A DNA stretch of 64,000 nucleotides from an uncultured Clostridia bacterium (lineage in GTDB: Bacteria; Bacillota; Clostridia; Christensenellales; Borkfalkiaceae). The position numbers and the translations under genes are program-made. Positions 1 to 64,000 of this stretch are shown piece after piece (the first letter of the stretch is position 1; each line of letters begins with the position of its first letter). A model generated the notes under the pieces. The model did not search any database. It was not told the origin of the DNA and worked only from the letters and a program-made list of their open reading frames with translations. Location: positions 1 through 64,000 of the forward strand of contig CANOUP010000008.1 in the NCBI GenBank assembly GCA_947570625.1. Direction: 5' to 3'.

Positions 1-379
1 TTTCGTCCGTACATATGCTTGAACTACCGATATCAAGCTCCGCACAGACCGCCGTCTGCTCGCCGTATAAATTACGCTTCTTTTCCCAGGTAAGACCGCC
101 CGAATACCAGCCTTCGTTTACTGTAAACGAAATTACGTTTTCGCCCTCTTTCAAAAGCTCGGTGACATTGTAAATCTGCATTTGCAAAGTCTTGTTATAC
201 GAAGTCCAGCCGGGGGTTAAATAGCTATCCCCGACCCTTACTCCGTTTATTTCCGCATAATATAAGCCCAAAGCCGTGACTTTTAAAACGGCTTTTTCCA
301 AGCTCTCTATATTGAATTTCTTTTCTACGGTAAAGGTGTTTGCCCTTTCCTTTACTCCTATAAATTTACCGTTTAACAT
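1..379 (-). CDS. Alpha-L-rhamnosidase, N-terminal part (GH78-like), cut by window edge
   Basis: About 126 residues are visible; the rest lies beyond the left edge. The translation (MLNGKFIGVKER..., then LGLYYAEINGVRVGDSYLTPGW, TSYNKTLQMQIYNVTELLKEGEN and NEGWYSGG) matches the Bac_rhamnosid_N beta-sandwich that precedes the catalytic (alpha/alpha)6 domain of bacterial alpha-L-rhamnosidases. This domain helps bind the substrate; the full enzyme would release terminal L-rhamnose from glycans or glycosides. The ATG at 379 is preceded by GGAGA with good spacing and overlaps the 3' end of the upstream glycosidase gene by 14 bases, so the two are probably translationally coupled. No signal peptide is seen, so it is probably cytoplasmic and acts on imported oligosaccharides. 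The catalytic residues are outside the window, so activity is inferred from the N-terminal domain only. Confidence 0.8.
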   Translation of the reverse strand, partial: MLNGKFIGVKERANTFTVEKKFNIESLEKAVLKVTALGLYYAEINGVRVGDSYLTPGWTSYNKTLQMQIYNVTELLKEGENVISFTVNEGWYSGGLTWEKKRNLYGEQTAVCAELDIGSSSICTDE

Positions 380-2129
380 CTATATTCTCCGCTTTCCCGT
401 TCAGATAAATATTTTTTACCGTAACCCGTTTCACTTCTTCGGGCAATTCGGCATTGAAGGTAAAACCCTTTTCATCGAACCCGATATTCAAAAGTCCGTC
501 CGTAAATACCCGGCAGAAAAGTCCGCTTTCCGCCGAAAGATGTCGCATACCGCCCTCGGGATATGCTTCTACCGCATAAGGAACATGTTCGCCCAAAAGA
601 CGGGTGTTGCAGTATTCTTTCAGCTTTGCCCATGCCTTTTCTTTTTCGCCCACGCGGAACAGCGTGGCAAGATAATATAACGCACTTCTATCCCAAAGGA
701 TTGTTTCGCCCTCGGTGGAACGGCAACTGCCGTCCGTCCACAGTTTTTCGTCTATGCTCTTTAACGTATCCTTTGCGCGTTCCGTGATACCCATATAAAC
801 GGGCAAACAGTTCCACGCACGGATTTCATTGCATCCTTTATGGTAATGATAGGTCTGATACCCCGCCACTTCGCCGCCGAAATAATTTTCTATGCCGTTC
901 TTTATTTTGCTCTGCAACGCAAATACGCTTTCGGCTTCTTCCTCTTTACCCATACGCTTTAATAAAATTGCGTAGCCTCCGAGTCCGCCGTATGCAAGAG
1001 AGGAAGTATTCAGGTTTACGCCCGAAGAAATGCGATTTTCCAGCTCGTCGCTGTCCGAAAATACTACGCCGTCGTCGGTCAAATTTCTGCGGATATATTC
1101 AACGCACCAATCGAGCGCCTTTTTCTGCTCTGCGTTCGGAAGTTTCCCTTGCGTTAAGAGCACGCGGGAAAGTCCGTACAAATACATTTCAGCATCGCCC
1201 CTGTCGCCCGCGCAGCCGAAGTTATCCGTACCGCCGCAGATGATACTGCTTGGGATGGGCAGATAGCCGTCGTTGAAATAGGGATAATACCAACCGTATA
1301 TATTTTCGATCGCCTCCGCCTCTTTTTTATCGCCCGTGAACGCAAACCACGGAGCGACGTATTCGCATTGGTCGTTGCACCATATCGCCGCATAATACGC
1401 AAGCCCGCCGGGGTTATGGATTAATCCTTTGAACGTTCGGCACAATCCCTCCGCCGCTCTGAGCTTTGCAAATGCAAACATAGTGTCCACGGTATCATTT
1501 CCCATGGTAATATCGCACTGCGATAAAATTTCTTCCACGCGCGCCCGTCTTTTTTCAAGCGGGGCATTTTCGCGCGGAATATCCCCGTTTGCATATCTCG
1601 CCGTGTATGAGAACGTAAGCGACAGACGCTCTCCTGCCCTTATCGGACGGCAAGGCGTATTACAAGAACATTCAAAATAGACATAGCCTTCACAGGTAAG
1701 ACGCAAATCAATACGGGTGAGTGTTTTCCATTCAAGCGAAACGGATTTCGTTCCGTTGTTGCAAAGCTCTACATGCTCGTAAAAGACGGGCAATCCCACG
1801 GACGGAAAAAACCTGCGCGCAACCGTCAATTCACCCGCATGGGAATACACCGAAAGCACCCCGTCAAATTCCACCCGCCCGAATGTTTCCTTTGTCTGGA
1901 ACACAATCGGACTTTTATCCGTTTCGGGATAGTAGGTTGCGCAAGTATTATTCGGTTGTGTGCGGAAATTGGGAAACGCAAACTGCCGTTTATAATACGG
2001 CTCGCCACACTTTACGCCGTAGGTTACGGCGCAGGAAACTTGCTCTCCGCCCATTTCGATACGGTCGGAATGTCCCTCAAAATCTTCGCTTGCGATTCTT
2101 TTTTTGTTTTCGGCAATATACCAACGCAT
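366..2129 (-). CDS. Putative (alpha/alpha)6 six-hairpin glycosidase
   Basis: 587 residues, no signal peptide, so probably cytoplasmic. The N-terminal ~200 residues are beta-rich. The middle is helical with aromatic and acidic clusters typical of six-hairpin glycosidases (NPGGLAYYAAIWCNDQCEYVAPWFAFTGD near residue 245; CAGDRGDAEMYLYG; NLNTSSLAYGGLGGYA). The C-terminus (MRHLSAESGLFCRVFTDGLLNIGF) runs into a short beta region, as in glucosidase-like members of this fold. I cannot assign a CAZy family or catalytic pair. It lies between a GH31 gene (11-base gap) and a GH78-type gene (overlap), so it probably trims the same imported oligosaccharide. It could alternatively be a GH78/GH63-like or debranching-type enzyme. 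Confidence 0.6.
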   Translation of the reverse strand: MRWYIAENKKRIASEDFEGHSDRIEMGGEQVSCAVTYGVKCGEPYYKRQFAFPNFRTQPNNTCATYYPETDKSPIVFQTKETFGRVEFDGVLSVYSHAGELTVARRFFPSVGLPVFYEHVELCNNGTKSVSLEWKTLTRIDLRLTCEGYVYFECSCNTPCRPIRAGERLSLTFSYTARYANGDIPRENAPLEKRRARVEEILSQCDITMGNDTVDTMFAFAKLRAAEGLCRTFKGLIHNPGGLAYYAAIWCNDQCEYVAPWFAFTGDKKEAEAIENIYGWYYPYFNDGYLPIPSSIICGGTDNFGCAGDRGDAEMYLYGLSRVLLTQGKLPNAEQKKALDWCVEYIRRNLTDDGVVFSDSDELENRISSGVNLNTSSLAYGGLGGYAILLKRMGKEEEAESVFALQSKIKNGIENYFGGEVAGYQTYHYHKGCNEIRAWNCLPVYMGITERAKDTLKSIDEKLWTDGSCRSTEGETILWDRSALYYLATLFRVGEKEKAWAKLKEYCNTRLLGEHVPYAVEAYPEGGMRHLSAESGLFCRVFTDGLLNIGFDEKGFTFNAELPEEVKRVTVKNIYLNGKAENIDVKR

Positions 2130-2140
2130 AAGCTACCACC

Positions 2141-4657
2141 TTATAAATAAAATTTAATTTCGTATTCTTTGTTTACGTCGAGTACCACAGGAACACAAAT
2201 CACGTCGCCGTCGGATGCGCAGTCCGATGTATTCAGGGGGAACGCCGAACTATCCTTTTTCGTCTTTTTATAGCCGACTTCTTCGCCGTTTACCGTCACT
2301 TTCCGAACGCTTTCAGCGTCCTTTAACAGGTGATATTTAACGGTTACTTCGCGCTTATCGAAACACTTTTCACCCTCGAATTTGCCCTCTGCCGCGTGGA
2401 GCTTTATTACAAAGGCGTTGCAATCTTCACAATAGTACGCCTCGTATGCGCTCTTTCTGAATTGTCCCGACTTATACGCCGTAGTTTCGGTATCGTCCTC
2501 GTAGAGATACCCGCTGTCCGTCGCATCTTTGCAGGGGTAGAAATCGTAAACGAGCTTATCCCACTTCTGTTCTTTCGTGTTATGAGCCTCGTATGCCAAA
2601 GGCAACAGCGCGCCGAGCCTTACGAACAAAGGCGATTCGTGCAAGCCGTATCCGCGCACGACCGTTTTACCGCCAGCATAAATTTTACCGCTGAACGCGT
2701 CAACCCATTTGCCCGCGGGCAGGTAGGTTTGGTGTCCGTCGGTATGCTCGACAATCTTTTTAGCCAACAATTCACAGCAAGCCTCGCCTCCCGCTTGGAA
2801 GTACTCGATTTCAACCTTATACTCTCTGTCCGCTTCAAGCCGTTTTAAATCCCAGACCCACGCCGCGTGAAGCGTCTTGTCCTCTAATACCTTTTCACCG
2901 TCTATCCATACGGTTGAGCCGTCGTCGCAGCGGATATACAGCTCCACGGGGTCGGCAAATTTCAAAACGGTTGAAAACATTGCCGAAAAATCGTAAACGG
3001 GCACGCCTTTTTCGGGCGAAGTGTGATTTAAAACCATATCAAGAACATTGTATTCGGCGGTTGCAATCGGCTCGCCTTTAAGCTCTCTGCCGTTATAATA
3101 TGTTGCTTTTACTTTCTCTGTATAACATTTTTTATCTACTGCCCAAGGTCGGTTGCCGCCAATAGGCGAAATGAGAATATCGTTGCCAAGCATATACGCG
3201 CCGTCGCACTTTAAAGCGCGTTTATCTGAGGGATATTCCCAGCCCAATCCCTTAAAAATCGGTAAACCGTTTTCATAGCTTTCGTATGCGCTTTTATAAA
3301 TGACGGGGAGAAGACGGTAACGGAGATTGTTGTATTCCCTGACTATATCTTCTGTTTCCTCATCGAAAACCCAAGGCTCGCGGGTGCGCTCTACGATATT
3401 CGTGCAGTGCGGACGGAATACGGGAGATAACGTGCCGTACTGCATCCAGCGGATAAACAGCTCTTTATCGGGGTTGCCGATATGTCCGCCGCAATCCGAA
3501 TTGAGATACGGAATACAATTGTTCCCGCATTTTATAATATTATCCACTTCCTGCGAAATCACGCCCGCCTCCGAGCCTACATCGCCCGTCCACTGAATGG
3601 AATAGCGGTGTGACGCGCTGTCTTTAATCCCCAAATAACTGCCCGTAGAAACGTCTACGGCATTGCCCATTATTACGGGACGGCGGTAAATGTCTTTGCT
3701 TCCCGCTTGTCTTTGCCAAAAATTGCGTGTAATATCTTCAAACAAATACAGTCCGCAGGTTTCATAAGGCAGATTTTTAGACGGCGAAACAAGCTTTATC
3801 CCCCAATTTCTGTCGTACCACCAAATATCCAGCCCCTTTTTCATTAAAGATTGTAAATTGCTTTCGCGGTAGGCAATCTCTTCGGACTCGAAAACTTGCT
3901 TGCCGTCTACGGGTTCGGGGTGGTCGTTGAACATAACCTCAACGCCGTGCGCGTGCGCAAAGTCTAAAAACCTCTTCATATCGGGAAAGAGTTTTGTGTT
4001 GATATCGTAACCCCAGCCGTGTTCGCACGAACGCCAGTCCGTATCTATGACCATAACGTCCAAAGGCACGTTGTGCGCTTCATAATCCAAAATAAGCTGT
4101 TTAGCCGTTTCTTCGGTGTAGGCGTAATACTTACTGTTCCACCCGCCGAGCGTGGAAAGACGCACCAGCTCAGGCTTGCCCGTAAGCTCGACGAAGAGTT
4201 TGCGGAGCTTTTTCGCGTCCCTTCGGCAAAGCAACAGATATATATCCTGAACGTTTTCTTCTATCTTATATTCGCCTTTTCTGTCCACGGAATAGCCGCC
4301 GTCGGGCACGATAACCCTCGGCGTGTCCGATATTGCGAAAACCTCCGGCGTCTTATCCAAAGGAGGAAGTTCGCCGCTGTTTTTAAGTTTTTTATAAGTA
4401 TAAATCTTTTTCCCGTTTTTTTCAAGCCTTACGCCCGTAAGCGATTTTGCATTTTCGGGAATATATAATTCGTATTCTCCGAAGCATACTACGCTCTCTT
4501 CCTGCGTGTATGCAACTTCATTATTTTCATAGTTGGTTTTATTTGGAATGAAAAAAGTATTGCTGTCGCAAAATTTTCCGTTTTGACTGCATTCGATTCG
4601 TATAATATCTGCACTTAAAAGCTGTACTCTTACTTTACCTGATATAATTTGTTCCAT
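2141..4657 (-). CDS. GH31 alpha-glycosidase with inserted PA14-like domain
   Basis: 838 residues, no signal peptide. The GH31 (beta/alpha)8 core is clear: VMVIDTDW near residue 201, the probable nucleophile Asp282 in WWYDRNW, the probable acid/base Asp359 in QWTGDVGSE, and LNSDCGGHIG followed by RWMQYGTLSPVFRPHC near 386-418. Residues about 506-635 (VYDFSAMFSTVLKFADPVELYIRCDDGSTVWIDG region) look like a PA14 beta-sandwich. It is inserted between LISPIGG and TYLPAGKWVDAFSG of the C-terminal GH31 domain. GH31 enzymes release alpha-linked glucose, xylose, galactose or GalNAc; the substrate here is not predictable by eye. It is separated from the upstream lipoprotein gene by a hairpin and followed closely by two more glycosidases. 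Confidence 0.88.
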   Translation of the reverse strand: MEQIISGKVRVQLLSADIIRIECSQNGKFCDSNTFFIPNKTNYENNEVAYTQEESVVCFGEYELYIPENAKSLTGVRLEKNGKKIYTYKKLKNSGELPPLDKTPEVFAISDTPRVIVPDGGYSVDRKGEYKIEENVQDIYLLLCRRDAKKLRKLFVELTGKPELVRLSTLGGWNSKYYAYTEETAKQLILDYEAHNVPLDVMVIDTDWRSCEHGWGYDINTKLFPDMKRFLDFAHAHGVEVMFNDHPEPVDGKQVFESEEIAYRESNLQSLMKKGLDIWWYDRNWGIKLVSPSKNLPYETCGLYLFEDITRNFWQRQAGSKDIYRRPVIMGNAVDVSTGSYLGIKDSASHRYSIQWTGDVGSEAGVISQEVDNIIKCGNNCIPYLNSDCGGHIGNPDKELFIRWMQYGTLSPVFRPHCTNIVERTREPWVFDEETEDIVREYNNLRYRLLPVIYKSAYESYENGLPIFKGLGWEYPSDKRALKCDGAYMLGNDILISPIGGNRPWAVDKKCYTEKVKATYYNGRELKGEPIATAEYNVLDMVLNHTSPEKGVPVYDFSAMFSTVLKFADPVELYIRCDDGSTVWIDGEKVLEDKTLHAAWVWDLKRLEADREYKVEIEYFQAGGEACCELLAKKIVEHTDGHQTYLPAGKWVDAFSGKIYAGGKTVVRGYGLHESPLFVRLGALLPLAYEAHNTKEQKWDKLVYDFYPCKDATDSGYLYEDDTETTAYKSGQFRKSAYEAYYCEDCNAFVIKLHAAEGKFEGEKCFDKREVTVKYHLLKDAESVRKVTVNGEEVGYKKTKKDSSAFPLNTSDCASDGDVICVPVVLDVNKEYEIKFYL

Positions 4658-4679
4658 AATTTCACCTTAGAATATTTGC

Positions 4680-4708
4680 TTGCCCGCCCTTTCATTCAGG
4701 ACGGGCAA
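4680..4708 (-). other. Intergenic stem-loop without T-tract
   Basis: Inverted repeat TTGCCCG...CGGGCAA extended by CCT/AGG with a 7-base loop, between the lipoprotein gene ending at 4721 and GH31 starting at 4657. On the minus strand it is followed by GCAAATATTC, not a T-run. An mRNA-stabilising or processing hairpin is more likely than a terminator. Confidence 0.55.
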
Positions 4709-4720
4709 CCGTTAAACTTA

Positions 4721-5659
4721 TTATTGTTCGCTGAAAACACAGCGGGGATTTGCAATGCCCCAGCAAATTTCGCTCTTTGCCGAAGACTGCGTCCAACCGT
4801 TCACTTGTTCCGCCTGTCCGAAAGCAAAGCGGTAAAGCGCTTCGTTCCCGTCGAAATGTGCGTTCGTGGATATAAGAATGGGAATACCGTATTTGTCCTC
4901 GAAGTAGAACGAACAATTTGTGCCCTGGCGCACAACGCGTACCCATATGCCACCCTGTTTCACAAATAAGTCCGTAAACTCGGGCGCAACCTTAGTGAGA
5001 TTGCCAGCCTCGAAGTTTTTATACTGCAATCCGTCAACCTTATTGTATGCAACGCCGAAATTGTACCAGCCGTTCCCCGTCAAGGTAATTTTTCTGTTCA
5101 GATTGACGTTCACCCAAACGGTACCGCTGTCGGGAAAATCCGTAAAAGTCTTGCCCGCTTCATTCGTCCAGCCGATAAAGCAACGTATCGTAAAGTCGCG
5201 GTTTTCGGTATTTGCACCTGCGGGGTCCGCCCAACCGTTAGGAAGAGCTACGGGCGCAACGGAAGAATCGGCGAAATTGCTGTACGGTATCTCGCTGTTT
5301 CCTGTAAAATCCTCGTAGTATCTGCCGCAGCTATTGCAGAAATAGTACCCGTTATAACTTCCTACCTGCTCTTCGTAGCGGTGCATATCGTGCCGCAATT
5401 TTTCGATTTTGACGTCGTCCGAAGTAGTGGGTCTTTGTGCGTTTTTGTCGCTGAACAGCTCGCCGCATTCACACTCGTAATAGACATAGTTGCCCTCTTC
5501 GTAACAGGTTGCGTCTTTCCCGTCAACCTTAGTAAGATTAGTATGGGCACAAGCGGGAGTTTCGTCTTTTTCGTCGCCGTTTCCTCCCCCGCACCCTGTG
5601 AACAACCCCGCACACGTAAGCACGGAAACGGCGCATACAAGAGCCTTAAATCTTTTCAT
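4721..5659 (-). CDS. Secreted lipoprotein with Cys-rich N-terminal segments, unknown function
   Basis: 312 residues. Residues 1-23 form a lipoprotein signal (KRF...VLTCAGLFTGC) followed by GGGNGDEKDE. Residues ~36-120 hold two Cys-rich stretches (YYECECGELF and YYFCNSCGRYYEDFTG) typical of surface lipoproteins of gut Clostridia. Residues ~130-312 are beta-rich with aromatic residues (TLTGNGWYNFGVAYNK, GIWVRVVRQGTNCSFYFEDKYG), suggesting a concanavalin-like jelly-roll that may bind glycan. It follows the 1441-residue lipoprotein, from which a hairpin separates it, and precedes GH31. I do not recognise a defined family. Confidence 0.7.
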   Translation of the reverse strand: MKRFKALVCAVSVLTCAGLFTGCGGGNGDEKDETPACAHTNLTKVDGKDATCYEEGNYVYYECECGELFSDKNAQRPTTSDDVKIEKLRHDMHRYEEQVGSYNGYYFCNSCGRYYEDFTGNSEIPYSNFADSSVAPVALPNGWADPAGANTENRDFTIRCFIGWTNEAGKTFTDFPDSGTVWVNVNLNRKITLTGNGWYNFGVAYNKVDGLQYKNFEAGNLTKVAPEFTDLFVKQGGIWVRVVRQGTNCSFYFEDKYGIPILISTNAHFDGNEALYRFAFGQAEQVNGWTQSSAKSEICWGIANPRCVFSEQ

Positions 5660-5686
5660 AATTTGCTCCTTTTCGTTTAAGATTTA

Positions 5687-5709
5687 CGGGGCGGCGTTAC
5701 GCCGCCCCG
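5687..5709 (-). other. Intergenic stem-loop without T-tract
   Basis: Perfect 10-bp GC stem (CGGGGCGGCG/CGCCGCCCCG) with a TTA loop, between two lipoprotein genes. The minus-strand 3' flank is TAAATCTTAAACG with no T-run, so it is probably an mRNA stability or processing element. Confidence 0.6.
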
Positions 5710-5725
5710 CTCAATTGTTACGTTT

Positions 5726-8700
5726 TCATTCTGCTTCGCTTTCGACTGCGTTCGAAACGGATATATCCGAGAAAGTATAACTGTTGCCGCACGCAAGGAA
5801 CTTGATTTCGTTCTTGACGTCATTTCCGATTGTTAAATCGCCGGCTGTACCGCCCTCGTCAAGCCTTACCCAATCCTCACCGTTCTGCGCATAGATGCGG
5901 ATAACGCCGTTCGCGCGTACCACCTTGAAGTTCAGACCGGACTCCGACTGCGCCGCCGCGTTTATCCAGGACAACGCAGGGTCGCCGTCGTGCCATTTCT
6001 GTTCAGGTCCGCTCGGATTAATATCGAGCGACCCGGGCAACTTAACCACGTCGGACGAGCTTGTGTCGCGCAGGAACAGGAAGAAGCCTATTTCTCCCGT
6101 ACCTATCTGTACGCCGAAGCGGTTTGCCGCCCATTCGTCGTTACCGTGCGCACTTGAATTGAAGTCAGTGCTTTTAACGTTGAAAGTAAGCGTAAGATTT
6201 TCGGAAGTCTGCTGGTCTTCGGTCAGTACCAAATCGGCGGATATAGCGCGGTGGTTTATTCTGTCGGACGCGCCGTTGCCCTTGATAGCTATCGTGCCGT
6301 TTGCAGAGTCTATCGTGATTTCGTCAGAAGTAGCGTACGCGATAACCTTTACGAGGTTGATGACGATTTCGCCGCCCGCTGCGCTTACCGTTACGGTAGT
6401 GTCGGCATAGCCGTAGCAGGTAACATTGTATTCGCCGATAGCCATTTTGGCGGGATTTTCATTGCCGCCTTCCGTGTAGGTGTATTGATTTACGCCGTCC
6501 GAGGAAACGAGCTTTATTTGCGTACCGTTTGCAAGCGTAACCACCGTCGTTCCGTCCGTATCCTTTGCCGCGACGGTCAGCGTTACGTCAGCCAACGTCG
6601 TTTTCTTGAAGTTGGCAACGACTTTGATATCACCCGTAACCAGATAATTATAGGTATAAACTTTACCGTTCTGCGTCCATTTGTTTTCGCCGTCTGCGGT
6701 TACGGTGATAGCGCTTGCTCCCTCGCCGATAACAATGCTTTCAAGCTCGTACCCATCGTTTGCCGTTACCGTGAGAATTGCCTTGTCGCCCTTGTAGTAG
6801 TTTTGAACGTCCGTTGCAATCGTGCCGTATTCGCTGTTATTTACGCTTGTCGTTAAAGCCGCCTTTTCGGACTCTGCGGGAAGCGCAACGCTTGTATCGG
6901 AGAACGTCCAGTGGTCGCCGCCGCCTAGGAGCTTAATCTCATTGAGTACGTTGTTTGCAATCGTCAAATCGCCGCCCGAAGAAGGATTTTCGTTTGCAGT
7001 TCCGCCATTCTCCTTGTTCGGCTCATCCTTACTCAAAAGCACCCAATTTTCGCCGTTCTTTGCATACACGCTGATAACGCCGTTCTTCCTCTCGACTTTC
7101 ATCTGTAAGCCGCTCTCCGAGAAAGCCGCCACCGTAAGCCATACCAATCCGGTATCGTCGCCGTGCCACTTCTTTTCGCTGTTAGGGTTCATATCCAGCG
7201 AGCCGGGATTAAGCTTTACGACGTCCGCCGCAGTGGGGTTGGAATTGTCGCGTACGAAGATAAAGAAACCGAGCGCGCCTTCGCCAAGCTGAACGCCGAA
7301 ACGGCTTGCCGCCCAGTCGTCGCCTTTTCTGTTGTCCTTCTTCGTACCCTTTACATTGAAGGTGAGCGTCAGTCCCGTGGAGTTCTTCTGCTCGTCGGTG
7401 AGTTTCAAATCCGCCGAAATCTGGCGGTTGTCGCTTCTGTCCGCAATGCCGTTGCCGTGGATTGTGATCGTCTTATCTTCGGTTACGGTGATTTCATTAC
7501 CAGCATTTGCCGAAGGGGTCGCAATCGGCTCTGAGAGTTCCACTATAATTTCAGAGTTATCGGCGTCAACGGTTATCGTCTTTTTGAAACAGCCTTCGCA
7601 CGTAACTATGTACGTACCCGCGTACATCTGAGTGAAGTTATCATCGTTTCCAACCGTGTACGTATAGGTAACAAATCCGTTCAAGTCTTCGAACGTGATA
7701 ACCGTACCTTTTGCAAGCTCCGCGGCGTTACCCGTAAAGTCTTCCGCTTCGATAACAATATTAACGTCAATAAGTTGAAGCTGTTCGAATTCCGCAACTA
7801 TCGCGGCGTCTTGAACGGCTATAAAGGTATACACGTTATCTTTTACGGAAGCGAGAACCGACTGACCGTTAACTTTCAGGTCTTTAATCCTGTAACCGTT
7901 ATTCGGAGTCAAGGTGACCGTGACATTTTCGCCTGTTGTAACCTTGTTGCCTTCCGTACCGGTAATAGTAACCGTGCCGTTCGTGTCCGTCGTTTCGTTT
8001 GTTATGGTAACTTCGTGCTTTTCGCCGAGCACGGCAATCGCCGCAACCGTCGTAGAGCAGTCGCCGCCTATTCTCAGCGTAAAAGTTTCGCCGTCTGCGC
8101 CGAATTCGGTTGTATCTACGTCAAACGTAACGAGGTCGGCGCGGGGATTATCACCGCGTGTGTGAAGGAACGTGCCGTTTCCGACGCAATTGCCGTCGGC
8201 ATCGTAAAGATTGCAGGTAATTGTTCTGTCTCCGCCGTCATAAGTACCCGTAAACACGAGAATTTGTTTTGCATTTTTAGGCACCTTAACGGAAACGTCG
8301 ATATATTGGCCGTTGTCAAGGAACAGGCAGTTAGCATTGGTTGTTCCGTTTGCTTTGAAATTGATGTTGCCTGTCTTGCCGTTGAAATCGGAACCGTAAC
8401 GGGTAATGCCGTCAAGACCGTTTCCAATCAAACCGCCGTAAGAAGGCGCGTCGCCTGCGGCGTTATAACGCTTGTAACCAAGCACCAACTTATCGTTTAC
8501 GATATACGAATCGAAATCATACGTTCCCTGAGGACATTCTACGTTGCTTGCGGTGAAAGCCGACTCTACAAACGTTGCCTTGACTTCCACGTCAGGTTTC
8601 GTAAGCGTAACGGTAACTTTTCCGTTTGCGATTCTGTCCGCATATTCCTTGCCGTTCACCGTGAGCGAGCCGACCACGTAGCCGTTGTCGGGCGTAACGG

Positions 8701-10051
8701 TAATCTCAACCTGCTCGCATACCTTGTGTTCGCCCGCAGGAATCGTTACTTTTCCCTTTGCGCCCGCTTCGGTGGTATCCGTGATAGTTACCGCCTTAAA
8801 GAAATCGTCGCACGTTCCGATGCTGAACGTTCTTTCGCTGTTTTCCATTGCGGTGGCGTCCGTGCAGAACAAGCCTACATAGCACTCTTTATCCGCATAA
8901 TCGCTGAACGTTTTCTTGTTTATGTATTCGCCGTCGACAAAGAAGTATATATCTGCGCCGTCGCGGACAAGCGTTAGTTCGTACTCGTCCTTTGTAAGCG
9001 ATGTAATCTTATCTTCCCAGGGAGAAATTGCGCCACCCTTATAATCCGATCCGCCGCCCATGGCGCACCAGCCGATTTTCTGTTCGTTTTCTTTGGATAC
9101 CATAACGTATTTATCGTCATCGTAAGTTTCGCCCTTAAAACGGATAAACACGCCCTGACGGTAACCGCCCTTTCCTACCGTTGCCGTAATTGCGACCGAT
9201 TCATAAGAATTTTTGCTCGATACCCATTGAACATAACCGCCCGTATGCGTAATCTTGCCCTCGTTCTGCTTGCTTAAATCAACGGAGTCTGAATTGCCCC
9301 AAGTTGCTTTAAGGTTTTCCATAAGGTCGTATTCGAGCGCAATTGCGGTATTATATTCCGCGTCTCTCGGAATAACAATCGTCGACGCAATGTATCCGTC
9401 CGCCTTTACGGACCAGTTGTCGCCCGCGATTTCGTCAACTTCGATAAACAGATTATCGCCGACGGCTTTAATCTCCGTAACAATATCGTCCCTGCCCGTT
9501 GCGGAAAGGGTAACTTCGGTTCCTGCCGTAAGGGAGTTGCCCGTAATGCCGTACTTTTTGCCGGTTATCTGCGCATTGACGGAGCTTGACGCGATTTTTT
9601 CGAATACGGCGATCACCGTCGTGTCTTCGGAAACCGTAAATTCGTATGTATTGCCGGTCATCACTCCGAATACGTTGGTGCCGTTTACCGTAAGAGATTT
9701 AAGCTGATAACCCTCTTTCGGAGCTACGGTTACCGTTACGGAATCACCCTTCTTTGCCGTCGTTTTGCTGAGCGTAACCGTGCCGTTCGTGTCCGTCGTT
9801 CCGTTCGTTATGGTAACGTCGGTTACGGCGGAGACTGTTGCGCCACATTCGCAAGAGCCGTCGACAAAGTTGTGGTTTGCCTTACTGCTCTCGTCAATCT
9901 CGTTGTCATCGGGACATTCCTTCCAGTGCTGGGTTTCGTTATAACCCCATTCCGTGTAGCTGTGTTCATGACCGCCGCTACACCCCGCCGCAATACCGCA
10001 TGACAGGGCAAGTACCGCAAAAGGAATTGCCCATTTGGTTTTTTTGTTCAT
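5726..10051 (-). CDS. Large secreted multi-domain lipoprotein with InlB-like and glucanase-fold repeats
   Basis: 1441 residues. N-terminal lipoprotein signal (VLALSCGIAAGCSGG), then an HSYTEWGYNETQHWKECPDD segment with a CECG motif. Several divergent InlB B-repeats follow (GTVTLSKTTAKKGDSVTVTVAP with GYQLKSLTVNG; EVTITNETTDTNGTVTITG; GTIATDVQNYYKGDKAILTVTANDGYELESI). Between them are beta-rich concanavalin-like modules. The C-terminal ~560 residues hold a clear duplication: both copies have the NGxxDRxxxRxISADLxLT motif, FGVQxGxGxxGFFxFxRD, an xGSLDxNP motif and a closing TFSD-S. No catalytic motif was recognised. It probably lies on the cell surface and binds polysaccharide or attaches to substrate for the adjacent transporter and glycosidases. 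The gene follows the MalK gene with a gap of about 54 bases. Confidence 0.75.
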   Translation of the reverse strand: MNKKTKWAIPFAVLALSCGIAAGCSGGHEHSYTEWGYNETQHWKECPDDNEIDESSKANHNFVDGSCECGATVSAVTDVTITNGTTDTNGTVTLSKTTAKKGDSVTVTVAPKEGYQLKSLTVNGTNVFGVMTGNTYEFTVSEDTTVIAVFEKIASSSVNAQITGKKYGITGNSLTAGTEVTLSATGRDDIVTEIKAVGDNLFIEVDEIAGDNWSVKADGYIASTIVIPRDAEYNTAIALEYDLMENLKATWGNSDSVDLSKQNEGKITHTGGYVQWVSSKNSYESVAITATVGKGGYRQGVFIRFKGETYDDDKYVMVSKENEQKIGWCAMGGGSDYKGGAISPWEDKITSLTKDEYELTLVRDGADIYFFVDGEYINKKTFSDYADKECYVGLFCTDATAMENSERTFSIGTCDDFFKAVTITDTTEAGAKGKVTIPAGEHKVCEQVEITVTPDNGYVVGSLTVNGKEYADRIANGKVTVTLTKPDVEVKATFVESAFTASNVECPQGTYDFDSYIVNDKLVLGYKRYNAAGDAPSYGGLIGNGLDGITRYGSDFNGKTGNINFKANGTTNANCLFLDNGQYIDVSVKVPKNAKQILVFTGTYDGGDRTITCNLYDADGNCVGNGTFLHTRGDNPRADLVTFDVDTTEFGADGETFTLRIGGDCSTTVAAIAVLGEKHEVTITNETTDTNGTVTITGTEGNKVTTGENVTVTLTPNNGYRIKDLKVNGQSVLASVKDNVYTFIAVQDAAIVAEFEQLQLIDVNIVIEAEDFTGNAAELAKGTVITFEDLNGFVTYTYTVGNDDNFTQMYAGTYIVTCEGCFKKTITVDADNSEIIVELSEPIATPSANAGNEITVTEDKTITIHGNGIADRSDNRQISADLKLTDEQKNSTGLTLTFNVKGTKKDNRKGDDWAASRFGVQLGEGALGFFIFVRDNSNPTAADVVKLNPGSLDMNPNSEKKWHGDDTGLVWLTVAAFSESGLQMKVERKNGVISVYAKNGENWVLLSKDEPNKENGGTANENPSSGGDLTIANNVLNEIKLLGGGDHWTFSDTSVALPAESEKAALTTSVNNSEYGTIATDVQNYYKGDKAILTVTANDGYELESIVIGEGASAITVTADGENKWTQNGKVYTYNYLVTGDIKVVANFKKTTLADVTLTVAAKDTDGTTVVTLANGTQIKLVSSDGVNQYTYTEGGNENPAKMAIGEYNVTCYGYADTTVTVSAAGGEIVINLVKVIAYATSDEITIDSANGTIAIKGNGASDRINHRAISADLVLTEDQQTSENLTLTFNVKSTDFNSSAHGNDEWAANRFGVQIGTGEIGFFLFLRDTSSSDVVKLPGSLDINPSGPEQKWHDGDPALSWINAAAQSESGLNFKVVRANGVIRIYAQNGEDWVRLDEGGTAGDLTIGNDVKNEIKFLACGNSYTFSDISVSNAVESEAE

Positions 10052-10105
10052 AATTTCCTCCTTTTTTATTTAACGCTTTTCAGCGTAAAATTCTTTTATT
10101 TTTTA

Positions 10106-11881
10106 TTATTTGATTATGTCGCCCGTAATCGGGTCGAAGATATATAAATCTTCCGCAGAAAATCTTACTGCGATTTTATCGCCCGTATTCAGTTTATATT
10201 TCGCATCGAGCTTGCCGACCATATTTCTGCCACAGAACTCGAAATGCACGTTGTACTCGCCGCCTAAAAGTTCGGTTAAAGTAGGCTCTATCACATAACA
10301 GTTGTCGTACTTCTTGCCCTTTTCAACCTTTTCTATTTCGATGCGTTCGGGACGGATACCGATAATAACTTTATGTCCGTTTTCTATGCAGGATTTAAGT
10401 TCTTCGAGCTTTTCCTTGGCTATCGTTCTTTCCTTTAACCAAACGTCTACCTCTTTTTGCTCTTTCTTCTCAAAGAGTTTTTTGAAAAAGCCGATAGTAC
10501 GCATTATGAAATTCCGCTTTTTTGCCGAAGCCGCTTTCTGCTTATGCTCGCCGAGGACGGAGAGAATTTTAAGAATTTTCTCGCGGGACGCCTCGTCGAA
10601 GTTTTCATTGATTTCCCCGAATTCCCTGCATTTGGTTTCATAAAAAGCTTCGTATTTAGCTTTGAAACCGCTTTCCGCGGGGATATCGAAACCGTCGTAC
10701 GAGAAAGCGTTCTTCTGCCTGTCGTAATCCATTTCGAACATATTCATAGACGGCGAACCGATAAACTTTGCCACGAATAAGTTTACGGGTTGATTGTAAA
10801 TTTCTTCGGGGCTGCCTATCTGCTGAACAAAACCACGGCTCATAACGACTATGCGGGTAGCCATGGTCATAGCTTCTATCTGGTCGTGCGTTACGTAAAT
10901 CGTCGTAGCGTTAATGCGGTTGTGCAGTTTAACTATTTCGCTGCGCATCGTAAGACGAAGCTTAGCGTCGAGGTTGGAGAGCGGTTCGTCCATTAAGAAT
11001 ATGGGAACGTTCTTTATTATCGCCCTGCCCAGCGCGACGCGTTGCATCTGACCGCCCGAAAGCTCCTTGGGGAGTTTATCGAGGTAAGGCGTCAAATCCA
11101 GCTTATCGGCAGTTTCGTAAACCCTCGTCTTTATTTCGTAGCGGGTAAGCTTTCTCGTTACCGATTTTTCCGTGCCGTCCTCGTTCAGAACGTGGAAATT
11201 CTCGTTCAGCTTTACTTTTTCGGTTTGGAGTTTGACCTTTTCGGCTTGTTCGGCTTCGGCAATTTTCGCCTTCCAGACAGACGAAATTTCTTCCGCTTTT
11301 GCCGCGATTGCAGTCTTTGTTTCTTTATCGAGAGAATTGTAAAGTTTTACAAGCAATTTTGCCGAGCAGTATTCGATATCGAGAAGTACCGCAAGGTCAT
11401 CTGTAAATTCCCCGAATTTGGGCTTCTTTTCCGTAACCTCGGCAAATGCCTTAGCTATCTTTTCAACGCCGATACGCTCAATCAACTCATTAACCTGCGC
11501 ACAGCTTAAAAGAGTTTGGTTAACTACGGGCGCGGAATAAGAATTGATTGTAAGCGGAAACGCGATATTCTGATAGACGTTCATCTGCGGATACAAAGCG
11601 TAACTTTGGAACACGATTGCCATGTGCCTGTCTTTGCACGGCTTATAGTTCAACAGTTCGTCGCCGAGGTATATATCGCCGTCCGTAATATCTTCAAGTC
11701 CCGCAACCATACGAAGGGTCGTTGACTTACCGCAACCCGAAGGTCCGACAATGACGATGAATTCGTTTTTGGCTATTTCGAGATTGAAATCGTAAACGGC
11801 TTTTTCGCCGTTGGGATATACCTTTACAAGATGGCGCAAAGATAAAAACGTTTCTTCGCTCAGTGTATTTTCGTTTATCAT
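10106..11881 (-). CDS. MalK/UgpC-type sugar ABC transporter ATPase with two large insertions
   Basis: 591 residues against ~370 for typical MalK. Walker A GPSGCGKST 46-54, Q-loop Gln92, signature LSGGQ 274-278, Walker B IFLMDEP 294-300, D-loop SNLDA and the VTHDQ H-loop are intact, so it should hydrolyse ATP. The Q-loop to signature distance is ~180 residues instead of ~50: about 130 charged, helical residues (roughly 114-245) are inserted in the helical subdomain that contacts the permeases. A second insertion of about 100 residues (roughly 390-510, with an IMRTIGFFKKLFEKKEQKE helix) precedes the TOBE region GIRPERIEIEKV. It follows the MalG gene by 3 bases and probably energises the adjacent MalF/MalG pair. 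Confidence 0.88.
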   Translation of the reverse strand: MINENTLSEETFLSLRHLVKVYPNGEKAVYDFNLEIAKNEFIVIVGPSGCGKSTTLRMVAGLEDITDGDIYLGDELLNYKPCKDRHMAIVFQSYALYPQMNVYQNIAFPLTINSYSAPVVNQTLLSCAQVNELIERIGVEKIAKAFAEVTEKKPKFGEFTDDLAVLLDIEYCSAKLLVKLYNSLDKETKTAIAAKAEEISSVWKAKIAEAEQAEKVKLQTEKVKLNENFHVLNEDGTEKSVTRKLTRYEIKTRVYETADKLDLTPYLDKLPKELSGGQMQRVALGRAIIKNVPIFLMDEPLSNLDAKLRLTMRSEIVKLHNRINATTIYVTHDQIEAMTMATRIVVMSRGFVQQIGSPEEIYNQPVNLFVAKFIGSPSMNMFEMDYDRQKNAFSYDGFDIPAESGFKAKYEAFYETKCREFGEINENFDEASREKILKILSVLGEHKQKAASAKKRNFIMRTIGFFKKLFEKKEQKEVDVWLKERTIAKEKLEELKSCIENGHKVIIGIRPERIEIEKVEKGKKYDNCYVIEPTLTELLGGEYNVHFEFCGRNMVGKLDAKYKLNTGDKIAVRFSAEDLYIFDPITGDIIK

Positions 11882-11884
11882 AAT

Positions 11885-12817
11885 TTACCCCTTTACCCCC
11901 GTTGCCGCGAGTCCTTCTATCATTTTGTTTTGCGTGAATATGAATATTATGAGTACCGGTATCAATGAGAATACCGCCGTCGCCATAGACACGCCTTGCG
12001 CGCCCCAGGCGGAACTGCCGCCGTAGCTTTCGGCAAGCGCAACGGTGATAGTCTGGATATACTGCCCCTCGCCCGCCATTAAAAGCTGCGGTCCCTGCAA
12101 ATTGTTCCAGGACGCCGAAAACGTGAACAGGACGATTACCATCATCGTCGACTTTGCAAGCGGGCAAACTATTTTTCTGAATATCGTAAAATGGCTTGCG
12201 CCGTCGCTCTTTGCGCTTTCGATTATATCAACGGGTATGGTTTTGAAGAAATTGCGCATCAATATCACGTTGAATACGCCCGTAATTCCCGGTACAATCA
12301 TCCAAAAGTATACAAGCGCGTAAGTACCTGCTTTCGAGCTGACGCCGAGCGCGTTTCTGACCGTCTGGAATATCATAAGTCCGGGCGCGGTGCCTATCAC
12401 GGCGGGAGCCGCCATCCAAACGAAAAGCGCCTTCATAAACACCTTTTTACCCTTCCAGCGCAGGAAAACCACAACATATGCAACAATCAGATCCGTCAAG
12501 AGCGTAAGTCCTACGGCGGCCGCCGTACTCCATATGGAGTTTAACATCCACTTGGGCATATTATCGAGCTCTCCGCTGTTTGTGATAAAGAAGCCGTTAT
12601 AATGCTTCAACGTCCATTGACCGGGAGAGGGAAAAATCTTTTCGGGGTGCATCTGCAAATCGAGATCTGATTTAAACGACGTGCCCAACATATAAATTAA
12701 AGGAAATATAAACAGGAATGACGCAATCGCAAGGACGATAAACGCAACAGTCTTTTCACGGCGGGCAGTAAGCTGCGATTTTGTAAGCCGCTTTTTCGCT
12801 TTCGTGCCGTTCATCAT
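11885..12817 (-). CDS. Sugar ABC transporter permease, MalG-type
   Basis: 310 residues, about six transmembrane spans. The N-terminus is basic (KRLTKSQLTARREKT) and enters the first span, VAFIVLAIASFLFIFPLIYMLGTSFK in this class. The cytoplasmic EAA-like loop that contacts the ATPase is IIESAKSDGASHFTIFRKIVCPL. The C-terminus (MIEGLAATGVKG) is the usual end of MalG-type permeases (IEGLxxGAVKG). Its start overlaps the end of the MalF-type gene by 4 bases, and the MalK gene follows after 3 bases, giving a compact translationally coupled transporter unit. It should form the heterodimeric channel with the upstream permease. Confidence 0.92.
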   Translation of the reverse strand: MMNGTKAKKRLTKSQLTARREKTVAFIVLAIASFLFIFPLIYMLGTSFKSDLDLQMHPEKIFPSPGQWTLKHYNGFFITNSGELDNMPKWMLNSIWSTAAAVGLTLLTDLIVAYVVVFLRWKGKKVFMKALFVWMAAPAVIGTAPGLMIFQTVRNALGVSSKAGTYALVYFWMIVPGITGVFNVILMRNFFKTIPVDIIESAKSDGASHFTIFRKIVCPLAKSTMMVIVLFTFSASWNNLQGPQLLMAGEGQYIQTITVALAESYGGSSAWGAQGVSMATAVFSLIPVLIIFIFTQNKMIEGLAATGVKG

Positions 12818-13848
12818 TTTATACCCCCTTTATACTTAACGCTTTGCGTCTTTAATTCCGAATATTTGACATAAGCCGCGGAGTACTTATCGCCGTGGTC
12901 TCTGTCCGCCATAGCAATGCGCTGAATTAGTCCGAGTACCGCGGAGATAAGACCGAGTACCAAAGCCGCGGCGCAGATATAGCCTGTAAGCTTTGCATAT
13001 TCAAGTCCTGCCGTCAAGTATTTTTGTATCCACATCATGGGACCGACGAGTATATGCTCGTTTTCTATGGTGTTCAACACGTACGGCTGACCGTATAAGC
13101 TGAGCATTCCGACCATTACTCCGAACATAGTAAGCGAAAGCGTTGATTTCATACCGGGAAGCGTTACGTGCACGATTTTACGCCATCTTCCGCCGCCGTC
13201 CATTTCGCACGCCTCGTACAGCGATTTTGGAATATCCTTCAAAACGCCCGAATAGATGACGAAGTTGCCGCCCGTACCGAGCCATACGCACACGATGAGT
13301 ATAATCACCCATCTTAAAAAGTCGCCCTGAAACGGTCTGCCGCCTAACCAATCGATATCCGTGCCAAACCAGGAATTGAGAAGTCCCGACCCGCTCGGTC
13401 CGAAGATATTACAGAATACGATACCTGCAATAGATATTGAAATCATGCTGGGCAGATATATACACGCCCTGAAAAATTTGTAGCCGGGTGGGCACATATT
13501 GACGAAATACGCCAGCACGAACGCCACAATGGTACCGATAGGAAACGTGCAGAGCGCGTACACCGTAACGGGCGCGAACGAATCCCAAAATTCTTTGGAC
13601 ATCGAAATCTCTGTATTAAACAGCATCTCGAAATTCTTTAATCCGTAAAATTGCGTCGCGGCTAAGTTGTATGGGTCGTACCTCATAAACAAGTACACAA
13701 ACCCCATAACAAAAGGCAACAGCGAAAAGAGTACGAAAACGATAATAAACGGAAACAAAAGCGCGTAAGCCGAAACCTGCTCTTTGATTCTTTGACGCCG
13801 CCTTGCTATAAGATTTTCGTCCCTCACGCTATTTTCAAAATACTTCAT
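12814..13848 (-). CDS. Sugar ABC transporter permease, MalF-type
   Basis: 344 residues with a cytoplasmic basic N-terminus (ENLIARRRQRIKEQ) and about six spans. The EAA-like loop is SLYEACEMDGGGRWRKIVHVTLPGM. The periplasm-side and core sequence matches MalF/UgpA permeases (FFRACIYLPSMISISIAGIVF, RWVIILIVCVWLGTGGNFVIY). It starts 17 bases after the SBP gene and overlaps the MalG-type gene by 4 bases. An alpha-linked oligosaccharide substrate is suggested by the neighbouring GH97 and GH31 genes; this is inference. Confidence 0.92.
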   Translation of the reverse strand: MKYFENSVRDENLIARRRQRIKEQVSAYALLFPFIIVFVLFSLLPFVMGFVYLFMRYDPYNLAATQFYGLKNFEMLFNTEISMSKEFWDSFAPVTVYALCTFPIGTIVAFVLAYFVNMCPPGYKFFRACIYLPSMISISIAGIVFCNIFGPSGSGLLNSWFGTDIDWLGGRPFQGDFLRWVIILIVCVWLGTGGNFVIYSGVLKDIPKSLYEACEMDGGGRWRKIVHVTLPGMKSTLSLTMFGVMVGMLSLYGQPYVLNTIENEHILVGPMMWIQKYLTAGLEYAKLTGYICAAALVLGLISAVLGLIQRIAMADRDHGDKYSAAYVKYSELKTQSVKYKGGIK

Positions 13849-13865
13849 TTACCCCACCTCTTAAA

Positions 13866-15320
13866 TTACATTTTAAGCATGTCTATTTTGGAATTGAGCG
13901 CGTTCTGTTTTGTCTTTATCAAATCCAAATAATCGGATTCCTTGGGGCTAACCAAAAGCAGCGATTCGGATAAAAGCGTCCTTAAATTTTCGCCTACGGT
14001 TGAATAATAAGGCGTTATTCCCATCGTCATAAACGAGCCCAGATTAGGATACCAGTTATCGATAAAGTTGACGACGTTTTTGTTTTGCGTATAAGTTGTT
14101 GAGTTTGCGATGGTATTCGACAGAGTAACGTGCCCCGCTTCCGCCCATTGCGCGCCGATATCGGCACTTTGGGTGAACCATTTTACAAACTCGCAAACAG
14201 CCGCTTTTTTGTTAATATCCTTAACCGATTTGGTCATTGCGAACATATGCGAATCGCCGAAAATCTTTTTGGCGTTTTCGGACGTTTCGTTGCTCATTGC
14301 AAACCAGCCCGATACGCTTGCGCCGCTTATTTTTTCTTCCGCCGCGGCTTGGTCTATATTATTCATTTTGACATAACCGTTTACGATGTCTTCACGGTAC
14401 CAAGGCATGGTTACATAGAAAATCGATTTGTTTTGAACAAAATCCGTCGCGCCGGACCTTTCGTGAACGCCCAATTTTGCGTATCCGCTGTCGATATAGG
14501 AACGCACGGATTGAATTGCGTCTTTGTAAATACCGCGCTGGGTTTCGTTGTTGTACCAATCTGCGTACAAATCTTCTTTATACAGACTCCCTCCGTTCTG
14601 CAAAACCGCCGTAGGCATTAAGTACTGGCAGAAAAAGTCTCCGCTCGATTCCCAGGAGATAGGATAATTAGCGGGATATTTTGCTTTGAATTGCCCGCAA
14701 ACCGACAAAAGCTCGCTGCGCGTTTGAGGCGCCTTATCCGAACCTGTAATCTCTTTCAGTAAGTCTTTATTGTAATAGACAACCATACTCGCCGCATCAA
14801 AAGGAACGCCGTACCGATATTCGGTGCCCGCTTTGGAATATTGATTGACGCCCTGCGCAAATGCGCTTAAATCAATCTCTATCCCCGTTTCCTCCATAGC
14901 AAGGTCGTAAGGCTGAATGACCTTATAATCCAGGAACCCTTTCAAAGATTCCTGATGCAGCATTATGATATCAGGTGCGTTATTCGAATTTTGCTGAACC
15001 TTCATCGTAACGTCTTTTTCAAAATTATCTCCTTGAAGGTAGACGGGATTAATATTGATTTTTCCGCGGTATTCTGCATTGAACCGCGCGATTATATCGC
15101 CGAAAGGCACTTTATCTACCCCGCTTACAATCGTTGACAAATTGAGAGTTACGTCGTCGAACACAACGTTTCCGTTAGCGTCTTTATTCAATTCACCCGT
15201 GGTCGACCACCAGGTACCGTCCTCATTTAAGTCTTCGCCGCCACCACCGCAGGCCGCAAGAGGAACGGTGAAGGCTAACGCCATTGATAAGCAGAGTGCA
15301 CCTAAAAATTTCTTCTTCAT
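13866..15320 (-). CDS. Family 1 extracellular sugar-binding lipoprotein
   Basis: 484 residues. Lipoprotein signal with lipobox VPLAAC followed by GGGGEDLNEDG. Family 1 solute-binding fold: DVTLNLSTIVSGVDKVPFGDIIARFNAEYRGKININP, then QNSNNAPDIIMLHQESLKGFLDYKVIQPYD, GVPFDAASMVVYYNKDLLKEI and a helical C-lobe. It would capture the oligosaccharide at the cell surface and deliver it to the MalF/MalG pair encoded directly downstream. A hairpin without a T-tract lies upstream between it and GH97. A second SBP gene lies further upstream in the same operon, so two binding proteins may share one permease. Confidence 0.93.
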   Translation of the reverse strand: MKKKFLGALCLSMALAFTVPLAACGGGGEDLNEDGTWWSTTGELNKDANGNVVFDDVTLNLSTIVSGVDKVPFGDIIARFNAEYRGKININPVYLQGDNFEKDVTMKVQQNSNNAPDIIMLHQESLKGFLDYKVIQPYDLAMEETGIEIDLSAFAQGVNQYSKAGTEYRYGVPFDAASMVVYYNKDLLKEITGSDKAPQTRSELLSVCGQFKAKYPANYPISWESSGDFFCQYLMPTAVLQNGGSLYKEDLYADWYNNETQRGIYKDAIQSVRSYIDSGYAKLGVHERSGATDFVQNKSIFYVTMPWYREDIVNGYVKMNNIDQAAAEEKISGASVSGWFAMSNETSENAKKIFGDSHMFAMTKSVKDINKKAAVCEFVKWFTQSADIGAQWAEAGHVTLSNTIANSTTYTQNKNVVNFIDNWYPNLGSFMTMGITPYYSTVGENLRTLLSESLLLVSPKESDYLDLIKTKQNALNSKIDMLKM

Positions 15321-15374
15321 AATTTACCACCTTTATTTTATTCTTTAATTTTTTCTGTCCCTTCCTCTCAACGC

Positions 15375-15398
15375 CTGCGTCCGCGTAAACGGACGCAG
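15375..15398 (-). other. Intergenic stem-loop without T-tract
   Basis: Perfect 9-bp stem CTGCGTCCG/CGGACGCAG with a 6-base loop in the ~100-base gap between GH97 and the SBP gene. The minus-strand 3' flank (GCGTTGAGAGG) has no T-run. It probably sets relative mRNA levels of the two halves of the operon. Confidence 0.55.
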
Positions 15399-15420
15399 AG
15401 GTGATTGAGGAGAAAAATAT

Positions 15421-17439
15421 TTACCCTTTGGGGGTAAGGCGAATTGCAAACCCGCCGTTTTTAACCATTTTAATCATTTCTTTGGATTGACTTGTAATAT
15501 CTACGACTCTTCTGACAACCTTTTGATTATCCGTTGCATCGTTGATAAAAATTTCCGCTTCATAAGTCTTTCCCTCGTCGAGGAAAGAGAAATCCACCGT
15601 AACCGTCGTTTCGAGAATGGAGTTTACGCCACCGACGAACCAGTTTTCACCCGAGCGAGTCGCGCCTACGTAATAGCCGTCAAGCTCGCCGCAAAGAAAT
15701 TTAGTATCATCGTGCCGTGCGGGAATCGACTTATAAAATTCCGAAATTTGCACCTGCGTATACGTCGTTTCCCAGTCCGCCATGGAGGGCGCGCCGCTTT
15801 CGAAAAGAACGGCAAGCGCCATATTCTGCGCCATCGTCATACTCGTAGTAAACGGATAAACGACAGGCGTGAAATCGGTGGGTCCCACGACCGCACGGAT
15901 AAACAGCTGGTTTACGACTTGCGAAGCGCTTATACCTGTATTTTCGTTGCCGAGCACCGCTTCGCGGTTGATGACGTTGGGATAAATTCTTCTTTCGCCC
16001 GTAGGTTTATTGCAACCGTGGCAATTGACGACCATCTGACGTTTCGCGCACTCCTGATATATAGTTTCGTACCATTCGATCGTACCGGTGTCCTCGCCGT
16101 AGAACTTGGGATTTTCCGAATTCTGTCCGTCGAAGAAGTCTATCTTAATTCCCGAAACACCCCAGTTTTTCCACATATCGAGCTTCTGTTCCAAAATATC
16201 CTTTCTGCCGAAGCCGAAGCTGGGGAACGAGTTGCACCATACGAGAATTTTTACTCCCTTATCGTTGGCTTTCTTTACGAAGTCTTTGAACCCGTCAACG
16301 TTGAGTCCCGAGTCCCAGCCGCCGTCCACGATTACGTATTTCCAACCCATTTCCGCCGCAAGGTCAACGTAGCGTTTATGCATTGCATAATCCTGCTGTG
16401 AAGACGTATTGAGATAAATCAGCCAGTTCCACGCGGCTACGCCGGGCTCCACCCAGTCGTAATTATAAATTTCCTTTTCTTCTGCGGAAAGGGTATCGTA
16501 ATTGTCGGGCTTCCAATATTCCGCATCGTCGTACACTTTTTCGACGAGCTCGCTTTCAACTACTGTTGCAAGGTCTCCCGTTATGCCCATTCTCCAAGGG
16601 GAAGTAAAGGGATAGCTTATCTGATTATCGTCTATTATAAAGCCCGCGGGGGTCTGCACCGTCTGTAAAATACCCGTACCTTCGTTCCCCTCGGCTTCCT
16701 TTAAGAAAGAACCGTAGTAGCCGCTGCCGATAAGTCCCGATTCTGTAATGAGTGAATACATATCGTTGCCTTTAAGCTTATACAGCATAGGCATAGATAT
16801 ATAAGTTTCGGCAAGACTGTCGCAACGCATATATTGATACTCGCCTTCGTATGCGTAGAAATTATCTCCGTATCCCGTCGTTATCCCTTTATACGGCATC
16901 GCCCATACGGTTGTATTTGCGGGAAGCGCAAATTCCGTATTTTCGCTTACCACCGTCATCGTGCCTTCGCTTCCGTCTACGGCGCGTATTCCGTATCTGA
17001 ACGCATAACCGTCGTCGTAAGCGCGCATCGTAAGATCGAAATAGAAATTCCACCCCTTGAAAGTAACAACCGATTCGTTGCAGTCGTACGTTACCGTTTC
17101 GTGTTTGCCAGTAATATTTTCATAACTGCCCTGAACTCTCTGCGACTTGACGTCTTCTACCGTAAGCAAACGGAAATCGTCCTCTTCGATGGTAAAGCCC
17201 AAAGCGGATTTCTCGACTACCGTCACATCGCCTTTTTTCACCGTGTACGACAATTTGCCGGCATAATCCATTGTTATTTCCGATTTGACGCTGCCGTCGG
17301 GAGAAGAAACCGTCCAATTGCCCCTATCGGACATATCGGGCTCTACGTTATCCCCGTTGCAAGCAGTCATAAGCGTTAATCCGCCGATAAGACAACCTGC
17401 GCAAGTAATTCCTGCCAGTACTGATATTAATTTTCTCAT
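15421..17439 (-). CDS. GH97 alpha-glycosidase lipoprotein
   Basis: 672 residues from the chosen ATG at 17439, which has AGGTGGAAGG just upstream; a longer reading from 17466 would bury that site. Lipobox LMTAC at Cys27. The N-terminal beta-sandwich (SSPDGSVKSEITMDYAGKLSYTVKKGDVTVVEKSALGF) is the standard GH97 start, followed by a (beta/alpha)8 barrel (WKYVIVDGGWD, ILVWCNS, SGIKIDFFDGQ near 429-439, then MVVNCHGCNKPTGERRIYPN and INREAVLGNE). The Asp in GIKIDF (about residue 434) aligns in my memory with the nucleophile of retaining GH97 alpha-galactosidases rather than the inverting SusB type; this is tentative. It would be a surface enzyme trimming alpha-linked sugars before uptake. Confidence 0.9.
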   Translation of the reverse strand: MRKLISVLAGITCAGCLIGGLTLMTACNGDNVEPDMSDRGNWTVSSPDGSVKSEITMDYAGKLSYTVKKGDVTVVEKSALGFTIEEDDFRLLTVEDVKSQRVQGSYENITGKHETVTYDCNESVVTFKGWNFYFDLTMRAYDDGYAFRYGIRAVDGSEGTMTVVSENTEFALPANTTVWAMPYKGITTGYGDNFYAYEGEYQYMRCDSLAETYISMPMLYKLKGNDMYSLITESGLIGSGYYGSFLKEAEGNEGTGILQTVQTPAGFIIDDNQISYPFTSPWRMGITGDLATVVESELVEKVYDDAEYWKPDNYDTLSAEEKEIYNYDWVEPGVAAWNWLIYLNTSSQQDYAMHKRYVDLAAEMGWKYVIVDGGWDSGLNVDGFKDFVKKANDKGVKILVWCNSFPSFGFGRKDILEQKLDMWKNWGVSGIKIDFFDGQNSENPKFYGEDTGTIEWYETIYQECAKRQMVVNCHGCNKPTGERRIYPNVINREAVLGNENTGISASQVVNQLFIRAVVGPTDFTPVVYPFTTSMTMAQNMALAVLFESGAPSMADWETTYTQVQISEFYKSIPARHDDTKFLCGELDGYYVGATRSGENWFVGGVNSILETTVTVDFSFLDEGKTYEAEIFINDATDNQKVVRRVVDITSQSKEMIKMVKNGGFAIRLTPKG

Positions 17440-17449
17440 ACCTTCCACC

Positions 17450-19228
17450 TCAGTTGTTGATTTCAAAACCGATCGACTCGGTCATTTCGGCTGTTCTTTT
17501 CGCGAAATTCAATTCTTTTTCCGTAAGCATGGGAACGATATATTTTTCTGCGCAAATAGTATTTACGATTCTCTTACCGTTGTTGTATCCGCTGAACGTG
17601 TAGAAATTTTCGGGAGAGCCGACCTGTTCGAGAACATGCTTATATTTAGCGTCGAATTTATCCGTATCGCAACTCGATTTACGGACGGGATACCAGCAAT
17701 TCTTTGTAAACGCTTCCGAATGCTTACTGCAATAATCGGCAAATACGGCTCCCGCGGCAAGTTGAAGGTCGGATACGTTCGAAGCTTTATAAAACGCAAG
17801 CCCGACCGTACTTACGGGGATTAGCTTGGAAGCCTCGTCGTTGTTGTCGGTAAACAGTCCCGAAAGCGGCATAATACCGATATTCGCGTCCTCGGTTGCG
17901 GGACGGTAATCCCACATATAATTTATAAGGCACATCAACGATTTACCGTCTTTGACGCTGTTTATCAATTCCTTTGTATCCGTAGTTCCGCCGTGACAGT
18001 CGCCGTATTCCGAGAACAAATTATAAATATTTTTTAAAGCGTTCTGCGCGCCCGTCTGCACTTCCTCTTTATCCCAATCGTTCATATACATTGAGCTGTC
18101 GGAATCGTAATAATAATATTCGGCTCCGTTTTGCAGGAACGCGGCCGCGCTTGTACCTTCCTTAAAAGTCCAGGTTACGTCCGTTAAGAAAGATTTGAAA
18201 CCCGCGGCGGACTTTTCCCCTTCGTATGCTTTTTTAAGCAATGCGGAAAGCTCGGAATAATTTTCAGGAAGTTTTCCGCCGTTATATTTCTGCATCAACG
18301 TTTTGTTATACATTACGTAAGGCACGCTGGCAAACATCGGCACGGAGGTCAACGCTCCCTTATAAACGCTGTCGCGTACTGCTCCCGCGTACCAGTCGTC
18401 GAGCGAATAGTCGATATCCGCCATAGCATAAATATCCGATACCGAATAATACGTATTTTCGTTTACGCTCTTTTGGGGCGTCGACTGCATTCTTATCGAA
18501 AACGAACTCTGGGCAATCAACTCCGTTGTTGCGTTGACGTTGATTTTACCCGCATATTCCTTATTGAATTCGTCGGCAAGCTCTTTAATTATATTTGTAT
18601 CGCGGCAGCTGTTGTTGTCCATCCATACGTTAACCTGTACGTTATCGTAAATAATTTTGCCGTCATCGCCGCGAGGGATAGTGTTTTTCGGTGTATATCC
18701 GGCGTAGAGCGTCATTTCGGAATCCGCCGTATCGCTTGAAAAATCCCATTTCTGCGTGCAAGCGGCGTCCTTATACCAACCGCTTAATTCCATACCCAGC
18801 CTATCGACGTCTTCGGCGGTAGGCGCATACCTCTCTTCTATGACGCCGTGCTTATCTACGCTGACGGTAAACGACGAGCGCGAACCGGGGTAATTGTAAT
18901 TGAACGTTACGGGAACCTTCCCCTCGTACACAGTCCAATCGGCATAGAGGTTGAGGTTTTTTGTAACCTTTTCCGAGAAGTCGTACTTGTTTTTGCACTC
19001 CTTGTCGGTGTACCAATCTTTGATTTTGAATCCGTCGCGCGTTGCGTTCCAATCCACGGCGGTCGTTCCCGTGGGAATTTCCACCTTTCTCTCGCCGGCG
19101 TCGCTGTAATTGAGATGATATACAACTTCCACCTTCGGGCCGCTCTGCTCGCACGCGGTGAGCATTCCCGCCGAGCCGACTGCGAAAACCGTACTGATCA
19201 GGATTGCCGCAATTCTTGATTTTTTCAT
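17450..19228 (-). CDS. Family 1 solute-binding lipoprotein with two N-terminal InlB-type repeats
   Basis: 592 residues. Lipobox MLTAC, then two Listeria/Bacteroides-type (InlB B) repeats at about 33-97 (RDGFKIKDWYTDKECKNKYDFSEKVTKNLNLYADW) and 105-180 (LSGWYKDAACTQKWDF...MTLYAGY). The rest is a family 1 SBP fold: IYDNVQVNVWMDNNSCRDTNIIKELADEFNKEYAGKINVN, YSVSDIYAMADIDYSLDDWY, PYVMYNKTLMQKYNGGKLP. The repeats, usually found in adhesins, would hold the binding domain away from the membrane or bind wall polymer. No permease is adjacent; it lies between GH3 (4-base overlap) and GH97 (10-base gap). It probably feeds the MalF/MalG pair further downstream. Confidence 0.85.
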   Translation of the reverse strand: MKKSRIAAILISTVFAVGSAGMLTACEQSGPKVEVVYHLNYSDAGERKVEIPTGTTAVDWNATRDGFKIKDWYTDKECKNKYDFSEKVTKNLNLYADWTVYEGKVPVTFNYNYPGSRSSFTVSVDKHGVIEERYAPTAEDVDRLGMELSGWYKDAACTQKWDFSSDTADSEMTLYAGYTPKNTIPRGDDGKIIYDNVQVNVWMDNNSCRDTNIIKELADEFNKEYAGKINVNATTELIAQSSFSIRMQSTPQKSVNENTYYSVSDIYAMADIDYSLDDWYAGAVRDSVYKGALTSVPMFASVPYVMYNKTLMQKYNGGKLPENYSELSALLKKAYEGEKSAAGFKSFLTDVTWTFKEGTSAAAFLQNGAEYYYYDSDSSMYMNDWDKEEVQTGAQNALKNIYNLFSEYGDCHGGTTDTKELINSVKDGKSLMCLINYMWDYRPATEDANIGIMPLSGLFTDNNDEASKLIPVSTVGLAFYKASNVSDLQLAAGAVFADYCSKHSEAFTKNCWYPVRKSSCDTDKFDAKYKHVLEQVGSPENFYTFSGYNNGKRIVNTICAEKYIVPMLTEKELNFAKRTAEMTESIGFEINN

Positions 19229-21216
19229 AGTTTTCCTCCTATCTTTATTTTTGATTTTAATTTAACGTCTTTGCAGGAAGCTCCGACGATAATTTCGTAA
19301 ACGCCGTCCTCGGTTTGCCATCCGTCGTTTGCAACCGACCAATATTCGAACGCGCGCATATCGAGTTTTACCGATACCTTTGCGCTCCGTCCGGCTTTTA
19401 TAAAGGTCTTTGCAAAACCTTTCAGCTCTTTGTAAGGGCGATATACGCACGAGCTCAAAGCTCTTACATAAATCTGCGAAATCTCTTTGCCGTCAATATC
19501 GGATACGTTTTCTATTTCAAAACTAACTTCAAGCGATTTTCCGTTCCGTTTTAGGTTTAAATCTTTGTAAACGAACCGCGAGTACGACAACCCGAAACCG
19601 AACGGGAACAATACGGGAACGCCGTAAGTATCGTAGTAGCGGTAACCGATATCGAGCCCCTCGTCGTAACGGGTAATTTTACTGTCCGCATAACCCGTTG
19701 CCGCGGAAGTATCTTCGAACGAAAGAGCAAACGTTTCGGAGAGCTTGCCGCTCGGATTTACCTTTCCCGTCAAAACGTTCGCAATCGCCTCGCCGCCCTT
19801 TTCTCCGGGGAACCCGACGTATACGACAGCCGCGACTTCGTTTATCCAACCGCTCATATCCACGGGCGCACCCGCGAACAGCACGACAACCGTATTTTCG
19901 TTGACCGACGCCGTATCGAGAATCGTTCTCGTCTGAACATCGGAAAGCTTCATAGTCTGTCTGTCGGAGCCTTCGCTCTCTATGTTGGCGCCCGTCCCTG
20001 CAAATACGATATTTATATCGCTTGCCGCGGCGTTATCGACCGCATTACCCGGTATCATAAACGAATCGTCCGTTCCTCTATCCGAAAATGCGGGCTCGAA
20101 CAGGATATTTCCGCCGTGTCCCCTCCGCATAATTTCAAGCATATCGAACATAGGCGTCAGGCGTTGCACCTTGCCCGAGCCGCCTCCGCAGACGAGATCG
20201 GGGTTCTTCCGCTCATATGCGCACGGGCGCGCATACCAGCCGCACATCGCAATGCTTTTGCCCTTTTTTAAGGGCAGAACGCCGTCGTTTTTGAGAAGAA
20301 CGATTGCCTCTTCCTCGACTTCCTGCGTGAATGCAATGCGCTCTTCCCTCGTATATTTGCGCTTATTACCCTTTTGCAGGTCTTTGCATTTATATACAAA
20401 ATCAAGCACGCGCTCTGCGCATTCGTCTATTTCTTCCTCGCTTATTTTTCCGCTGTTGTAATCACTGACGAGGCGCTTGTAATTTTCTTCGTTGAAAGGC
20501 ATTTCAATATCGAGTCCCGCTTTCGCCGAAGCCGTTCTGTCGTGCACCGCGCCCCAATCGGAAATTATTATTCCGTCAAAGCCGTATTCCTTTCTTAAAA
20601 TTTCAAAGCCCTTTTTATATTCAGAAGCGTAAACGCCGTTTATGCGGTTATAACTGCACATTACCGAAACAGGCTTCGCTTCGAGGGCGATTTCAAACGG
20701 TTTATAGTAAATTTCGCGCAAGGTGCGTTCGTCAACGTCGCTCGACTGCCGCAAACGGTTATATTCCGAATTGTTTGCACAGAAATGCTTTAAGCACGCC
20801 CCCGCGCCCTCCGCCTGCAATGCAAGGATATACTCCTTCGCCATAACTCCCGCAAGATACGGATCTTCCGAAAAATACTCGAAATTTCTTCCGCAAAGCG
20901 GATTGCGCTTGATATTTACTCCGGGGCCTAAAACGATATCCGCGCCCGCGTCCAGACAGTCGTCCGCAACGCATTCCGCATACTTTTTGACGGTATCCGT
21001 ATTCCAGGTATTTGCAAGCATTTGGAGCGACGGGTAAGCAACCGACGGCTTACCGTTCCAATCGTTGCTTTCGTCGGGCATTCTTATACCCATGCTTGCG
21101 TCGGTCATACGGAGGCAAGGGAGTTTGCCGTCCAAATCCTCGTTATGCCAAAAATCTTTTCCGCAGACAAGGCGTAGCTTTTCTTGAATTGTTAAGTCTT
21201 TTACCGTTATTTTCAT
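19225..21216 (-). CDS. GH3 beta-glycosidase (beta-glucosidase-like)
   Basis: 663 residues, no signal peptide, so probably cytoplasmic. GH3 motifs: GPGVNIKRNPLCGRNFEYFSEDPYLAG (98-124), Lys143-His144 in CLKHFCANN, and the nucleophile Asp220 in GFDGIIISDWGAVHD. The second alpha/beta domain is present (VVLFAGAPVDMSGW, YVGFPGEKGGEAIANVLTGKVNPSGKL), as is a C-terminal FnIII-like domain ending near IIVGASCKDVKL. It releases terminal beta-linked glucose or xylose from oligosaccharides. Start and stop overlap both neighbours by 4 bases, showing tight coupling with GH42 and the SBP. Confidence 0.92.
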   Translation of the reverse strand: MKITVKDLTIQEKLRLVCGKDFWHNEDLDGKLPCLRMTDASMGIRMPDESNDWNGKPSVAYPSLQMLANTWNTDTVKKYAECVADDCLDAGADIVLGPGVNIKRNPLCGRNFEYFSEDPYLAGVMAKEYILALQAEGAGACLKHFCANNSEYNRLRQSSDVDERTLREIYYKPFEIALEAKPVSVMCSYNRINGVYASEYKKGFEILRKEYGFDGIIISDWGAVHDRTASAKAGLDIEMPFNEENYKRLVSDYNSGKISEEEIDECAERVLDFVYKCKDLQKGNKRKYTREERIAFTQEVEEEAIVLLKNDGVLPLKKGKSIAMCGWYARPCAYERKNPDLVCGGGSGKVQRLTPMFDMLEIMRRGHGGNILFEPAFSDRGTDDSFMIPGNAVDNAAASDINIVFAGTGANIESEGSDRQTMKLSDVQTRTILDTASVNENTVVVLFAGAPVDMSGWINEVAAVVYVGFPGEKGGEAIANVLTGKVNPSGKLSETFALSFEDTSAATGYADSKITRYDEGLDIGYRYYDTYGVPVLFPFGFGLSYSRFVYKDLNLKRNGKSLEVSFEIENVSDIDGKEISQIYVRALSSCVYRPYKELKGFAKTFIKAGRSAKVSVKLDMRAFEYWSVANDGWQTEDGVYEIIVGASCKDVKLKSKIKIGGKL

Positions 21217-23153
21217 TTTATCAATACCAAAACTTCATAGGGTGAAACGTCGTATTTGCCCGAAAGCTTTCTTCCGGAAATTATGTCGGTGTATTCCTCT
21301 TCGAGGATAACGTATCCGCCTTTATTTTCTGTTTCTATTACGATTATCCCGCTTTCCTTGCCACTTCTTTCGACGAGAATTACGTTCTCGCTTGCCTTTG
21401 CTATCGGCTTGCGGTTTACAAGTCGCAATAAATCGCCGCCCGTTATTACGCTGCCGACAAGTATTACCCTGCCTTTTCCGACTTTCCGTTCGGTAATGAC
21501 GGACAACGGTACAAAATCGCCTTCAACGTATTGGGCAAGGCTTTCCGTGCCCTCCTTGCATTCGTAAGCGTCGAAGCAGACCGAAACGCCGCACTCTCCG
21601 TCGTTCGTCCAACGCGCCTTGTACACGTCGTTGTCTATCGGCTTCTGATATTTCGTATATACTCCGGCAAGCTCTTCCAAAAAGCCGAAGGGCGCGGAGA
21701 TATACTTGCTGACGTTGGCGTCCATAATATCGCTCATAGGACCAACTATCCAGGTTCCGCCGCCTTCTACCCACTTTGTTACGCGTTCTTTGAATCCGTT
21801 CTCGTCCGCGGTCGTAAGAAAAGGCGAAATAAGAATTTCGTAACCGTCCAACGAATGCGGAGTATCTATTACGTCCACGTTGTAATGATGAAATGCGGCG
21901 TAATAATTTTTTAAGAGCAACCCGCGGTAATCGAGGTCTTTTACAAACGGAGCAACGCTCAGGGTGTTTTCCGCCGTGGACGAATAATGCAAAGCGATTT
22001 TGCTTTCGATTTTGCTTTCCGTAAGAAACTTTTCGCATTTTTCAAGGTCGGCGCAAACGCGCTTAACCTCCTGCGAAACGCAATACATTCTCCCAGCCGT
22101 CGTATAAAGCGCGCCGTGCGCCAATTCCTGTCCGTTTGCGGGCGCGCGGAAGAGCCAGTAAAGATTCATTTCGCCACCCTTTGCAATGGGTAAAAACGTA
22201 TTGACGTAACAATTCCCCGCAGGACGGTAGCCACAGTCCGCGTATTCGCTTCCGTTCCAACCCACCTGCGTTTCGGCGACCCAGAACGGTCTGTCCTTTA
22301 CGCAACGCAGAAAGTCGTAAGAAAAAGCGGTATCTGCCAATTCGCTTGCGGGATTATAATGATTGAACTGTACCGTATCCAAATTTTCGAAAATGCTGTA
22401 ATAACTCAGATAATTGTGCGCCATCATATCCGTGCCGACGTTTATGCAGTCGTAACTATGTAATATATCAGCCTGTTCGTCCACATACGTTTTTATCTGA
22501 CGGCACTGAAAATTCCACCATTCTTTCCGAAGCGACGGATGACGCCATTGCTTGGGATAGGGCGGTTCTACTTCGTCAAAATCGGAATAGCTCAAAGACC
22601 AGCGCGCCATTCCCCAGGCTTCATTCAATTTATCTGTCGCTTTGAACTTAGCTTTCAGATAAATACGGAAAGCATTTTTGCATTGCTCGCAGAAACAGCC
22701 GTCGCCGTAAGGGAATATCTCGTTATCTATCTGCCAGCCTATTATGCCCTTTTGCCCCGCGAAAGCCTTAGCCATTTCAGTAACGATTATGCGGGTCTTT
22801 TCGCGCATTACTCCCGAAGTCTTGCAAGAATGATGACGTGACGAAACGCCCGCCCTTATCAAATCTTCCATAACCTTGCGGGTTTCGGGATATTTATTGA
22901 AAAGCCATCTCGGCGGGGTTGCCGTCGGCGTACACATTACCGTATAAATTCCGTTTGCGTATAATTTATCGACAATATCTTTCAGCCAACCGAACTCAAA
23001 CTTACCTTCCTCAGGTTCCATTTTGCACCAGGCGAATTCGCCTACGCGCAAAGTATTTATTCCAAGGCTCTTGCATCTCTCTATATCCTTATCTATTTCC
23101 GAATCATTCCACAGTTCCGGATAATAAGCGGCGCCGACGTATAATTTTTTCAT
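21213..23153 (-). CDS. GH42 beta-galactosidase
   Basis: 646 residues, cytoplasmic. GH42 features: N-terminal GAAYYPELW, catalytic acid/base Glu145 in IDNEI, nucleophile Glu294 in FWVAETQVGWNG, and the zinc-binding cysteines Cys110, Cys153, Cys155 and Cys158. The trimerisation domain and the C-terminal beta-domain (GKYDVSPYEVLVLIK) are present. It hydrolyses terminal beta-D-galactosides, as in galactooligosaccharides or pectic galactan fragments. Its stop overlaps the GH3 start by 4 bases. An AAAGG ribosome site precedes the ATG. Confidence 0.93.
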   Translation of the reverse strand: MKKLYVGAAYYPELWNDSEIDKDIERCKSLGINTLRVGEFAWCKMEPEEGKFEFGWLKDIVDKLYANGIYTVMCTPTATPPRWLFNKYPETRKVMEDLIRAGVSSRHHSCKTSGVMREKTRIIVTEMAKAFAGQKGIIGWQIDNEIFPYGDGCFCEQCKNAFRIYLKAKFKATDKLNEAWGMARWSLSYSDFDEVEPPYPKQWRHPSLRKEWWNFQCRQIKTYVDEQADILHSYDCINVGTDMMAHNYLSYYSIFENLDTVQFNHYNPASELADTAFSYDFLRCVKDRPFWVAETQVGWNGSEYADCGYRPAGNCYVNTFLPIAKGGEMNLYWLFRAPANGQELAHGALYTTAGRMYCVSQEVKRVCADLEKCEKFLTESKIESKIALHYSSTAENTLSVAPFVKDLDYRGLLLKNYYAAFHHYNVDVIDTPHSLDGYEILISPFLTTADENGFKERVTKWVEGGGTWIVGPMSDIMDANVSKYISAPFGFLEELAGVYTKYQKPIDNDVYKARWTNDGECGVSVCFDAYECKEGTESLAQYVEGDFVPLSVITERKVGKGRVILVGSVITGGDLLRLVNRKPIAKASENVILVERSGKESGIIVIETENKGGYVILEEEYTDIISGRKLSGKYDVSPYEVLVLIK

Positions 23154-23197
23154 TTTTTTACCTTTCCCTTTGTTGCTACATAAATTGAGTGTGACTT

Positions 23198-24463
23198 TTA
23201 ATAAATACCGCTATCCTCTTCCGGCTGTTCTTCCTGCTCCGCGCGCTCTTTGACGCTTCTCGTGAAATAGAATATTGCGCATCTCAGAATAAGTATTGAC
23301 GCAAATATAAGCGGCATAAATAAATACAATTCACGGGCAAACACGAAGAACGCAAGGATAAAGGTTGTAAGCCCCGTAAGAAGAGCCGAAACCAACGCAA
23401 AGGAGTTTACCGTTTTGTAACAGTCCGTAAATTTTTGTCCGAACCGTTTTTTAGCCGCTTTACAAATTAAAAACAATACAAGTCCGACGATAACCGGAAT
23501 AAGAATATAGCCGGGAGCCATCTGTATTGCGCTCGTAAAATAGGACGACATAGAGTAACTTACGGAATTATAGTACACGTCTTTTACAAATGCGTCCGCC
23601 GAGGTTTCGTCAAGCACGCCGCTTGCGCATCCCCTGTAATATCCCGCAAACAACGCCGGTATGCCGCTATCGGTTGTGAAAGAGCCCGCGCAGATATCGT
23701 CCAACAAATAGAGATAATTTGCATTATCGCCCAATATGAAGTTCAGATAATAATAATCGCTTAGCACGGGCGCCTTCGCGCTCATAAGCACGGACTGAAC
23801 GTTAGAAAAATAATACTTGACGTACAGGTAATAAATTTCTTTGCCGTATTCATCCTCCGTCAGATTCTTTTCTTTCAACTCTTTATACGCCGTAGCCGCT
23901 TCACGGTTATAGCCATCCGTTTCTTCCTTGCTTATTCCTTCTAAATAATTTTCATAAGTTACAACCTTATCGCCGGTTATTTCCAATACCTTATCGGTAT
24001 AACGGGTTTCTATACTGTACCCCTCCTTCCCTTTATCCGTAAGGTTAAGATATTCTTCGTAACTTATTTCGGCGTCGCCCTTGACCGCAACCTGCGAAAA
24101 CTCTATCAGATTATCCGATTTTCTCGTATCAACGATAAGGTTATAGCCGTTTTTTGCATACTTTTCTTTATTGCTTTCGTTTGTGTACGTATTTACCAAC
24201 GTATCGCATTCAGCCAACCCGTCTTTTATTTCCACCCGCAGTTCAATGTCCGAAAATGCGTTATGCACAAATTCCTTATACTGTCCCGCTTTATCGTAGT
24301 GAGTCGAAAACGGAACCACGTCCGCCGCCATAAATCCGAACATAAAAAAGACGAAAGATAATACGATAGTCAGAAATACGGATACAAAGCCGTATTTAGC
24401 CGAATTATCGGCAAGCCTGTCGTTAAAAAAGCTGAGAAAGTAAACTTTTAACCATTCCGCCAT
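23198..24463 (-). CDS. Membrane protein of unknown function
   Basis: 421 residues. One span near residues 25-52 (FVSVFLTIVLSFVFFMFGFMAA), a ~260-residue soluble region rich in Tyr, Glu and Lys, then three C-terminal spans (MAPGYILIPVIVGLVLFLIC; FALVSALLTGLTTFILAFFVFA; LFMPLIFASILILRCAIFYF) and an acidic tail. The topology resembles DUF1189-type membrane proteins, but I cannot confirm a family. It lies 15 bases after the AraC-type gene and 45 bases before GH42. A sensor or accessory of sugar uptake is possible but unproved. Confidence 0.7.
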   Translation of the reverse strand: MAEWLKVYFLSFFNDRLADNSAKYGFVSVFLTIVLSFVFFMFGFMAADVVPFSTHYDKAGQYKEFVHNAFSDIELRVEIKDGLAECDTLVNTYTNESNKEKYAKNGYNLIVDTRKSDNLIEFSQVAVKGDAEISYEEYLNLTDKGKEGYSIETRYTDKVLEITGDKVVTYENYLEGISKEETDGYNREAATAYKELKEKNLTEDEYGKEIYYLYVKYYFSNVQSVLMSAKAPVLSDYYYLNFILGDNANYLYLLDDICAGSFTTDSGIPALFAGYYRGCASGVLDETSADAFVKDVYYNSVSYSMSSYFTSAIQMAPGYILIPVIVGLVLFLICKAAKKRFGQKFTDCYKTVNSFALVSALLTGLTTFILAFFVFARELYLFMPLIFASILILRCAIFYFTRSVKERAEQEEQPEEDSGIY

Positions 24464-24478
24464 TCCCGTACCCCCTTA

Positions 24479-25360
24479 TTACCTGAACAGCATTCCTTTT
24501 GCCTTTATCCAAACAAACGGGTCTTCGTCAATCCCCTTCTTTTTATACTCCTGCGGCGACATACCCTTTATATTTTTAAACACCCGCGAAAAATAAGCCT
24601 CGTCTTCAAATCCCGCCCATTTTGCGACTTCCGTCATGCTCGGATTCCATAATTGAATACCTTCGCACGCCACGGAAATACGGTAGGCGTTCAGATATTC
24701 AATCGGAGTCATATCAAGCACTTCTAAAAACAATCTGTTTAAAGAGCGCACCGACATGCCGTGCAATTGCGCTATCGCCTCCGTAGTCAAGGACGGCGAC
24801 ATATGGTTATTGTTAATGTAAACGAGGATATTTCTAAGTTGCTTTTTATTCCTGATATCGCGTTGCGGCGTTTTGGCGGCAAGCTCATGGTCGATAAACT
24901 TTCCGCAAATAAGCATTAAATAAGCCGTACACCTTAACGACTGTACTTCGCTTGCGTCGTAGCTGTCGTACATATTGCGCATAAGCATAACATAATCGTT
25001 AAAATCGACTATATGCTTTTTGATATTATCCCTGTCGAAGCCGCAGAGCGACATAAACTCGTCTATTCCCGTTCCGCCGAACTCCACCCAAATATACGAC
25101 CAAGGATCCTGGTTATCGGGAAAATAACTGTACTTCTCATCTTTATATAATAAAAACGAGTCGTTTTTTCCCAATTCGTATCTTTTGCCGTTCCCGTCGA
25201 TAAGCGTACCTTTGCCAAATAATACAAAATGCAACGCATAACAAGGTCGCAGACAGTTCGTGGCTTTTTTCTGCGGGTTACAGAATTCCTGTCCGACCTT
25301 TTCGATATTCAATTTCAAATTCATATTTTCCAAAAGATCAATGTGTAAAGCTATTTCCAT
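24479..25360 (-). CDS. AraC/XylS-family transcriptional regulator
   Basis: About 293 residues from the ATG at 25360; a TTG seven codons upstream is less likely. The N-terminal half is a cupin-like sugar-sensing domain (ALHFVLFGKGTLIDGNGKRYELGKNDSFLLY). The C-terminal half is a double HTH: LTTEAIAQLHGMSVRSLNRLFLEVLDMTPIEYLNAYRI and MTEVAKWAGFEDEAYFSRVFKNIKGMSPQEYKKK. As first gene of the region A operon it probably activates the downstream transporter and glycosidase genes in response to a sugar. The promoter region holds tandem TCCAAATAA-TCCAAATCT half-sites (about 25461-25478) that could be its direct-repeat operator. Confidence 0.9.
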   Translation of the reverse strand: MEIALHIDLLENMNLKLNIEKVGQEFCNPQKKATNCLRPCYALHFVLFGKGTLIDGNGKRYELGKNDSFLLYKDEKYSYFPDNQDPWSYIWVEFGGTGIDEFMSLCGFDRDNIKKHIVDFNDYVMLMRNMYDSYDASEVQSLRCTAYLMLICGKFIDHELAAKTPQRDIRNKKQLRNILVYINNNHMSPSLTTEAIAQLHGMSVRSLNRLFLEVLDMTPIEYLNAYRISVACEGIQLWNPSMTEVAKWAGFEDEAYFSRVFKNIKGMSPQEYKKKGIDEDPFVWIKAKGMLFR

Positions 25361-25413
25361 CTTCTGTAACCCCCGTTTCAAACAATCATTTTCCGATAAT
25401 TATTTTCATTTGT

Positions 25414-25442
25414 AGTTTAATAATAAAGAATTAGCCCGTCAA
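25414..25442 (-). promoter_or_regulatory. Putative promoter of the AraC-headed operon
   Basis: On the minus strand, TTGACG (25437-25442) and TAAACT (25414-25419) are separated by 17 bases, about 54 bases before the AraC start codon. The -10 is weak, consistent with an activator-dependent promoter. Confidence 0.4.
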
Positions 25443-25499
25443 TACGACATAACTATTTTGTCCAAATAATCCAAATCTATTTGAAAAAGCATAACAAAA

Positions 25500-25525
25500 G
25501 CGCCGTCCTTTTACAAGAACGGCGC
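25500..25525 (-). terminator. Intrinsic terminator after the antitoxin gene
   Basis: GCGCCGT/ACGGCGC stem extended by CTT/AAG, 4-base loop, with T-rich flanks on both sides. On the minus strand it follows the Phd-like gene and is followed by TTTTGTT. It may work in both directions. Confidence 0.65.
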
Positions 25526-25541
25526 CGTTTTTATTATTGTT

Positions 25542-25766
25542 TTAAAGCCATTTGGCGCGGGAAACCTTGCGCTTGGCGGCTTTTTCAATCCGCTCGTCCG
25601 AAGTCGGCAGTCCGAGTTTGCAGGCTTCTATATCGAGCAGAATATATTTCGGATTGTTGTTTTTGAAAATCACCACGCTTCCGTACTTTTCCGCCTCTCT
25701 CGCTACGTTTGAAAAGTTTTGATTGGCTTCCGTCATTGATATTATTTTATTGGTGTCGATAAGCAT
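25542..25766 (-). CDS. Phd/YefM-like antitoxin, solitary
   Basis: 74 residues from the ATG at 25766, chosen because GAGGGGG lies 7 bases upstream; a longer reading to 25817 lacks such a site. The sequence (IISMTEANQNFSNVAREAEKYGSVVIFKNNNPKYILLDIEACK) matches the Phd/YefM fold. This fold binds DNA through its N-terminus and a partner toxin through its C-terminal tail (ERIEKAAKRKVSRAKWL). No Doc, YoeB or RelE-like toxin gene is adjacent: a terminator follows and the AraC operon lies beyond. It could be an orphan antitoxin, a remnant, or a stand-alone regulator of the divergent ATPase gene. Confidence 0.8.
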   Translation of the reverse strand: MLIDTNKIISMTEANQNFSNVAREAEKYGSVVIFKNNNPKYILLDIEACKLGLPTSDERIEKAAKRKVSRAKWL

Positions 25767-25788
25767 ATTTTTACCCCCTCGCGCCCCT

Positions 25789-25817
25789 ATTATAGCGCAT
25801 TGATATTGAAATTGCAA
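25789..25817 (-). promoter_or_regulatory. Putative promoter of the Phd-like gene
   Basis: Minus-strand TTGCAA (25812-25817) and consensus TATAAT (25789-25794) with a 17-base spacer, 23 bases before the start codon. Confidence 0.6.
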
Positions 25818-25839
25818 TAGTTTAAGTTTTATTATAGTA

Positions 25840-25869
25840 AAAATATAGGATAAATTTATCCTATATTTT
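25840..25869. promoter_or_regulatory. Perfect 30-bp palindrome, candidate operator
   Basis: Two exactly complementary 15-base arms, left half AAAATATAGGATAAA, with no spacer. It lies between the divergent promoters of the Phd-like gene and the MalK-type gene, 16 bases upstream of the latter's -35. It is AT-rich without a GC stem, so it is not a terminator. Binding by the Phd-like dimer is the obvious hypothesis. Confidence 0.55.
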
Positions 25870-25884
25870 GTATACGCGCAGCTA

Positions 25885-25914
25885 TTGACTTACTTTGACG
25901 GGCTGTGATATAAT
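25885..25914 (+). promoter_or_regulatory. Promoter of the 640-residue ATPase gene
   Basis: TTGACT (25885-25890), 18-base spacer and TATAAT (25909-25914) with an extended TGA just before it. The ribosome site AAGGGAG at about 25934-25940 precedes the ATG at 25946. Confidence 0.75.
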
Positions 25915-25945
25915 TTAATAGTAAAAAACATTTAAGGGAGAAAAT

Positions 25946-27868
25946 ATGGCAGGACTTAAACTAAACCACATTTACAAGGTTTACCCCAACGGCACCAAAG
26001 CGGTAAGCGACTTTACCATGGACATCGAGGATAAAGAGTTCATAATTTTCGTCGGCCCCTCGGGTTGCGGTAAATCCACCACCCTCCGTATGATTGCGGG
26101 ACTCGAAGACATAACCACGGGCGAACTTTCGATTGACGGAACCGTTGTAAACGGAATCGACCCCAAAGACAGGGATATTGCAATGGTATTCCAGAACTAT
26201 GCCTTATATCCTCATATGACCGTATATAAAAATATGGCTTTCGGTCTTAAACTGAGAAAAATGGCAAAAGAAGATATCGACGTTCGCGTAAAGGAAGCGG
26301 CGGAAATACTCGGCATTACCGAATACCTTGAAAAGAAGCCCGGAGAAATGTCGGGCGGACAAAGACAGCGCGTCGCGCTCGGAAGAGCTATCGTCAGAGA
26401 ACCTAAGGTATTCCTCCTCGACGAACCCCTTTCCAACCTCGACGCAAAGTTAAGGACGCAGATGCGTTCGGAAATACTCAAACTTCACCGTAAATTGCAG
26501 ACGACGTTCATTTACGTAACGCACGACCAGGTCGAAGCTATGACCATGGGTACGCGTATAGTTGTAATGAAAGACGGTTTCATACAGCAGATTGACACGC
26601 CGAGAAACCTTTACAACTATCCCTGCAACAAATTCGTAGCCGGCTTTATCGGAACGCCCCAGATGAATTTCTGGAACGGCAAACTTAAAAAAGACGGCGG
26701 CAAAGTTAAAATGACTATAACCGGAACCGAGCTTAACATCGAAGCGGACTATTCGCACTTCACCAAGCTTAACCCCGTATACCTCGAAGGCGATAAGACG
26801 GTCGTAATGGGACTCAGGTCCGAACATGTTTCGCCGAACGCTTCCGAATACCCGTACAAAGCCAAATGCCGTATCTCCCACTACGAAGATTTGGGCACGG
26901 ACTGCCTTGTATACGGCGACCTTGATTTGAACAACACCGAATTTACCGAAAGCGAAACAAAGATTGTTATGAAAGCGCCCGCGGGTTCTGTATACGAAAC
27001 GGGCGACATAATAGAAATTTCGCTCGATTTGGACCGTCTACATATGTTTGACCCCGAAACCGAAAAGACGATTGCGGGACGTATTCCCGAAGCATCTTCG
27101 GCGGAATGCAGCGTGCTTTTGAAAGCTATGAAGATACTCGGAGCGAACATCGAAATACCCGAAGCAATCAACATCGAAAAAGGCAAAAAATACGACGTTC
27201 AGATACCGCCCGACGCTATCACCGTTTATAAAGAGCAGAAACCCGGGCTTGCGACGGCTAAGTTCATAAGCGAAGAACAGGTCAACAACCTGCGTCTTTT
27301 GAAACTTAAAACGGGTCCCGCCACCGTTTATTCGCTGTACGGAGGAGAAAAATACGAGGAAGGACAGAACGTTTACCTCGATCTGGATTTGAAGCGCATA
27401 ACCTTCACCGAAAACGGTCAGGTAAAACATTCCGCGCTCTGCCTTGACAACTCGCTTAGAGGCACGCTCGTAAAACGCAAGATGGTCGAAGAACGCACCA
27501 AAGAAAACGGCAAGGTCGTCAAGGAAAAAGGGTTTGTTATCGATGCGACAATCGCGGGTTACACCGCGGAAGTTCCCGACGAATTCGGACTTAAACTTTT
27601 ATCCAGCGGGGACAGCAGAAAGATTTTCGAAAACGAAATGGAATTCCGATTCTCTCCTTACGCCGTATCCGTTTCAGAAACGGGTATAAGCGCGCACGTC
27701 GAAAAAATCCTTGACTACGGCAAAGAAAAATTCGCCGTATGCACCGTTGACGGAAAGACGATAAACGTAAGCGCGGACAACGTAAAAGAAGGCGACGATA
27801 TCTGCCTTGCCCTCGACTTCAACAAACTTTTGGTCTGCGACACCGTTCGCGATATCGAACTTATTTAA
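25946..27868 (+). CDS. MalK/MsmK-type sugar ABC ATPase with extended C-terminus
   Basis: 640 residues against ~370 for the family. Walker A GPSGCGKST 37-45, Gln83, signature MSGGQ 135-139, Walker B VFLLDEP, SNLDA and VTHDQ are intact. After the first TOBE region (VVMGLRSEHVSP to LDRLHMFDPETEKTI, about 280-377) come ~260 more residues. These appear to hold a further one or two OB/TOBE-like segments (GKKYDVQIPPDAITV; VYLDLDLKRITF; FRFSPYAVSVSETG; ICLALDFNKLLVCD). It is monocistronic or followed only by a MATE gene, with no permease nearby. Like MsmK/MsmX it may therefore be a shared ATPase for several importers, including the SBP/MalF/MalG set at 37-41 kb. Confidence 0.9.
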   Translation: MAGLKLNHIYKVYPNGTKAVSDFTMDIEDKEFIIFVGPSGCGKSTTLRMIAGLEDITTGELSIDGTVVNGIDPKDRDIAMVFQNYALYPHMTVYKNMAFGLKLRKMAKEDIDVRVKEAAEILGITEYLEKKPGEMSGGQRQRVALGRAIVREPKVFLLDEPLSNLDAKLRTQMRSEILKLHRKLQTTFIYVTHDQVEAMTMGTRIVVMKDGFIQQIDTPRNLYNYPCNKFVAGFIGTPQMNFWNGKLKKDGGKVKMTITGTELNIEADYSHFTKLNPVYLEGDKTVVMGLRSEHVSPNASEYPYKAKCRISHYEDLGTDCLVYGDLDLNNTEFTESETKIVMKAPAGSVYETGDIIEISLDLDRLHMFDPETEKTIAGRIPEASSAECSVLLKAMKILGANIEIPEAINIEKGKKYDVQIPPDAITVYKEQKPGLATAKFISEEQVNNLRLLKLKTGPATVYSLYGGEKYEEGQNVYLDLDLKRITFTENGQVKHSALCLDNSLRGTLVKRKMVEERTKENGKVVKEKGFVIDATIAGYTAEVPDEFGLKLLSSGDSRKIFENEMEFRFSPYAVSVSETGISAHVEKILDYGKEKFAVCTVDGKTINVSADNVKEGDDICLALDFNKLLVCDTVRDIELI

Positions 27869-27891
27869 ACTTAAATAAAAATAAAACCACG

Positions 27892-27927
27892 ATTTGTATA
27901 AACATGGCTTTTTTAAAAGTCATGTTT
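27892..27927 (+). other. Imperfect palindrome between ATPase and MATE genes
   Basis: TATAAACATG...CATGTTTATA arms with inner CTTTT/AAAAG form a ~34-base near-palindrome 24 bases after the ATPase stop. There is no T-run after it, so it is an attenuator or protein-binding site rather than a clear terminator. It covers the extreme upstream TTG codon of the MATE frame, which argues against starting there. Confidence 0.4.
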
Positions 27928-27947
27928 ATATATTGTCAGAAATTATT

Positions 27948-29438
27948 ATGTCAATGAACATAAGAAAATCCCTGTTCGGCAAACACGATTTAACAAATGG
28001 CTGTATATGGAAGACCATACTGGTATTCTGTTTGCCAATATTTCTTTCCTACCTTCTTCAACACTTCTACTCGATTGCCGACAATGCAATCTGCGGAAGA
28101 ACTTTAAGCTCCTCCGAAATAGCGGGCGTCGGCGACACGGGGTCTATTTCGTTCATTTTCCTGCAATTCGCGTTCGGCTGTACCGCCGGCATGAGCACGG
28201 TGATGTCCAACAAAATAGGCGAAAACGATATTGACGGCGCGAGAAAAGCTTTTGCAACGCAGATTGTTTTAAGCGTCGTTATCTGCGCCGCCGTTACGGG
28301 GATTAGCCTTGCGTGCATTGACCCGCTGTTAAAACTTATAGGCGTAGCTCCTTCCGAAAACAGCGTCGACAACGAAGTTTATACCGCGGCAAAGACGTAC
28401 ATAACGGTAATATGCGGAGGTATGGCGGGGCAGTTTTTCTATAATTCCGTCTGCTGTATTTTAAGAAGCATAGGCGACTCGGTCACGCCTATGATATTCC
28501 TTCTCATATCCTCTGTTCTGAACGTTGCTATGGACCTAATCTTCATTATCTGCTTCCGCTGGGGAGTTGCGGGCGCGGCCGCGGCGACGGTCATATCGCA
28601 GACGCTGTCGGCGATAGGCTGTTTCATAACCGCGTTCGTAAAATACAGACACCTGCGCCCAGCTTTGTCTGATTTTAAGGCGATAAACTTAAAGAGTATA
28701 ATCACTCCGCTCAAACAGGGCATACCTCTCGGTTTACAGTTTTCCGTGCTTGCGTTCGGAATACTCACCATGTCCAACGGTGTTATTGCTTTCGATAAAA
28801 CGCCCGAAGGGCTTATGGTCGCAGGCACGCCCGCACAAATCGGCTTCGGCGCGGCGAACAAAGTAATACCCATGCTTATGATGCCGTACGCGGCGCTGGG
28901 CACGGCTATGATTTCGTTCTGCGGACAAAATCACGGCGCGGGCGACACTGCAAGGATTAAAAAAGGCGTTTTGCAGGCACATATAATCGCGCTTATATAT
29001 TTCGCGTTTGCGCTTACCGCGGGTCTGCTTTTAACGATAAACGGAGCTTACCAGTACATCTTCCTCAGCGCGGATAAGATAACCGAGCAGACGATTATGT
29101 ACGGCAATATGTACGTCTATGCGACAATACCTCCCTTCTTTCTTGTAGGCATTATTTACATCCTGCGCAACAGTCTGCAAGGCATAGGCAAACCGCTGTT
29201 CCCCTTCCTCGGCGGAGTTGCCGAACTTGCGGGACGAATACTTATCTGCCTGTTCCTCCCGCAGATAATAAACGGCGGGCCCGTAAACAGCGAAGCTTCT
29301 CCTATTTCATTTCTGTTTCTGTGTTTTGCCGATGCGGGCGCCTGGCTTTTGGCAGACCTTATTCTGATACCTGCAACGATAAAATTCATAATTCTGAAAA
29401 AACCCGCAGAAGAACGGAAAAACCCCTCGGCTTTATAA
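27948..29438 (+). CDS. MATE-family efflux transporter
   Basis: About 496 residues from the ATG at 27948 (MSMNIRKSLFGKHDLTNGCIWK); a second ATG two codons on is equally possible, and no good ribosome site is seen for either. Twelve hydrophobic spans in two homologous halves are evident: ILVFCLPIFLSYLLQHFYSIADNAICG is the first MATE helix pair, and the second half begins near GIPLGLQFSVLAFGILTMSNGVIAF. Proteins of this family use sodium or proton gradients to export cationic drugs or metabolites. The stop codon lies inside the loop of the terminator shared with the convergent GH2 gene. Confidence 0.9.
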   Translation: MSMNIRKSLFGKHDLTNGCIWKTILVFCLPIFLSYLLQHFYSIADNAICGRTLSSSEIAGVGDTGSISFIFLQFAFGCTAGMSTVMSNKIGENDIDGARKAFATQIVLSVVICAAVTGISLACIDPLLKLIGVAPSENSVDNEVYTAAKTYITVICGGMAGQFFYNSVCCILRSIGDSVTPMIFLLISSVLNVAMDLIFIICFRWGVAGAAAATVISQTLSAIGCFITAFVKYRHLRPALSDFKAINLKSIITPLKQGIPLGLQFSVLAFGILTMSNGVIAFDKTPEGLMVAGTPAQIGFGAANKVIPMLMMPYAALGTAMISFCGQNHGAGDTARIKKGVLQAHIIALIYFAFALTAGLLLTINGAYQYIFLSADKITEQTIMYGNMYVYATIPPFFLVGIIYILRNSLQGIGKPLFPFLGGVAELAGRILICLFLPQIINGGPVNSEASPISFLFLCFADAGAWLLADLILIPATIKFIILKKPAEERKNPSAL

Positions 29439-29450
29439 AAGCCGAGGGGT
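29422..29450 (-). terminator. Intrinsic terminator of the region C operon, overlapping the MATE stop
   Basis: Perfect 13-bp stem ACCCCTCGGCTTT/AAAGCCGAGGGGT with a 3-base loop. On the minus strand it follows the GH2 stop and is followed by TTTTTCC. The MATE stop codon lies in the hairpin, so it may also terminate the plus strand, though the T-tract there is poor. Confidence 0.85.
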
Positions 29451-29459
29451 AAATTCTTA

Positions 29460-31196
29460 TTATTTTTCAAACAGTTTTTTAAGCCTTGCATTGTCGAATT
29501 TTGGTTTGTGATTCTCGTCCAGAAGCCCGTTTACTTCCTGCTGTACGTCCGTAAGCTGGGTGTAGCAATAGCCCTGGAAAGGACAGGAATAAACGCCCTT
29601 CATAAGATTTTCAAGCCGTCCGTAAACTTCCTCTTCGTTTTCCGCACTGCTGTTGTAGCCCCAGTTTCCGCCCGTCGCGTTCCTCGTCATCGCTATACCG
29701 CCGAACTCGGTCAAAAGCACGGGCTGACCGCTTTCCTCACATCCTTCAGACATAAGCTTTCTGCCCTGCGGATACAGGGCTTCGAGGTCGGTTCCGCAGT
29801 ACTTGGCTTCAAACTCGGAGCTGTCGTACGCGTAATCGTGTACGGAAATTAAGTCCGTCGTTTCGATATTCTCCCAGCCGTCGTTAGTGGAAACAAGGCG
29901 CGTTTGGTCGACCGCTTTGGTTATATAGTACATTGCGCGCGCGTAATCCTGCTGCCTCGCGTCGCCTAAAATTTTGCGCACGCCCCAGCTTTCGTTGAGG
30001 GGAACGTAACAAACCACGCTCGTAAAGTTTCTTGCCACGGAAATTATTTCCTGCCATTCGCGCGACTGGTCGTAAACTTCGTGCGCGTTGTAGTTGTAAG
30101 CCGACGGCATTTCGCACCAGCAGAGGAAGCCCATTTCTTCCGCAAGATAATAGAAATACGGGTCCTCGAACTTCTGGTGTTTTCTTGCGCCGTTAAAGCC
30201 CATTTCCTTGGAAAGCCTTATGTCCTCCCTTATGTGCTCTACGGAAGGAGGGGTAATTCCGCTCTCTTTCCAGTAACCCTGGTCGAGAATAAGACGCTGA
30301 TAGTAAACCCTGTTGTTGAGGCATACGTTTCCGCACTCGTCTATGCTGATTTTGCGCATACCGAAGCGCGTGTGTCCCGTATCGGCAAGCTTACCGCCTA
30401 TATACAGGTTTACGTCGACATAGAACAGGTTGGGGTGTTCGGGCGTCCAGTAATGGTTTTCGTCTACAAAGTCGAGCTCCATAAGACTTACGCCGAAACG
30501 CGTATGTTTGCCGTCCGCCGAAAAACGGAGCTTTTTTACAAGTTTTTCTTTATAGCTTACCGCAAGCTCGATTTCGTCGGCAAGCCCGTAAAGCGTCGTT
30601 ATTTCACCGCTGAACGAGCAGGTGTCGATATCGGGGTCGATTATGTAGGACGTCACAGCGTCGCCCGAGAAAAATTCCAGCCAGACGCTCTGCCAGATAC
30701 CCGTGTTGGGAACGTACCAGCAACCGAAAGGACTGCCCGTCCAGCTCTGCTTTCCGCGGGGAATCGTAGGGTCGTCCGGGTCGTAACAGCGCACGACTAT
30801 TACGTTTTCGCCCCGTACAAGGCACTTTGTTATATCCGCGGAAAAGGGAGCAAAACCGCCTCTGTGGTTTACCGCATGTATTCCGTTGACCCATACGTCC
30901 GTTTCGTAATCGCTTGCATTGAAGCATAAAAGCGCGTTTTTGCCCGCGTTGTCCGCGCCGATTTTAAAAGTTCTTCTGTACCATACCGTACCGTGCGCCG
31001 AAGCATCGCCTATACCGCTCGCTTCGTACTGGTACGAAAAGGGTACGTTTATCTTTTTAGGAAGCCCGACCTTGCCTGAAGCATAGCCGAGTTTAATTCC
31101 GTCGCCTTCGAAATCAAACTCCCATTCGCCGTTCAGATTAATCCAGCTGTCGCGCCTGTACTGCGGACGGGGGTATTCGTTTCTCTCAAATTTCAT
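29460..31196 (-). CDS. GH2 beta-glycosidase
   Basis: 578 residues, no signal peptide. Jelly-roll domain at ~1-180 (INLNGEWEFDFEGDG, VPFSYQYEASG, VWYRRTF, NASDYETDVWVNG), Ig-like domain at ~180-280, TIM barrel after. The catalytic acid/base is Glu402 in VPLNESWG and the nucleophile is Glu497 in VLLTEFGG. The compact length without extra C-terminal domains fits GH2 enzymes that cleave beta-galactosides, beta-mannosides, beta-glucuronides or alpha-arabinosides; substrate is undecided. It is the last gene of the region C operon, 25 bases after the MalK-like gene, and ends at a strong terminator. Confidence 0.9.
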   Translation of the reverse strand: MKFERNEYPRPQYRRDSWINLNGEWEFDFEGDGIKLGYASGKVGLPKKINVPFSYQYEASGIGDASAHGTVWYRRTFKIGADNAGKNALLCFNASDYETDVWVNGIHAVNHRGGFAPFSADITKCLVRGENVIVVRCYDPDDPTIPRGKQSWTGSPFGCWYVPNTGIWQSVWLEFFSGDAVTSYIIDPDIDTCSFSGEITTLYGLADEIELAVSYKEKLVKKLRFSADGKHTRFGVSLMELDFVDENHYWTPEHPNLFYVDVNLYIGGKLADTGHTRFGMRKISIDECGNVCLNNRVYYQRLILDQGYWKESGITPPSVEHIREDIRLSKEMGFNGARKHQKFEDPYFYYLAEEMGFLCWCEMPSAYNYNAHEVYDQSREWQEIISVARNFTSVVCYVPLNESWGVRKILGDARQQDYARAMYYITKAVDQTRLVSTNDGWENIETTDLISVHDYAYDSSEFEAKYCGTDLEALYPQGRKLMSEGCEESGQPVLLTEFGGIAMTRNATGGNWGYNSSAENEEEVYGRLENLMKGVYSCPFQGYCYTQLTDVQQEVNGLLDENHKPKFDNARLKKLFEK

Positions 31197-31221
31197 TGTA
31201 ATGTTCCTCTTGTTTTTTTAT

Positions 31222-32676
31222 TTATCTCAACGGTTTTTCCAGCCTAACGCCCTTGGGAGAAACCGCGATTTTCAATTTTTTTGCCGTGAAAAACTTTTTG
31301 CACGGCTGCGCGCGGAATGTTACGTATGTCGGGAAATCCTTTAACACGCAGTATACCAGTTTTTGCGAGCCCGTAATTTCCTCCGCTATGCATACGGCTT
31401 TAAGTCCGCCCTTTTTCACGGGCTCGATATACGCGCCGTCGATGCAGACGTTCACCGTGCCCGTAACGTCCGTTCCCGTATCCAGCTTTCCGCTTGCAAG
31501 CTTGGCTTTACCCCGCACGCACTTTACCGAACGGTTTTGGCTGTAAACGCGGTACCGCGCCAGCACGCGTTCGCCGTCGGCATATAAATTCAAGTCCGCG
31601 GGGTTTATATACCCGCCGTTTACCGATATATCGCCGTAAACAGAGGTACCGCGAAGCTTATCCCTCTGCACGCCGACAACGACTTTTCCGTATTTTCCTA
31701 TAAAGCGGAGTCTGAAATCTTCGTCCGCGACGTACACGGTATCCGCAAAAGTAAGCGTTTTGCCGTCGAACGCGCCGTCGAACAACAGCTCCCTTTTCTC
31801 TCCCGCAACATTTTCGCCGTCCGCGCCGAAGAGTTCGGGCTCGTTATTGCGGTAAGGGTTGTAAACAACGCAGGCCTTGCCCGAATAATCGGTACCGAAA
31901 ACAATTTTCTCGCCCGACGAAGCGGTAAATACTCCCTTTTCCGCCTTGCCCCAAAGCTCTTTCTCCGCGCCTAACACCCTCAGCACTTCCGCGCGGTAAG
32001 GGTTGCTTCTTACAAAAGTTTTATCGCCGTATTGAAGGCATTTGCCCGACCCCATAACGAGAAGCTTATCGCCGACGGTCATAGCTTCCGCAGGGCTGTG
32101 CGTAACGTAAATAAACGTGCAGTCGGGGAGTTTGACCTTTAAATCCTTTATGAGTTTAAGATATTCCGAACGTTGTTCGGGCGCGACGTTGGAAAGAGGT
32201 TCGTCGAAAAGCATTAACGAGGGTCTGCGCACGACCGCGCGCGCAAGCGCGACGCGTTGCTGCTGACCGCCCGAAAGAACGCGGGGAAGCTGGTTTTTGA
32301 ACTTAATCATACCCAGCTCCGTCAGAACTTTGCCGACGCGCGCTTCCTCTTCTTCGCGCGTTAAGTTATAGCGGGCGAGAGCGGTTGCAACGTTTTCCCA
32401 AACCGTCATTTTGGGATACAGAACGTATTCCTGAAATACCGCCGACACGTCGCGTCTGTGTACGGGCAGGTCGGAATACAGCACCCCGTCGAAATAGAGT
32501 TCGCCCGCGGTCGGCTTTTCAAGACCCGATAAAAGTCTTAATAAAGTCGTCTTACCGCAACCAGACTGACCGAGTACCGCGACAAACGCGCCCGACTCTA
32601 TTTCCGCGCTGAAATCTTCGAGCGCGTATGTGCCGTTGCCATATACCTTGGCGAGGTATTTTGCGGAAATTTTCAC
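31222..32676 (-). CDS. MalK-like ABC ATPase with degenerate D-loop
   Basis: 484 residues. Walker A GQSGCGKT (36-43), Gln82, signature LSGGQ (134-138), Walker B LMLFDEP (154-160) and His193 in YVTHS are present. The D-loop, normally SNLDA, reads SNVAP (162-166), so the conserved Asp is replaced by Ala. The C-terminal ~260 residues are divergent and beta-rich, with OB-like segments (VVGVQRDKLRGTSVYGDISVNGGYINP; DGERVLARYRVYSQNRSVK). It lies immediately after a DUF624-like membrane gene (4-base overlap), not directly after the permeases. It may energise the region C transporter, or act as a regulatory or partner subunit. Confidence 0.82.
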   Translation of the reverse strand: MKISAKYLAKVYGNGTYALEDFSAEIESGAFVAVLGQSGCGKTTLLRLLSGLEKPTAGELYFDGVLYSDLPVHRRDVSAVFQEYVLYPKMTVWENVATALARYNLTREEEEARVGKVLTELGMIKFKNQLPRVLSGGQQQRVALARAVVRRPSLMLFDEPLSNVAPEQRSEYLKLIKDLKVKLPDCTFIYVTHSPAEAMTVGDKLLVMGSGKCLQYGDKTFVRSNPYRAEVLRVLGAEKELWGKAEKGVFTASSGEKIVFGTDYSGKACVVYNPYRNNEPELFGADGENVAGEKRELLFDGAFDGKTLTFADTVYVADEDFRLRFIGKYGKVVVGVQRDKLRGTSVYGDISVNGGYINPADLNLYADGERVLARYRVYSQNRSVKCVRGKAKLASGKLDTGTDVTGTVNVCIDGAYIEPVKKGGLKAVCIAEEITGSQKLVYCVLKDFPTYVTFRAQPCKKFFTAKKLKIAVSPKGVRLEKPLR

Positions 32677-33593
32677 TGTTCTTCCGCCTCCCCGCCAGCT
32701 TCGGTTATATCCTTGGAGCCCGCAAGCCCCATACCGACGAAATCGGGATAAGACTTTGCGTTGATGAATTTATCGAATACGCCGTGGCAGTACACCGTCT
32801 GCACGGTCACGGCAAAGCCTATTGAAAACACTATCGCCGTACAACAGCCTATTATACGCGCTATTAACCAGGGCATAAACGCAAATACGAGCAGCGGCAA
32901 CAGCGCAATAAAGCAAACGGCAAGGCTTTTGAACAGCCGTTTGAACGTGAACATAAACGAATTTAACAAAAGTTTGGGGAACGAGAGTTTATAAAGCGAA
33001 CTCTGCGCAAGCGCAAACATAAGCACGATTGCCCATATTACCGCAAGAAGCAGTACGATTGTCAAAGCAAGCGCCCACAAAAGCGCGTCAGCGCTCTCCG
33101 ACGTTATCAGCACAAACTGTACGAAGTAGTTTACAATAAGGTTTATTACTCCCGTCATTAAGCCTAAAAGCATAAACTGGACGAAGCTCTGTTTAAGCCC
33201 TTTGCCGAAGTCCGCGAAAATTTTTACCGACTGTCCCCAGCACACCCGCCGTACGGCATAATAAATACCCGCAAGCCCGGAAAAGCCGAGCATTAACAGC
33301 GGTATTTCAGTACCGTACTGCAAGAGCGTAAGATATATAAGATGCGAAAATCTCTCTTCCGCCGTCATACCGGCGACGAAATCCGCAACGTAACCGCCCG
33401 CAAGAATGTCCCACGCCATGAAAGGAAGGAAAAAAAGCGCGGATATAAGGTTAAGACGGAATATCACGCCGAACCGCGTGCGGAACACAAACGCGAACTG
33501 TTTAAAGCGCGTTGACGGCAAATCGTTTTCCGTCAAGTCTTTATCCCTCTTTTTGCCCATTACGAGCCGTTCGATTATACCCTTCTTTTTCAT
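32673..33593 (-). CDS. DUF624/YesL-like integral membrane protein
   Basis: 306 residues, about six spans. The core (GVIFRLNLISALFFLPFMAWDILAGG; GLAGIYYAVRRVCWGQSVKIFADFGKGLKQSFVQFMLLG) follows the YesL/DUF624 pattern seen in Gram-positive polysaccharide-utilisation loci next to MalF/MalG permeases. Function is unknown in the family. The N-terminus is charged (ERLVMGKKRDKDLTENDLP) and the C-terminus is acidic. It overlaps both neighbours by 4 bases. Confidence 0.75.
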   Translation of the reverse strand: MKKKGIIERLVMGKKRDKDLTENDLPSTRFKQFAFVFRTRFGVIFRLNLISALFFLPFMAWDILAGGYVADFVAGMTAEERFSHLIYLTLLQYGTEIPLLMLGFSGLAGIYYAVRRVCWGQSVKIFADFGKGLKQSFVQFMLLGLMTGVINLIVNYFVQFVLITSESADALLWALALTIVLLLAVIWAIVLMFALAQSSLYKLSFPKLLLNSFMFTFKRLFKSLAVCFIALLPLLVFAFMPWLIARIIGCCTAIVFSIGFAVTVQTVYCHGVFDKFINAKSYPDFVGMGLAGSKDITEAGGEAEEQ

Positions 33594-34099
33594 ACTGCAC
33601 CGCGCGAGGCAATTGCGTTTACGACCTCGTAAAGCAATGAAACGTCCTTGTTGCTCGCCCTGTTTATCATAACGTATCTGCCTTCGCCCGCGCCCGCGCC
33701 GATTGTTTCGCCGCCGTAAACAAGCGTGTCCTTAAATTCACCTTCGAGCGGGATAAAAATTCCCGTCTGAGCGGCGCTTTCCGCCTCGCTCTTGTTCAGC
33801 AAATAAATATCGACGTTATTGCTCTGCAAAGCGAAAGCCGCGGGATAATAAAAATCTTCGGGATTGTACGCGTTAAGCGCGCACTTTTTCATACCGTATT
33901 TACCGCAGATGTCTGCTATCTCGTCGCCGAGCCCTTCTTCCAGCCCTCCGCCGAAGCCTATCCAGACCCTGAACGTGTATTTAAGCGGGGTCTGCGACGC
34001 CCAGAAAAAGCCGATAAGCCAGACGGAAGCCGAGCAGATTATAATAGCCGTCCATAACGCGGGCTTCTTTAAAAGGCGTATTATTTCGGATTTAACCAT
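33590..34099 (-). CDS. Small membrane-anchored protein, possibly SBP-derived
   Basis: 169 residues from the ATG at 34099, preceded by GGAGGCGGAAA; the ATG five codons upstream (at 34114) would place that site inside the gene. One span at ~15-38 (ALWTAIIICSASVWLIGFFWA) and an extracellular domain with DIYLLNKSEAESAAQTGIFIPLEGEFKDTL and RYVMINRASNKDVSLLYEVVNAI. These phrases loosely recall the C-lobe of family 1 solute-binding proteins, so it may be a shortened, membrane-tethered relative. The start overlaps the previous gene by 8 bases. Confidence 0.65.
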   Translation of the reverse strand: MVKSEIIRLLKKPALWTAIIICSASVWLIGFFWASQTPLKYTFRVWIGFGGGLEEGLGDEIADICGKYGMKKCALNAYNPEDFYYPAAFALQSNNVDIYLLNKSEAESAAQTGIFIPLEGEFKDTLVYGGETIGAGAGEGRYVMINRASNKDVSLLYEVVNAIASRGAV

Positions 34100-34586
34100 T
34101 TTCCGCCTCCGCATAACCCGTTATAAGGTCGCCCGCAAGCTCCAAATCGTAGGCCTTGTCCGTGCCGAAAACAACCGAGCTTTCCTCTCCGACCCTGTAA
34201 GTTTTAAGACCTTCCGCCGTTTTGAACGTAAGGTATCTGAAATTGAGCGCGCCCTCCGCGCCCGTGCGGGTTTCGCCGGTATATGTTCCGCGCGAATATG
34301 TGATAAGCGCGTTGTCCTGCAATCTGTAAAAGCGCAACCTCTCCCTGCATACGTACAGTTTTAGTTTGAAGAAAATCACCGAAAACCAGACGAAAACTAC
34401 GCTGAGAGTAAAATTTACGGCAAAGCATAAAATCACGCTGACTCCCACTGATATATACAATACTACAAAAACACTGCAAAGGCAAGCAAAGGCAAGCGCC
34501 GACAAGCAATAAATTAATATCGCCCCGCGCATTGCCTTAACCGCATTGTTTAAATTTTCTTTTTTGTATACTCTGTCAAAAGCCAT
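34092..34586 (-). CDS. Small two-span membrane protein, unknown
   Basis: 164 residues. Two N-terminal spans (GAILIYCLSALAFACLCSVFVVLYISVG; ILCFAVNFTLSVVFVWFSVIFF) and a cytoplasmic beta-rich tail (ERLRFYRLQDNALITYSRGTYTGETRTG...YLTFKTAEGLKTYRV), resembling a PH-like or DUF-type membrane-associated domain. It sits 48 bases after the GH43 lipoprotein gene, across a hairpin, and is coupled to two further membrane genes. No family recognised. Confidence 0.65.
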   Translation of the reverse strand: MAFDRVYKKENLNNAVKAMRGAILIYCLSALAFACLCSVFVVLYISVGVSVILCFAVNFTLSVVFVWFSVIFFKLKLYVCRERLRFYRLQDNALITYSRGTYTGETRTGAEGALNFRYLTFKTAEGLKTYRVGEESSVVFGTDKAYDLELAGDLITGYAEAENG

Positions 34587-34598
34587 TTTATTTTTTTG

Positions 34599-34627
34599 TA
34601 TATCCCGGCCGTTAAGACCGGGATATA
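34599..34627 (-). other. Intergenic stem-loop without T-tract
   Basis: 10-bp stem TATATCCCGG/CCGGGATATA with a 9-base loop, just after the GH43 lipoprotein stop. The minus-strand flank is CAAAAAAATAAAATGG, so there is no terminator T-run and a start codon follows directly. Confidence 0.55.
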
Positions 34628-34634
34628 TCCGTAT

Positions 34635-37112
34635 TTAAGCCGTAGTCAGCTGTTGTATTTTTGCATTTACTTCGTCCGCGTCCGTGGTCACGCTGTAACC
34701 CGAGAACTTGGTATAGCAGTTGAAAGTTACAAGCGAAATCGCGCACGCCGTATCTTCTCTGTCGAGGAAACCGCGGAGCGTATCGAATTTAGCGACAAGT
34801 TTGTCGTTTGCAAACAGATAGAGCTGTTTACCCACGCGCGCAACCGCAAGTTTCGCGCTGTCGCTTCCCGAATATTTCAGACCTTCGACCGAATAGGTCA
34901 GGTACTTGCTCCAATCGTAATCCGAACCGTCCGACTTACTCTCTACGAAGCCGACTTTGGGGTTAGAGAACGATGTGGTGTAATCGATGTTGTAGCTGAC
35001 GAAATATTTGTTGCGCGAACGCATTACTATGCCTGCTTTGGGCGCGGGGTCGTTGTTGAACGCCTTGTCTATATCGCCCGTGGAGAGCCGTACTTCCACA
35101 TAGAAAACAGTGCTTTCTACGTCCTTGAAATACAGGTTCTGCATATTGCCCGCCCAATCTTTTTCGACATAGGCGTTTTCCGTGCCGTCGTCGTGTTCCA
35201 GATTGAAACCGTAATCGGACATAAAGAAACCGTCTCCCGCCGAACCGAACGTATTGCTCGTATACACGGGCACCGAACTTACGGGCGCAGGGTTGGTATA
35301 GCTGTACTCTTTAAGCGCGGTCACGGGCTCGGGATTGTCAACCTCTTTGCCGAGAACGATTATTTCGTTGAAGGCAAGAATATCGTCGGGTCCGCAGTTT
35401 ACCGTGATTGTGATTTCGTTTACGGGCAATTCGTCAAACTCCGCTATGGCAGTCGCGCCGGGATAAACCATACTCGACAAATCGGTATGCCATTCGAAGT
35501 CGAAGGGAACGTTTTTAATTTCCTTGACGACGTTTCCGTTTACGCCCTTGCAGTTAAGTTTGATGCTGGTAATTTCGGTAAACGTTCTGTCGTAGTCGGA
35601 AGCGTTGTAAACCATTATCGAGCGCGCGTTGACGTATTTGCCGAACGAAAGCTTAATTTCCGTTTTTCCTCCGCTCGTCGTAAATTCCTGAACGGGGTCA
35701 AAGCTGTGGACTTTTATCGTTTCGTCGTTTAAATACTTTACGTCGCTGTCCGCGTCCGCGTTGTTGGCGGTAATATTCGCCTGGGGCGCAAGGTTTTTAT
35801 AACCCGAAATTTCCTCGGGCAAGGGCTGATAGGAATACGTGGGACCGTTTGCGTGCATAAGCTTCTGCCCCTTCGCATTGGTTACCCATGATACCGTATC
35901 CACGGCAAGCGCGCGTCCATTGTCTATATCCGAACGGTTGAGGAACGTGTGGTATGCTATGATAAGCTCGTCGCCGCAGGGTATAAAGCAGTGGTGCCCT
36001 GCGCTGGTTATCACTTCGTCCCACGCGGGGTCGGTTACCAGAACCTGACCGCCGTCGCGGGGCTGGATTTTGGTGAAAGGTCCCATAGGACTGTCGGAAA
36101 CAGCCTGCCTTACCTGATACATGGGGTCGGTAAACCCGTAAACCGAAAACGTGAGATAGTACACTCCGTCCTCGTACCACATAAACGCGCCTTCGTTAAC
36201 CGTCGTGGGGTCGCCTTCGTCAATGTCGTTGTACGTCAAATCGACCGTTGTCTTGAAGTTTTTGGTAAGCTCTTTCAGCGTGGAATAGTCGGGTTCAAGC
36301 CAGTTTTTCATTTCTACGCCGAACAGCGTCTGACCGTGCCATACTTTGTTTCCGTCATAGCCGTAGCCCGAGTAATAGAGATATTTTTTACCGCCGACGG
36401 GGTCGATATACAAATGCCCGTCAATGGTGTTCGAACGCTGCAGCTCTTTGGGAATAGCGCTGTTCCTCGGCGAGAAATCGTAAGCGGGACGAGTTTTAAG
36501 CTGAGGTGTCATTTCTATGAAAGGTCCGTACGGCTCTTCCGCGCACACGACGGTCATAGACTTGGAGTTTTCGCCCTTCTTACTCCACTCGTCCGTGTAA
36601 ATATCGCCTTCGACGTAGTCAGCGTTGTATATCATTAAATACAGTTCCTGCTTTTCGTCGTAAAGCACTTCGGGCGCCCAGTGGTTTCTCGAAGCCCACG
36701 TTTCGGCAAAGTCGGGCTTGTAAGCAACGGACTTATATTCCCAGTTTGTCAAATCCTTACTGCGCCAGCACTGTATGCCGTATCCGCCGACAAGGTCGCT
36801 GGTGCCGTATGCGTAGAAGTAACCCTTTTCTTCGCCCCTGTCGACGTAGATAACCGTAGGGTCGGCTACTTCGAATTTGAGCTCGTTGAGGTAGTAAAGG
36901 CTCTTATTGTAATCTTCGTTCGATACTTCTTTATAATCGGTGTACCAGTTTTCGGCATCGTCCGCAGACTGGTCGGTATTGCCTCCCGGATTGTTTCCGC
37001 CGGGGTTGTTCCCCCCTCCGGGGCCGTCGTCCGAATTGTTATTGCATGCCGCAAGCGGGAATGACGCAAGCATTGAAAGCGCTATCATAAGCGCGATTAT
37101 TTTCTTTTTCAC
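34635..37112 (-). CDS. GH43 glycosidase lipoprotein with galactose-binding-like and jelly-roll modules
   Basis: 825 residues. Lipobox FPLAAC, then a GGGNNPGGNNPGG linker. The five-bladed propeller spans ~55-430: ADPTVIYVD holds the probable general base, NHWAPEVLYD follows, and EGAFMWYEDG holds the probable acid Glu. After it come a discoidin-like/galactose-binding segment (NLAPQANITANNADADSDVKYLNDETI) and a C-terminal concanavalin-like region (FNNDPAPKAGIVMRSRNKYFVSYNIDYTTS). GH43 members act on arabinan, xylan or galactan side chains. As a surface lipoprotein next to MalG it would release oligosaccharides for uptake by that importer. Confidence 0.9.
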   Translation of the reverse strand: MKKKIIALMIALSMLASFPLAACNNNSDDGPGGGNNPGGNNPGGNTDQSADDAENWYTDYKEVSNEDYNKSLYYLNELKFEVADPTVIYVDRGEEKGYFYAYGTSDLVGGYGIQCWRSKDLTNWEYKSVAYKPDFAETWASRNHWAPEVLYDEKQELYLMIYNADYVEGDIYTDEWSKKGENSKSMTVVCAEEPYGPFIEMTPQLKTRPAYDFSPRNSAIPKELQRSNTIDGHLYIDPVGGKKYLYYSGYGYDGNKVWHGQTLFGVEMKNWLEPDYSTLKELTKNFKTTVDLTYNDIDEGDPTTVNEGAFMWYEDGVYYLTFSVYGFTDPMYQVRQAVSDSPMGPFTKIQPRDGGQVLVTDPAWDEVITSAGHHCFIPCGDELIIAYHTFLNRSDIDNGRALAVDTVSWVTNAKGQKLMHANGPTYSYQPLPEEISGYKNLAPQANITANNADADSDVKYLNDETIKVHSFDPVQEFTTSGGKTEIKLSFGKYVNARSIMVYNASDYDRTFTEITSIKLNCKGVNGNVVKEIKNVPFDFEWHTDLSSMVYPGATAIAEFDELPVNEITITVNCGPDDILAFNEIIVLGKEVDNPEPVTALKEYSYTNPAPVSSVPVYTSNTFGSAGDGFFMSDYGFNLEHDDGTENAYVEKDWAGNMQNLYFKDVESTVFYVEVRLSTGDIDKAFNNDPAPKAGIVMRSRNKYFVSYNIDYTTSFSNPKVGFVESKSDGSDYDWSKYLTYSVEGLKYSGSDSAKLAVARVGKQLYLFANDKLVAKFDTLRGFLDREDTACAISLVTFNCYTKFSGYSVTTDADEVNAKIQQLTTA

Positions 37113-37131
37113 GGAATTTCTCCTTAATTTT

Positions 37132-38019
37132 TTAAAGTTTCATACCGCTGGTCGCAATACCTTCTATGAAGTATTTCTGAGCAACGATATATATTACGAG
37201 CGTGGGGATAAGCGCAATAAGCGCGCCCGCCATCATAGCGGGAATATTTCTCGAATACGTTCCCTGGAACGAATTGAGGGCTATCTGCAAGGTATACCAC
37301 TGCGGTGACTGCAAGTACAGATAGGGTCCGAAATAGTCGTTGTAACCGCCGATGAAACCCAGTATTCCCTGCGCGAGAAGCGCGGGCACGGAAAGGGGCA
37401 CCATTATCTTCCAGAAGATTTTAAAGTAACCCATACCGTCGAGTTTGGCCGCTTCTATAAGCGACGTCGGTATGCCGGCATAGAACTGGCGCATAAAGAA
37501 CACGCAGGTTGCCGCGCCGAACATTCCCGGTATCATCAGGGGAAGGGGCGTATCGACCCAGCCCAGTAAGTTGTAAATGAGATACGAGGGAGTAAGCATA
37601 ATCGTGCCCGGTATCATCATCGTCATCAACAGCGCCGAGAACAGCAGGTTTTTGCCCTTGAAACGCAGTTTGGCGAACGCGTACGCGCTCATCGCCGAGC
37701 AGAACAGTCCGAGAATAGTCGGGGGCAGAACTATCATAAGCGTGTTCATAAACCCGCGGATTAAAAGCGGAGCTCCGCCCATACCCGCGTTATAAGTGAA
37801 AACGTCCTTATATCCGTCCAGCACCCACTCTTCGGGGAAGAAATGAAACTGCGGGTTGGAAGCGTCCTTCGCCGTCTTAAACGACGTGACGATTACAATT
37901 GAAAACGGAATTAAAATCCACAGCGCGAACAGCACGAGAACGACGTATACCGCGGTTGTGCCCGCGACGTTTTTAACCGTATTGAGCTGTGCTTTTTTAT
38001 TGCTCTGTTTACGTATCAT
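37132..38019 (-). CDS. Sugar ABC transporter permease, MalG-type
   Basis: 295 residues, six spans. ATPase-contact loop LIEAAKLDGMGYFKIFWKIMVPLS; C-terminus FIEGIATSGMKL typical of MalG-type proteins. It overlaps the MalF-type gene by 11 bases. The GH43 lipoprotein follows after 19 bases. No MalK gene is directly adjacent. Energy may come from the shared ATPase at 25.9 kb or the divergent one at 31.2 kb. Confidence 0.93.
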   Translation of the reverse strand: MIRKQSNKKAQLNTVKNVAGTTAVYVVLVLFALWILIPFSIVIVTSFKTAKDASNPQFHFFPEEWVLDGYKDVFTYNAGMGGAPLLIRGFMNTLMIVLPPTILGLFCSAMSAYAFAKLRFKGKNLLFSALLMTMMIPGTIMLTPSYLIYNLLGWVDTPLPLMIPGMFGAATCVFFMRQFYAGIPTSLIEAAKLDGMGYFKIFWKIMVPLSVPALLAQGILGFIGGYNDYFGPYLYLQSPQWYTLQIALNSFQGTYSRNIPAMMAGALIALIPTLVIYIVAQKYFIEGIATSGMKL

Positions 38020-38926
38020 AGCTCACCCACAATTTGGACAGGGCAAAGTTTAATACAGTGAACGCGACTATAATAAGCGCGAGCACCCAAGCCGTTGCCG
38101 AAGCCTGCCCCATTTCTCTGTATTCGAACGCGCGCCTGTACAGATAGAAAACCACCGTTACGCCTACGTCGTTAGGTCCGCCCGAGGGCGACAGTATCTG
38201 CGGGCGCGCAAATTCCTGCAATGCGCCGATAATTCCCGTTATAAGCAGGTAGAACGTCGTGGGAGATATCGCGGGAACGGTGATGTGCAGAAAGCTTTTG
38301 AATGAGTTCGCCCCGTCCACCTTCGCGGCTTCGTACAGCGAATGGTTGACGTTAGTCAGCGCCGCGCCGTACAAAATTATGCCGTAGCCCGTACCCGACC
38401 ACACGCCCATAACTATGAGCACGGGGATAAACAAATCGGGATTGTTCCACCAGTCTATGGCTTCGCCTCCGCCGAGTTTAATGAGGTGGTTGATAATTCC
38501 GAACCTGTAATTGAATATCCACTGCCACATCAGCGTTATCGCAACGACGCTGCATACGAATGGCACGAAATATATGGTGCGGAATACTTTTTTACCTCTT
38601 ACCTTTTTGTTGGTCAAAAGGAAAGCTATCAAAAGCGCGAGCACGATGTTTATGAACGTCGAAAGACTCATATACAGCGTGTTGACGATGGAAGTTCCGA
38701 ACAGCTTGTCGCCGAAAATATCCGCAAAGTTCGCAAACCCTACAAAAGTTGCGCCGTCGAAGTTGTAGCCCTTGATATCCATAAACGCCATGCCTATGGC
38801 GAGAATCATAGGTATCAGCCCGAACAGACAGAACCCCAAAAGCGGTATAAACGCAAGCAGGAAACCCGTCAAGCCCTCTTTGCTTAGCCTGAACCTTTTT
38901 TTATTTACTACTTTATCGAGATACAT
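38009..38926 (-). CDS. Sugar ABC transporter permease, MalF-type
   Basis: 305 residues, six spans (LTGFLLAFIPLLGFCLFGLIPMILAIGMAFMDI at the N-terminus; KVFRTIYFVPFVCSVVAITLMWQWIFNYRFGIINHL in the core). The EAA-like loop is SLYEAAKVDGANSFKSFLHITVPAISP. It follows the SBP gene by 25 bases. Binding protein, permease and permease order is canonical for family 1 sugar importers. Confidence 0.93.
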   Translation of the reverse strand: MYLDKVVNKKRFRLSKEGLTGFLLAFIPLLGFCLFGLIPMILAIGMAFMDIKGYNFDGATFVGFANFADIFGDKLFGTSIVNTLYMSLSTFINIVLALLIAFLLTNKKVRGKKVFRTIYFVPFVCSVVAITLMWQWIFNYRFGIINHLIKLGGGEAIDWWNNPDLFIPVLIVMGVWSGTGYGIILYGAALTNVNHSLYEAAKVDGANSFKSFLHITVPAISPTTFYLLITGIIGALQEFARPQILSPSGGPNDVGVTVVFYLYRRAFEYREMGQASATAWVLALIIVAFTVLNFALSKLWVSYDT

Positions 38927-38951
38927 TTTCTCTCCTTTTCGTCAAAGGGTT

Positions 38952-40838
38952 TTATTTGTTTCTCGTGTACTTTTCAAGCAATGAGAAAGTGTTTGTATAC
39001 TTTTCGTCCGCATAGAACTCCGACAGGGTCTTTCTTCCGTTTCTTACGTCGCCGTTCAAAAGTCCCGCCCAGCCGTCAATCCATTTTTTATCCTGCAGGA
39101 ACCACCAGTCGCCCGCCTGTTCGTACTCCGTCGCCCTTATGAAAATTTTCGAGTTTCTGGGCGCTTTGTCCGTCTGTAAGAATACGGGGCTGTTTGCAAG
39201 CTTCTTTTGAAGGGGAATAGCAAATCCCGCTTCCGCTTGAAGGGTCTGACCCTTTTCGCCTGCGACGTATTCGATAAACTTCCACGCCTCTACCGCGACT
39301 TTGGACTTTTTGCTTATGCAGAGCGCGACCGAACCGCTGTGTCCCGCTTCAACGCCGTGAACGGATATATCGCCGTTTTCATCGTACTCTTTGTACATAG
39401 GCAGGGGAGCTACGTCCCAAGTGAAGCCGTCCTTCTGGTCTGCGGGTTTGATGTCCTTTCTGAACTGGGTAACGTTCCAGCGTCCGTCGACAAGCATTGC
39501 AAGGTTGCCGAATTCGAACTCGTTGATTTTACCCGCGTCGGAACCTATATCCGTGGGCTTGGGCGTTATTCCGAAGCCCTTGTAGTCTTTACCGCCGAAA
39601 CTGTCGACGTTAGAATCCTTGACCGCGCCGAGCTGGATAAAGTGCGTAAACGCTTCTCTCTGGCTGGGAAGTCTGTTCAGCTTGCCCTCGCCGACGAGTC
39701 TTTCGACTTCCGCGGTAACTTTGTACGTACCGTAGTTGTCCTTGCCGTCCGCGGTGGTCTTGCCTGCGTACGCCGACATATCGATTTTGTCTTTATAAGC
39801 TATTATTTCGCCCGCGTGATACTCGACGTTGTTTACCGTAACGCTTTCAACGTCGTCCTTGACGATGTAGTTAGCCGTAGGGTCCATAAGAGTAAAATCG
39901 TAAAAGTATCCGCAGTCGTATTTATCGCTGGGTATCTGCTGTATGCAGTTTCCGCCTACCGTCCAGCCGTAGTTGAACCACCACTCGGTAAAGTAGCCGT
40001 AAGCCTGCTGTTCGCTCATACCCAGTCCGCCGTCGGCTTCGGGCGCGCGCATATAGTCCTGAACCTTTCTCGCGCAAGCGACCGTTTCGTCCCAGCTCAT
40101 GGGAATCTGGTTATTGAAGTACCACTGTCCGCCAATCTCGAAATAACCCTTTTCCTTGACTTCGCCGTTTATTCCAAGCGCGCTTTTGGTGTTGCCCCTG
40201 TCGTCCTCTCCGCCGTCGTTGAAAGCTTTAAGCTTATCTTTGCCGACGCTGAGAATTTTAATGCCCGCGTTTTCGAAATACGTTTCGTTATAGTAAATGA
40301 CGGTGGGTCCTATATCCTTGGGAACGCCGTAATATCTTCCGCTTTCGGTACCCGACAGATAAGTGTTTACGTCATACTTATAGCGCGTGACGACGTTGTC
40401 CCACATATCCTCTACTTTGTAAATCTGACTTTTGTCTACAAAATCTGTAATGTCGTAGAGGTAGCCGAGCTCGGCGTAGTCCTTGTAACCCGAGTCGCCT
40501 ACGTAGAATACGTCGGGCGCCTTATTGCCGGCGAGCGACTGACCGAGTACCTGGTCATAGGAAGTACCCGTCTTTTGTTTGAGGTCTACAAAAATCTGTC
40601 CTTCATAATCTTTGTTGAAGTCATCGGCAAGCTTGCTGAAAACTTCGATTTCCGTTTCGTCGCCGTTAATCCAGAAAGTTACGTTAGCCTGCTTGGAACC
40701 GGGTCTGGGCACATAGTTGCCCGATTCGTCAAGCTCTCCGCCCCCTCCGTTGTCGGTAGGTCCGCAACCTGCAAAAGCAAAGGGTACGGCGCACATGCAA
40801 GCCATGGTAAGCGCTATCGCTTTTAATTTTTTACTCAT
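38952..40838 (-). CDS. Large family 1 sugar-binding lipoprotein
   Basis: 628 residues, ~150-200 longer than usual. Lipobox FAFAGC, then GPTDNGGGGELDESG. Family 1 SBP core: ANVTFWINGDETEIEVFSKLADDFNKDYEGQIFVDLKQ, APDVFYVGDSGYKDYAELGYLYDITDFVD, GVPKDIGPTVIYYNETYFENAG and, near the C-terminus, GHSGSVALCISKKSKVAVEAWKFIEYVAGEKGQTLQAEAGFAIPLQKKLA. Extra residues (~200-400) surround an aromatic-rich pocket region (WWFNYGWTVGGNCIQ), suggesting it binds a longer or branched oligosaccharide. It lies 19 bases after the lacI-type gene and directly before the permeases. Confidence 0.92.
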   Translation of the reverse strand: MSKKLKAIALTMACMCAVPFAFAGCGPTDNGGGGELDESGNYVPRPGSKQANVTFWINGDETEIEVFSKLADDFNKDYEGQIFVDLKQKTGTSYDQVLGQSLAGNKAPDVFYVGDSGYKDYAELGYLYDITDFVDKSQIYKVEDMWDNVVTRYKYDVNTYLSGTESGRYYGVPKDIGPTVIYYNETYFENAGIKILSVGKDKLKAFNDGGEDDRGNTKSALGINGEVKEKGYFEIGGQWYFNNQIPMSWDETVACARKVQDYMRAPEADGGLGMSEQQAYGYFTEWWFNYGWTVGGNCIQQIPSDKYDCGYFYDFTLMDPTANYIVKDDVESVTVNNVEYHAGEIIAYKDKIDMSAYAGKTTADGKDNYGTYKVTAEVERLVGEGKLNRLPSQREAFTHFIQLGAVKDSNVDSFGGKDYKGFGITPKPTDIGSDAGKINEFEFGNLAMLVDGRWNVTQFRKDIKPADQKDGFTWDVAPLPMYKEYDENGDISVHGVEAGHSGSVALCISKKSKVAVEAWKFIEYVAGEKGQTLQAEAGFAIPLQKKLANSPVFLQTDKAPRNSKIFIRATEYEQAGDWWFLQDKKWIDGWAGLLNGDVRNGRKTLSEFYADEKYTNTFSLLEKYTRNK

Positions 40839-40857
40839 AAATGTCTCCTTAAAAATG

Positions 40858-41841
40858 TTATCGTACAGGTTTTACAAACGAAACCTTTAAATTTTCCGCA
40901 ACCGTGACGGGGCTGTGCCCGTCCGCAACGCCGTTGATTTTGTTCAGCAGTATATTCACCGCCGTATCCGTCATCGAACGTTTGTCGTAATCCACCGAAG
41001 CAAGCATACCCGGCATATTGATTTCTTTGCCTATGTTGTCATAGCCTATGACCGCGACGTCTTTTATACCGCGCCCGTCCATTACAGCCATAATTTCGTA
41101 AGCGGCGAAATCGTTGAAGCAGAATACGCAGTCTGGAAGTTCGTTTCTGTCGGCGAGTCCTGCGAAAAAGTTTCCGAATTTCGCACTGTCAAAATCGTCG
41201 AGGTATCTTAAATCGGCTTTTATTCCCGCCTTTTCAAACTCTTCGCGGAACCCTTCGCCGCGCTCGACAGAGCATTCCAGCGAAGAAAGCTCGCCTATAT
41301 ACATAGGGCGTTTGAAACCGCGTTCGATGAAACTGCGCGCCGCAAGCCTTCCGCCCTTTCTGTCGTCGATAAAAACGCAGTCGCACATTCCCGAAGTGTT
41401 GCGTCCCAGCACGACGGCGGGGATACCGCTTGAATCGAGTATTTTAACGGCTTCCTTATCGGGTGCGAGAAAGGATAAAAGTCCGTCGACGTTATAGGTG
41501 AGAATTTGCTTTAACATATCTTTGCCGAACACGTCGATGTCGTTTTTGAAAGTTATAATGCTGTAACCTTCGCCGTGCAGATATTCCCAGATATAATTTA
41601 TCATTATATAGTAGAACGGGTTTAAAAGATTGTCGAACAGTATGCCTATCGTGTGGCTCTTTCCCGCCCTCAGCGACGCCGCGCTTCGGTTATAAACGTA
41701 GCCCGTTTCGTCGGCGATGCGCTTTATTTTTTCTTTTGTTTTCAGCGATATGTCAGGCGCGTCCATTAGCGCGCGAGATACGCAATTTACCGAACAGCCA
41801 GAAAGTTTAGCTATGTCCTTGATTGTTATGCGTTTAATCAT
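40858..41841 (-). CDS. LacI-family transcriptional regulator
   Basis: 327 residues. HTH ITIKDIAKLSGCSVNCVSRALMDAPDISLKTKEKIKRIADETGY, hinge helix NRSAASLRAGKSHTIGI, then a two-lobed periplasmic-binding-like effector domain (GIPAVVLGRNTSGMCDCVFIDDRKGGRLAARSFIERG; CVFCFNDFAAYEIM; VAVIGYDNI; LASVDYDKRSMTDTAVNILLNKI). Very likely the sugar-responsive repressor of region C. A perfect 20-bp LacI-type palindrome lies upstream of the GH43 gene at 48.8 kb. It is embedded in the cluster between the giant lipoprotein and SBP genes. Confidence 0.93.
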   Translation of the reverse strand: MIKRITIKDIAKLSGCSVNCVSRALMDAPDISLKTKEKIKRIADETGYVYNRSAASLRAGKSHTIGILFDNLLNPFYYIMINYIWEYLHGEGYSIITFKNDIDVFGKDMLKQILTYNVDGLLSFLAPDKEAVKILDSSGIPAVVLGRNTSGMCDCVFIDDRKGGRLAARSFIERGFKRPMYIGELSSLECSVERGEGFREEFEKAGIKADLRYLDDFDSAKFGNFFAGLADRNELPDCVFCFNDFAAYEIMAVMDGRGIKDVAVIGYDNIGKEINMPGMLASVDYDKRSMTDTAVNILLNKINGVADGHSPVTVAENLKVSFVKPVR

Positions 41842-41865
41842 TGTTCCGGTTGCCTTATTATTTCA

Positions 41866-41907
41866 TTGACAGCCGAGGCGGGATTTCCGCCCGCCCCGGC
41901 ACGTCAA
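41866..41907 (-). other. Large intergenic stem-loop without T-tract
   Basis: TTGAC/GTCAA outer and GCCGAGGCGGG/CCCGCCCCGGC inner arms (one mismatch, G-U in RNA) around a 7-base loop, in the 95-base gap between the 1920-residue lipoprotein gene and lacI. The flank TGAAATAATAAGG lacks a T-run. It may reduce read-through or protect the upstream mRNA. Confidence 0.55.
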
Positions 41908-41936
41908 TCAGGGGGATAAAGTATGCTGTTTTAAAT

Positions 41937-44900
41937 TTACCTGACGTATATCATACCGTTTGCAGTTATCACGTGGGAAGCATTGACGAAATTGTCGCCC
42001 CAAGCTCCGCCGAAGAGCGTTGTGAAACCGTTTTCGAATACGCCTGCGCAGGCGATTTTTATAGGTCTGTCGCTTACACAGCCGATTTCGCCGTAATCGA
42101 TAAGCATTTCATACGTTGTGGTATATCTGTAATCCACGCCTTCGCCGTTTTCAACGGTTTTGTTGCCTTGCATACAGAGCTGCGTGTAGTTATTCCAGGT
42201 AGTGGCGCATATCTGTTTACCCCACAGATTTGCAAGTCTGATTTCGGGTCCCATATAGTTCCACCACTGGGTACCGTCGCCCTGACAATGTTCGTTTACG
42301 GGTTTATTATGCTTTACGGTAAAGCCGATAAGCACGCCCGCAGAAGTATTTACGCCCATTACGGAAATTTCAGCGCCGTTAGCAAATGCCGTGTAAGTTT
42401 TTTCAGTGACTTCTTCCGTCCATACGCTATCGTTAAATTCGCCGTCAAGCGTTATTCCCGCATTTGAAGCGATTTCGCCAAGTTTGTTGGTCAGAGTAAG
42501 TCCGTCAGCCGTAGCGTAACCGATATTACCGCCCCAGAAAAGTTCCTGCCAACCGCCGAATCCATCGCCGTTACAGCCCATCTGCAAACGGTACTGTTCG
42601 GCGACTCCGCTTGCGAACAGCTCTACGACCGTTACAAGCTTTCCGTCCTCTTCAACCGTCTTTGCGGCGGTCTGGTCGAACAGTGCAGGCGCGCAGAGTT
42701 TTCCGTTTATGAATACAATTGCGTTGCCTATGCAGTTGATGTGAATTTCAACGTTGTCGTGCGTTGACCAGTCGCCGCTGGGATTCGCGGAAGACCAGTT
42801 GCCGTGAACAATCTTCATACCTATATAAAGACCGTCGGTACCCGCAAACGCTTTAACTTCGAACTGCGCTTTATCCGCGCTTCCGAGATTATTCAATCCC
42901 GCTTTTGCGTCCCATACATCGCTTTCCAATTCGCCGTCTATGACAGCGTCTTTCGCGGTTGCCTTTACCTTCTTTATTCCGTCTGTTCCGATAAACAGGT
43001 TAGCGGGTTTTGCACTGTTATAATTGAAGCCGTTGAACCAGCCTGCGTCGGAACCGCATCCGCCGACAGCGTGATACGACCACCAATCGTAATTTCTCGT
43101 AACCGCACCTTGTACGATAAAGTCGCTTTCATAGCCCGCTTTATCTATGCCGTTGCCCGTCTTGAACGCGTAGTTGAGCTGAATATCGCCGTTATCGAAA
43201 TTTGCGATTGATTCCTTTGCGACAAATATTTCGTAAATATTTTCCCACTTGCCGTTGTAAGCGTTTGCCTCGTCGGCGAGCTTTGTATACTTAGTGAAAT
43301 ATTCCGTTACAACCTGTTTGTAGCCTTTGCTGTTAACGCACAGCTGACCGCCGTTGTTGAGGTAGAACTCGAAGTTGGAGTTATCCCACCAGTCGCCGCC
43401 GTTGTCCTTGTATTCGTTAGAGTGGGACATTGCGTAAATGAATACGCCCTGTTCGGTCTTTTTCGCCCATACCTGCATATTGCGGTTGTCGTTAAGCTTT
43501 GCTTCCGTGGAAGCAGCGCCGTAAGCCTCATCGCGGATACCGTCAAGGATTATTCCGTCTATCGTGAAGTACGTAACAGCCGTAATAGTTACATCCTCGT
43601 TTACTTCGAGTTTGTAAACTCCGTCTGCGGGAACGATTTCAACAGGCTCGCCGTCGCCGACTGTATAGTAAATTTTGCCGATGCTTACGTTTTCCTTAGC
43701 GGTGAAAGTAACTTCCGTACCGGGATTTACCGAAAGCTTGCTTACGTTAATCTTGTCGATTGCGCCTTCGCCGAGGGTTATAGTCTTTTTGCCTACGAAC
43801 GTTATCTTTAATGTCACTGCTTCGTCGGGCATTACGAAAGTATAAGTTCCTTCTTCGGCGGTAAGTTCATTGTCCGCCCCGCCGTAAACCGCATAGACTT
43901 TGTCTATAACGCTGTCGCCGTTATTGGTAATAGTGAAAGAAATTTCTTCCGTCTTTTTAGCCGTAGTTTTGTTAAGGTTGACGGTTATGCCGTCAGCGGA
44001 ATAGTCGGGAACGCTTATGCTGTGAGCCGCAGCAAGACCCATTTCTATTTCGTCTGCGTTTGCCGTGTAATTTACCGACTTGATTTCAACGTTTCTGCTG
44101 AACGAAGTTATGCCTGCGGTAAACTTGCTTCCCTCTTTGACTTCGGGGAATTTGTCGGTAGATGCGACGACTGCGCCGTCTGCAAGAAGATAAATCGTCG
44201 CGCCCTTTTTAGCGATACCGATTTTTACAAAATCTTTTGTAATATCTCTTTCGGCAATCTGCGCGCCTGCCTGGTTGTTCCAGTTCCAGTCGCCTACGCC
44301 TAAGCCCCATTCGCCGTTGTTCCAGTTGTTTCTGTGATTTCCGCGGGCGACTAGCGATACGTAATTGAGTTTGATTCCGTTGAGGGTATTATCCGCATTG
44401 GTTTCGCAATAAGCAAATATCGTAACGTCGTCGTTTACAAGCGATACGCCAACCTTTGACCATGCGTCGGCATTATGCAGACCGTTAGACCTGATTTCTG
44501 CTTCGAACAGAATATCCGCCGAGGGTTCGGCTTTGTAGTAGATGTTTTCTTCTACGTTTACTTTCACGCCTGTATCGCCGTAACGATAATCAAGCCGGGC
44601 GAGGTTGCCGTCCTTTCCGTAAACCCATGCGGGGGTGGGAACGCGCGAACCGCTTGCGCCGAGTACATACTCTTCGTTGTCCCAGTCTGCCGTTACGTCG
44701 GGATACAGCGCCTTTTTAATGTTCGCAGTCCAGAGAGGATATCCGTAAATAGGATTGAGGTGCAGACCGTCGTTCATCATAAGGTTTGCCCTTACTTCGC
44801 CCTCTTCGTTCGCGAACGAAGTCCACTGGTCGATATAGTTGAGATAATCAAGCGTTTCAGCAAGCTCTTTCACCTTTGCGTTGAGAAGCTTATAAGCTTC

Positions 44901-47699
44901 GTTATAGGTGGTGACGGTTTCGCCCGAGTGTTTGATATAGAAGTTGTTGGGGATTACGCCTACCCAGAAAATATTTGCTTCGGGGAACGCTTCGTGATAA
45001 TTTTCGAACAGACTTACAAGCCTATCGTATACAGCCTGCGCGTTCTTATCGTCGCTGTCCTTGTTGACGGGAGCGTCGATATCGTTTACGCCGATATGGA
45101 AGAGTATATTTTCGGGATTGTACGACATCTGCAACGCACCGATTTGCCCGTCGTTATTCCAGTAAGGAACCTGCGTTCCGCCTACGCCCACGTCGGCAAG
45201 CTTTTTACCTGCGGAAGTCAAATCATAAGTGAGAGTGTTCCATACGCCGTAATTCATCCAGAACTCGGTATAGCTGTCGCCTGCGACAAGCACGTCGATA
45301 GCTTCTCTCTTCATTTCGGGGTTGTGGTCGATAAATTCCTGACTCGTCTTGTCGGTATTTGCGAAGTAGTCGGTAACCTGCATACCGTATGCGAACGACT
45401 TGATGCCGAGTATGAACTTATCGGAATGCGCCGCGTATACGCACTGGTGAACGAGCACGTCGTCGCCGTTAGCGTTTTCGTAGTACATGCTGACAACGTT
45501 ATCCGCATAGGTCATTGCAAGGGTGATTGTCTTGGTCGTCGTATCGAATACGTTGCCCGCCTTTATAAGGTTGTTCCAGGTACCCCAGCCGTTGGGCGCG
45601 TAGTTATAGCCTAGCTCTCTTCCGCGGAATACGCCGTCGTTGGCTTCGCCTATCCATGCGTCGACGTAGAAGAACGTACCCGTCTGCAAACCTTCGTCAA
45701 AGAGCATGAAGCCGAATTTGCCCCACTTTTCGCCTGCATAAGCCTGCGTAAGTTTGAACGTCGCTCTCACATAAGCTTCTTTACCCTCGGTTTCCTTGAA
45801 GAAAATGTTGTTGTCCTTGCCGTCGTGACCCGTGAGTTCCACCATTCTTTCGCCGTAGTTTTCGGAGTCCTTGGCATAATCTTTATCGATAACCCAGTTC
45901 GCGCCGTAGTCGTAGTTTTCCGTCGAACCGAGCGTGTTTCCCTCGAAACGGACTTCGGGAAGCTTATCTTCGAATTCGCTTACATTGTTCGTGCAGTAGT
46001 AGTCGGTTACTTCCAGCGTTATCGCAAACGATTTAAAGCCGACGACTACGTCTTTATCCGTTCTGAAACGAACCTGCGTCAGTAACTGTTCTTCTCCGCC
46101 GTCCGTCGAATAGAAGAAATATGCGTAACCTCTTTCTGCTTCGTAAGCGACTGAAAGAGTGATTTCTTTTTTGCTGTCGAATAAGCCCGGCGTACTGCTT
46201 CCTTCAGCCCAGTTATAATCGTCCGTGCCGGGAACAACGCCGAGGTTTGTTCCGGTAATTTCCTTGTTATCGTTGCAGGCCGCGTCTGCATAGTACAGAA
46301 GTCCCGACTTCAATCCGTTTCCGTCGAACATCATAAGTCCGAATTTACCGAACTTTTCGTCGCCGATTACACCCGTCGCCTTGAAGGTAGCCCTTGCGTA
46401 CACGTTCTTGCCCGAGTTACGGAAGAACACGAGGTTGTTGTCTTTGTTGTCGTGGCCGTTTAAAACTACTTTTCTGTTTTCATAGTTTTCGGTATCCTCT
46501 GCGGGATAGTCGTGCGATAAATCCCAACGGTCGCCTGCGGGAATAGCGGCCGTTCCGCCAAGCATACCCGCGCCGTGGAGATAGTAATTTTCTTTCCACT
46601 CGCCTTCGCTGAGTGTGGGATACGAGTTTGCGCTTGTCTTTTCATAGCCGTTGTACGTTGCCGATATACCCAGAGTATTGGTATAGTTGTTGAGTACGGG
46701 AAGCGCGCATATAGCTCCGTCGTCCGCAGTGCCTTCTATGCCCAGTTTTTCATATGATAACGAAAGTTTAACGGCATAACCGTCGAGCTTTGTTCCGTCC
46801 TCGGACCAGGGTGTTGCGCTTAAAACGGTGATTGCGCTTTCGGTTGCGGATACGTATTCGCCGTCAACCGCCCTGAAATGTTCTACCGTTCCGTCAGCCG
46901 AAACCTTTACGCCGAAATGATGCTCGCCGAGGTTTATATAGTCGAAACCGAATTTGCACGCGTACAATTCCACCGCGTCGAGTTCGCCGTTGATTTTAGC
47001 GTCGCTTACGTATACCTGTACGTCGAGCGAAGTTTCGGTATATTCGTATACCCATACCGAAACGGCTTCGTCCCTGATAATCTTGCAAGTAAGTTCAAGT
47101 CCTTCGGGACGGGGCGCCGTCAAAACATTGTCCGCAAGCGCGGAAGTAACCGTGACGTCGGCGGAAGCCGCAGGCATTTTAAAGGTTGCCTTGCCTTCCG
47201 ATAAGGTAAGGTCGGCGCCGTTGAGTTTAAGCGTTACGATTTTATAGCCGTAGCTTGCTTCCGCGGTAAGAGTTACCGTTTCGCCCTCCTTTGCCTTTGT
47301 TTTATCCGCTGTCAGCGTAACGCCCTCGGCGTTTCCGAGATTAACAGCGTATTCGTCTTTTCCGAGGTCTTCGCCTCCTTCATTTTTCTTTGTAAAAGAA
47401 GCCGTAACGTTGACGTTTTCCGCGGGCATAGTAAACGATGCTTTGCCTTCGGATACTTCGGTTTCCGTATCGTTGACTTTAAGCGTTTCAAGCTTATAGC
47501 CTTCGTCGGGAGTTACGGTCAGCGTAACTTCTTCGCCATCGGAGGCTTCGGCTTTGTCGGCCGTTACCGTTCCGTTCAGGCACTCTGCAACCGTGATTGA
47601 GTAAGTCTGCGTCTTTTTACAGGCGGTTGCGCCGGCAAGACAGAGCACGACTAACGCACACAGAAGCGGAAGAAATATCTTCCTGATGGTTTTGCTCAT
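41937..47699 (-). CDS. Giant surface lipoprotein: InlB-like repeats, SGNH esterase, CBM9-like domains
   Basis: 1920 residues. Lipobox LAGATAC near Cys27. InlB-like repeats at ~30-105 and 115-190 (GYKLETLKVNDTE; GYKIVTLKLNGAD). Two related concanavalin-like modules lie at ~385-570 and ~595-780, each with an NxxxGxxxKxG-F pattern. The SGNH/GDSL hydrolase spans ~800-1000 with GDSY (807-810), GVGG (838-841), GVND (870-873) and DGLH (977-980), so it is probably an acetyl or acyl esterase. A third jelly-roll and another InlB pair follow, then three tandem CBM9/DOMON-like domains at ~1430-1920 (DGIILDGIRDEAYG; DAVIDGELESDVWDA; GITLDGEFNDSVW). It would deacetylate and hold a plant-type polysaccharide at the cell surface for the GH43 enzymes. 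Confidence 0.85.
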   Translation of the reverse strand: MSKTIRKIFLPLLCALVVLCLAGATACKKTQTYSITVAECLNGTVTADKAEASDGEEVTLTVTPDEGYKLETLKVNDTETEVSEGKASFTMPAENVNVTASFTKKNEGGEDLGKDEYAVNLGNAEGVTLTADKTKAKEGETVTLTAEASYGYKIVTLKLNGADLTLSEGKATFKMPAASADVTVTSALADNVLTAPRPEGLELTCKIIRDEAVSVWVYEYTETSLDVQVYVSDAKINGELDAVELYACKFGFDYINLGEHHFGVKVSADGTVEHFRAVDGEYVSATESAITVLSATPWSEDGTKLDGYAVKLSLSYEKLGIEGTADDGAICALPVLNNYTNTLGISATYNGYEKTSANSYPTLSEGEWKENYYLHGAGMLGGTAAIPAGDRWDLSHDYPAEDTENYENRKVVLNGHDNKDNNLVFFRNSGKNVYARATFKATGVIGDEKFGKFGLMMFDGNGLKSGLLYYADAACNDNKEITGTNLGVVPGTDDYNWAEGSSTPGLFDSKKEITLSVAYEAERGYAYFFYSTDGGEEQLLTQVRFRTDKDVVVGFKSFAITLEVTDYYCTNNVSEFEDKLPEVRFEGNTLGSTENYDYGANWVIDKDYAKDSENYGERMVELTGHDGKDNNIFFKETEGKEAYVRATFKLTQAYAGEKWGKFGFMLFDEGLQTGTFFYVDAWIGEANDGVFRGRELGYNYAPNGWGTWNNLIKAGNVFDTTTKTITLAMTYADNVVSMYYENANGDDVLVHQCVYAAHSDKFILGIKSFAYGMQVTDYFANTDKTSQEFIDHNPEMKREAIDVLVAGDSYTEFWMNYGVWNTLTYDLTSAGKKLADVGVGGTQVPYWNNDGQIGALQMSYNPENILFHIGVNDIDAPVNKDSDDKNAQAVYDRLVSLFENYHEAFPEANIFWVGVIPNNFYIKHSGETVTTYNEAYKLLNAKVKELAETLDYLNYIDQWTSFANEEGEVRANLMMNDGLHLNPIYGYPLWTANIKKALYPDVTADWDNEEYVLGASGSRVPTPAWVYGKDGNLARLDYRYGDTGVKVNVEENIYYKAEPSADILFEAEIRSNGLHNADAWSKVGVSLVNDDVTIFAYCETNADNTLNGIKLNYVSLVARGNHRNNWNNGEWGLGVGDWNWNNQAGAQIAERDITKDFVKIGIAKKGATIYLLADGAVVASTDKFPEVKEGSKFTAGITSFSRNVEIKSVNYTANADEIEMGLAAAHSISVPDYSADGITVNLNKTTAKKTEEISFTITNNGDSVIDKVYAVYGGADNELTAEEGTYTFVMPDEAVTLKITFVGKKTITLGEGAIDKINVSKLSVNPGTEVTFTAKENVSIGKIYYTVGDGEPVEIVPADGVYKLEVNEDVTITAVTYFTIDGIILDGIRDEAYGAASTEAKLNDNRNMQVWAKKTEQGVFIYAMSHSNEYKDNGGDWWDNSNFEFYLNNGGQLCVNSKGYKQVVTEYFTKYTKLADEANAYNGKWENIYEIFVAKESIANFDNGDIQLNYAFKTGNGIDKAGYESDFIVQGAVTRNYDWWSYHAVGGCGSDAGWFNGFNYNSAKPANLFIGTDGIKKVKATAKDAVIDGELESDVWDAKAGLNNLGSADKAQFEVKAFAGTDGLYIGMKIVHGNWSSANPSGDWSTHDNVEIHINCIGNAIVFINGKLCAPALFDQTAAKTVEEDGKLVTVVELFASGVAEQYRLQMGCNGDGFGGWQELFWGGNIGYATADGLTLTNKLGEIASNAGITLDGEFNDSVWTEEVTEKTYTAFANGAEISVMGVNTSAGVLIGFTVKHNKPVNEHCQGDGTQWWNYMGPEIRLANLWGKQICATTWNNYTQLCMQGNKTVENGEGVDYRYTTTYEMLIDYGEIGCVSDRPIKIACAGVFENGFTTLFGGAWGDNFVNASHVITANGMIYVR

Positions 47700-47717
47700 T
47701 TTTTCCTCCTATTTTTT

Positions 47718-47734
47718 CGTCCTTATTAAGGACG
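47718..47734 (-). other. Short stem-loop just upstream of the giant lipoprotein gene
   Basis: CGTCCTT/AAGGACG with a 3-base loop, a few bases before the AGGAGG ribosome site. It could modulate translation or stabilise the 5' end after processing. Confidence 0.35.
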
Positions 47735-47754
47735 TATTTACCGTTAAGAGTTTA

Positions 47755-47796
47755 TTTGCTTGCTTTTAAAAGCAAGCAAACAGGGGTACCCCTGTT
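47755..47796. other. Two tandem perfect palindromes between GH43 and the giant lipoprotein gene
   Basis: A 26-bp palindrome (arm TTTGCTTGCTTTT, 47755-47780) abuts an 18-bp palindrome (arm AACAGGGGT, 47779-47796), sharing two bases. Neither has a loop nor a following T-tract on the minus strand. They may be protein-binding sites or an RNA cruciform limiting read-through from the GH43 gene. Confidence 0.5.
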
Positions 47797-47823
47797 CAAA
47801 CTTCGGCGTTGTATTGCCTGGGT

Positions 47824-48765
47824 TTATCTGTAATTAAGTTTTAATTTGCCTTCGCCGTCAAATCCGGCTTTGCAGTAACAGAATCTTCTGTCGCCCGAAG
47901 GCTTATCGTAATCCGTGTGACAGTGGAAAGCGCACATAAGACCGCCTTCGCCGTCGGTGAAAAAGCTGTTGTGTCCCGGACCCGACATTTCGCCTTCGAT
48001 ATATTGCATTACGGGATTGTCTGCGTATTTTTCGAACGGACCCGTCGGGCTGTCGGATACGGCGCATCCAACGGAATAGTATCTGCTGTCGAAACAGTTT
48101 GCCGAATACGTCAGGTAATACTTTCCTTTGTGTTTCAAAACCGCGGGAGCCTCGTTCCAAAGATATCTCTTTGTACCGTCGGCTTTCGGCGCTTCTCCCA
48201 TACACGGAGCGGGCAAGGACTGCGTTTCCCACTTCTGGTCGGGCGTTGCGACGAGCACGTGTTCGCCCGTAACTCCCAGCAAATCCTCGGTGAGCCTTAC
48301 CGCGTAAATCTGGCTTGTGTTTATACCGCCGACCACGTTGCGGGAACAATCCTTTACGTAGTACAGATAAGCTTTATCGCCGTCAATAAGACAGGTCGCG
48401 TCAATCGTCGCGCACCCGATGTCGAACATCGGTCTGCCCGCATACGCGTCCAAGAACACGCCGTCGGGTCTGTCGGAAATTGCGACGCCCGTTCTCAGCA
48501 CTCCGTCCCTTCTGTCGCGGGCGGTAAAATACATTACGTACTTGCCGTCCTTTCTTTTGACGACCTCGGGCGCCCAGAAACACGAATCGCCGAAACTCTT
48601 CTCCTTAAAATAACAAAGCTTTTTTTTGCCAAGCTTTTCGGGCGAGCTTCCCTGCCATACGCTTATCCCCTCCGAAGAGTGTGTAGCATACATATAATAG
48701 ACGGAATTTTCTCTCAAAACGAAAGGGTCGCCTATATTTATAATGTCGCTTGCGTAATACTTCAT
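47824..48765 (-). CDS. GH43 glycosidase, cytoplasmic
   Basis: 313 residues from the ATG at 48765. A longer reading to 48810 begins with TTG inside the operator palindrome and is rejected. No signal peptide. Single-domain five-bladed propeller: NIGDPFVLRENSVYYMYAT has the probable base Asp13, WAPEVVKRKDGKYVMYFTA the next blade, IGCATIDATCLIDGDKAYLYYV the pKa-modulating Asp, and WNEAPAVLKHKGKYYLTYSA the probable acid Glu. It ends near GPGHNSFFTDG. Probably an exo-acting arabinofuranosidase, xylosidase or galactosidase on imported oligosaccharides. First gene of region C under a clear promoter and LacI-type operator. Confidence 0.88.
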   Translation of the reverse strand: MKYYASDIINIGDPFVLRENSVYYMYATHSSEGISVWQGSSPEKLGKKKLCYFKEKSFGDSCFWAPEVVKRKDGKYVMYFTARDRRDGVLRTGVAISDRPDGVFLDAYAGRPMFDIGCATIDATCLIDGDKAYLYYVKDCSRNVVGGINTSQIYAVRLTEDLLGVTGEHVLVATPDQKWETQSLPAPCMGEAPKADGTKRYLWNEAPAVLKHKGKYYLTYSANCFDSRYYSVGCAVSDSPTGPFEKYADNPVMQYIEGEMSGPGHNSFFTDGEGGLMCAFHCHTDYDKPSGDRRFCYCKAGFDGEGKLKLNYR

Positions 48766-48794
48766 TCGTCTTTTTCGATATAACCAGCAATTTT

Positions 48795-48814
48795 TTACTT
48801 GAACGTTCAAGTAA
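48795..48814. promoter_or_regulatory. Perfect 20-bp palindrome, LacI-type operator
   Basis: Arms TTACTTGAAC and GTTCAAGTAA with a central CG, the usual form of LacI-family operators. It lies in the 5' leader about 28-47 bases after the predicted transcript start of GH43, fitting roadblock repression by the LacI-type protein encoded 7 kb downstream. Confidence 0.7.
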
Positions 48815-48825
48815 TTTTTTCATAC

Positions 48826-48841
48826 GGACAGAGCTCCGTCC
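48826..48841. other. 16-bp near-palindrome at the GH43 transcript start
   Basis: GGACAGAG/CTCCGTCC with one mismatch, at about +1 to +16 of the predicted transcript. It could be a second operator or a 5' leader hairpin. Confidence 0.3.
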
Positions 48842-48848
48842 TATCGCT

Positions 48849-48877
48849 ATGATAACATACAAAGCATTGTTTGTCAA
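48849..48877 (-). promoter_or_regulatory. Promoter of the region C operon
   Basis: Minus-strand consensus TTGACA (48872-48877), 17-base spacer and TATCAT (48849-48854), upstream of the 20-bp operator and GH43. Confidence 0.75.
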
Positions 48878-48930
48878 TAAACAATATTGATAAATTTTTT
48901 AAATTTTCAATGATTTTTTTAGTTAAAAAG

Positions 48931-48966
48931 AAACAAAATGCCCCTGCGCAGTCTTTGCGCAGGGGC
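48931..48966 (-). terminator. Intrinsic terminator of the TIR/ESCRT-like operon
   Basis: Perfect 11-bp stem GCCCCTGCGCA/TGCGCAGGGGC with a 5-base loop, just after the protease stop, followed on the minus strand by TTTTGTTTC. Confidence 0.85.
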
Positions 48967-48981
48967 TGTTTATTAATTAAT

Positions 48982-49761
48982 TTATATAAGTCTGCCTATA
49001 TTTACACCGCATTTCTTTATAAATTCCCAAACGGTGCGCGAAGGAATCGCGTATTTCATACCCACAGCAAGCGCGCCGTTGTTTAACTGCGACGAAACGT
49101 GAACGCCGATTACGTATCCCTGTGCGTTGAACAGGGGTCCGCCCGAATTACCGCCGTTGGTGGCGCAATCGTGCATTACATAGACCTTTCCGCCGTTACT
49201 TCTCGCCCTGTCGCTTACGATACCGCTTGTAATGCACGTGCCGTAGCCGAGCGAATTGCCTATGACGTAGACGTTTTCCCCGTTTCTTACTTTTTCGGAA
49301 TCGGCAAAAGTTAACGCCTTGGCGTCGGCGGGCATCCTTCTCAGCTTTATTAGCGCAAGGTCGACGCCGTTGCCCGCTCCGTGCCTGTCGTCGCCTAAAC
49401 GTATGACGTCGGCTTTTATATTCTCATCGCATACCTTGACGGTTACGCTTCCGCACGAACGTCCGTCGGCGAAGCTTACGACGTGGGTATTTGTAATTGC
49501 ATAGCCGTCGGAGGTAATTATAAGCCCCGAACCCGAATATTCGGAATTGCCATGCGTCCAGCTGATTTCGAGCACACCGCCGACGTTGTTGTCGAACACG
49601 TCCGCACCGCTTACGCTCACGCTTTCCTTTTGTTCCGATATGCTCTTTTTGGGCTTAGCCGAAAAATCGCTTGCCGAAAACATCGCACGGCAACAGGTAC
49701 ACCTGAAATTTCCGCCCCCGATATCGGTGAGCGAACCTCCGCATACTTTGCATCTATTCAT
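48982..49761 (-). CDS. Zinc ribbon-trypsin-like serine protease
   Basis: 259 residues with no signal peptide or membrane span, unusual for an S1C (HtrA/DegP-like) protease. N-terminal zinc ribbon Cys4/Cys7/Cys21/Cys24 (CKVCGG...CTCCRAMF), similar to those of the two TIR proteins upstream. The protease domain at ~60-245 has the full triad: His93 (ITNTHVV), Asp134 (NGVDLALIKL) and Ser206 (TNGGNSGGPLF). No PDZ domain follows. It is the last gene of the operon, 12 bases after the second TIR gene. I infer an intracellular effector or processing protease that joins the same complex through its zinc ribbon. Confidence 0.88.
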   Translation of the reverse strand: MNRCKVCGGSLTDIGGGNFRCTCCRAMFSASDFSAKPKKSISEQKESVSVSGADVFDNNVGGVLEISWTHGNSEYSGSGLIITSDGYAITNTHVVSFADGRSCGSVTVKVCDENIKADVIRLGDDRHGAGNGVDLALIKLRRMPADAKALTFADSEKVRNGENVYVIGNSLGYGTCITSGIVSDRARSNGGKVYVMHDCATNGGNSGGPLFNAQGYVIGVHVSSQLNNGALAVGMKYAIPSRTVWEFIKKCGVNIGRLI

Positions 49762-49773
49762 TGTCCTTCCTCC

Positions 49774-51765
49774 TTATATCTTCTGTCCTTTACAGCTCCA
49801 AATTACATTATGCTGTTTGTTGCCTAAGCCGATGTTGCGCTTGCACCATTTTATGTGCCAACCGTTCGGCGCATTGTCCGCCTCGCAATAAACGGTAATG
49901 TCCTGTTCGCTTAAAAAAGCGCCCTTGCCGATTATTTTTACGCTCTTGGGAATTATCACTGATTTTAAGCGGTTCAGTCCCGTAAAAGCGTGCGCTTCTA
50001 TTTCGCTTACGCCGTCGCCTATAATAAGCTCGTTTAAAACAGGACTTTCGATTATACAGCTTCCTATTCTTTTTACGCTTCCCGGGATTGTAAGGCTAAG
50101 CGCAAACTTCTGTATGCCGAAAGCGTTATTTGCTATCGAAACAACACAGTCGGGAATAACGATGTCCCTGGAATTGCCGAGATATTTTACGAGCTCGCCA
50201 TTGACTATTTTAAAGTCGGCAAGCCATTTTTGCTTTGCTTCCAGCTTTTCACGCTGTGCACGCTCGGCGGCCGCCTTCTCCCTGCGGGCTTTTTCGGCTT
50301 CCACCATTTTAATATTGCGTTCCCTTTCGTCACGCTTGCGGTTTTCTTCCGCCTCGCGCCTTGCTCTCTCCTGTTCTTCCTTTCTGTATATCTTTTCTAT
50401 CGAATAAAGCACGTTAACCAGTCTGAATTTCGCAGAAGCCCCTTCATGCTTTAATACAAAATTTTCTATTCTGCTTTTAAGCTGTTCGCCTGCGTAATAT
50501 CTTGCCTTTTTAAAATTAACGTCGTCGAAGTCTATCGCGGAGAACAGCGGTATTTTATCTTCGTCGGAAACTTTCATACCCGTAAGAAAAAGTCCCCAGT
50601 AGGCTTCCGCGTTATAATTGTCCGCCGCGGTAACCGTCGTAAAATACGTCTTTGCATTGGCAAAATCGCCCGAGCTTAAAAATTGGTTTGCGAGCACCAG
50701 AAACATATTCGCCGAAGAGTTGCCCGCAGTCGCGCTTGGCTGAACGGGCGCGCTCTGCATATTGCGAAGACGCTCTTCCAGCTCTTGAAGCTTTCTTTCG
50801 CTTTCAGCTTCACGGCGTTCTTTAATAAGTTTTTCCTCTTCCCTTCTCTTCCTCGCTTCGGGCGTATGCGTTTCGACGAAGGATACAATTCTTTCAAACG
50901 CGTTAAGCTGGTTTAAGTTTATCGCCTGTATCCTTCCGCGCTTGCCGGGAAGTTTTTCTATGGGAAGCCCGCTGAATACAAGCGTTATACTGTCGCTTTC
51001 CTTTTCATCGTCGCCTATAAGCTTTAAAAAGCGGGTGTATTCGTTTTTGACCCACGGAGTCTGTAAGTACTCTTCATTTCCGCAGACGACAAGCATACAC
51101 TCGGCGGAATACAGCGCGTACAGAATGCGCGCTTCATAGTCCGCGCCCGTGACGTTACGAAGTTCTCTTTCCGAAAAGAAAGGACGGTAACCTTTCCCCT
51201 TCAATTCGAAATATATGTCGTCGGCGTCCTTGTAATCGGACGTTCTCATTTTCGTGTTGTCGTCCGTAACCTTGACGCAGATGAAACAGTCGTATTTAAC
51301 GCCCGCTTTTTTAAGTTCGAAAAACGTCTTGCGTATATAGTCTATATCGTCGCCCATACGCTCGTACTGGACGCGCTGGGCGGGGGAAGCAAGTTCTAAG
51401 GCGCGGAGATAGTTTTTATTCTGCGTAAATTCTTTATCTGTAATTTCGTGGCATATGGGTTGCAGACAATTGTTGACCGCGTCCTTTATGTACTGTACTT
51501 TAAACTCCGCAAGCGCGGTTTTAAAGTACGCCTCGGGCTCGTTCAGGTCAAGCTCGGCGGCTGTTTTAAAAGCGGTATACGCGCCGTCGAAATTGCCCGC
51601 GTCCAAATCGTGCTCGCCCATATAAAGAAAGTTTAACGACGCAGGCGAAGTAACGGGTTTGGGAACCGTAAAGACGCTTCGGCAGAAACCGCACTTTATC
51701 ACGCCGTTCTCCGCTTGGCTCAAATCGAGCGAAGCGCCGCAATTTTTACAAATAAACTCTTGCAC
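49774..51765 (-). CDS. Zinc ribbon-TPR-TIR-coiled coil-LRR protein
   Basis: 663 residues, soluble. Zinc ribbon Cys6/Cys9/Cys25/Cys28; TPR-like helices ~45-95 (FLYMGEHDLDAGNFDGAYTAFKTAAELDLNEPEAYFK); TIR domain ~157-300 (YDCFICVKVTD; DADDIYFELKGKGYRPFFSERELRNVTGADYEARILYAL; TPWVKNEYTRFL). Glu242 in WVKNE sits where the catalytic Glu of NADase TIRs is found. Then a charged coiled coil (~305-345), one aromatic repeat unit (EAYWGLFLTGM), a second very charged coiled coil (~455-520) and a BspA-type LRR (~525-640). The first ~330 residues are closely similar to the 1064-residue protein that heads the operon. A likely NAD-consuming or signalling effector; inference. Confidence 0.87.
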   Translation of the reverse strand: MQEFICKNCGASLDLSQAENGVIKCGFCRSVFTVPKPVTSPASLNFLYMGEHDLDAGNFDGAYTAFKTAAELDLNEPEAYFKTALAEFKVQYIKDAVNNCLQPICHEITDKEFTQNKNYLRALELASPAQRVQYERMGDDIDYIRKTFFELKKAGVKYDCFICVKVTDDNTKMRTSDYKDADDIYFELKGKGYRPFFSERELRNVTGADYEARILYALYSAECMLVVCGNEEYLQTPWVKNEYTRFLKLIGDDEKESDSITLVFSGLPIEKLPGKRGRIQAINLNQLNAFERIVSFVETHTPEARKRREEEKLIKERREAESERKLQELEERLRNMQSAPVQPSATAGNSSANMFLVLANQFLSSGDFANAKTYFTTVTAADNYNAEAYWGLFLTGMKVSDEDKIPLFSAIDFDDVNFKKARYYAGEQLKSRIENFVLKHEGASAKFRLVNVLYSIEKIYRKEEQERARREAEENRKRDERERNIKMVEAEKARREKAAAERAQREKLEAKQKWLADFKIVNGELVKYLGNSRDIVIPDCVVSIANNAFGIQKFALSLTIPGSVKRIGSCIIESPVLNELIIGDGVSEIEAHAFTGLNRLKSVIIPKSVKIIGKGAFLSEQDITVYCEADNAPNGWHIKWCKRNIGLGNKQHNVIWSCKGQKI

Positions 51766-51775
51766 CTTATCACCC

Positions 51776-53857
51776 TTATTCGTTGGAATTTTTCCAGTCG
51801 AGAAGTTTTTCTATGTCCTCGCGCTGTACAGACGAAGTAATCTGTTCGAGGGCTTCTTCGAAATCTGCCTGTCTTATGCACTTTTCGCCCGTGGAAATAC
51901 CGCGGAGCGCGGATATTTCTTCCACCCTGTCGAGAAGGTTTGTCATATCCGAACCGTTGAAGCCGTTCGTCTTTTCGACAATTAAAGGCAAATCTATATC
52001 TTCGCCGACGGCGACGATATTCTTTTCGCCTATCTTTTTAAGCCTGCGCGACAGCATATATTCCCTTGCGGGCTCGTCGGGGAGCCCCACGTATATGCGC
52101 GTGCCGAACCTGCCGGGTCTTATGAACGCGCTGTCTATATCCCACGGCTTGTTCGTCGCCGCGATAAGGAAAAGTATGTTGCCCTTGGATTTGCCGTATT
52201 CCTCTATGCCTTGAAGCTGTGCAAGGAACTCCGAACGGAGCTGACGCGCATACTGCGACTTTGTAGACTTTGGCGAAATGGAATCCATTTCGTCGAAGTA
52301 GATAACGGCGCAGGGGAACGAACGCGCCTGTGCGAACAGCGAGCGCACCGCTTTTTCGGTGTTGCCCGCGCCCTGGTTCAATAAATCAGAAGGCTTAACC
52401 GAACAGAATTTTGCGCCTATTTCGTTTGCGATAGCGGCGGCAATCATCGTCTTGCCCGTTCCGGGAGGACCGTACAAAAGCACTCCTCCTCCGCCCTTTC
52501 TGACATAGCCTTCAAACACTTCGGGGTGCTGTAAGGGCAGTAAAACCTTTACCTTGACAACCTCTTTGACGCTGTCAAGCCCCGCTATATCGTCGAAATT
52601 GATGACTGGAAGGCTGTCCCAGTCGAATTTGAAATCCGAGTTGACCCCGCCGTCTTCAAGAATTTTTTCCTCGGGAGCGGGGGCGTCATCTTTTTCGGGA
52701 GAGATTACGGGCGTTTTTCCGTTCTTCTCGGGAGAGGCAATAACGGGGTTACCGCTTACGGGGGGATGCGAAACAAAGGGCAGATCCTCCGCCGTTATCT
52801 CCGTCATTTCCGCGTCCGAAGGGTTGTAAAGCCGTGCAACGCGCTTTGACTGGCGGGTAACGATAGACTCGAACGTGTTTCTCACGTCCCTGCCGTTGCC
52901 GAAATTTTTATCGCGGTTTTTGTAGAGGTTATCGAAATAGCTTTTAAGCGCCGAACGCGCCTCCGCCGTAACCGTGTACTGGTTTTTGTTACACAGCCCC
53001 GTAAATATGTTGAAGAGCTCTTCGCCCGTATAGTCTGTGAACTGTATGAAGTTTTTGAACCTGGAACGCAGTCCGGGGTTTGACGAAATGAATTTTTCCA
53101 TTAAATCGTCGTAGCCGGCGACTATTACGACAAGGTTGTCGCGCTTGTCCTCCATTTCCTTTAAAATGGTATCAATCGCTTCCTGACCGAAATCGTTGGC
53201 TCCGCCGTTGGCAAGCGAATACGCTTCGTCGATAAACAGCACTCCGCCGTAAGCTTTTTTAAGCACGTCGCGCGTTTTAACAGCCGTCTGTCCCACGTAG
53301 CCCGCGACGAGGTCGCCCCTGTCGACTTCGACGAGGTGCCCTTCGCTGAGCACGCCGAGCGCGCAGTAAATTTGCGCCATAAGGCGGGCGACGGTCGTTT
53401 TACCCGTGCCGGGGTTGCCCGTAAACACGATGTGGTAGGACATATCGGGCACGGACATACCGCGCTCTTTGCGCATCTGGAAAACCTTTATCTGGTCAAC
53501 CCAGTCGCAAACCTGCCCTTTTACGCGCGATAAACCTTCGAGGTTGTTAAGGCGCCTTAACGCCTCTTCGAGAGTAATTTTATCGTTGCGCTGAACGTTT
53601 ACATCGCTTTCTGCCGAAGCCTCGGAAGTTTTGGGTTTGGGCTGGGTTATGCTTTCGGCAAATTCGAGAATGCTTTTCGCCCTGGCAAAGCGGGCTTTCT
53701 GCAATTCGCCCTCGCTTGCTTTCGCCATTTTCAGCATCTGCTCGGCGGCAAGCATATAGTACCTCTTTGCAAGGTGCTTTTCCCCGCGGGAAAAACTTTC
53801 CTTTGCTTTATTGTAATAGAGGTTGAATGTTTCGTTAAGTAAGTTGAGATTATCCAT
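51776..53857 (-). CDS. MIT-like/CbbX-type AAA/Vps4-type AAA tandem ATPase
   Basis: 693 residues. Residues ~5-70 are a three-helix MIT-like bundle (YYNKAKESFSRGEKHLAKRYYMLAAEQMLK...ARAKSILEFAES). First AAA at ~95-360 is of the CbbX/SpoVK/EccA type: LSRVKGQV, Walker A GNPGTGKT 147-154, Walker B GVLFIDEAY. Second AAA at ~415-650 resembles the Vps4/katanin/spastin group: Walker A GPPGTGKT 463-470, Walker B VIYFDEMDS, RPGRF with Arg580/Arg583, then DFEEALEQITSSVQREDIEKLLDW, like the Vps4 C-terminal helix. The Vps4 beta-domain insertion is not evident. It follows two ESCRT-III-like genes by 10 bases and is the obvious candidate to disassemble their filaments. Confidence 0.85.
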   Translation of the reverse strand: MDNLNLLNETFNLYYNKAKESFSRGEKHLAKRYYMLAAEQMLKMAKASEGELQKARFARAKSILEFAESITQPKPKTSEASAESDVNVQRNDKITLEEALRRLNNLEGLSRVKGQVCDWVDQIKVFQMRKERGMSVPDMSYHIVFTGNPGTGKTTVARLMAQIYCALGVLSEGHLVEVDRGDLVAGYVGQTAVKTRDVLKKAYGGVLFIDEAYSLANGGANDFGQEAIDTILKEMEDKRDNLVVIVAGYDDLMEKFISSNPGLRSRFKNFIQFTDYTGEELFNIFTGLCNKNQYTVTAEARSALKSYFDNLYKNRDKNFGNGRDVRNTFESIVTRQSKRVARLYNPSDAEMTEITAEDLPFVSHPPVSGNPVIASPEKNGKTPVISPEKDDAPAPEEKILEDGGVNSDFKFDWDSLPVINFDDIAGLDSVKEVVKVKVLLPLQHPEVFEGYVRKGGGGVLLYGPPGTGKTMIAAAIANEIGAKFCSVKPSDLLNQGAGNTEKAVRSLFAQARSFPCAVIYFDEMDSISPKSTKSQYARQLRSEFLAQLQGIEEYGKSKGNILFLIAATNKPWDIDSAFIRPGRFGTRIYVGLPDEPAREYMLSRRLKKIGEKNIVAVGEDIDLPLIVEKTNGFNGSDMTNLLDRVEEISALRGISTGEKCIRQADFEEALEQITSSVQREDIEKLLDWKNSNE

Positions 53858-53867
53858 AAAATCCCGC

Positions 53868-54431
53868 TTATATCATTTTTTTCTTTAATTCTTCAAGCTC
53901 TTTTTCAATCATAGATTCGGTCATATTGTCCGCGCTCGCCTCGTTGTTCATAAGCGCTTCAAGCTCGCTGTTTTCGTCCGCGCTTCCCGAATAAGCCGAA
54001 GAGAAAGTGGATTCCGTTTCGTCCATAAAGTTTTCCATATGCTCGGTCTGCAATTCGACGTTTGTCATCGCCTCGTTGAACTGCTTTTCGACTTTAAGGA
54101 AATCCTTCTCCTTGGTAAGCTTCATCATATCTTTGGAAAGCGTGCCCATTCCCTGCAAGAATTCGACCGTCATTTTGGACATATCTTTCATCTGTGAGGT
54201 TATTTCGAAATTGAGCTTCATTTCGTAGACGCGCTTCTGCTGTGCGATTGTCATTCTCAGTCCCGAAAGGGCAAGGTTGTACTGGGCGGTAAGCCCCTTC
54301 TGTTTTGCCTGCTTGCCTGCGTCTATGTATACTTTTTTCTGTTCTTCGAGTTTTTGTATCTGCTTATTCATAGAGGTTATCGTCTGTTTGATAAGCATTT
54401 TCTTTTTGATTTCTTTTTTTGAAACGCTCAC
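53868..54431 (-). CDS. ESCRT-III (CHMP/Vps2)-like coiled-coil protein
   Basis: 187 residues. Basic N-terminal helices (KKEIKKKMLIKQTITSMNKQIQKLEEQKKVYIDAGKQAKQKGLTAQYNLALSGLRMTIAQQKRVYEMKLNFE) are followed by FLQGMGTLSKDMMKLTKEKDFLKVEKQFNEAMTNVELQTEHMENFMDE and an acidic, disordered tail. The layout (basic core, GMG..M helix, acidic tail) is that of CHMP2/Vps2. The tail ends in ESMIEKELEELK (172-183), a near match to the MIM1 motif [DE]xxLxxRLxxL[KR] that MIT domains bind, and the next gene encodes a MIT-like domain. Similarity is by eye. A PspA-like origin remains possible. Confidence 0.7.
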   Translation of the reverse strand: MSVSKKEIKKKMLIKQTITSMNKQIQKLEEQKKVYIDAGKQAKQKGLTAQYNLALSGLRMTIAQQKRVYEMKLNFEITSQMKDMSKMTVEFLQGMGTLSKDMMKLTKEKDFLKVEKQFNEAMTNVELQTEHMENFMDETESTFSSAYSGSADENSELEALMNNEASADNMTESMIEKELEELKKKMI

Positions 54432-54445
54432 GGTTCATATTCTCC

Positions 54446-55033
54446 TTAGTCTGTTTCTTTTTTGCTTTCGGGTGCTTCGGCGTAGAGTTCCTGTTCGGCT
54501 TCGACCATATCTTCGGTTTCGAACATAGCCAAAAGCGCGTCGTCCTGCGAATTCATACCGTAGATAGCGCCGTTCTTCTCGTACGCTTCTTCGACGTTTT
54601 TGAAAGTTTCGTCCGCCGAAGTAAGCACGTCCTCCGACCTTATGCGCGTGTTAAGCGTCTTGTTGAGAAATTTGGCAAGCCCCTTCTGGTCGGAAAGCAG
54701 GTTCCCCAAAGATACCTTCGACGTGTTCTTGAAAAATTGGTTATCGTCGATTGCGCTTTTAAGTTTGTTCAAAAGCTGGACGTTGTACATAAGGTACATC
54801 GCCCGCTGTGAATCCTGCTCGCGCTCGGCTTTTAAAAAGTTTATCTTTTTGGCGTAAAGAAGCTTGGTTTCCTTGTTGGTTTCCTTTCTTCCCTTTACCA
54901 TTAAATCGTCTATCTTTTTCTGTTTCTCGACAAGCCCGTCCTCTATCCTCTGCGATTCCTGTTCGAGTTTGCAGATTGAATCCACAACCTCTTCGCGGGT
55001 AAGCTTGTCGTATTTGCTCTTAAAAAACCACAT
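54446..55033 (-). CDS. ESCRT-III (Snf7)-like coiled-coil protein
   Basis: 195 residues from the ATG at 55033, chosen because GGAG lies 7 bases upstream; the longer reading starts with TTG. It begins MWFFKSKYDK, a short hydrophobic/basic end like the membrane-inserting N-terminus of Snf7. It continues VDSICKLEQESQRIEDGLVEKQKKIDDLMVKGRKETNKETKLLYAKKINFLKAEREQDSQRAMYLMYNVQLLNKL, which follows the Snf7 alpha1-alpha2 hairpin pattern. The C-terminus is acidic (ETEDMVEAEQELYAEAPESKKE). With its neighbour it could form the two-component filament typical of ESCRT-III. By-eye assignment. Confidence 0.68.
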   Translation of the reverse strand: MWFFKSKYDKLTREEVVDSICKLEQESQRIEDGLVEKQKKIDDLMVKGRKETNKETKLLYAKKINFLKAEREQDSQRAMYLMYNVQLLNKLKSAIDDNQFFKNTSKVSLGNLLSDQKGLAKFLNKTLNTRIRSEDVLTSADETFKNVEEAYEKNGAIYGMNSQDDALLAMFETEDMVEAEQELYAEAPESKKETD

Positions 55034-55108
55034 TTGCGTACTCCTATTCAAATTAAACGACGCGGGAAAGATTTACCTTTTAAACGGCAAACTCCCCGCG
55101 GCGCACGC

Positions 55109-55537
55109 TTAAAGCTTGGCGTTGCGGTCTGCCACGGCAAGCTTTATATCCATAATAGCTTCTTTTGTTTTCTTGTTTGCCTCACCGTCCGATTTGGTGA
55201 GCGCGATTCTCAAATCGCCTAATTTGTTCTTGATAGCCTTGTCGAAGTCTATTACCTTGGGCAGGGAAGAAGGCTTTAAATATTTAAGCTCGTTCTGCAA
55301 ATCGCGAAGTTCGCCTATAAGCTCTTCGTTACCCTGCGAAAGCACGATAAGCGCATCGATGGATTTTGCGTTTTCGGCGATAAGCTCTCTGTCGTTTAAC
55401 GTTTTTTGCGCGGGGGTATTGTTTTTAAGTCTTTTCAGTTTAAAAATAACGATGAGAAGTATTAAAAGAAAGAATACGATTACCCCTGCTACAACGATGA
55501 TAAGAATAGTTGAAGGGTCAAGTGCAAGTAAATTCAT
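55109..55537 (-). CDS. Single-span membrane protein with cytoplasmic helical domain
   Basis: 142 residues. One strong span at ~10-34 (TILIIVVAGVIVFFLLILLIVIF) followed by KLKRLK, so the N-terminus faces out. The cytoplasmic region is helical (ELIAENAKSIDALIVLSQGNEELIGELRDLQNELKYLKP) with a C-terminal helix KNKLGDLRIALTKSDGEANKKTKEAIMDIKLAVADR. It lies between the SPFH and ESCRT-III-like genes (19-base gap upstream). By analogy with the small membrane partners of PspA/SPFH modules it may recruit the filament proteins to the membrane. Family not recognised. Confidence 0.72.
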   Translation of the reverse strand: MNLLALDPSTILIIVVAGVIVFFLLILLIVIFKLKRLKNNTPAQKTLNDRELIAENAKSIDALIVLSQGNEELIGELRDLQNELKYLKPSSLPKVIDFDKAIKNKLGDLRIALTKSDGEANKKTKEAIMDIKLAVADRNAKL

Positions 55538-55556
55538 TTTTTATTTCAATCTCCTT

Positions 55557-56597
55557 TTAGCTGAGTTTTTTACCGCAATTCGAACAGAACACGGCAGTGT
55601 GCGGGTTGGCTTTCCCGCAGTCGGGACAAATTACAGGTTCTTTGGTTAACCTCTTTCCGCATACGGGACAGAATTTGTCGCCGGGCTTGTATGCGGTATT
55701 GCAGTTGGGGCAAAGCGTTTCTTCCCCTGCGTTCTTTTTAAGCTTTCCGCCGTTTTCGCCCACGACTTTCAAAACTTCGTAGTAAGCGGCTTTGTCTTGA
55801 AGCTCTAACTGGCGCAGATATTTTTCGCGCTCCCACTGCTTGTCGTCAAGCCTTTCCACTTCGGCAAGATATTCTTTGAGTTTTTCCTGCTTCTGTTTTT
55901 CGGCGGCCGCGTCCTCGATGGCGTCCATATCCTCGTCTTCGAGGTGGAAATCGGCAATCCTGAATTCTTCGACGGTAAGTCCCCACTTCTTTTCGAATTC
56001 GTTATGGCTTAAAATTTCGCCCATTCTGTTGCCTATTGCTTTTTTGTTGGCGGTGAACTGGTCGTAGGTCAGATTCTTTTCCTTAATCGTCGCAAGGAAG
56101 ATATCGGCGAACTCGCCCGCAATGGTTTCCACGAACCTTTCGCAGAACTCGTCGACGTTGAACTCCTTCTTGTTGCCGACTACTCTTCTGTAAAACAGTT
56201 CGGGGTTATGCACGTTGACTACGCACTCTCCGCGCGCGCCGACGGTAATTACCTTATTGCTGGCGTCGTCGCGGTATCTAACCCTGTTGGGCGTGCCCCA
56301 TTGGATACGTACGCCTGCCTCGAGGGGAATATACACAACCTCGACGGAAAGTCCGTTCTTCCAGTTTTTAATCTCTTTCTTGTCGTCGAAAACATTGTAA
56401 TTTCCGCTGTCGTAGTACCTTATGTCCCCTCCGCCCTTAATGAGTATGGCGTTGTGGTGGGGAGGCACTTCGAGAATTGCTTCCTTGTCGGTAACAAGGT
56501 TTTCGACTCTTAAAAAGAGTATCGCGTTGTCATCGAGGTTTGCTTTGCACAAATCCTGGTTGAGCTTGATTACCTGCCTTTGTTTTTTGAACAACAT
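55557..56597 (-). CDS. SPFH/band-7 protein with C-terminal zinc ribbons (YdjI-like)
   Basis: 346 residues. The SPFH core at ~20-235 includes FLRVENLVTDKEAILEVPPHHNAILIKGGGDIRYYDSGNYNVFDDKKEIKNWK, VEVVYIPLEAGVRIQWGTP, GARGECVVNVHNPELFYRRVVGNKKEF and FRIADFHLEDEDMDAIEDAA. A charged helix follows (EKQKQEKLKEYLAEVERLDDKQWEREKYLRQLELQDKAAYYEV). The end carries two zinc ribbons (CPNCNTAYKPGDKFCPVCGKRL and CPDCGKANPHTAVFCSNCGKKL). This is the layout of B. subtilis YdjI, which works with PspA at the membrane. It probably scaffolds this operon's ESCRT-III-like proteins. Confidence 0.85.
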   Translation of the reverse strand: MLFKKQRQVIKLNQDLCKANLDDNAILFLRVENLVTDKEAILEVPPHHNAILIKGGGDIRYYDSGNYNVFDDKKEIKNWKNGLSVEVVYIPLEAGVRIQWGTPNRVRYRDDASNKVITVGARGECVVNVHNPELFYRRVVGNKKEFNVDEFCERFVETIAGEFADIFLATIKEKNLTYDQFTANKKAIGNRMGEILSHNEFEKKWGLTVEEFRIADFHLEDEDMDAIEDAAAEKQKQEKLKEYLAEVERLDDKQWEREKYLRQLELQDKAAYYEVLKVVGENGGKLKKNAGEETLCPNCNTAYKPGDKFCPVCGKRLTKEPVICPDCGKANPHTAVFCSNCGKKLS

Positions 56598-56628
56598 TTT
56601 ATTTTACTCCTGTATATTTTTTATGTTT

Positions 56629-59600
56629 TTAAATACGGTACATATAATATCCCGTTAATTTGCTTATAAATTTCCTAGCGTTTGACGTCGATAAGTCAGA
56701 CGGGGAAATCTCCTCAACCGTACCGCCGGACCCGTCGGGCTTATAAGCGTAGTACCAACCTATTTTATTTTCAAACTCTATAACCGTATCTTCTGAACCG
56801 TAAAGGCTATTTCCGCAGAATTGAAAAGCGTTTAGCCCTATTCTCGTAACGTTTGCGGGAATATTTATTTTTTTAAGGTAACGGCAGCCGTTAAACGCAA
56901 CGTCGCCTATGCTTGTAAGATTTTTCGGCAGATATATTCTCTCTATTTCATTGCGTTCGTAAAATAATTTCTCTCCTATCGCTGTCACGGGTTTGCCGTT
57001 GAACGTATTGGGAACGGTCACGTATTTTTCGTTTTTGTCTTTAAGGTATAAACTTTTAACTATATAACTGTCCGTTTCCTCTTCTTCTGCCATAGTAAAA
57101 ACGTAAGTGCTTGTTTCGAACAAGTTGGACTGGCTGTTTTCGGTTGAAGTTTTTACCACGTATCCCGCAAGCACCGAAAAAGCAAATATAACCGCAACGA
57201 AAACCGACAGCGCAATCGAAGCGATATTCCCTTTCTTGGTTTTCGTCTTATTCGATACGATACATATTACTATCAGGAAAAAAGCGGGAATTGCGATTAT
57301 AAGCGCGCGCCACTCGTGCGCACCTATAAAGCTCATAGCGGGTCTTACCCAGAACATATCTACGCCAGGCACCCTGAAAAACGAAAGTATACCGCTCAGC
57401 GCCATTGCAATGCACAGAATTATCAGTATAACCGTAAACGCATTTTTCGTCCTGAAAATGCGTTTGCCCGTACGCGCTATGCAGTTCTCTTCCACAGCTT
57501 TTTCCTGCGCTTTCGAGAAACAGACATAGTTATTATAAAGCCCCTTAGCGCAGGACTTTTCCGCCGTCGCTACCGCTTCCGCGTAATTCTTGCTGTTTTT
57601 AATACTCTTGTAAAGACCTGTAAGGTCGGCGTCGCTTTTACAGCCGAACTCCGCCTTCATTTTATCCCAGGCGGATTTAGCGTCCTCGTAATACTTGACG
57701 TGTTCGGCAAGCCCTTCTTCGAATTTTGCTATTCTCTTTTTTTCTTCGTCGTCGGAGTACTTTTTCGCCCTGCGGTAACAGGGGTTTTCATCGGGAATAT
57801 TTCTGTATTCATACTTGAAGTCGGTCAAAAGTTCGTCCTCGGACTTGACTTCCAGCCCTTCGAGAAATCGGTTCCACCAAAGCTTGAACGAAAACACTTC
57901 GCCAATAAACGAATTTATTACCGTTGCAAAGTCGCCCGAGGCATAGCTGTACGCCAGCTTGTAATAGGGGTTTTCGGTAATATCGAAAAGCTGTTTGTTG
58001 TCGGCGCGCATTATAAGCTCGGGTCCGCTCTTTGCGCCGTAATCGCCGAGAAAGCGTTTCCACCATACTTCGCCCGAATACATCGCCGCGCGGAATTTTT
58101 CAACACGCTCTTTCAGGTCGCCCTCGGCTTTCCTTAAAACCGTGTTGTAGTTGACGCTTTTCTCTATCTGTTCGCGCAAATCTTCGGTAATAGCGTCTAA
58201 AAGCTCGTTTTCGTGGTTTACCGAAAATTCCTGCAAGAACAGCTTCCAGTACGACCGCGGCGAATTGATTTCGTTTTTGAAGTTTTCGAGCACGGGCTTG
58301 AATTCTTCGTCCGCGTATTCCGTTGCGTTTTTATAGTTGACGTTCTGCCTTATCGACGATTTGACTTCCTTACTTATGTTGTCGACTATGTAATCGGAAT
58401 CGGAAGTATTGAAGTCGGCAAGGAAAAGCTTCCACCATTTTCTGGGGTCGCGCAGTCCCGCATTGAATTCTTCTATGCGCTTTTGCGTTTCTTCCGTCGC
58501 GTATTTTTCCGCGCTTTTATAATTTCGGCTGTCGTAAATTCTGTTTACCAGCTCGTTATCGAGGCGGTCGTAAATTTCCTTCTCGTCAGTCACGTCGAAC
58601 TCGACGAGGAAAAGCCCCCACCAACCGTCCGCGTTCTGCGGGTCGGCGTCAAGCACTTTGTTAAAATAGTCCTTGGCTTTGTCGAAATCTTTAAAGCTTA
58701 GCTCCTGCCTGGCTCTTATAAGAAGGGAATTGACCGTTGCGGTCGCGCCCCCGCCTTGCACCGGCGCGGAGTTAAGGCTGTTCAGACGTTTTTCCAGCTC
58801 GCGCTGAGCCCTCTTCTGCTCCTCTATCTGCGCTTCTATCTGTCTTTTGAGCGCGTCGGCTTCTTCCTGTTTTTTGCGCTTTTCTTCCTCGCGGCGCTTG
58901 CGCGCGGCGGGGGTATGCTTTTCCACAAATTCGGCTATGGCGGTAAAAGCTTCGCGGTTTGCAAGGTCTATGCCCTGTATCCTGCCGTTTTTGCCGGGAA
59001 GCCTTTCGATAGGCTTGCCGTTAAAAGCTATGGTTATACTGTCGCTTTCCTTCTCTTCGTCGCCGATAAGCTTTAAAAAGCGGGTGTATTCGTTTTTAAC
59101 CCACGGGGTCTGCAAATAGCTTTCGTCGTTGCACACGACAAGCATACACTCCGCGGTGTACAATGCGTACAGTATGCGCGCCTCGTAGTCCGCGCCCGTG
59201 ACGTTTCTTAGTTCCCTTTCCGAAAAGAAGGGTTTGAACCCCTTTCTCCTTAAATGGAAATAAATGTCGTCGGCGTCCTTATAGTCGGACGTGCGCTGTC
59301 TTGTAACGTCGTCGGTGACTTTGACGCAGATGAAGCTGTCGTATTCCAGCCCCGATTTTTTTATCTTGAAAAACTCTTCGCGTATGTAATCTATTTCCTG
59401 ACCGTTGCGCTCGTATTCGAAACGCTGGTCGTCCGTGGCAAGCGAAAGCGCCTTTTTGTAGTTGACGCTGTCGGTAAACTTTTTATCGGAAATTTCGTGA
59501 CATATGGGTTGAAGGCGGTTGTTGGGAACGTCCTTCAAAAACTGGACCTTAAACTCGGAAAGCGCCATACCGAAGTACGCTTCGGGCTCCTTACCGTCCA

Positions 59601-59823
59601 GTTGGGAAGCTTTTTTGTACGAAGTAAAAGCTCTGTCGAAAGAACAGGAATCCAGCTCGTTTTCGGCAATTCTCAAAGAACTAAGCGCCGCGGGATTGGT
59701 TTCCTTTTTCGCCACGGTAAACACGCTCCGGCAACTTGGACACTTCAAAACGCCGTTTACAGCTTTGCTTGCGTCAAGCTGGTCGCCACAGTTTTTACAC
59801 AGTGTTTTCTGTAAACTTTCCAT
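56629..59823 (-). CDS. Zinc ribbon-TPR-TIR-repeat-transmembrane-LRR protein
   Basis: 1064 residues. Zinc ribbon Cys9/Cys12/Cys28/Cys31; TPR-like helices ~45-100; TIR domain ~160-300 (YDSFICVKVTDD; FKPFFSERELRNVTGADYEARILYALYTAECMLVVC) with Glu245 in WVKNE at the expected NADase position. A charged coiled coil (~305-350) leads into tandem 62-residue repeats whose aromatic pairs fall at 401, 463, 525, 587 and 649 (WWKLFLADF-type). Then come about three spans (~795-817, 840-857, 866-890) and a BspA-type LRR (~930-1005). It heads the operon. It could be a membrane-tethered TIR receptor sensing through the LRR or repeat region; inference. Confidence 0.87.
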   Translation of the reverse strand: MESLQKTLCKNCGDQLDASKAVNGVLKCPSCRSVFTVAKKETNPAALSSLRIAENELDSCSFDRAFTSYKKASQLDGKEPEAYFGMALSEFKVQFLKDVPNNRLQPICHEISDKKFTDSVNYKKALSLATDDQRFEYERNGQEIDYIREEFFKIKKSGLEYDSFICVKVTDDVTRQRTSDYKDADDIYFHLRRKGFKPFFSERELRNVTGADYEARILYALYTAECMLVVCNDESYLQTPWVKNEYTRFLKLIGDEEKESDSITIAFNGKPIERLPGKNGRIQGIDLANREAFTAIAEFVEKHTPAARKRREEEKRKKQEEADALKRQIEAQIEEQKRAQRELEKRLNSLNSAPVQGGGATATVNSLLIRARQELSFKDFDKAKDYFNKVLDADPQNADGWWGLFLVEFDVTDEKEIYDRLDNELVNRIYDSRNYKSAEKYATEETQKRIEEFNAGLRDPRKWWKLFLADFNTSDSDYIVDNISKEVKSSIRQNVNYKNATEYADEEFKPVLENFKNEINSPRSYWKLFLQEFSVNHENELLDAITEDLREQIEKSVNYNTVLRKAEGDLKERVEKFRAAMYSGEVWWKRFLGDYGAKSGPELIMRADNKQLFDITENPYYKLAYSYASGDFATVINSFIGEVFSFKLWWNRFLEGLEVKSEDELLTDFKYEYRNIPDENPCYRRAKKYSDDEEKKRIAKFEEGLAEHVKYYEDAKSAWDKMKAEFGCKSDADLTGLYKSIKNSKNYAEAVATAEKSCAKGLYNNYVCFSKAQEKAVEENCIARTGKRIFRTKNAFTVILIILCIAMALSGILSFFRVPGVDMFWVRPAMSFIGAHEWRALIIAIPAFFLIVICIVSNKTKTKKGNIASIALSVFVAVIFAFSVLAGYVVKTSTENSQSNLFETSTYVFTMAEEEETDSYIVKSLYLKDKNEKYVTVPNTFNGKPVTAIGEKLFYERNEIERIYLPKNLTSIGDVAFNGCRYLKKINIPANVTRIGLNAFQFCGNSLYGSEDTVIEFENKIGWYYAYKPDGSGGTVEEISPSDLSTSNARKFISKLTGYYMYRI

Positions 59824-59851
59824 ACTTTTTTCCTTAAACTATACTAAGTTA

Positions 59852-59881
59852 ATTATATCATACACGTTATTAATTATGCAA
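59852..59881 (-). promoter_or_regulatory. Promoter of the TIR/ESCRT-like operon
   Basis: Minus-strand TTGCAT (59876-59881), 18-base spacer and TATAAT (59852-59857) with an extended TGA before it. AAGGA precedes the ATG at 59823. No further promoter or terminator was seen until 48931, so the eight genes probably form one transcript. Confidence 0.65.
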
Positions 59882-59933
59882 GTGATTTGTGAAAATATAT
59901 GTTTTATCCTCTTATTTTTATACCGTACGGCAC

Positions 59934-59964
59934 AAAAAACGTGCCGTGCCTGACGGCACGGCGC
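59934..59964 (-). terminator. Intrinsic terminator of the second MATE gene
   Basis: GCCGTGCC/GGCACGGC stem with a 4-base loop just after the MATE stop, followed on the minus strand by TTTTTT. It insulates the TIR/ESCRT-like operon from upstream transcription. Confidence 0.85.
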
Positions 59965-59965
59965 G

Positions 59966-61327
59966 TTAACCTTTCATTTTGCGGAAAATGAGAAACAGAA
60001 ATGCAAGCGATATAAACATACTTATGCTCCAACCTATCGCCCACGCCCAGCATACGCCCGAAAATCCCCAGCCGACACCTGTAAGTATGTACACAAACGC
60101 AACCCTCAATACGAGGTCGCAGAACGTGCTTACGGTAAACCCGAGGTTGCCCCCGCACCCGCGTATGGCTCCGTCGGAAACTATTTTTACGCAGACCACC
60201 GGCAGAAAACAGGAAACGATTGTAAGGTACTGTACCGAATAAGCCATTGCGTCGTCGGTCAGCTTGTCCTTTTGTATAAACAGTTCGGTAAGAAACCGCG
60301 GACACGATACGAATACGGCGAGGAACAAAAGCGTTGTGGTCATTGCGTAGCACAGCACGGCAAGCGTTCCCGCCTTTACTCTTGCGTTCTTTCCGCCCGC
60401 CTTGTTCTGCGAAGCGAAGTTTGAAAGTCCGTTCGTCATAGACACTACGCCCATATTCGACATACACACAAGCTTGAAAGCAGTAGTAAAGCCCGTCGTC
60501 GCGTCCTCGCCAATAAGGTTAATGCGTTTGTTGACAAAGAAGTTGCCGACCGAAACAAAGCTTTGCTGTAAGATGATGGGCACAGACGTAACCGTCAGAT
60601 CTGCGAATATGCGCTTATCGAATATCTTTGGTTTGGTTTCCGAGCGGACGGCTTTGATTTTTATGAAAACGACTACCGCCGTAAGTATGCACGAAATAGC
60701 CTGCGATATGAAAGTCGCCCACGCGGCGCCCGCAACGTCGAGGTGAAGCACCCATACGAAAACGAGGTCGAGCCCGACGTTTAAAACCGAAGATATGACG
60801 AGGAAAATAAACGGCGTTTTACTGTCGCCGAGCGCCGAACATATACCGCACCCGAGGTTGTACATAAACACGAACGGAAGCGAGCCTACATATATGTAAA
60901 GGTACGAAAGGCAATCGCCGAAATACGAGCCGTGAACGCTTAAACCTTTCAGCGCGAGATTAGCGAACCCGAACCCCAAAACCATTAAAAGCACGCAGAG
61001 CACGGAAAAGGCAACCAGCGAAGTATTGACGGTTTCTCGCACCTTAGTGTTGTCGTTCTCTCCGCGGTAACGCGAAATTATTACCGAACAGCCGCCGTTT
61101 GCGCCCAGCGCGAAAGCGAGAAGGATATTGATTATTACCGTCGCGTTGCCGATAGCGTCGACAGCCAGCGCGCCTTCCTTTGCGAAATTGCCGACGACGA
61201 GAAGGTCGGCAAGCGAATAGACCTGCTGTACGACCGCGCTTCCGAAAAGCGGAAGCGAATACGCGAGAAGCACTTTCCAAACGTTGCCCTCGGTTAAATT
61301 CAAAGTTTTACTTCTGACTGCGTTCAT
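59966..61327 (-). CDS. MATE-family efflux transporter
   Basis: About 453 residues from the ATG at 61327 (MNAVRSKTLNLTEGNVWKVLLAYSLPLFGSAVVQQVYSLADLLVVGNF, a classic MATE N-terminus). A GTG 25 codons upstream is less likely. Twelve spans; the second half begins near FADLTVTSVPIILQQSFVSVGNFFVNKRINLIG. It is not closely related to the MATE protein at 28 kb. Export substrate is unknown (drugs, toxins or metabolites). No ribosome site is seen; TATAAT lies so close to the ATG that the transcript could be nearly leaderless. Confidence 0.9.
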   Translation of the reverse strand: MNAVRSKTLNLTEGNVWKVLLAYSLPLFGSAVVQQVYSLADLLVVGNFAKEGALAVDAIGNATVIINILLAFALGANGGCSVIISRYRGENDNTKVRETVNTSLVAFSVLCVLLMVLGFGFANLALKGLSVHGSYFGDCLSYLYIYVGSLPFVFMYNLGCGICSALGDSKTPFIFLVISSVLNVGLDLVFVWVLHLDVAGAAWATFISQAISCILTAVVVFIKIKAVRSETKPKIFDKRIFADLTVTSVPIILQQSFVSVGNFFVNKRINLIGEDATTGFTTAFKLVCMSNMGVVSMTNGLSNFASQNKAGGKNARVKAGTLAVLCYAMTTTLLFLAVFVSCPRFLTELFIQKDKLTDDAMAYSVQYLTIVSCFLPVVCVKIVSDGAIRGCGGNLGFTVSTFCDLVLRVAFVYILTGVGWGFSGVCWAWAIGWSISMFISLAFLFLIFRKMKG

Positions 61328-61336
61328 ACCGCATAT

Positions 61337-61365
61337 ATTATAGTTTCGCGTACGGCGAAAAGCAA
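61337..61365 (-). promoter_or_regulatory. Possible promoter of the second MATE gene
   Basis: TATAAT (about 61337-61342, minus strand) lies 9 bases before the ATG. A weak TTGCTT lies 17 bases further upstream. If used, the 5' leader would be only a few bases long. Confidence 0.35.
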
Positions 61366-61414
61366 ACTTATACGCATAAAAAACGCCTTGTAACTTTTGC
61401 ACAGTCTTTTGTAA

Positions 61415-61450
61415 AAAACAGCCCGCTTTCGTAAGAAAGCGGGCTGTTTT
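61415..61450 (-). terminator. Intrinsic terminator of the Big2/LRR lipoprotein gene
   Basis: Perfect 16-bp stem AAAACAGCCCGCTTTC/GAAAGCGGGCTGTTTT with a 4-base loop, directly after the stop at 61456; T-tract on both strands. Confidence 0.88.
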
Positions 61451-61455
61451 ATTTA

Positions 61456-63243
61456 TTATTCGTTGTCGTCCGTACAGTGAACTTTATATTCGCCTGAGCG
61501 CAAATCCCAGTTCTCGAATTTATTTATTGCATTCCACTGTTCTCTCGTCCCTTGAAAATATATGTCGGTCAGGCTTGCGCAATCCCAGCAAGCCCCGGAA
61601 CGTATATGCTTGACGGTTGCGGGTATCGTAACCGTTTTCAAACTTTCGCAATTATCGAACATACGCTCGCCTATTTCGGTTATACCTTCGCCGAAAACTA
61701 CGTTTGTAAGCTTTTCGCAGGCCGCAAACACGTCCTGTCCGAATTGCTTTACGCTACCTGAAACGGTTGCGCTTACAAGGTTTTTACAACCGAAAAAAGC
61801 CTTTTCCCCGATTGCCGTAACGCCGTCGGAAACGGTTACGGACGTAATTATTTCGTTATAGGCGAAAGCCGATTTGTTTATTTCGTATGTTTTGCCGTTA
61901 TAGTCCGCAGGTAAAGTTATTTCCGCATCGTCACCTCTGTACTCGACGAGGTACGCTTTGTCCCTAGCCGTATAGAAAGTAAAGCCGTCGCTTCTTCTGT
62001 CTATACCGCTGGGGAAATTCTCTATATAAATGATGTTCAGCGCGTATCTGCCTATACTGCCGTTCGCGCTCGATTCGCCTATATCGATGCGCAGATTTGA
62101 AAAATTATAAATTTCCCACAGGTTTTCGCAACCCGTAAACGCATATTCTCCTATCTCGGCTATGTTTTCCGTTATGACTATGCTGTTCAGATTATCGCAT
62201 CTGTAAAACGCCCATTCGCCTATCGCGGTTATGCCGTCGTGCATTTTAACGCTAGACAGGTTAGCGCACTCATAGAACATTTTATCGGTTATTTTCGTCA
62301 TCGTTGCGGGTATGGTTACCGCACGTTTAGCTTTTGGAACGCACAGACATTCCGTAACTTCCTTGTTGTACAGCACACCGTCGACGCTTGCGAACGTAGG
62401 ATTGTTTTCGTCAACCTCTATCCTTTCCAACGCGGATAAGTATCTTAAATTCTCGCCGTTTCTGTAAATTTTCGTCACGCTTGCGGGAATTTTCAGGCTT
62501 ACGGGATTGATGGACACGAACGGCAGGTAGATTTCCGTTACAGGCAATCCGTTAAACTGAGAAGCGATTTCAACGTCGGTAAACTCTTCCGCGTCCATAA
62601 GCCCGCGGTAGGCATAGTTGGACGCTACATAATAACTGACCCCGTCATCGCGAATCGTATATTCGAACCCGTCTTCGCTTACGATAACTTTACATTTACT
62701 GCTTTCGCCGTCAGCCGAAACGGTAACCTCGGCGGCCCCCTGCGAAAGAGCCGTCAGCTTTCCGTTTTCGACTTTGACTACTCCCTCGGGTTCTACCGAC
62801 CACGTTAAGGCAGAAGTCGCATTTTCGGGATACACCCGTGCGTCGAGCGTCTTTTCGCCGTTTGCGAAAAGTATAACCTCGTGCTCCGATAAGCCAATCA
62901 TTTCTACGGGGATTTTTTTGGTTACGGTAACCGTACACTTTGCGCTTACCGAACCGACCGACGCCGTTACAACGGCAACGCCTTCCGAAAATGCGGTTAC
63001 CGTACCTTCGCGCACGTTTATGACACGGTTGTCGTCAACCGCCCATATAACGGTTTTGTCTGCCGCGTCGTCGGGGAGAACGGTTGCCGTTAATTGCGCC
63101 GTTTCGCCCTCGTCGAGCGCAAGCTCTGTTTTGTCGAGAGTAATGCTTTCCGCCTCGACCTTGCCTTTACAGCCCGCAAGACCAAGGACGCAGAATACAG
63201 CGCACACAACCGTTAACAGAGTAATAGTAAATTTCTTATTCAT
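61456..63243 (-). CDS. Lipoprotein with two Big2 Ig-like domains and BspA-type LRRs
   Basis: 595 residues. Lipobox VLGLAGC (Cys25). Two bacterial Ig-like (Big2) domains at ~32-108 (ITLDKTELALDEGETAQLTATVLPDDAADKTVIWAVDD) and ~112-190 (IGLSEHEVILFANGEKTLDARVYPENATSALTWSVEPEG). Then irregular BspA/LRR_5 repeats (NLSSVKMHDGITAIGEWAFYRCDNLNSIVITENIAEIGEYAFTGCENL; VSDGVTAIGEKAFFGCKNL; GEGITEIGERMFDNCESLKTVTIP). Probably a surface adhesin or binding protein. A good GGAGGTG ribosome site precedes the ATG. The LRR type matches the C-terminal LRRs of the TIR proteins, but terminators separate the units. Confidence 0.88.
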   Translation of the reverse strand: MNKKFTITLLTVVCAVFCVLGLAGCKGKVEAESITLDKTELALDEGETAQLTATVLPDDAADKTVIWAVDDNRVINVREGTVTAFSEGVAVVTASVGSVSAKCTVTVTKKIPVEMIGLSEHEVILFANGEKTLDARVYPENATSALTWSVEPEGVVKVENGKLTALSQGAAEVTVSADGESSKCKVIVSEDGFEYTIRDDGVSYYVASNYAYRGLMDAEEFTDVEIASQFNGLPVTEIYLPFVSINPVSLKIPASVTKIYRNGENLRYLSALERIEVDENNPTFASVDGVLYNKEVTECLCVPKAKRAVTIPATMTKITDKMFYECANLSSVKMHDGITAIGEWAFYRCDNLNSIVITENIAEIGEYAFTGCENLWEIYNFSNLRIDIGESSANGSIGRYALNIIYIENFPSGIDRRSDGFTFYTARDKAYLVEYRGDDAEITLPADYNGKTYEINKSAFAYNEIITSVTVSDGVTAIGEKAFFGCKNLVSATVSGSVKQFGQDVFAACEKLTNVVFGEGITEIGERMFDNCESLKTVTIPATVKHIRSGACWDCASLTDIYFQGTREQWNAINKFENWDLRSGEYKVHCTDDNE

Positions 63244-63322
63244 GATACACCTCCGTGTTACTACCGCAAATAAGACGATTTAATATTACCTTTTTTACGC
63301 AAAAATTTTATATTTTTTCAGT

Positions 63323-64000
63323 CTAAGAAAAAAATTCTTCGAAGATTTGCGTGCATTCGTCTACAACCGACATATAAACTAATTTATATTTAACGTTTTT
63401 GTATTGCGTCAATGCGTTTGTCGTATATATCGAGCCGTCGAATGTCGTACCGTATTTTATAACCGTCGGACCGACCGTGTACGTTTCGTCCCCGTCGATA
63501 AAGCCCTCGGATAATATTACCGACATATCGTAAAATTCGATTTCGCAAACGAACCCGCGCTCCATGTCCGAAACTAAAAACTTTCCGCCTTTCAGCGTGC
63601 CTTCGATTGTTTCGCGAATAAAAATATATTCATCGGTTTCATATCGGGATACATCTATAATATCGAAGCCCGCATTTGCGATTGTATCGAAAAACTGTTC
63701 TTTCCCGTCAGGGAAAAACTGCGTCAAGTCGCCCGGACCGAAATACGCAGGCTCGTCCTCGCGCAGGACAATAGGCAGTACTGACGCTAAAATTGCGATT
63801 ACACTGAGAAATAACGCCAAAACGGTAATTAAAATATACTTTTTACCGTCTGAGAAACTGCGTACGGCATTGTTTTCGTTTGCCGCAAGCACAGGTATTT
63901 CCTCCGCCGCTTGCGTCGGAGTTATGCCGCCGATAATATTGTCACGCCTTTCGGAAAAGTCTTTGACGGTTATTTTATCCGCACTGCTTTTTAATTTTTC
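63323..64000 (-). CDS. Membrane protein of unknown function, 5' end beyond right edge
   Basis: The frame is open to the window edge, so ~225 C-terminal residues are visible and the start lies outside. A cytoplasmic segment (DKITVKDFSERRDNIIGGITPTQAAEEIPVLAANENNAVRSFSDGKK) precedes one span (YILITVLALFLSVIAILASVLPIVL). An extracellular ~140-residue domain follows (YFGPGDLTQFFPDGKEQFFDTIANAGFDIIDVSRYETDEY...FEEFFS). An internal GTG near 63892 is not a credible start. Family not recognised. Confidence 0.75.
   Translation of the reverse strand, partial: EKLKSSADKITVKDFSERRDNIIGGITPTQAAEEIPVLAANENNAVRSFSDGKKYILITVLALFLSVIAILASVLPIVLREDEPAYFGPGDLTQFFPDGKEQFFDTIANAGFDIIDVSRYETDEYIFIRETIEGTLKGGKFLVSDMERGFVCEIEFYDMSVILSEGFIDGDETYTVGPTVIKYGTTFDGSIYTTNALTQYKNVKYKLVYMSVVDECTQIFEEFFS

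What the first reader, a model, noticed from the sequence alone, without database searches (positions are those of the whole stretch)
48931..59881. Eight-gene operon joining an ESCRT-III/Vps4-like module to two TIR proteins and a protease
Seen: one promoter (59852-59881), one terminator (48931-48966), and eight minus-strand genes, most with 10-31 base gaps. They encode zinc ribbon-TIR-TM-LRR, SPFH-zinc ribbon, single-span protein, two Snf7/CHMP-like coiled-coil proteins, MIT-like/AAA/Vps4-like AAA, a second zinc ribbon-TIR-LRR, and a zinc ribbon-trypsin-like protease. Known: ESCRT-III filaments with Vps4 remodel membranes in eukaryotes and archaea; the recognised bacterial members are PspA/Vipp1; many bacterial TIR domains are NADases in anti-phage defence; B. 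subtilis YdjGHI with PspA links SPFH, zinc ribbons and an ESCRT-III-type protein. Inference: this is a membrane-damage sensing or repair device coupled to suicide or signalling effectors. I know of no characterised bacterial system with this composition.
Basis: partly seen in the sequence, partly recalled or inferred. Interest (0 to 1): 0.95.

Follow-up and report, generated by a model that had tools for sequence, protein, structure and literature searches.

The report
Bacterial ESCRT operon with immune effectors
A bacterial operon places predicted relatives of ESCRT-III and its Vps4 motor, the proteins that bend and cut membranes in eukaryotes and archaea, beside two TIR proteins and a protease that are likely immune effectors, so it would probably sense membrane damage such as phage entry; [quoted passage not shown]

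Summary
The eight minus-strand genes are real, and the core order SPFH, membrane protein, coiled-coil D, ESCRT-III-like E, MIT-like/AAA F recurs in related genomes. The E family was found in 43 of 396 genomes of the order, five by weak matches; in a 398-genome phylum sample only the window's own genome and one false positive matched. E belongs to the Snf7/ESCRT-III superfamily: relatives exceed Pfam's Snf7 cut-off, up to 34.0 against 27.3 bits; the window's own E does not. F has a Vps4-type C-terminal helix in relatives and an MIT-like N-terminus that stays under Pfam's cut-off. D is unresolved. TIR proteins and protease share an N-terminal zinc ribbon (33 of 35, 17 of 20). Variant loci add BrxL without PglZ or fuse E to a Vps4-like or FtsK motor. 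Patchy spread and mixing between families suggest conflict machinery. Best reading: a membrane-anchored ESCRT-III/Vps4 immune system that triggers zinc-ribbon-docked TIR and protease effectors. Function is untested.

The parts
56629..59823 (-). Gene A, 1064 aa: N-terminal zinc ribbon, TPR, TIR (residues 180-291), TM segments (by eye), LRR_5; TIR glutamate codon at 59182-59184
55557..56597 (-). Gene B, 346 aa: SPFH/band-7 protein with two C-terminal zinc ribbons; likely membrane platform
   Evidence: found in 43 of 58 loci
55109..55537 (-). Gene C, 142 aa: one N-terminal TM helix (by eye) plus helical tail; conserved partner
   Evidence: no Pfam family over cut-off; found in 32 of 58 loci
54446..55033 (-). 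Gene D, 195 aa: helical hairpin protein, conserved, family unresolved
   Evidence: found in 35 of 58 loci; model pLDDT 64; weak fold hits to CdvB2; no profile link to E
53868..54431 (-). Gene E, 187 aa: ESCRT-III/Snf7-like protein
   Evidence: Snf7 cut-off passed by relatives, not by this copy
53883..53918 (-). C-terminal helix of E resembling a MIM1 MIT-binding motif
   Evidence: relaxed pattern in 24 of 64 E proteins, shuffle mean 0.4; basic residue of the classic motif in 1 of 64
51776..53857 (-). Gene F, 693 aa: MIT-like domain, CbbX/SpoVK-type AAA, Vps4/Cdc48-like AAA, Vps4_C-like helix
53642..53857 (-). MIT-like helical domain of F (residues 1-72)
   Evidence: family-level evidence only and under Pfam's cut-off:
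52781..53557 (-). First AAA domain of F (residues 101-359), CbbX/SpoVK type with AAA_lid_6; this type found in 21 of 58 loci
51788..52612 (-). Second AAA domain of F (residues 416-690), classic AAA with Vps4_C-like terminal helix
   Evidence: Vps4_C 19.8 bits against a cut-off of 21.3
49774..51765 (-). Gene G, 663 aa: zinc ribbon, TPR, TIR (residues 177-291), LRR_5; TIR glutamate codon at 51133-51135
48982..49761 (-). Gene H, 259 aa: N-terminal zinc ribbon plus HtrA/trypsin-like protease domain
   Evidence: found in 20 of 58 loci
59852..59881 (-). Candidate promoter: TTGCAT, 18 bases, TATAAT with TG before it
   Evidence: read; not listed by the scan
48940..48966 (-). Terminator-like hairpin (11 pairs) after H, listed on both strands

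Best explanation
This is an operon with a predicted bacterial ESCRT-III/Vps4 pair (E and F) on a likely SPFH membrane platform (B, C), and it would act as a membrane-damage or phage-entry alarm that switches on zinc-ribbon-tagged effectors. Shown: the gene set, the conserved order, the Snf7 match of the E family, the classic AAA domain and Vps4-type C-terminal helix of the F family, and the shared N-terminal zinc ribbon of the TIR proteins and the protease. Likely but under cut-off: the MIT domain of F. Inferred: B and C hold E at the inner membrane, as YdjI and YdjG/H hold PspA in Bacillus subtilis. Inferred: when the membrane is perturbed, E (with D) polymerises there, and its C-terminal helix recruits F through the MIT-like domain, so F remodels or resets the filament. 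Inferred: the filament or platform gathers A, G and H through their zinc ribbons; clustering would activate the TIR domains, probably as NADases, and the protease would cut a partner, stopping growth or killing the cell before phage release. In variant loci BrxL or FtsK-type motors take an effector or engine place.
For: Snf7: relatives of E pass the curated cut-off of 27.3 bits (34.0 for the L085 copy, 41% identical to window E; 33.3 and 28.0 in a whole-genome scan). In that scan of 13 chosen carriers four genomes matched, each match being an E-family protein, and the control Sulfolobus acidocaldarius was found under the cut-off. Snf7 is the Pfam family matched by most E members (17 of 64 at E 0.1; next family 6). 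Of 177,635 PDB sequences the broad E profile's best is CHMP2A, colinear, E 0.07. The E model has helices 5-45, 48-105, 110-146, 151-165 and 171-186; Foldseek ranks 1-10 are CHMP1B/IST1, CdvB, CHMP2A/CHMP3 and Vipp1 entries. Charge is basic at the N-terminus (+8.4 in residues 1-70) and acidic in the tail (-7.1). F: Vps4_C over its cut-off in 3 of 5 relatives scanned; VPS4A and VPS4B MIT chains matched over the whole N-terminal domain, E 0.06-1.3; the one MIT match in 20 genomes lies in F. E lies beside or fused to an AAA gene in 40 of 58 loci. Effector logic: zinc ribbon in 33 of 35 TIR proteins and 17 of 20 proteases, none in 71 E or 34 D proteins or the first 60 residues of 53 AAA proteins; the TIR glutamate pattern in 24 of 35 plus 3 by eye. 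Conflict signs: patchy spread, family label changing 20 times on the E tree against a minimum of 8, BrxL in at least 8 loci whose genomes lack PglZ over cut-off. No PspA over cut-off in 20 genomes, the window's included. YdjI precedent: abstract of PMC8581546.
Confidence: 0.52

Rival explanations
1. A non-immune envelope-stress and membrane-repair system that takes the place of PspA in these bacteria; the TIR, LRR and zinc-ribbon proteins would be scaffolds rather than killers.
For: SPFH with an ESCRT-III-type partner is the YdjI-PspA arrangement; 20 genomes tested lack PspA over cut-off; several loci have the core without a TIR gene detected; six loci of one family carry TIR-like proteins without the glutamate pattern.
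Against: 43 of 396 genomes carry it, odd for a housekeeping repair system; mixing between families; variable effectors, BrxL and motor fusions look like conflict turnover.
Confidence: 0.25
2. Not an ESCRT system: E and D are generic coiled-coil adaptors of a double-AAA unfoldase that feeds the HtrA-like protease, comparable to IetAS.
For: F matches IetA (123.5 bits) and spore_V_K/CbbX; other helical domains tie with Snf7 in the structural second look; D shows no Snf7 signal; MIT stays under cut-off.
Against: Snf7 matches over the curated cut-off, and in a 13-genome scan only in E-family proteins; Vps4_C over cut-off in three relatives; the protease is detected in only 20 of 58 loci, all of which have E.
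Confidence: 0.14
3. A membrane-anchored DNA-conflict device: E filaments hold nucleic-acid motors (FtsK-type, BrxL) at the site of DNA entry, and the Vps4-type form is one engine among several.
For: FtsK model over cut-off in E-bearing frames of 6 of 9 genomes scanned; best PDB match DNA translocase FtsK, 1.6e-77; BrxL in at least 8 loci.
Against: The window's locus has neither FtsK nor BrxL among its eight genes; most loci read carry an F-type N-terminus and AAA (47 and 50 of 58 by profiles made here).
Confidence: 0.09

Closest known systems
Archaeal ESCRT 'Meth_adaptin' loci ('Diversity, origin, and evolution of the ESCRT systems', 2024, PMC10936438; passages read)
   Same: [quoted passage not shown] most archaeal systems have an ESCRT-III gene upstream of Vps4
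   Different: Archaeal; the passages read name adaptin-like and ProX genes, not TIR, LRR or trypsin-like effectors. [quoted passage not shown]
Bacillus subtilis YdjGHI-PspA (PMC8581546; abstract and outline read)
   Same: SPFH protein plus membrane proteins that localise an ESCRT-III homologue
   Different: PspA in place of a Snf7-type protein; the abstract names no Vps4-type ATPase, TIR or protease
PSP-associated AAA+ neighbourhoods (mSystems 2024, PMC11237479; passages and section 18 read)
   Same: Reports that some bacterial PspA and Snf7-clade proteins occur with AAA+ ATPases, including a two-AAA protein
   Different: There the N-terminal AAA copy is described as inactive, and Vps4 transferred to bacteria has snf7 displaced; here both AAA domains keep a Walker A motif (read), Snf7-type E stays beside the AAA gene, and TIR effectors are added
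IetAS anti-phage system
   Same: A classic AAA ATPase (PADLOC IetA 123.5 bits) with a serine protease
   Different: The IetS protease is subtilisin-type (recalled); here it is trypsin/HtrA-type and sits with ESCRT-III-like, SPFH and TIR genes
Thoeris and other TIR NADase defence
   Same: TIR domains with a conserved glutamate in most copies
   Different: No PADLOC Thoeris model matched the eight proteins; the TIR proteins carry zinc ribbon, TPR and LRR parts

Membership tests
ESCRT-III (Snf7 superfamily), gene E | Sequence match to Snf7 PF03357 over the curated cut-off | tested here: met
   Met by E relatives: 34.0 bits, 33.3 and 28.0 against 27.3. Not met by the window's own copy; linked to the L085 copy by 41% identity
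ESCRT-III (Snf7 superfamily), gene E | Helical hairpin core with following short helices | tested here: met
   Predicted helices 5-45, 48-105, 110-146, 151-165, 171-186; Foldseek ranks 1-10 all ESCRT-III superfamily but E 0.03-0.36, low TM-scores, pLDDT 64
ESCRT-III (Snf7 superfamily), gene E | Basic N-terminal half, acidic C-terminal tail (hallmark recalled) | tested here: met
   Mean net charge +8.4 in residues 1-70, -7.1 after 145, 64 proteins
ESCRT-III (Snf7 superfamily), gene E | C-terminal MIT-interacting motif | tested here: inconclusive
   Relaxed MIM1-like pattern 24 of 64, shuffle mean 0.4 (related proteins, not independent); classic basic residue 1 of 64. Consensus recalled
ESCRT-III (Snf7 superfamily), gene E | Polymerises on membranes | not testable with these tools
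   Needs purified protein
ESCRT-III (Snf7 superfamily), gene D | Sequence or profile relation to Snf7 or to E | tested here: inconclusive
   Snf7 not among the 21 families matched by 33 members at E 0.1; hhalign to E probability 3.4; weak fold hits to CdvB2 and ESCRT-IIIB, E from 0.22
Vps4 (gene F) | N-terminal MIT domain | tested here: inconclusive
   PF04212 in 4 of 55 N-termini, best 2e-6, but over cut-off in 0 of 20 genomes, best 21.9 of 30 bits, in F of G138; VPS4A/VPS4B MIT matched over the whole domain, E 0.06-1.3; the window's copy alone not matched
Vps4 (gene F) | Classic AAA domain | tested here: met
   PF00004 1.3e-54
Vps4 (gene F) | Vps4_C terminal helix (PF09336) | tested here: met
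   Over cut-off in L030, L031 and L028, under it in L033, not listed for L034; the window's copy 19.8 against 21.3 bits
Vps4 (gene F) | Places with Vps4 rather than Cdc48 in a tree of AAA domains | not tested
   No named reference set was fetched; NCBIfam scores CDC48 191.3, CdvC 179.9, both under cut-off
PspA/Vipp1 | PspA_IM30 PF04012 match | tested here: not met
   0 of 19 genomes over cut-off, two weak sub-cut-off matches; 0 in the window's genome; not among the 25 families shown for E members
TIR NADase effectors (genes A and G) | TIR domain with the conserved glutamate | tested here: met
   TIR_2 37 bits each, cut-off 28; YEARILYAL in both. That this is the catalytic residue is recalled
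TIR NADase effectors (genes A and G) | NAD+ cleavage | not testable with these tools
   Needs an assay
BREX | PglZ present with BrxL | tested here: not met
   0 of 17 genomes with PglZ over cut-off, including the 8 with BrxL in the locus; 3 of 17 have weak sub-cut-off matches; some genomes are 83-85% complete
Known anti-phage systems in PADLOC | Recognised system at this locus | tested here: inconclusive
   Only partial AAA and protease matches for the eight proteins

The most novel reading that the evidence does not exclude
Bacteria have a true ESCRT immune system: an ESCRT-III filament and a Vps4 motor on an SPFH platform guard the membrane and fire zinc-ribbon-docked TIR and protease effectors, with exchangeable motors (Vps4, FtsK) and partners (BrxL). 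That would tie the ESCRT membrane machine and TIR cell death into one prokaryotic device.
Probability: 0.48. Interest if true: 0.97.

Novelty: new variant of a known kind. Interest (0 to 1): 0.9.

Why it matters
[quoted passage not shown] Here a Snf7-type gene and a Vps4-like AAA gene lie side by side in one bacterial order. If it works, ESCRT membrane remodelling was joined to TIR-type immunity in bacteria, a link between two hallmarks of eukaryotic cell biology that could be tested in a laboratory host. It also offers a small ESCRT with exchangeable motors.

Tried and rejected
PspA membership: rejected. BrxL as part of a BREX locus: rejected at Pfam's cut-off. D as an ESCRT-III paralogue of E: not shown; its best fold hits are weak, and in the second look they rank below other helical domains. 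Profile A1 of E against PDB gave no CHMP hit; only the broader A6 profile did, and the single window sequence at E 0.72. The TIR region of G had no PDB sequence match at E 1. The one other hit in the phylum scan is GrpE-like by its sequence (recalled) and was discarded. Empty-site test in the genus: inconclusive; 20 of the listed MATE homologues were fetched, several on short contigs, and the GH43 gene from the other side of the operon was not found beside any of them. No copy of E in phage or plasmid records. Rfam and tRNA scans of the window found nothing. A tree placing F among Vps4, Cdc48 and others was not made for want of fetched references.

Rows dropped or limited: L024 was left out of the 58 loci because it appears to be the same 11,450-base contig as L019. 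Two of the five weakest order hits (G365, G469) were not fetched. L069:17101 and L034:3802 were left out of A8 (55 of 57). In the gene maps short overlapping frames were removed by length. The profiles (named B, C, D, E, MIT, CbbX, VPS, TIR, H) were made here from 18 of the 58 loci, so those match by construction, and 'MIT' and 'VPS' there mean the two parts of F, not Pfam families. Some loci share a genome (G181, G295, G484). The E of L102-L104 sits on a branch of length 4.81; its kinship rests on weak E-values plus the neighbourhood. Of the 64 E proteins in A6, 20 were scanned singly against Pfam; the rest only in tallies. BrxL was tested only in 8 proteins picked by eye. Protein lists: searches show 120 of 525, 120 of 560 and 120 of 893 hits; 53 and 52 rows went into the models.

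Full report
WHAT IS THERE. Eight genes lie head to tail on the minus strand between 48982 and 59823, with gaps of 10 to 31 bases except one of 75. Pfam finds TIR and LRR_5 in A and G, SPFH plus zinc ribbons in B, AAA domains in F and a trypsin-like protease in H. C, D and E match no family over its cut-off. The terminator-like hairpin is found; the proposed promoter has a perfect TATAAT but was not listed by the scan.

CONSERVED NEIGHBOURHOOD. A scan of 151 genomes of the family with the window's E found 14 carriers, the window's genome included. A scan of 396 genomes of the order with profile A1 found 43, in 22 of 142 genera; five of these are weak (E 1.3e-5 to 3e-4). In a sample of 398 genomes of the phylum, profile A6 matched only the window's own genome and one false positive, GrpE-like by its sequence. 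In 58 loci read gene by gene with profiles made here, counting genes on the strand of E: B in 43, C in 32, D in 35, the F N-terminus in 47, the CbbX-type AAA in 21, the second AAA type of F in 50, TIR in 34, H in 20. E is directly beside or fused to an AAA gene in 40 of 58; in five of the others (L019, L023, L029-L031) a TIR gene lies between them. Some loci are cut by contig ends, so these are lower bounds. 18 of the 58 loci trained the profiles.

F IS A VPS4-LIKE MOTOR WITH AN EXTRA AAA DOMAIN. The first AAA domain is CbbX/SpoVK-type and the second a classic AAA. In many relatives F has only the second one, in proteins from about 370 aa. Vps4_C passes its cut-off in three of five relatives scanned and is just under it in the window's copy. 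The N-terminus is MIT-like: the Pfam model matches 4 of 55, best 2e-6, while TPR_2 and DUF1771 match 5 each but more weakly. In a whole-genome scan of 20 carriers MIT passes its cut-off in none; the single match (21.9 of 30 bits) lies in F of G138. Against PDB, multi-repeat TPR designs score highest by repeated short matches, while VPS4A and VPS4B MIT chains are matched over the whole domain (E 0.06 to 1.3) and CdvC MIT (2w2u, so named in PMC5840170, passage) over half of it (E 0.02). Whether the AAA domain groups with Vps4 or Cdc48 was not tested.

D IS OPEN. It is well conserved, its model is a helical hairpin and the first Foldseek row is archaeal CdvB2 (E 0.22), but a profile comparison with E gives 3.4% probability and Snf7 is not among the families matched by its 33 members.

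EFFECTORS SHARE A TAG. A CxxC-CxxC zinc ribbon begins 33 of 35 TIR proteins and 17 of 20 proteases and lies in the last 90 residues of 32 of 42 SPFH proteins; none was found in 71 E and 34 D proteins or in the first 60 residues of 53 AAA proteins. I read it as a common docking module (inference). The glutamate expected of TIR NADases (recalled) is present in 24 of 35 TIR proteins by pattern and in 3 more by eye; the other eight (six loci of one family, L085 and L104) lack the pattern.

CONFLICT SIGNS AND VARIANTS. At least eight loci carry BrxL (E 1.5e-189 to 2.7e-205 against its best model); none of the 17 genomes tested, those eight included, has PglZ over cut-off, though three have weak matches, so this looks like BrxL outside BREX. 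In L033 E is fused to the Vps4-like AAA. In six of nine genomes scanned E shares an open frame with an FtsK domain, and the L090 copy matches solved FtsK at 1.6e-77; L091 and L101 carry another AAA motor, RuvB-like by eye. Three loci hold three E-type proteins. On the E tree (quick method) the genome family changes at least 20 times, against a minimum of 8 for 9 families and a shuffled mean of 32.2. This suggests both descent and exchange between families, and old duplication and loss could add to it.

MECHANISM. Likely steps, all inferred: B and C form a membrane platform (precedent: YdjI, YdjG/H and PspA; abstract of PMC8581546); E with D assembles there on membrane damage; F is recruited by the E tail and remodels the filament; zinc-ribbon proteins A, G and H are gathered and the TIR domains become active. 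The outcome would be growth arrest or death of the infected cell.

LITERATURE. PMC10936438 (2024; [quoted passage not shown] PMC11237479 (2024; passages and section 18) reports Snf7-clade and PspA proteins beside AAA+ ATPases in some bacteria, and Vps4 transferred to bacteria with snf7 displaced. So ESCRT-III relatives near AAA+ genes in bacteria are not unheard of; I saw no paper on this Snf7/Vps4-like pair with TIR effectors in the listings, which cover an open-access library only.

Noticed in passing
L090:4359-6278, L092:12506-14419, L093:9719-11254, L095:10769-12670, L099:876-2798, L034:3975-6434: ESCRT-III-like E domain fused to an FtsK-type motor in six genomes.
   Followed up: partly
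L026, L028, L032, L069, L072, L073, L082, L085: BrxL encoded in or next to the operon without PglZ over cut-off in the genome.
   Followed up: partly
L091:4966-6633 and L101:1301-4186: E fused to another AAA motor, RuvB-like by eye.
   Followed up: no
L090, L092, L095: Three E-type proteins in one locus, as in composite ESCRT-III polymers.
   Followed up: no
L075-L080, between C and D: A 115-119 aa protein that matches part of the TIR-effector profile; not identified.
   Followed up: no
window 61456-63243 and 41937-47699: Large flanking genes: a protein that looks like Big-domain plus LRR repeats, and a 1920-aa lipoprotein-like surface protein (by eye); the flanks were not searched for defence genes.
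   Followed up: no
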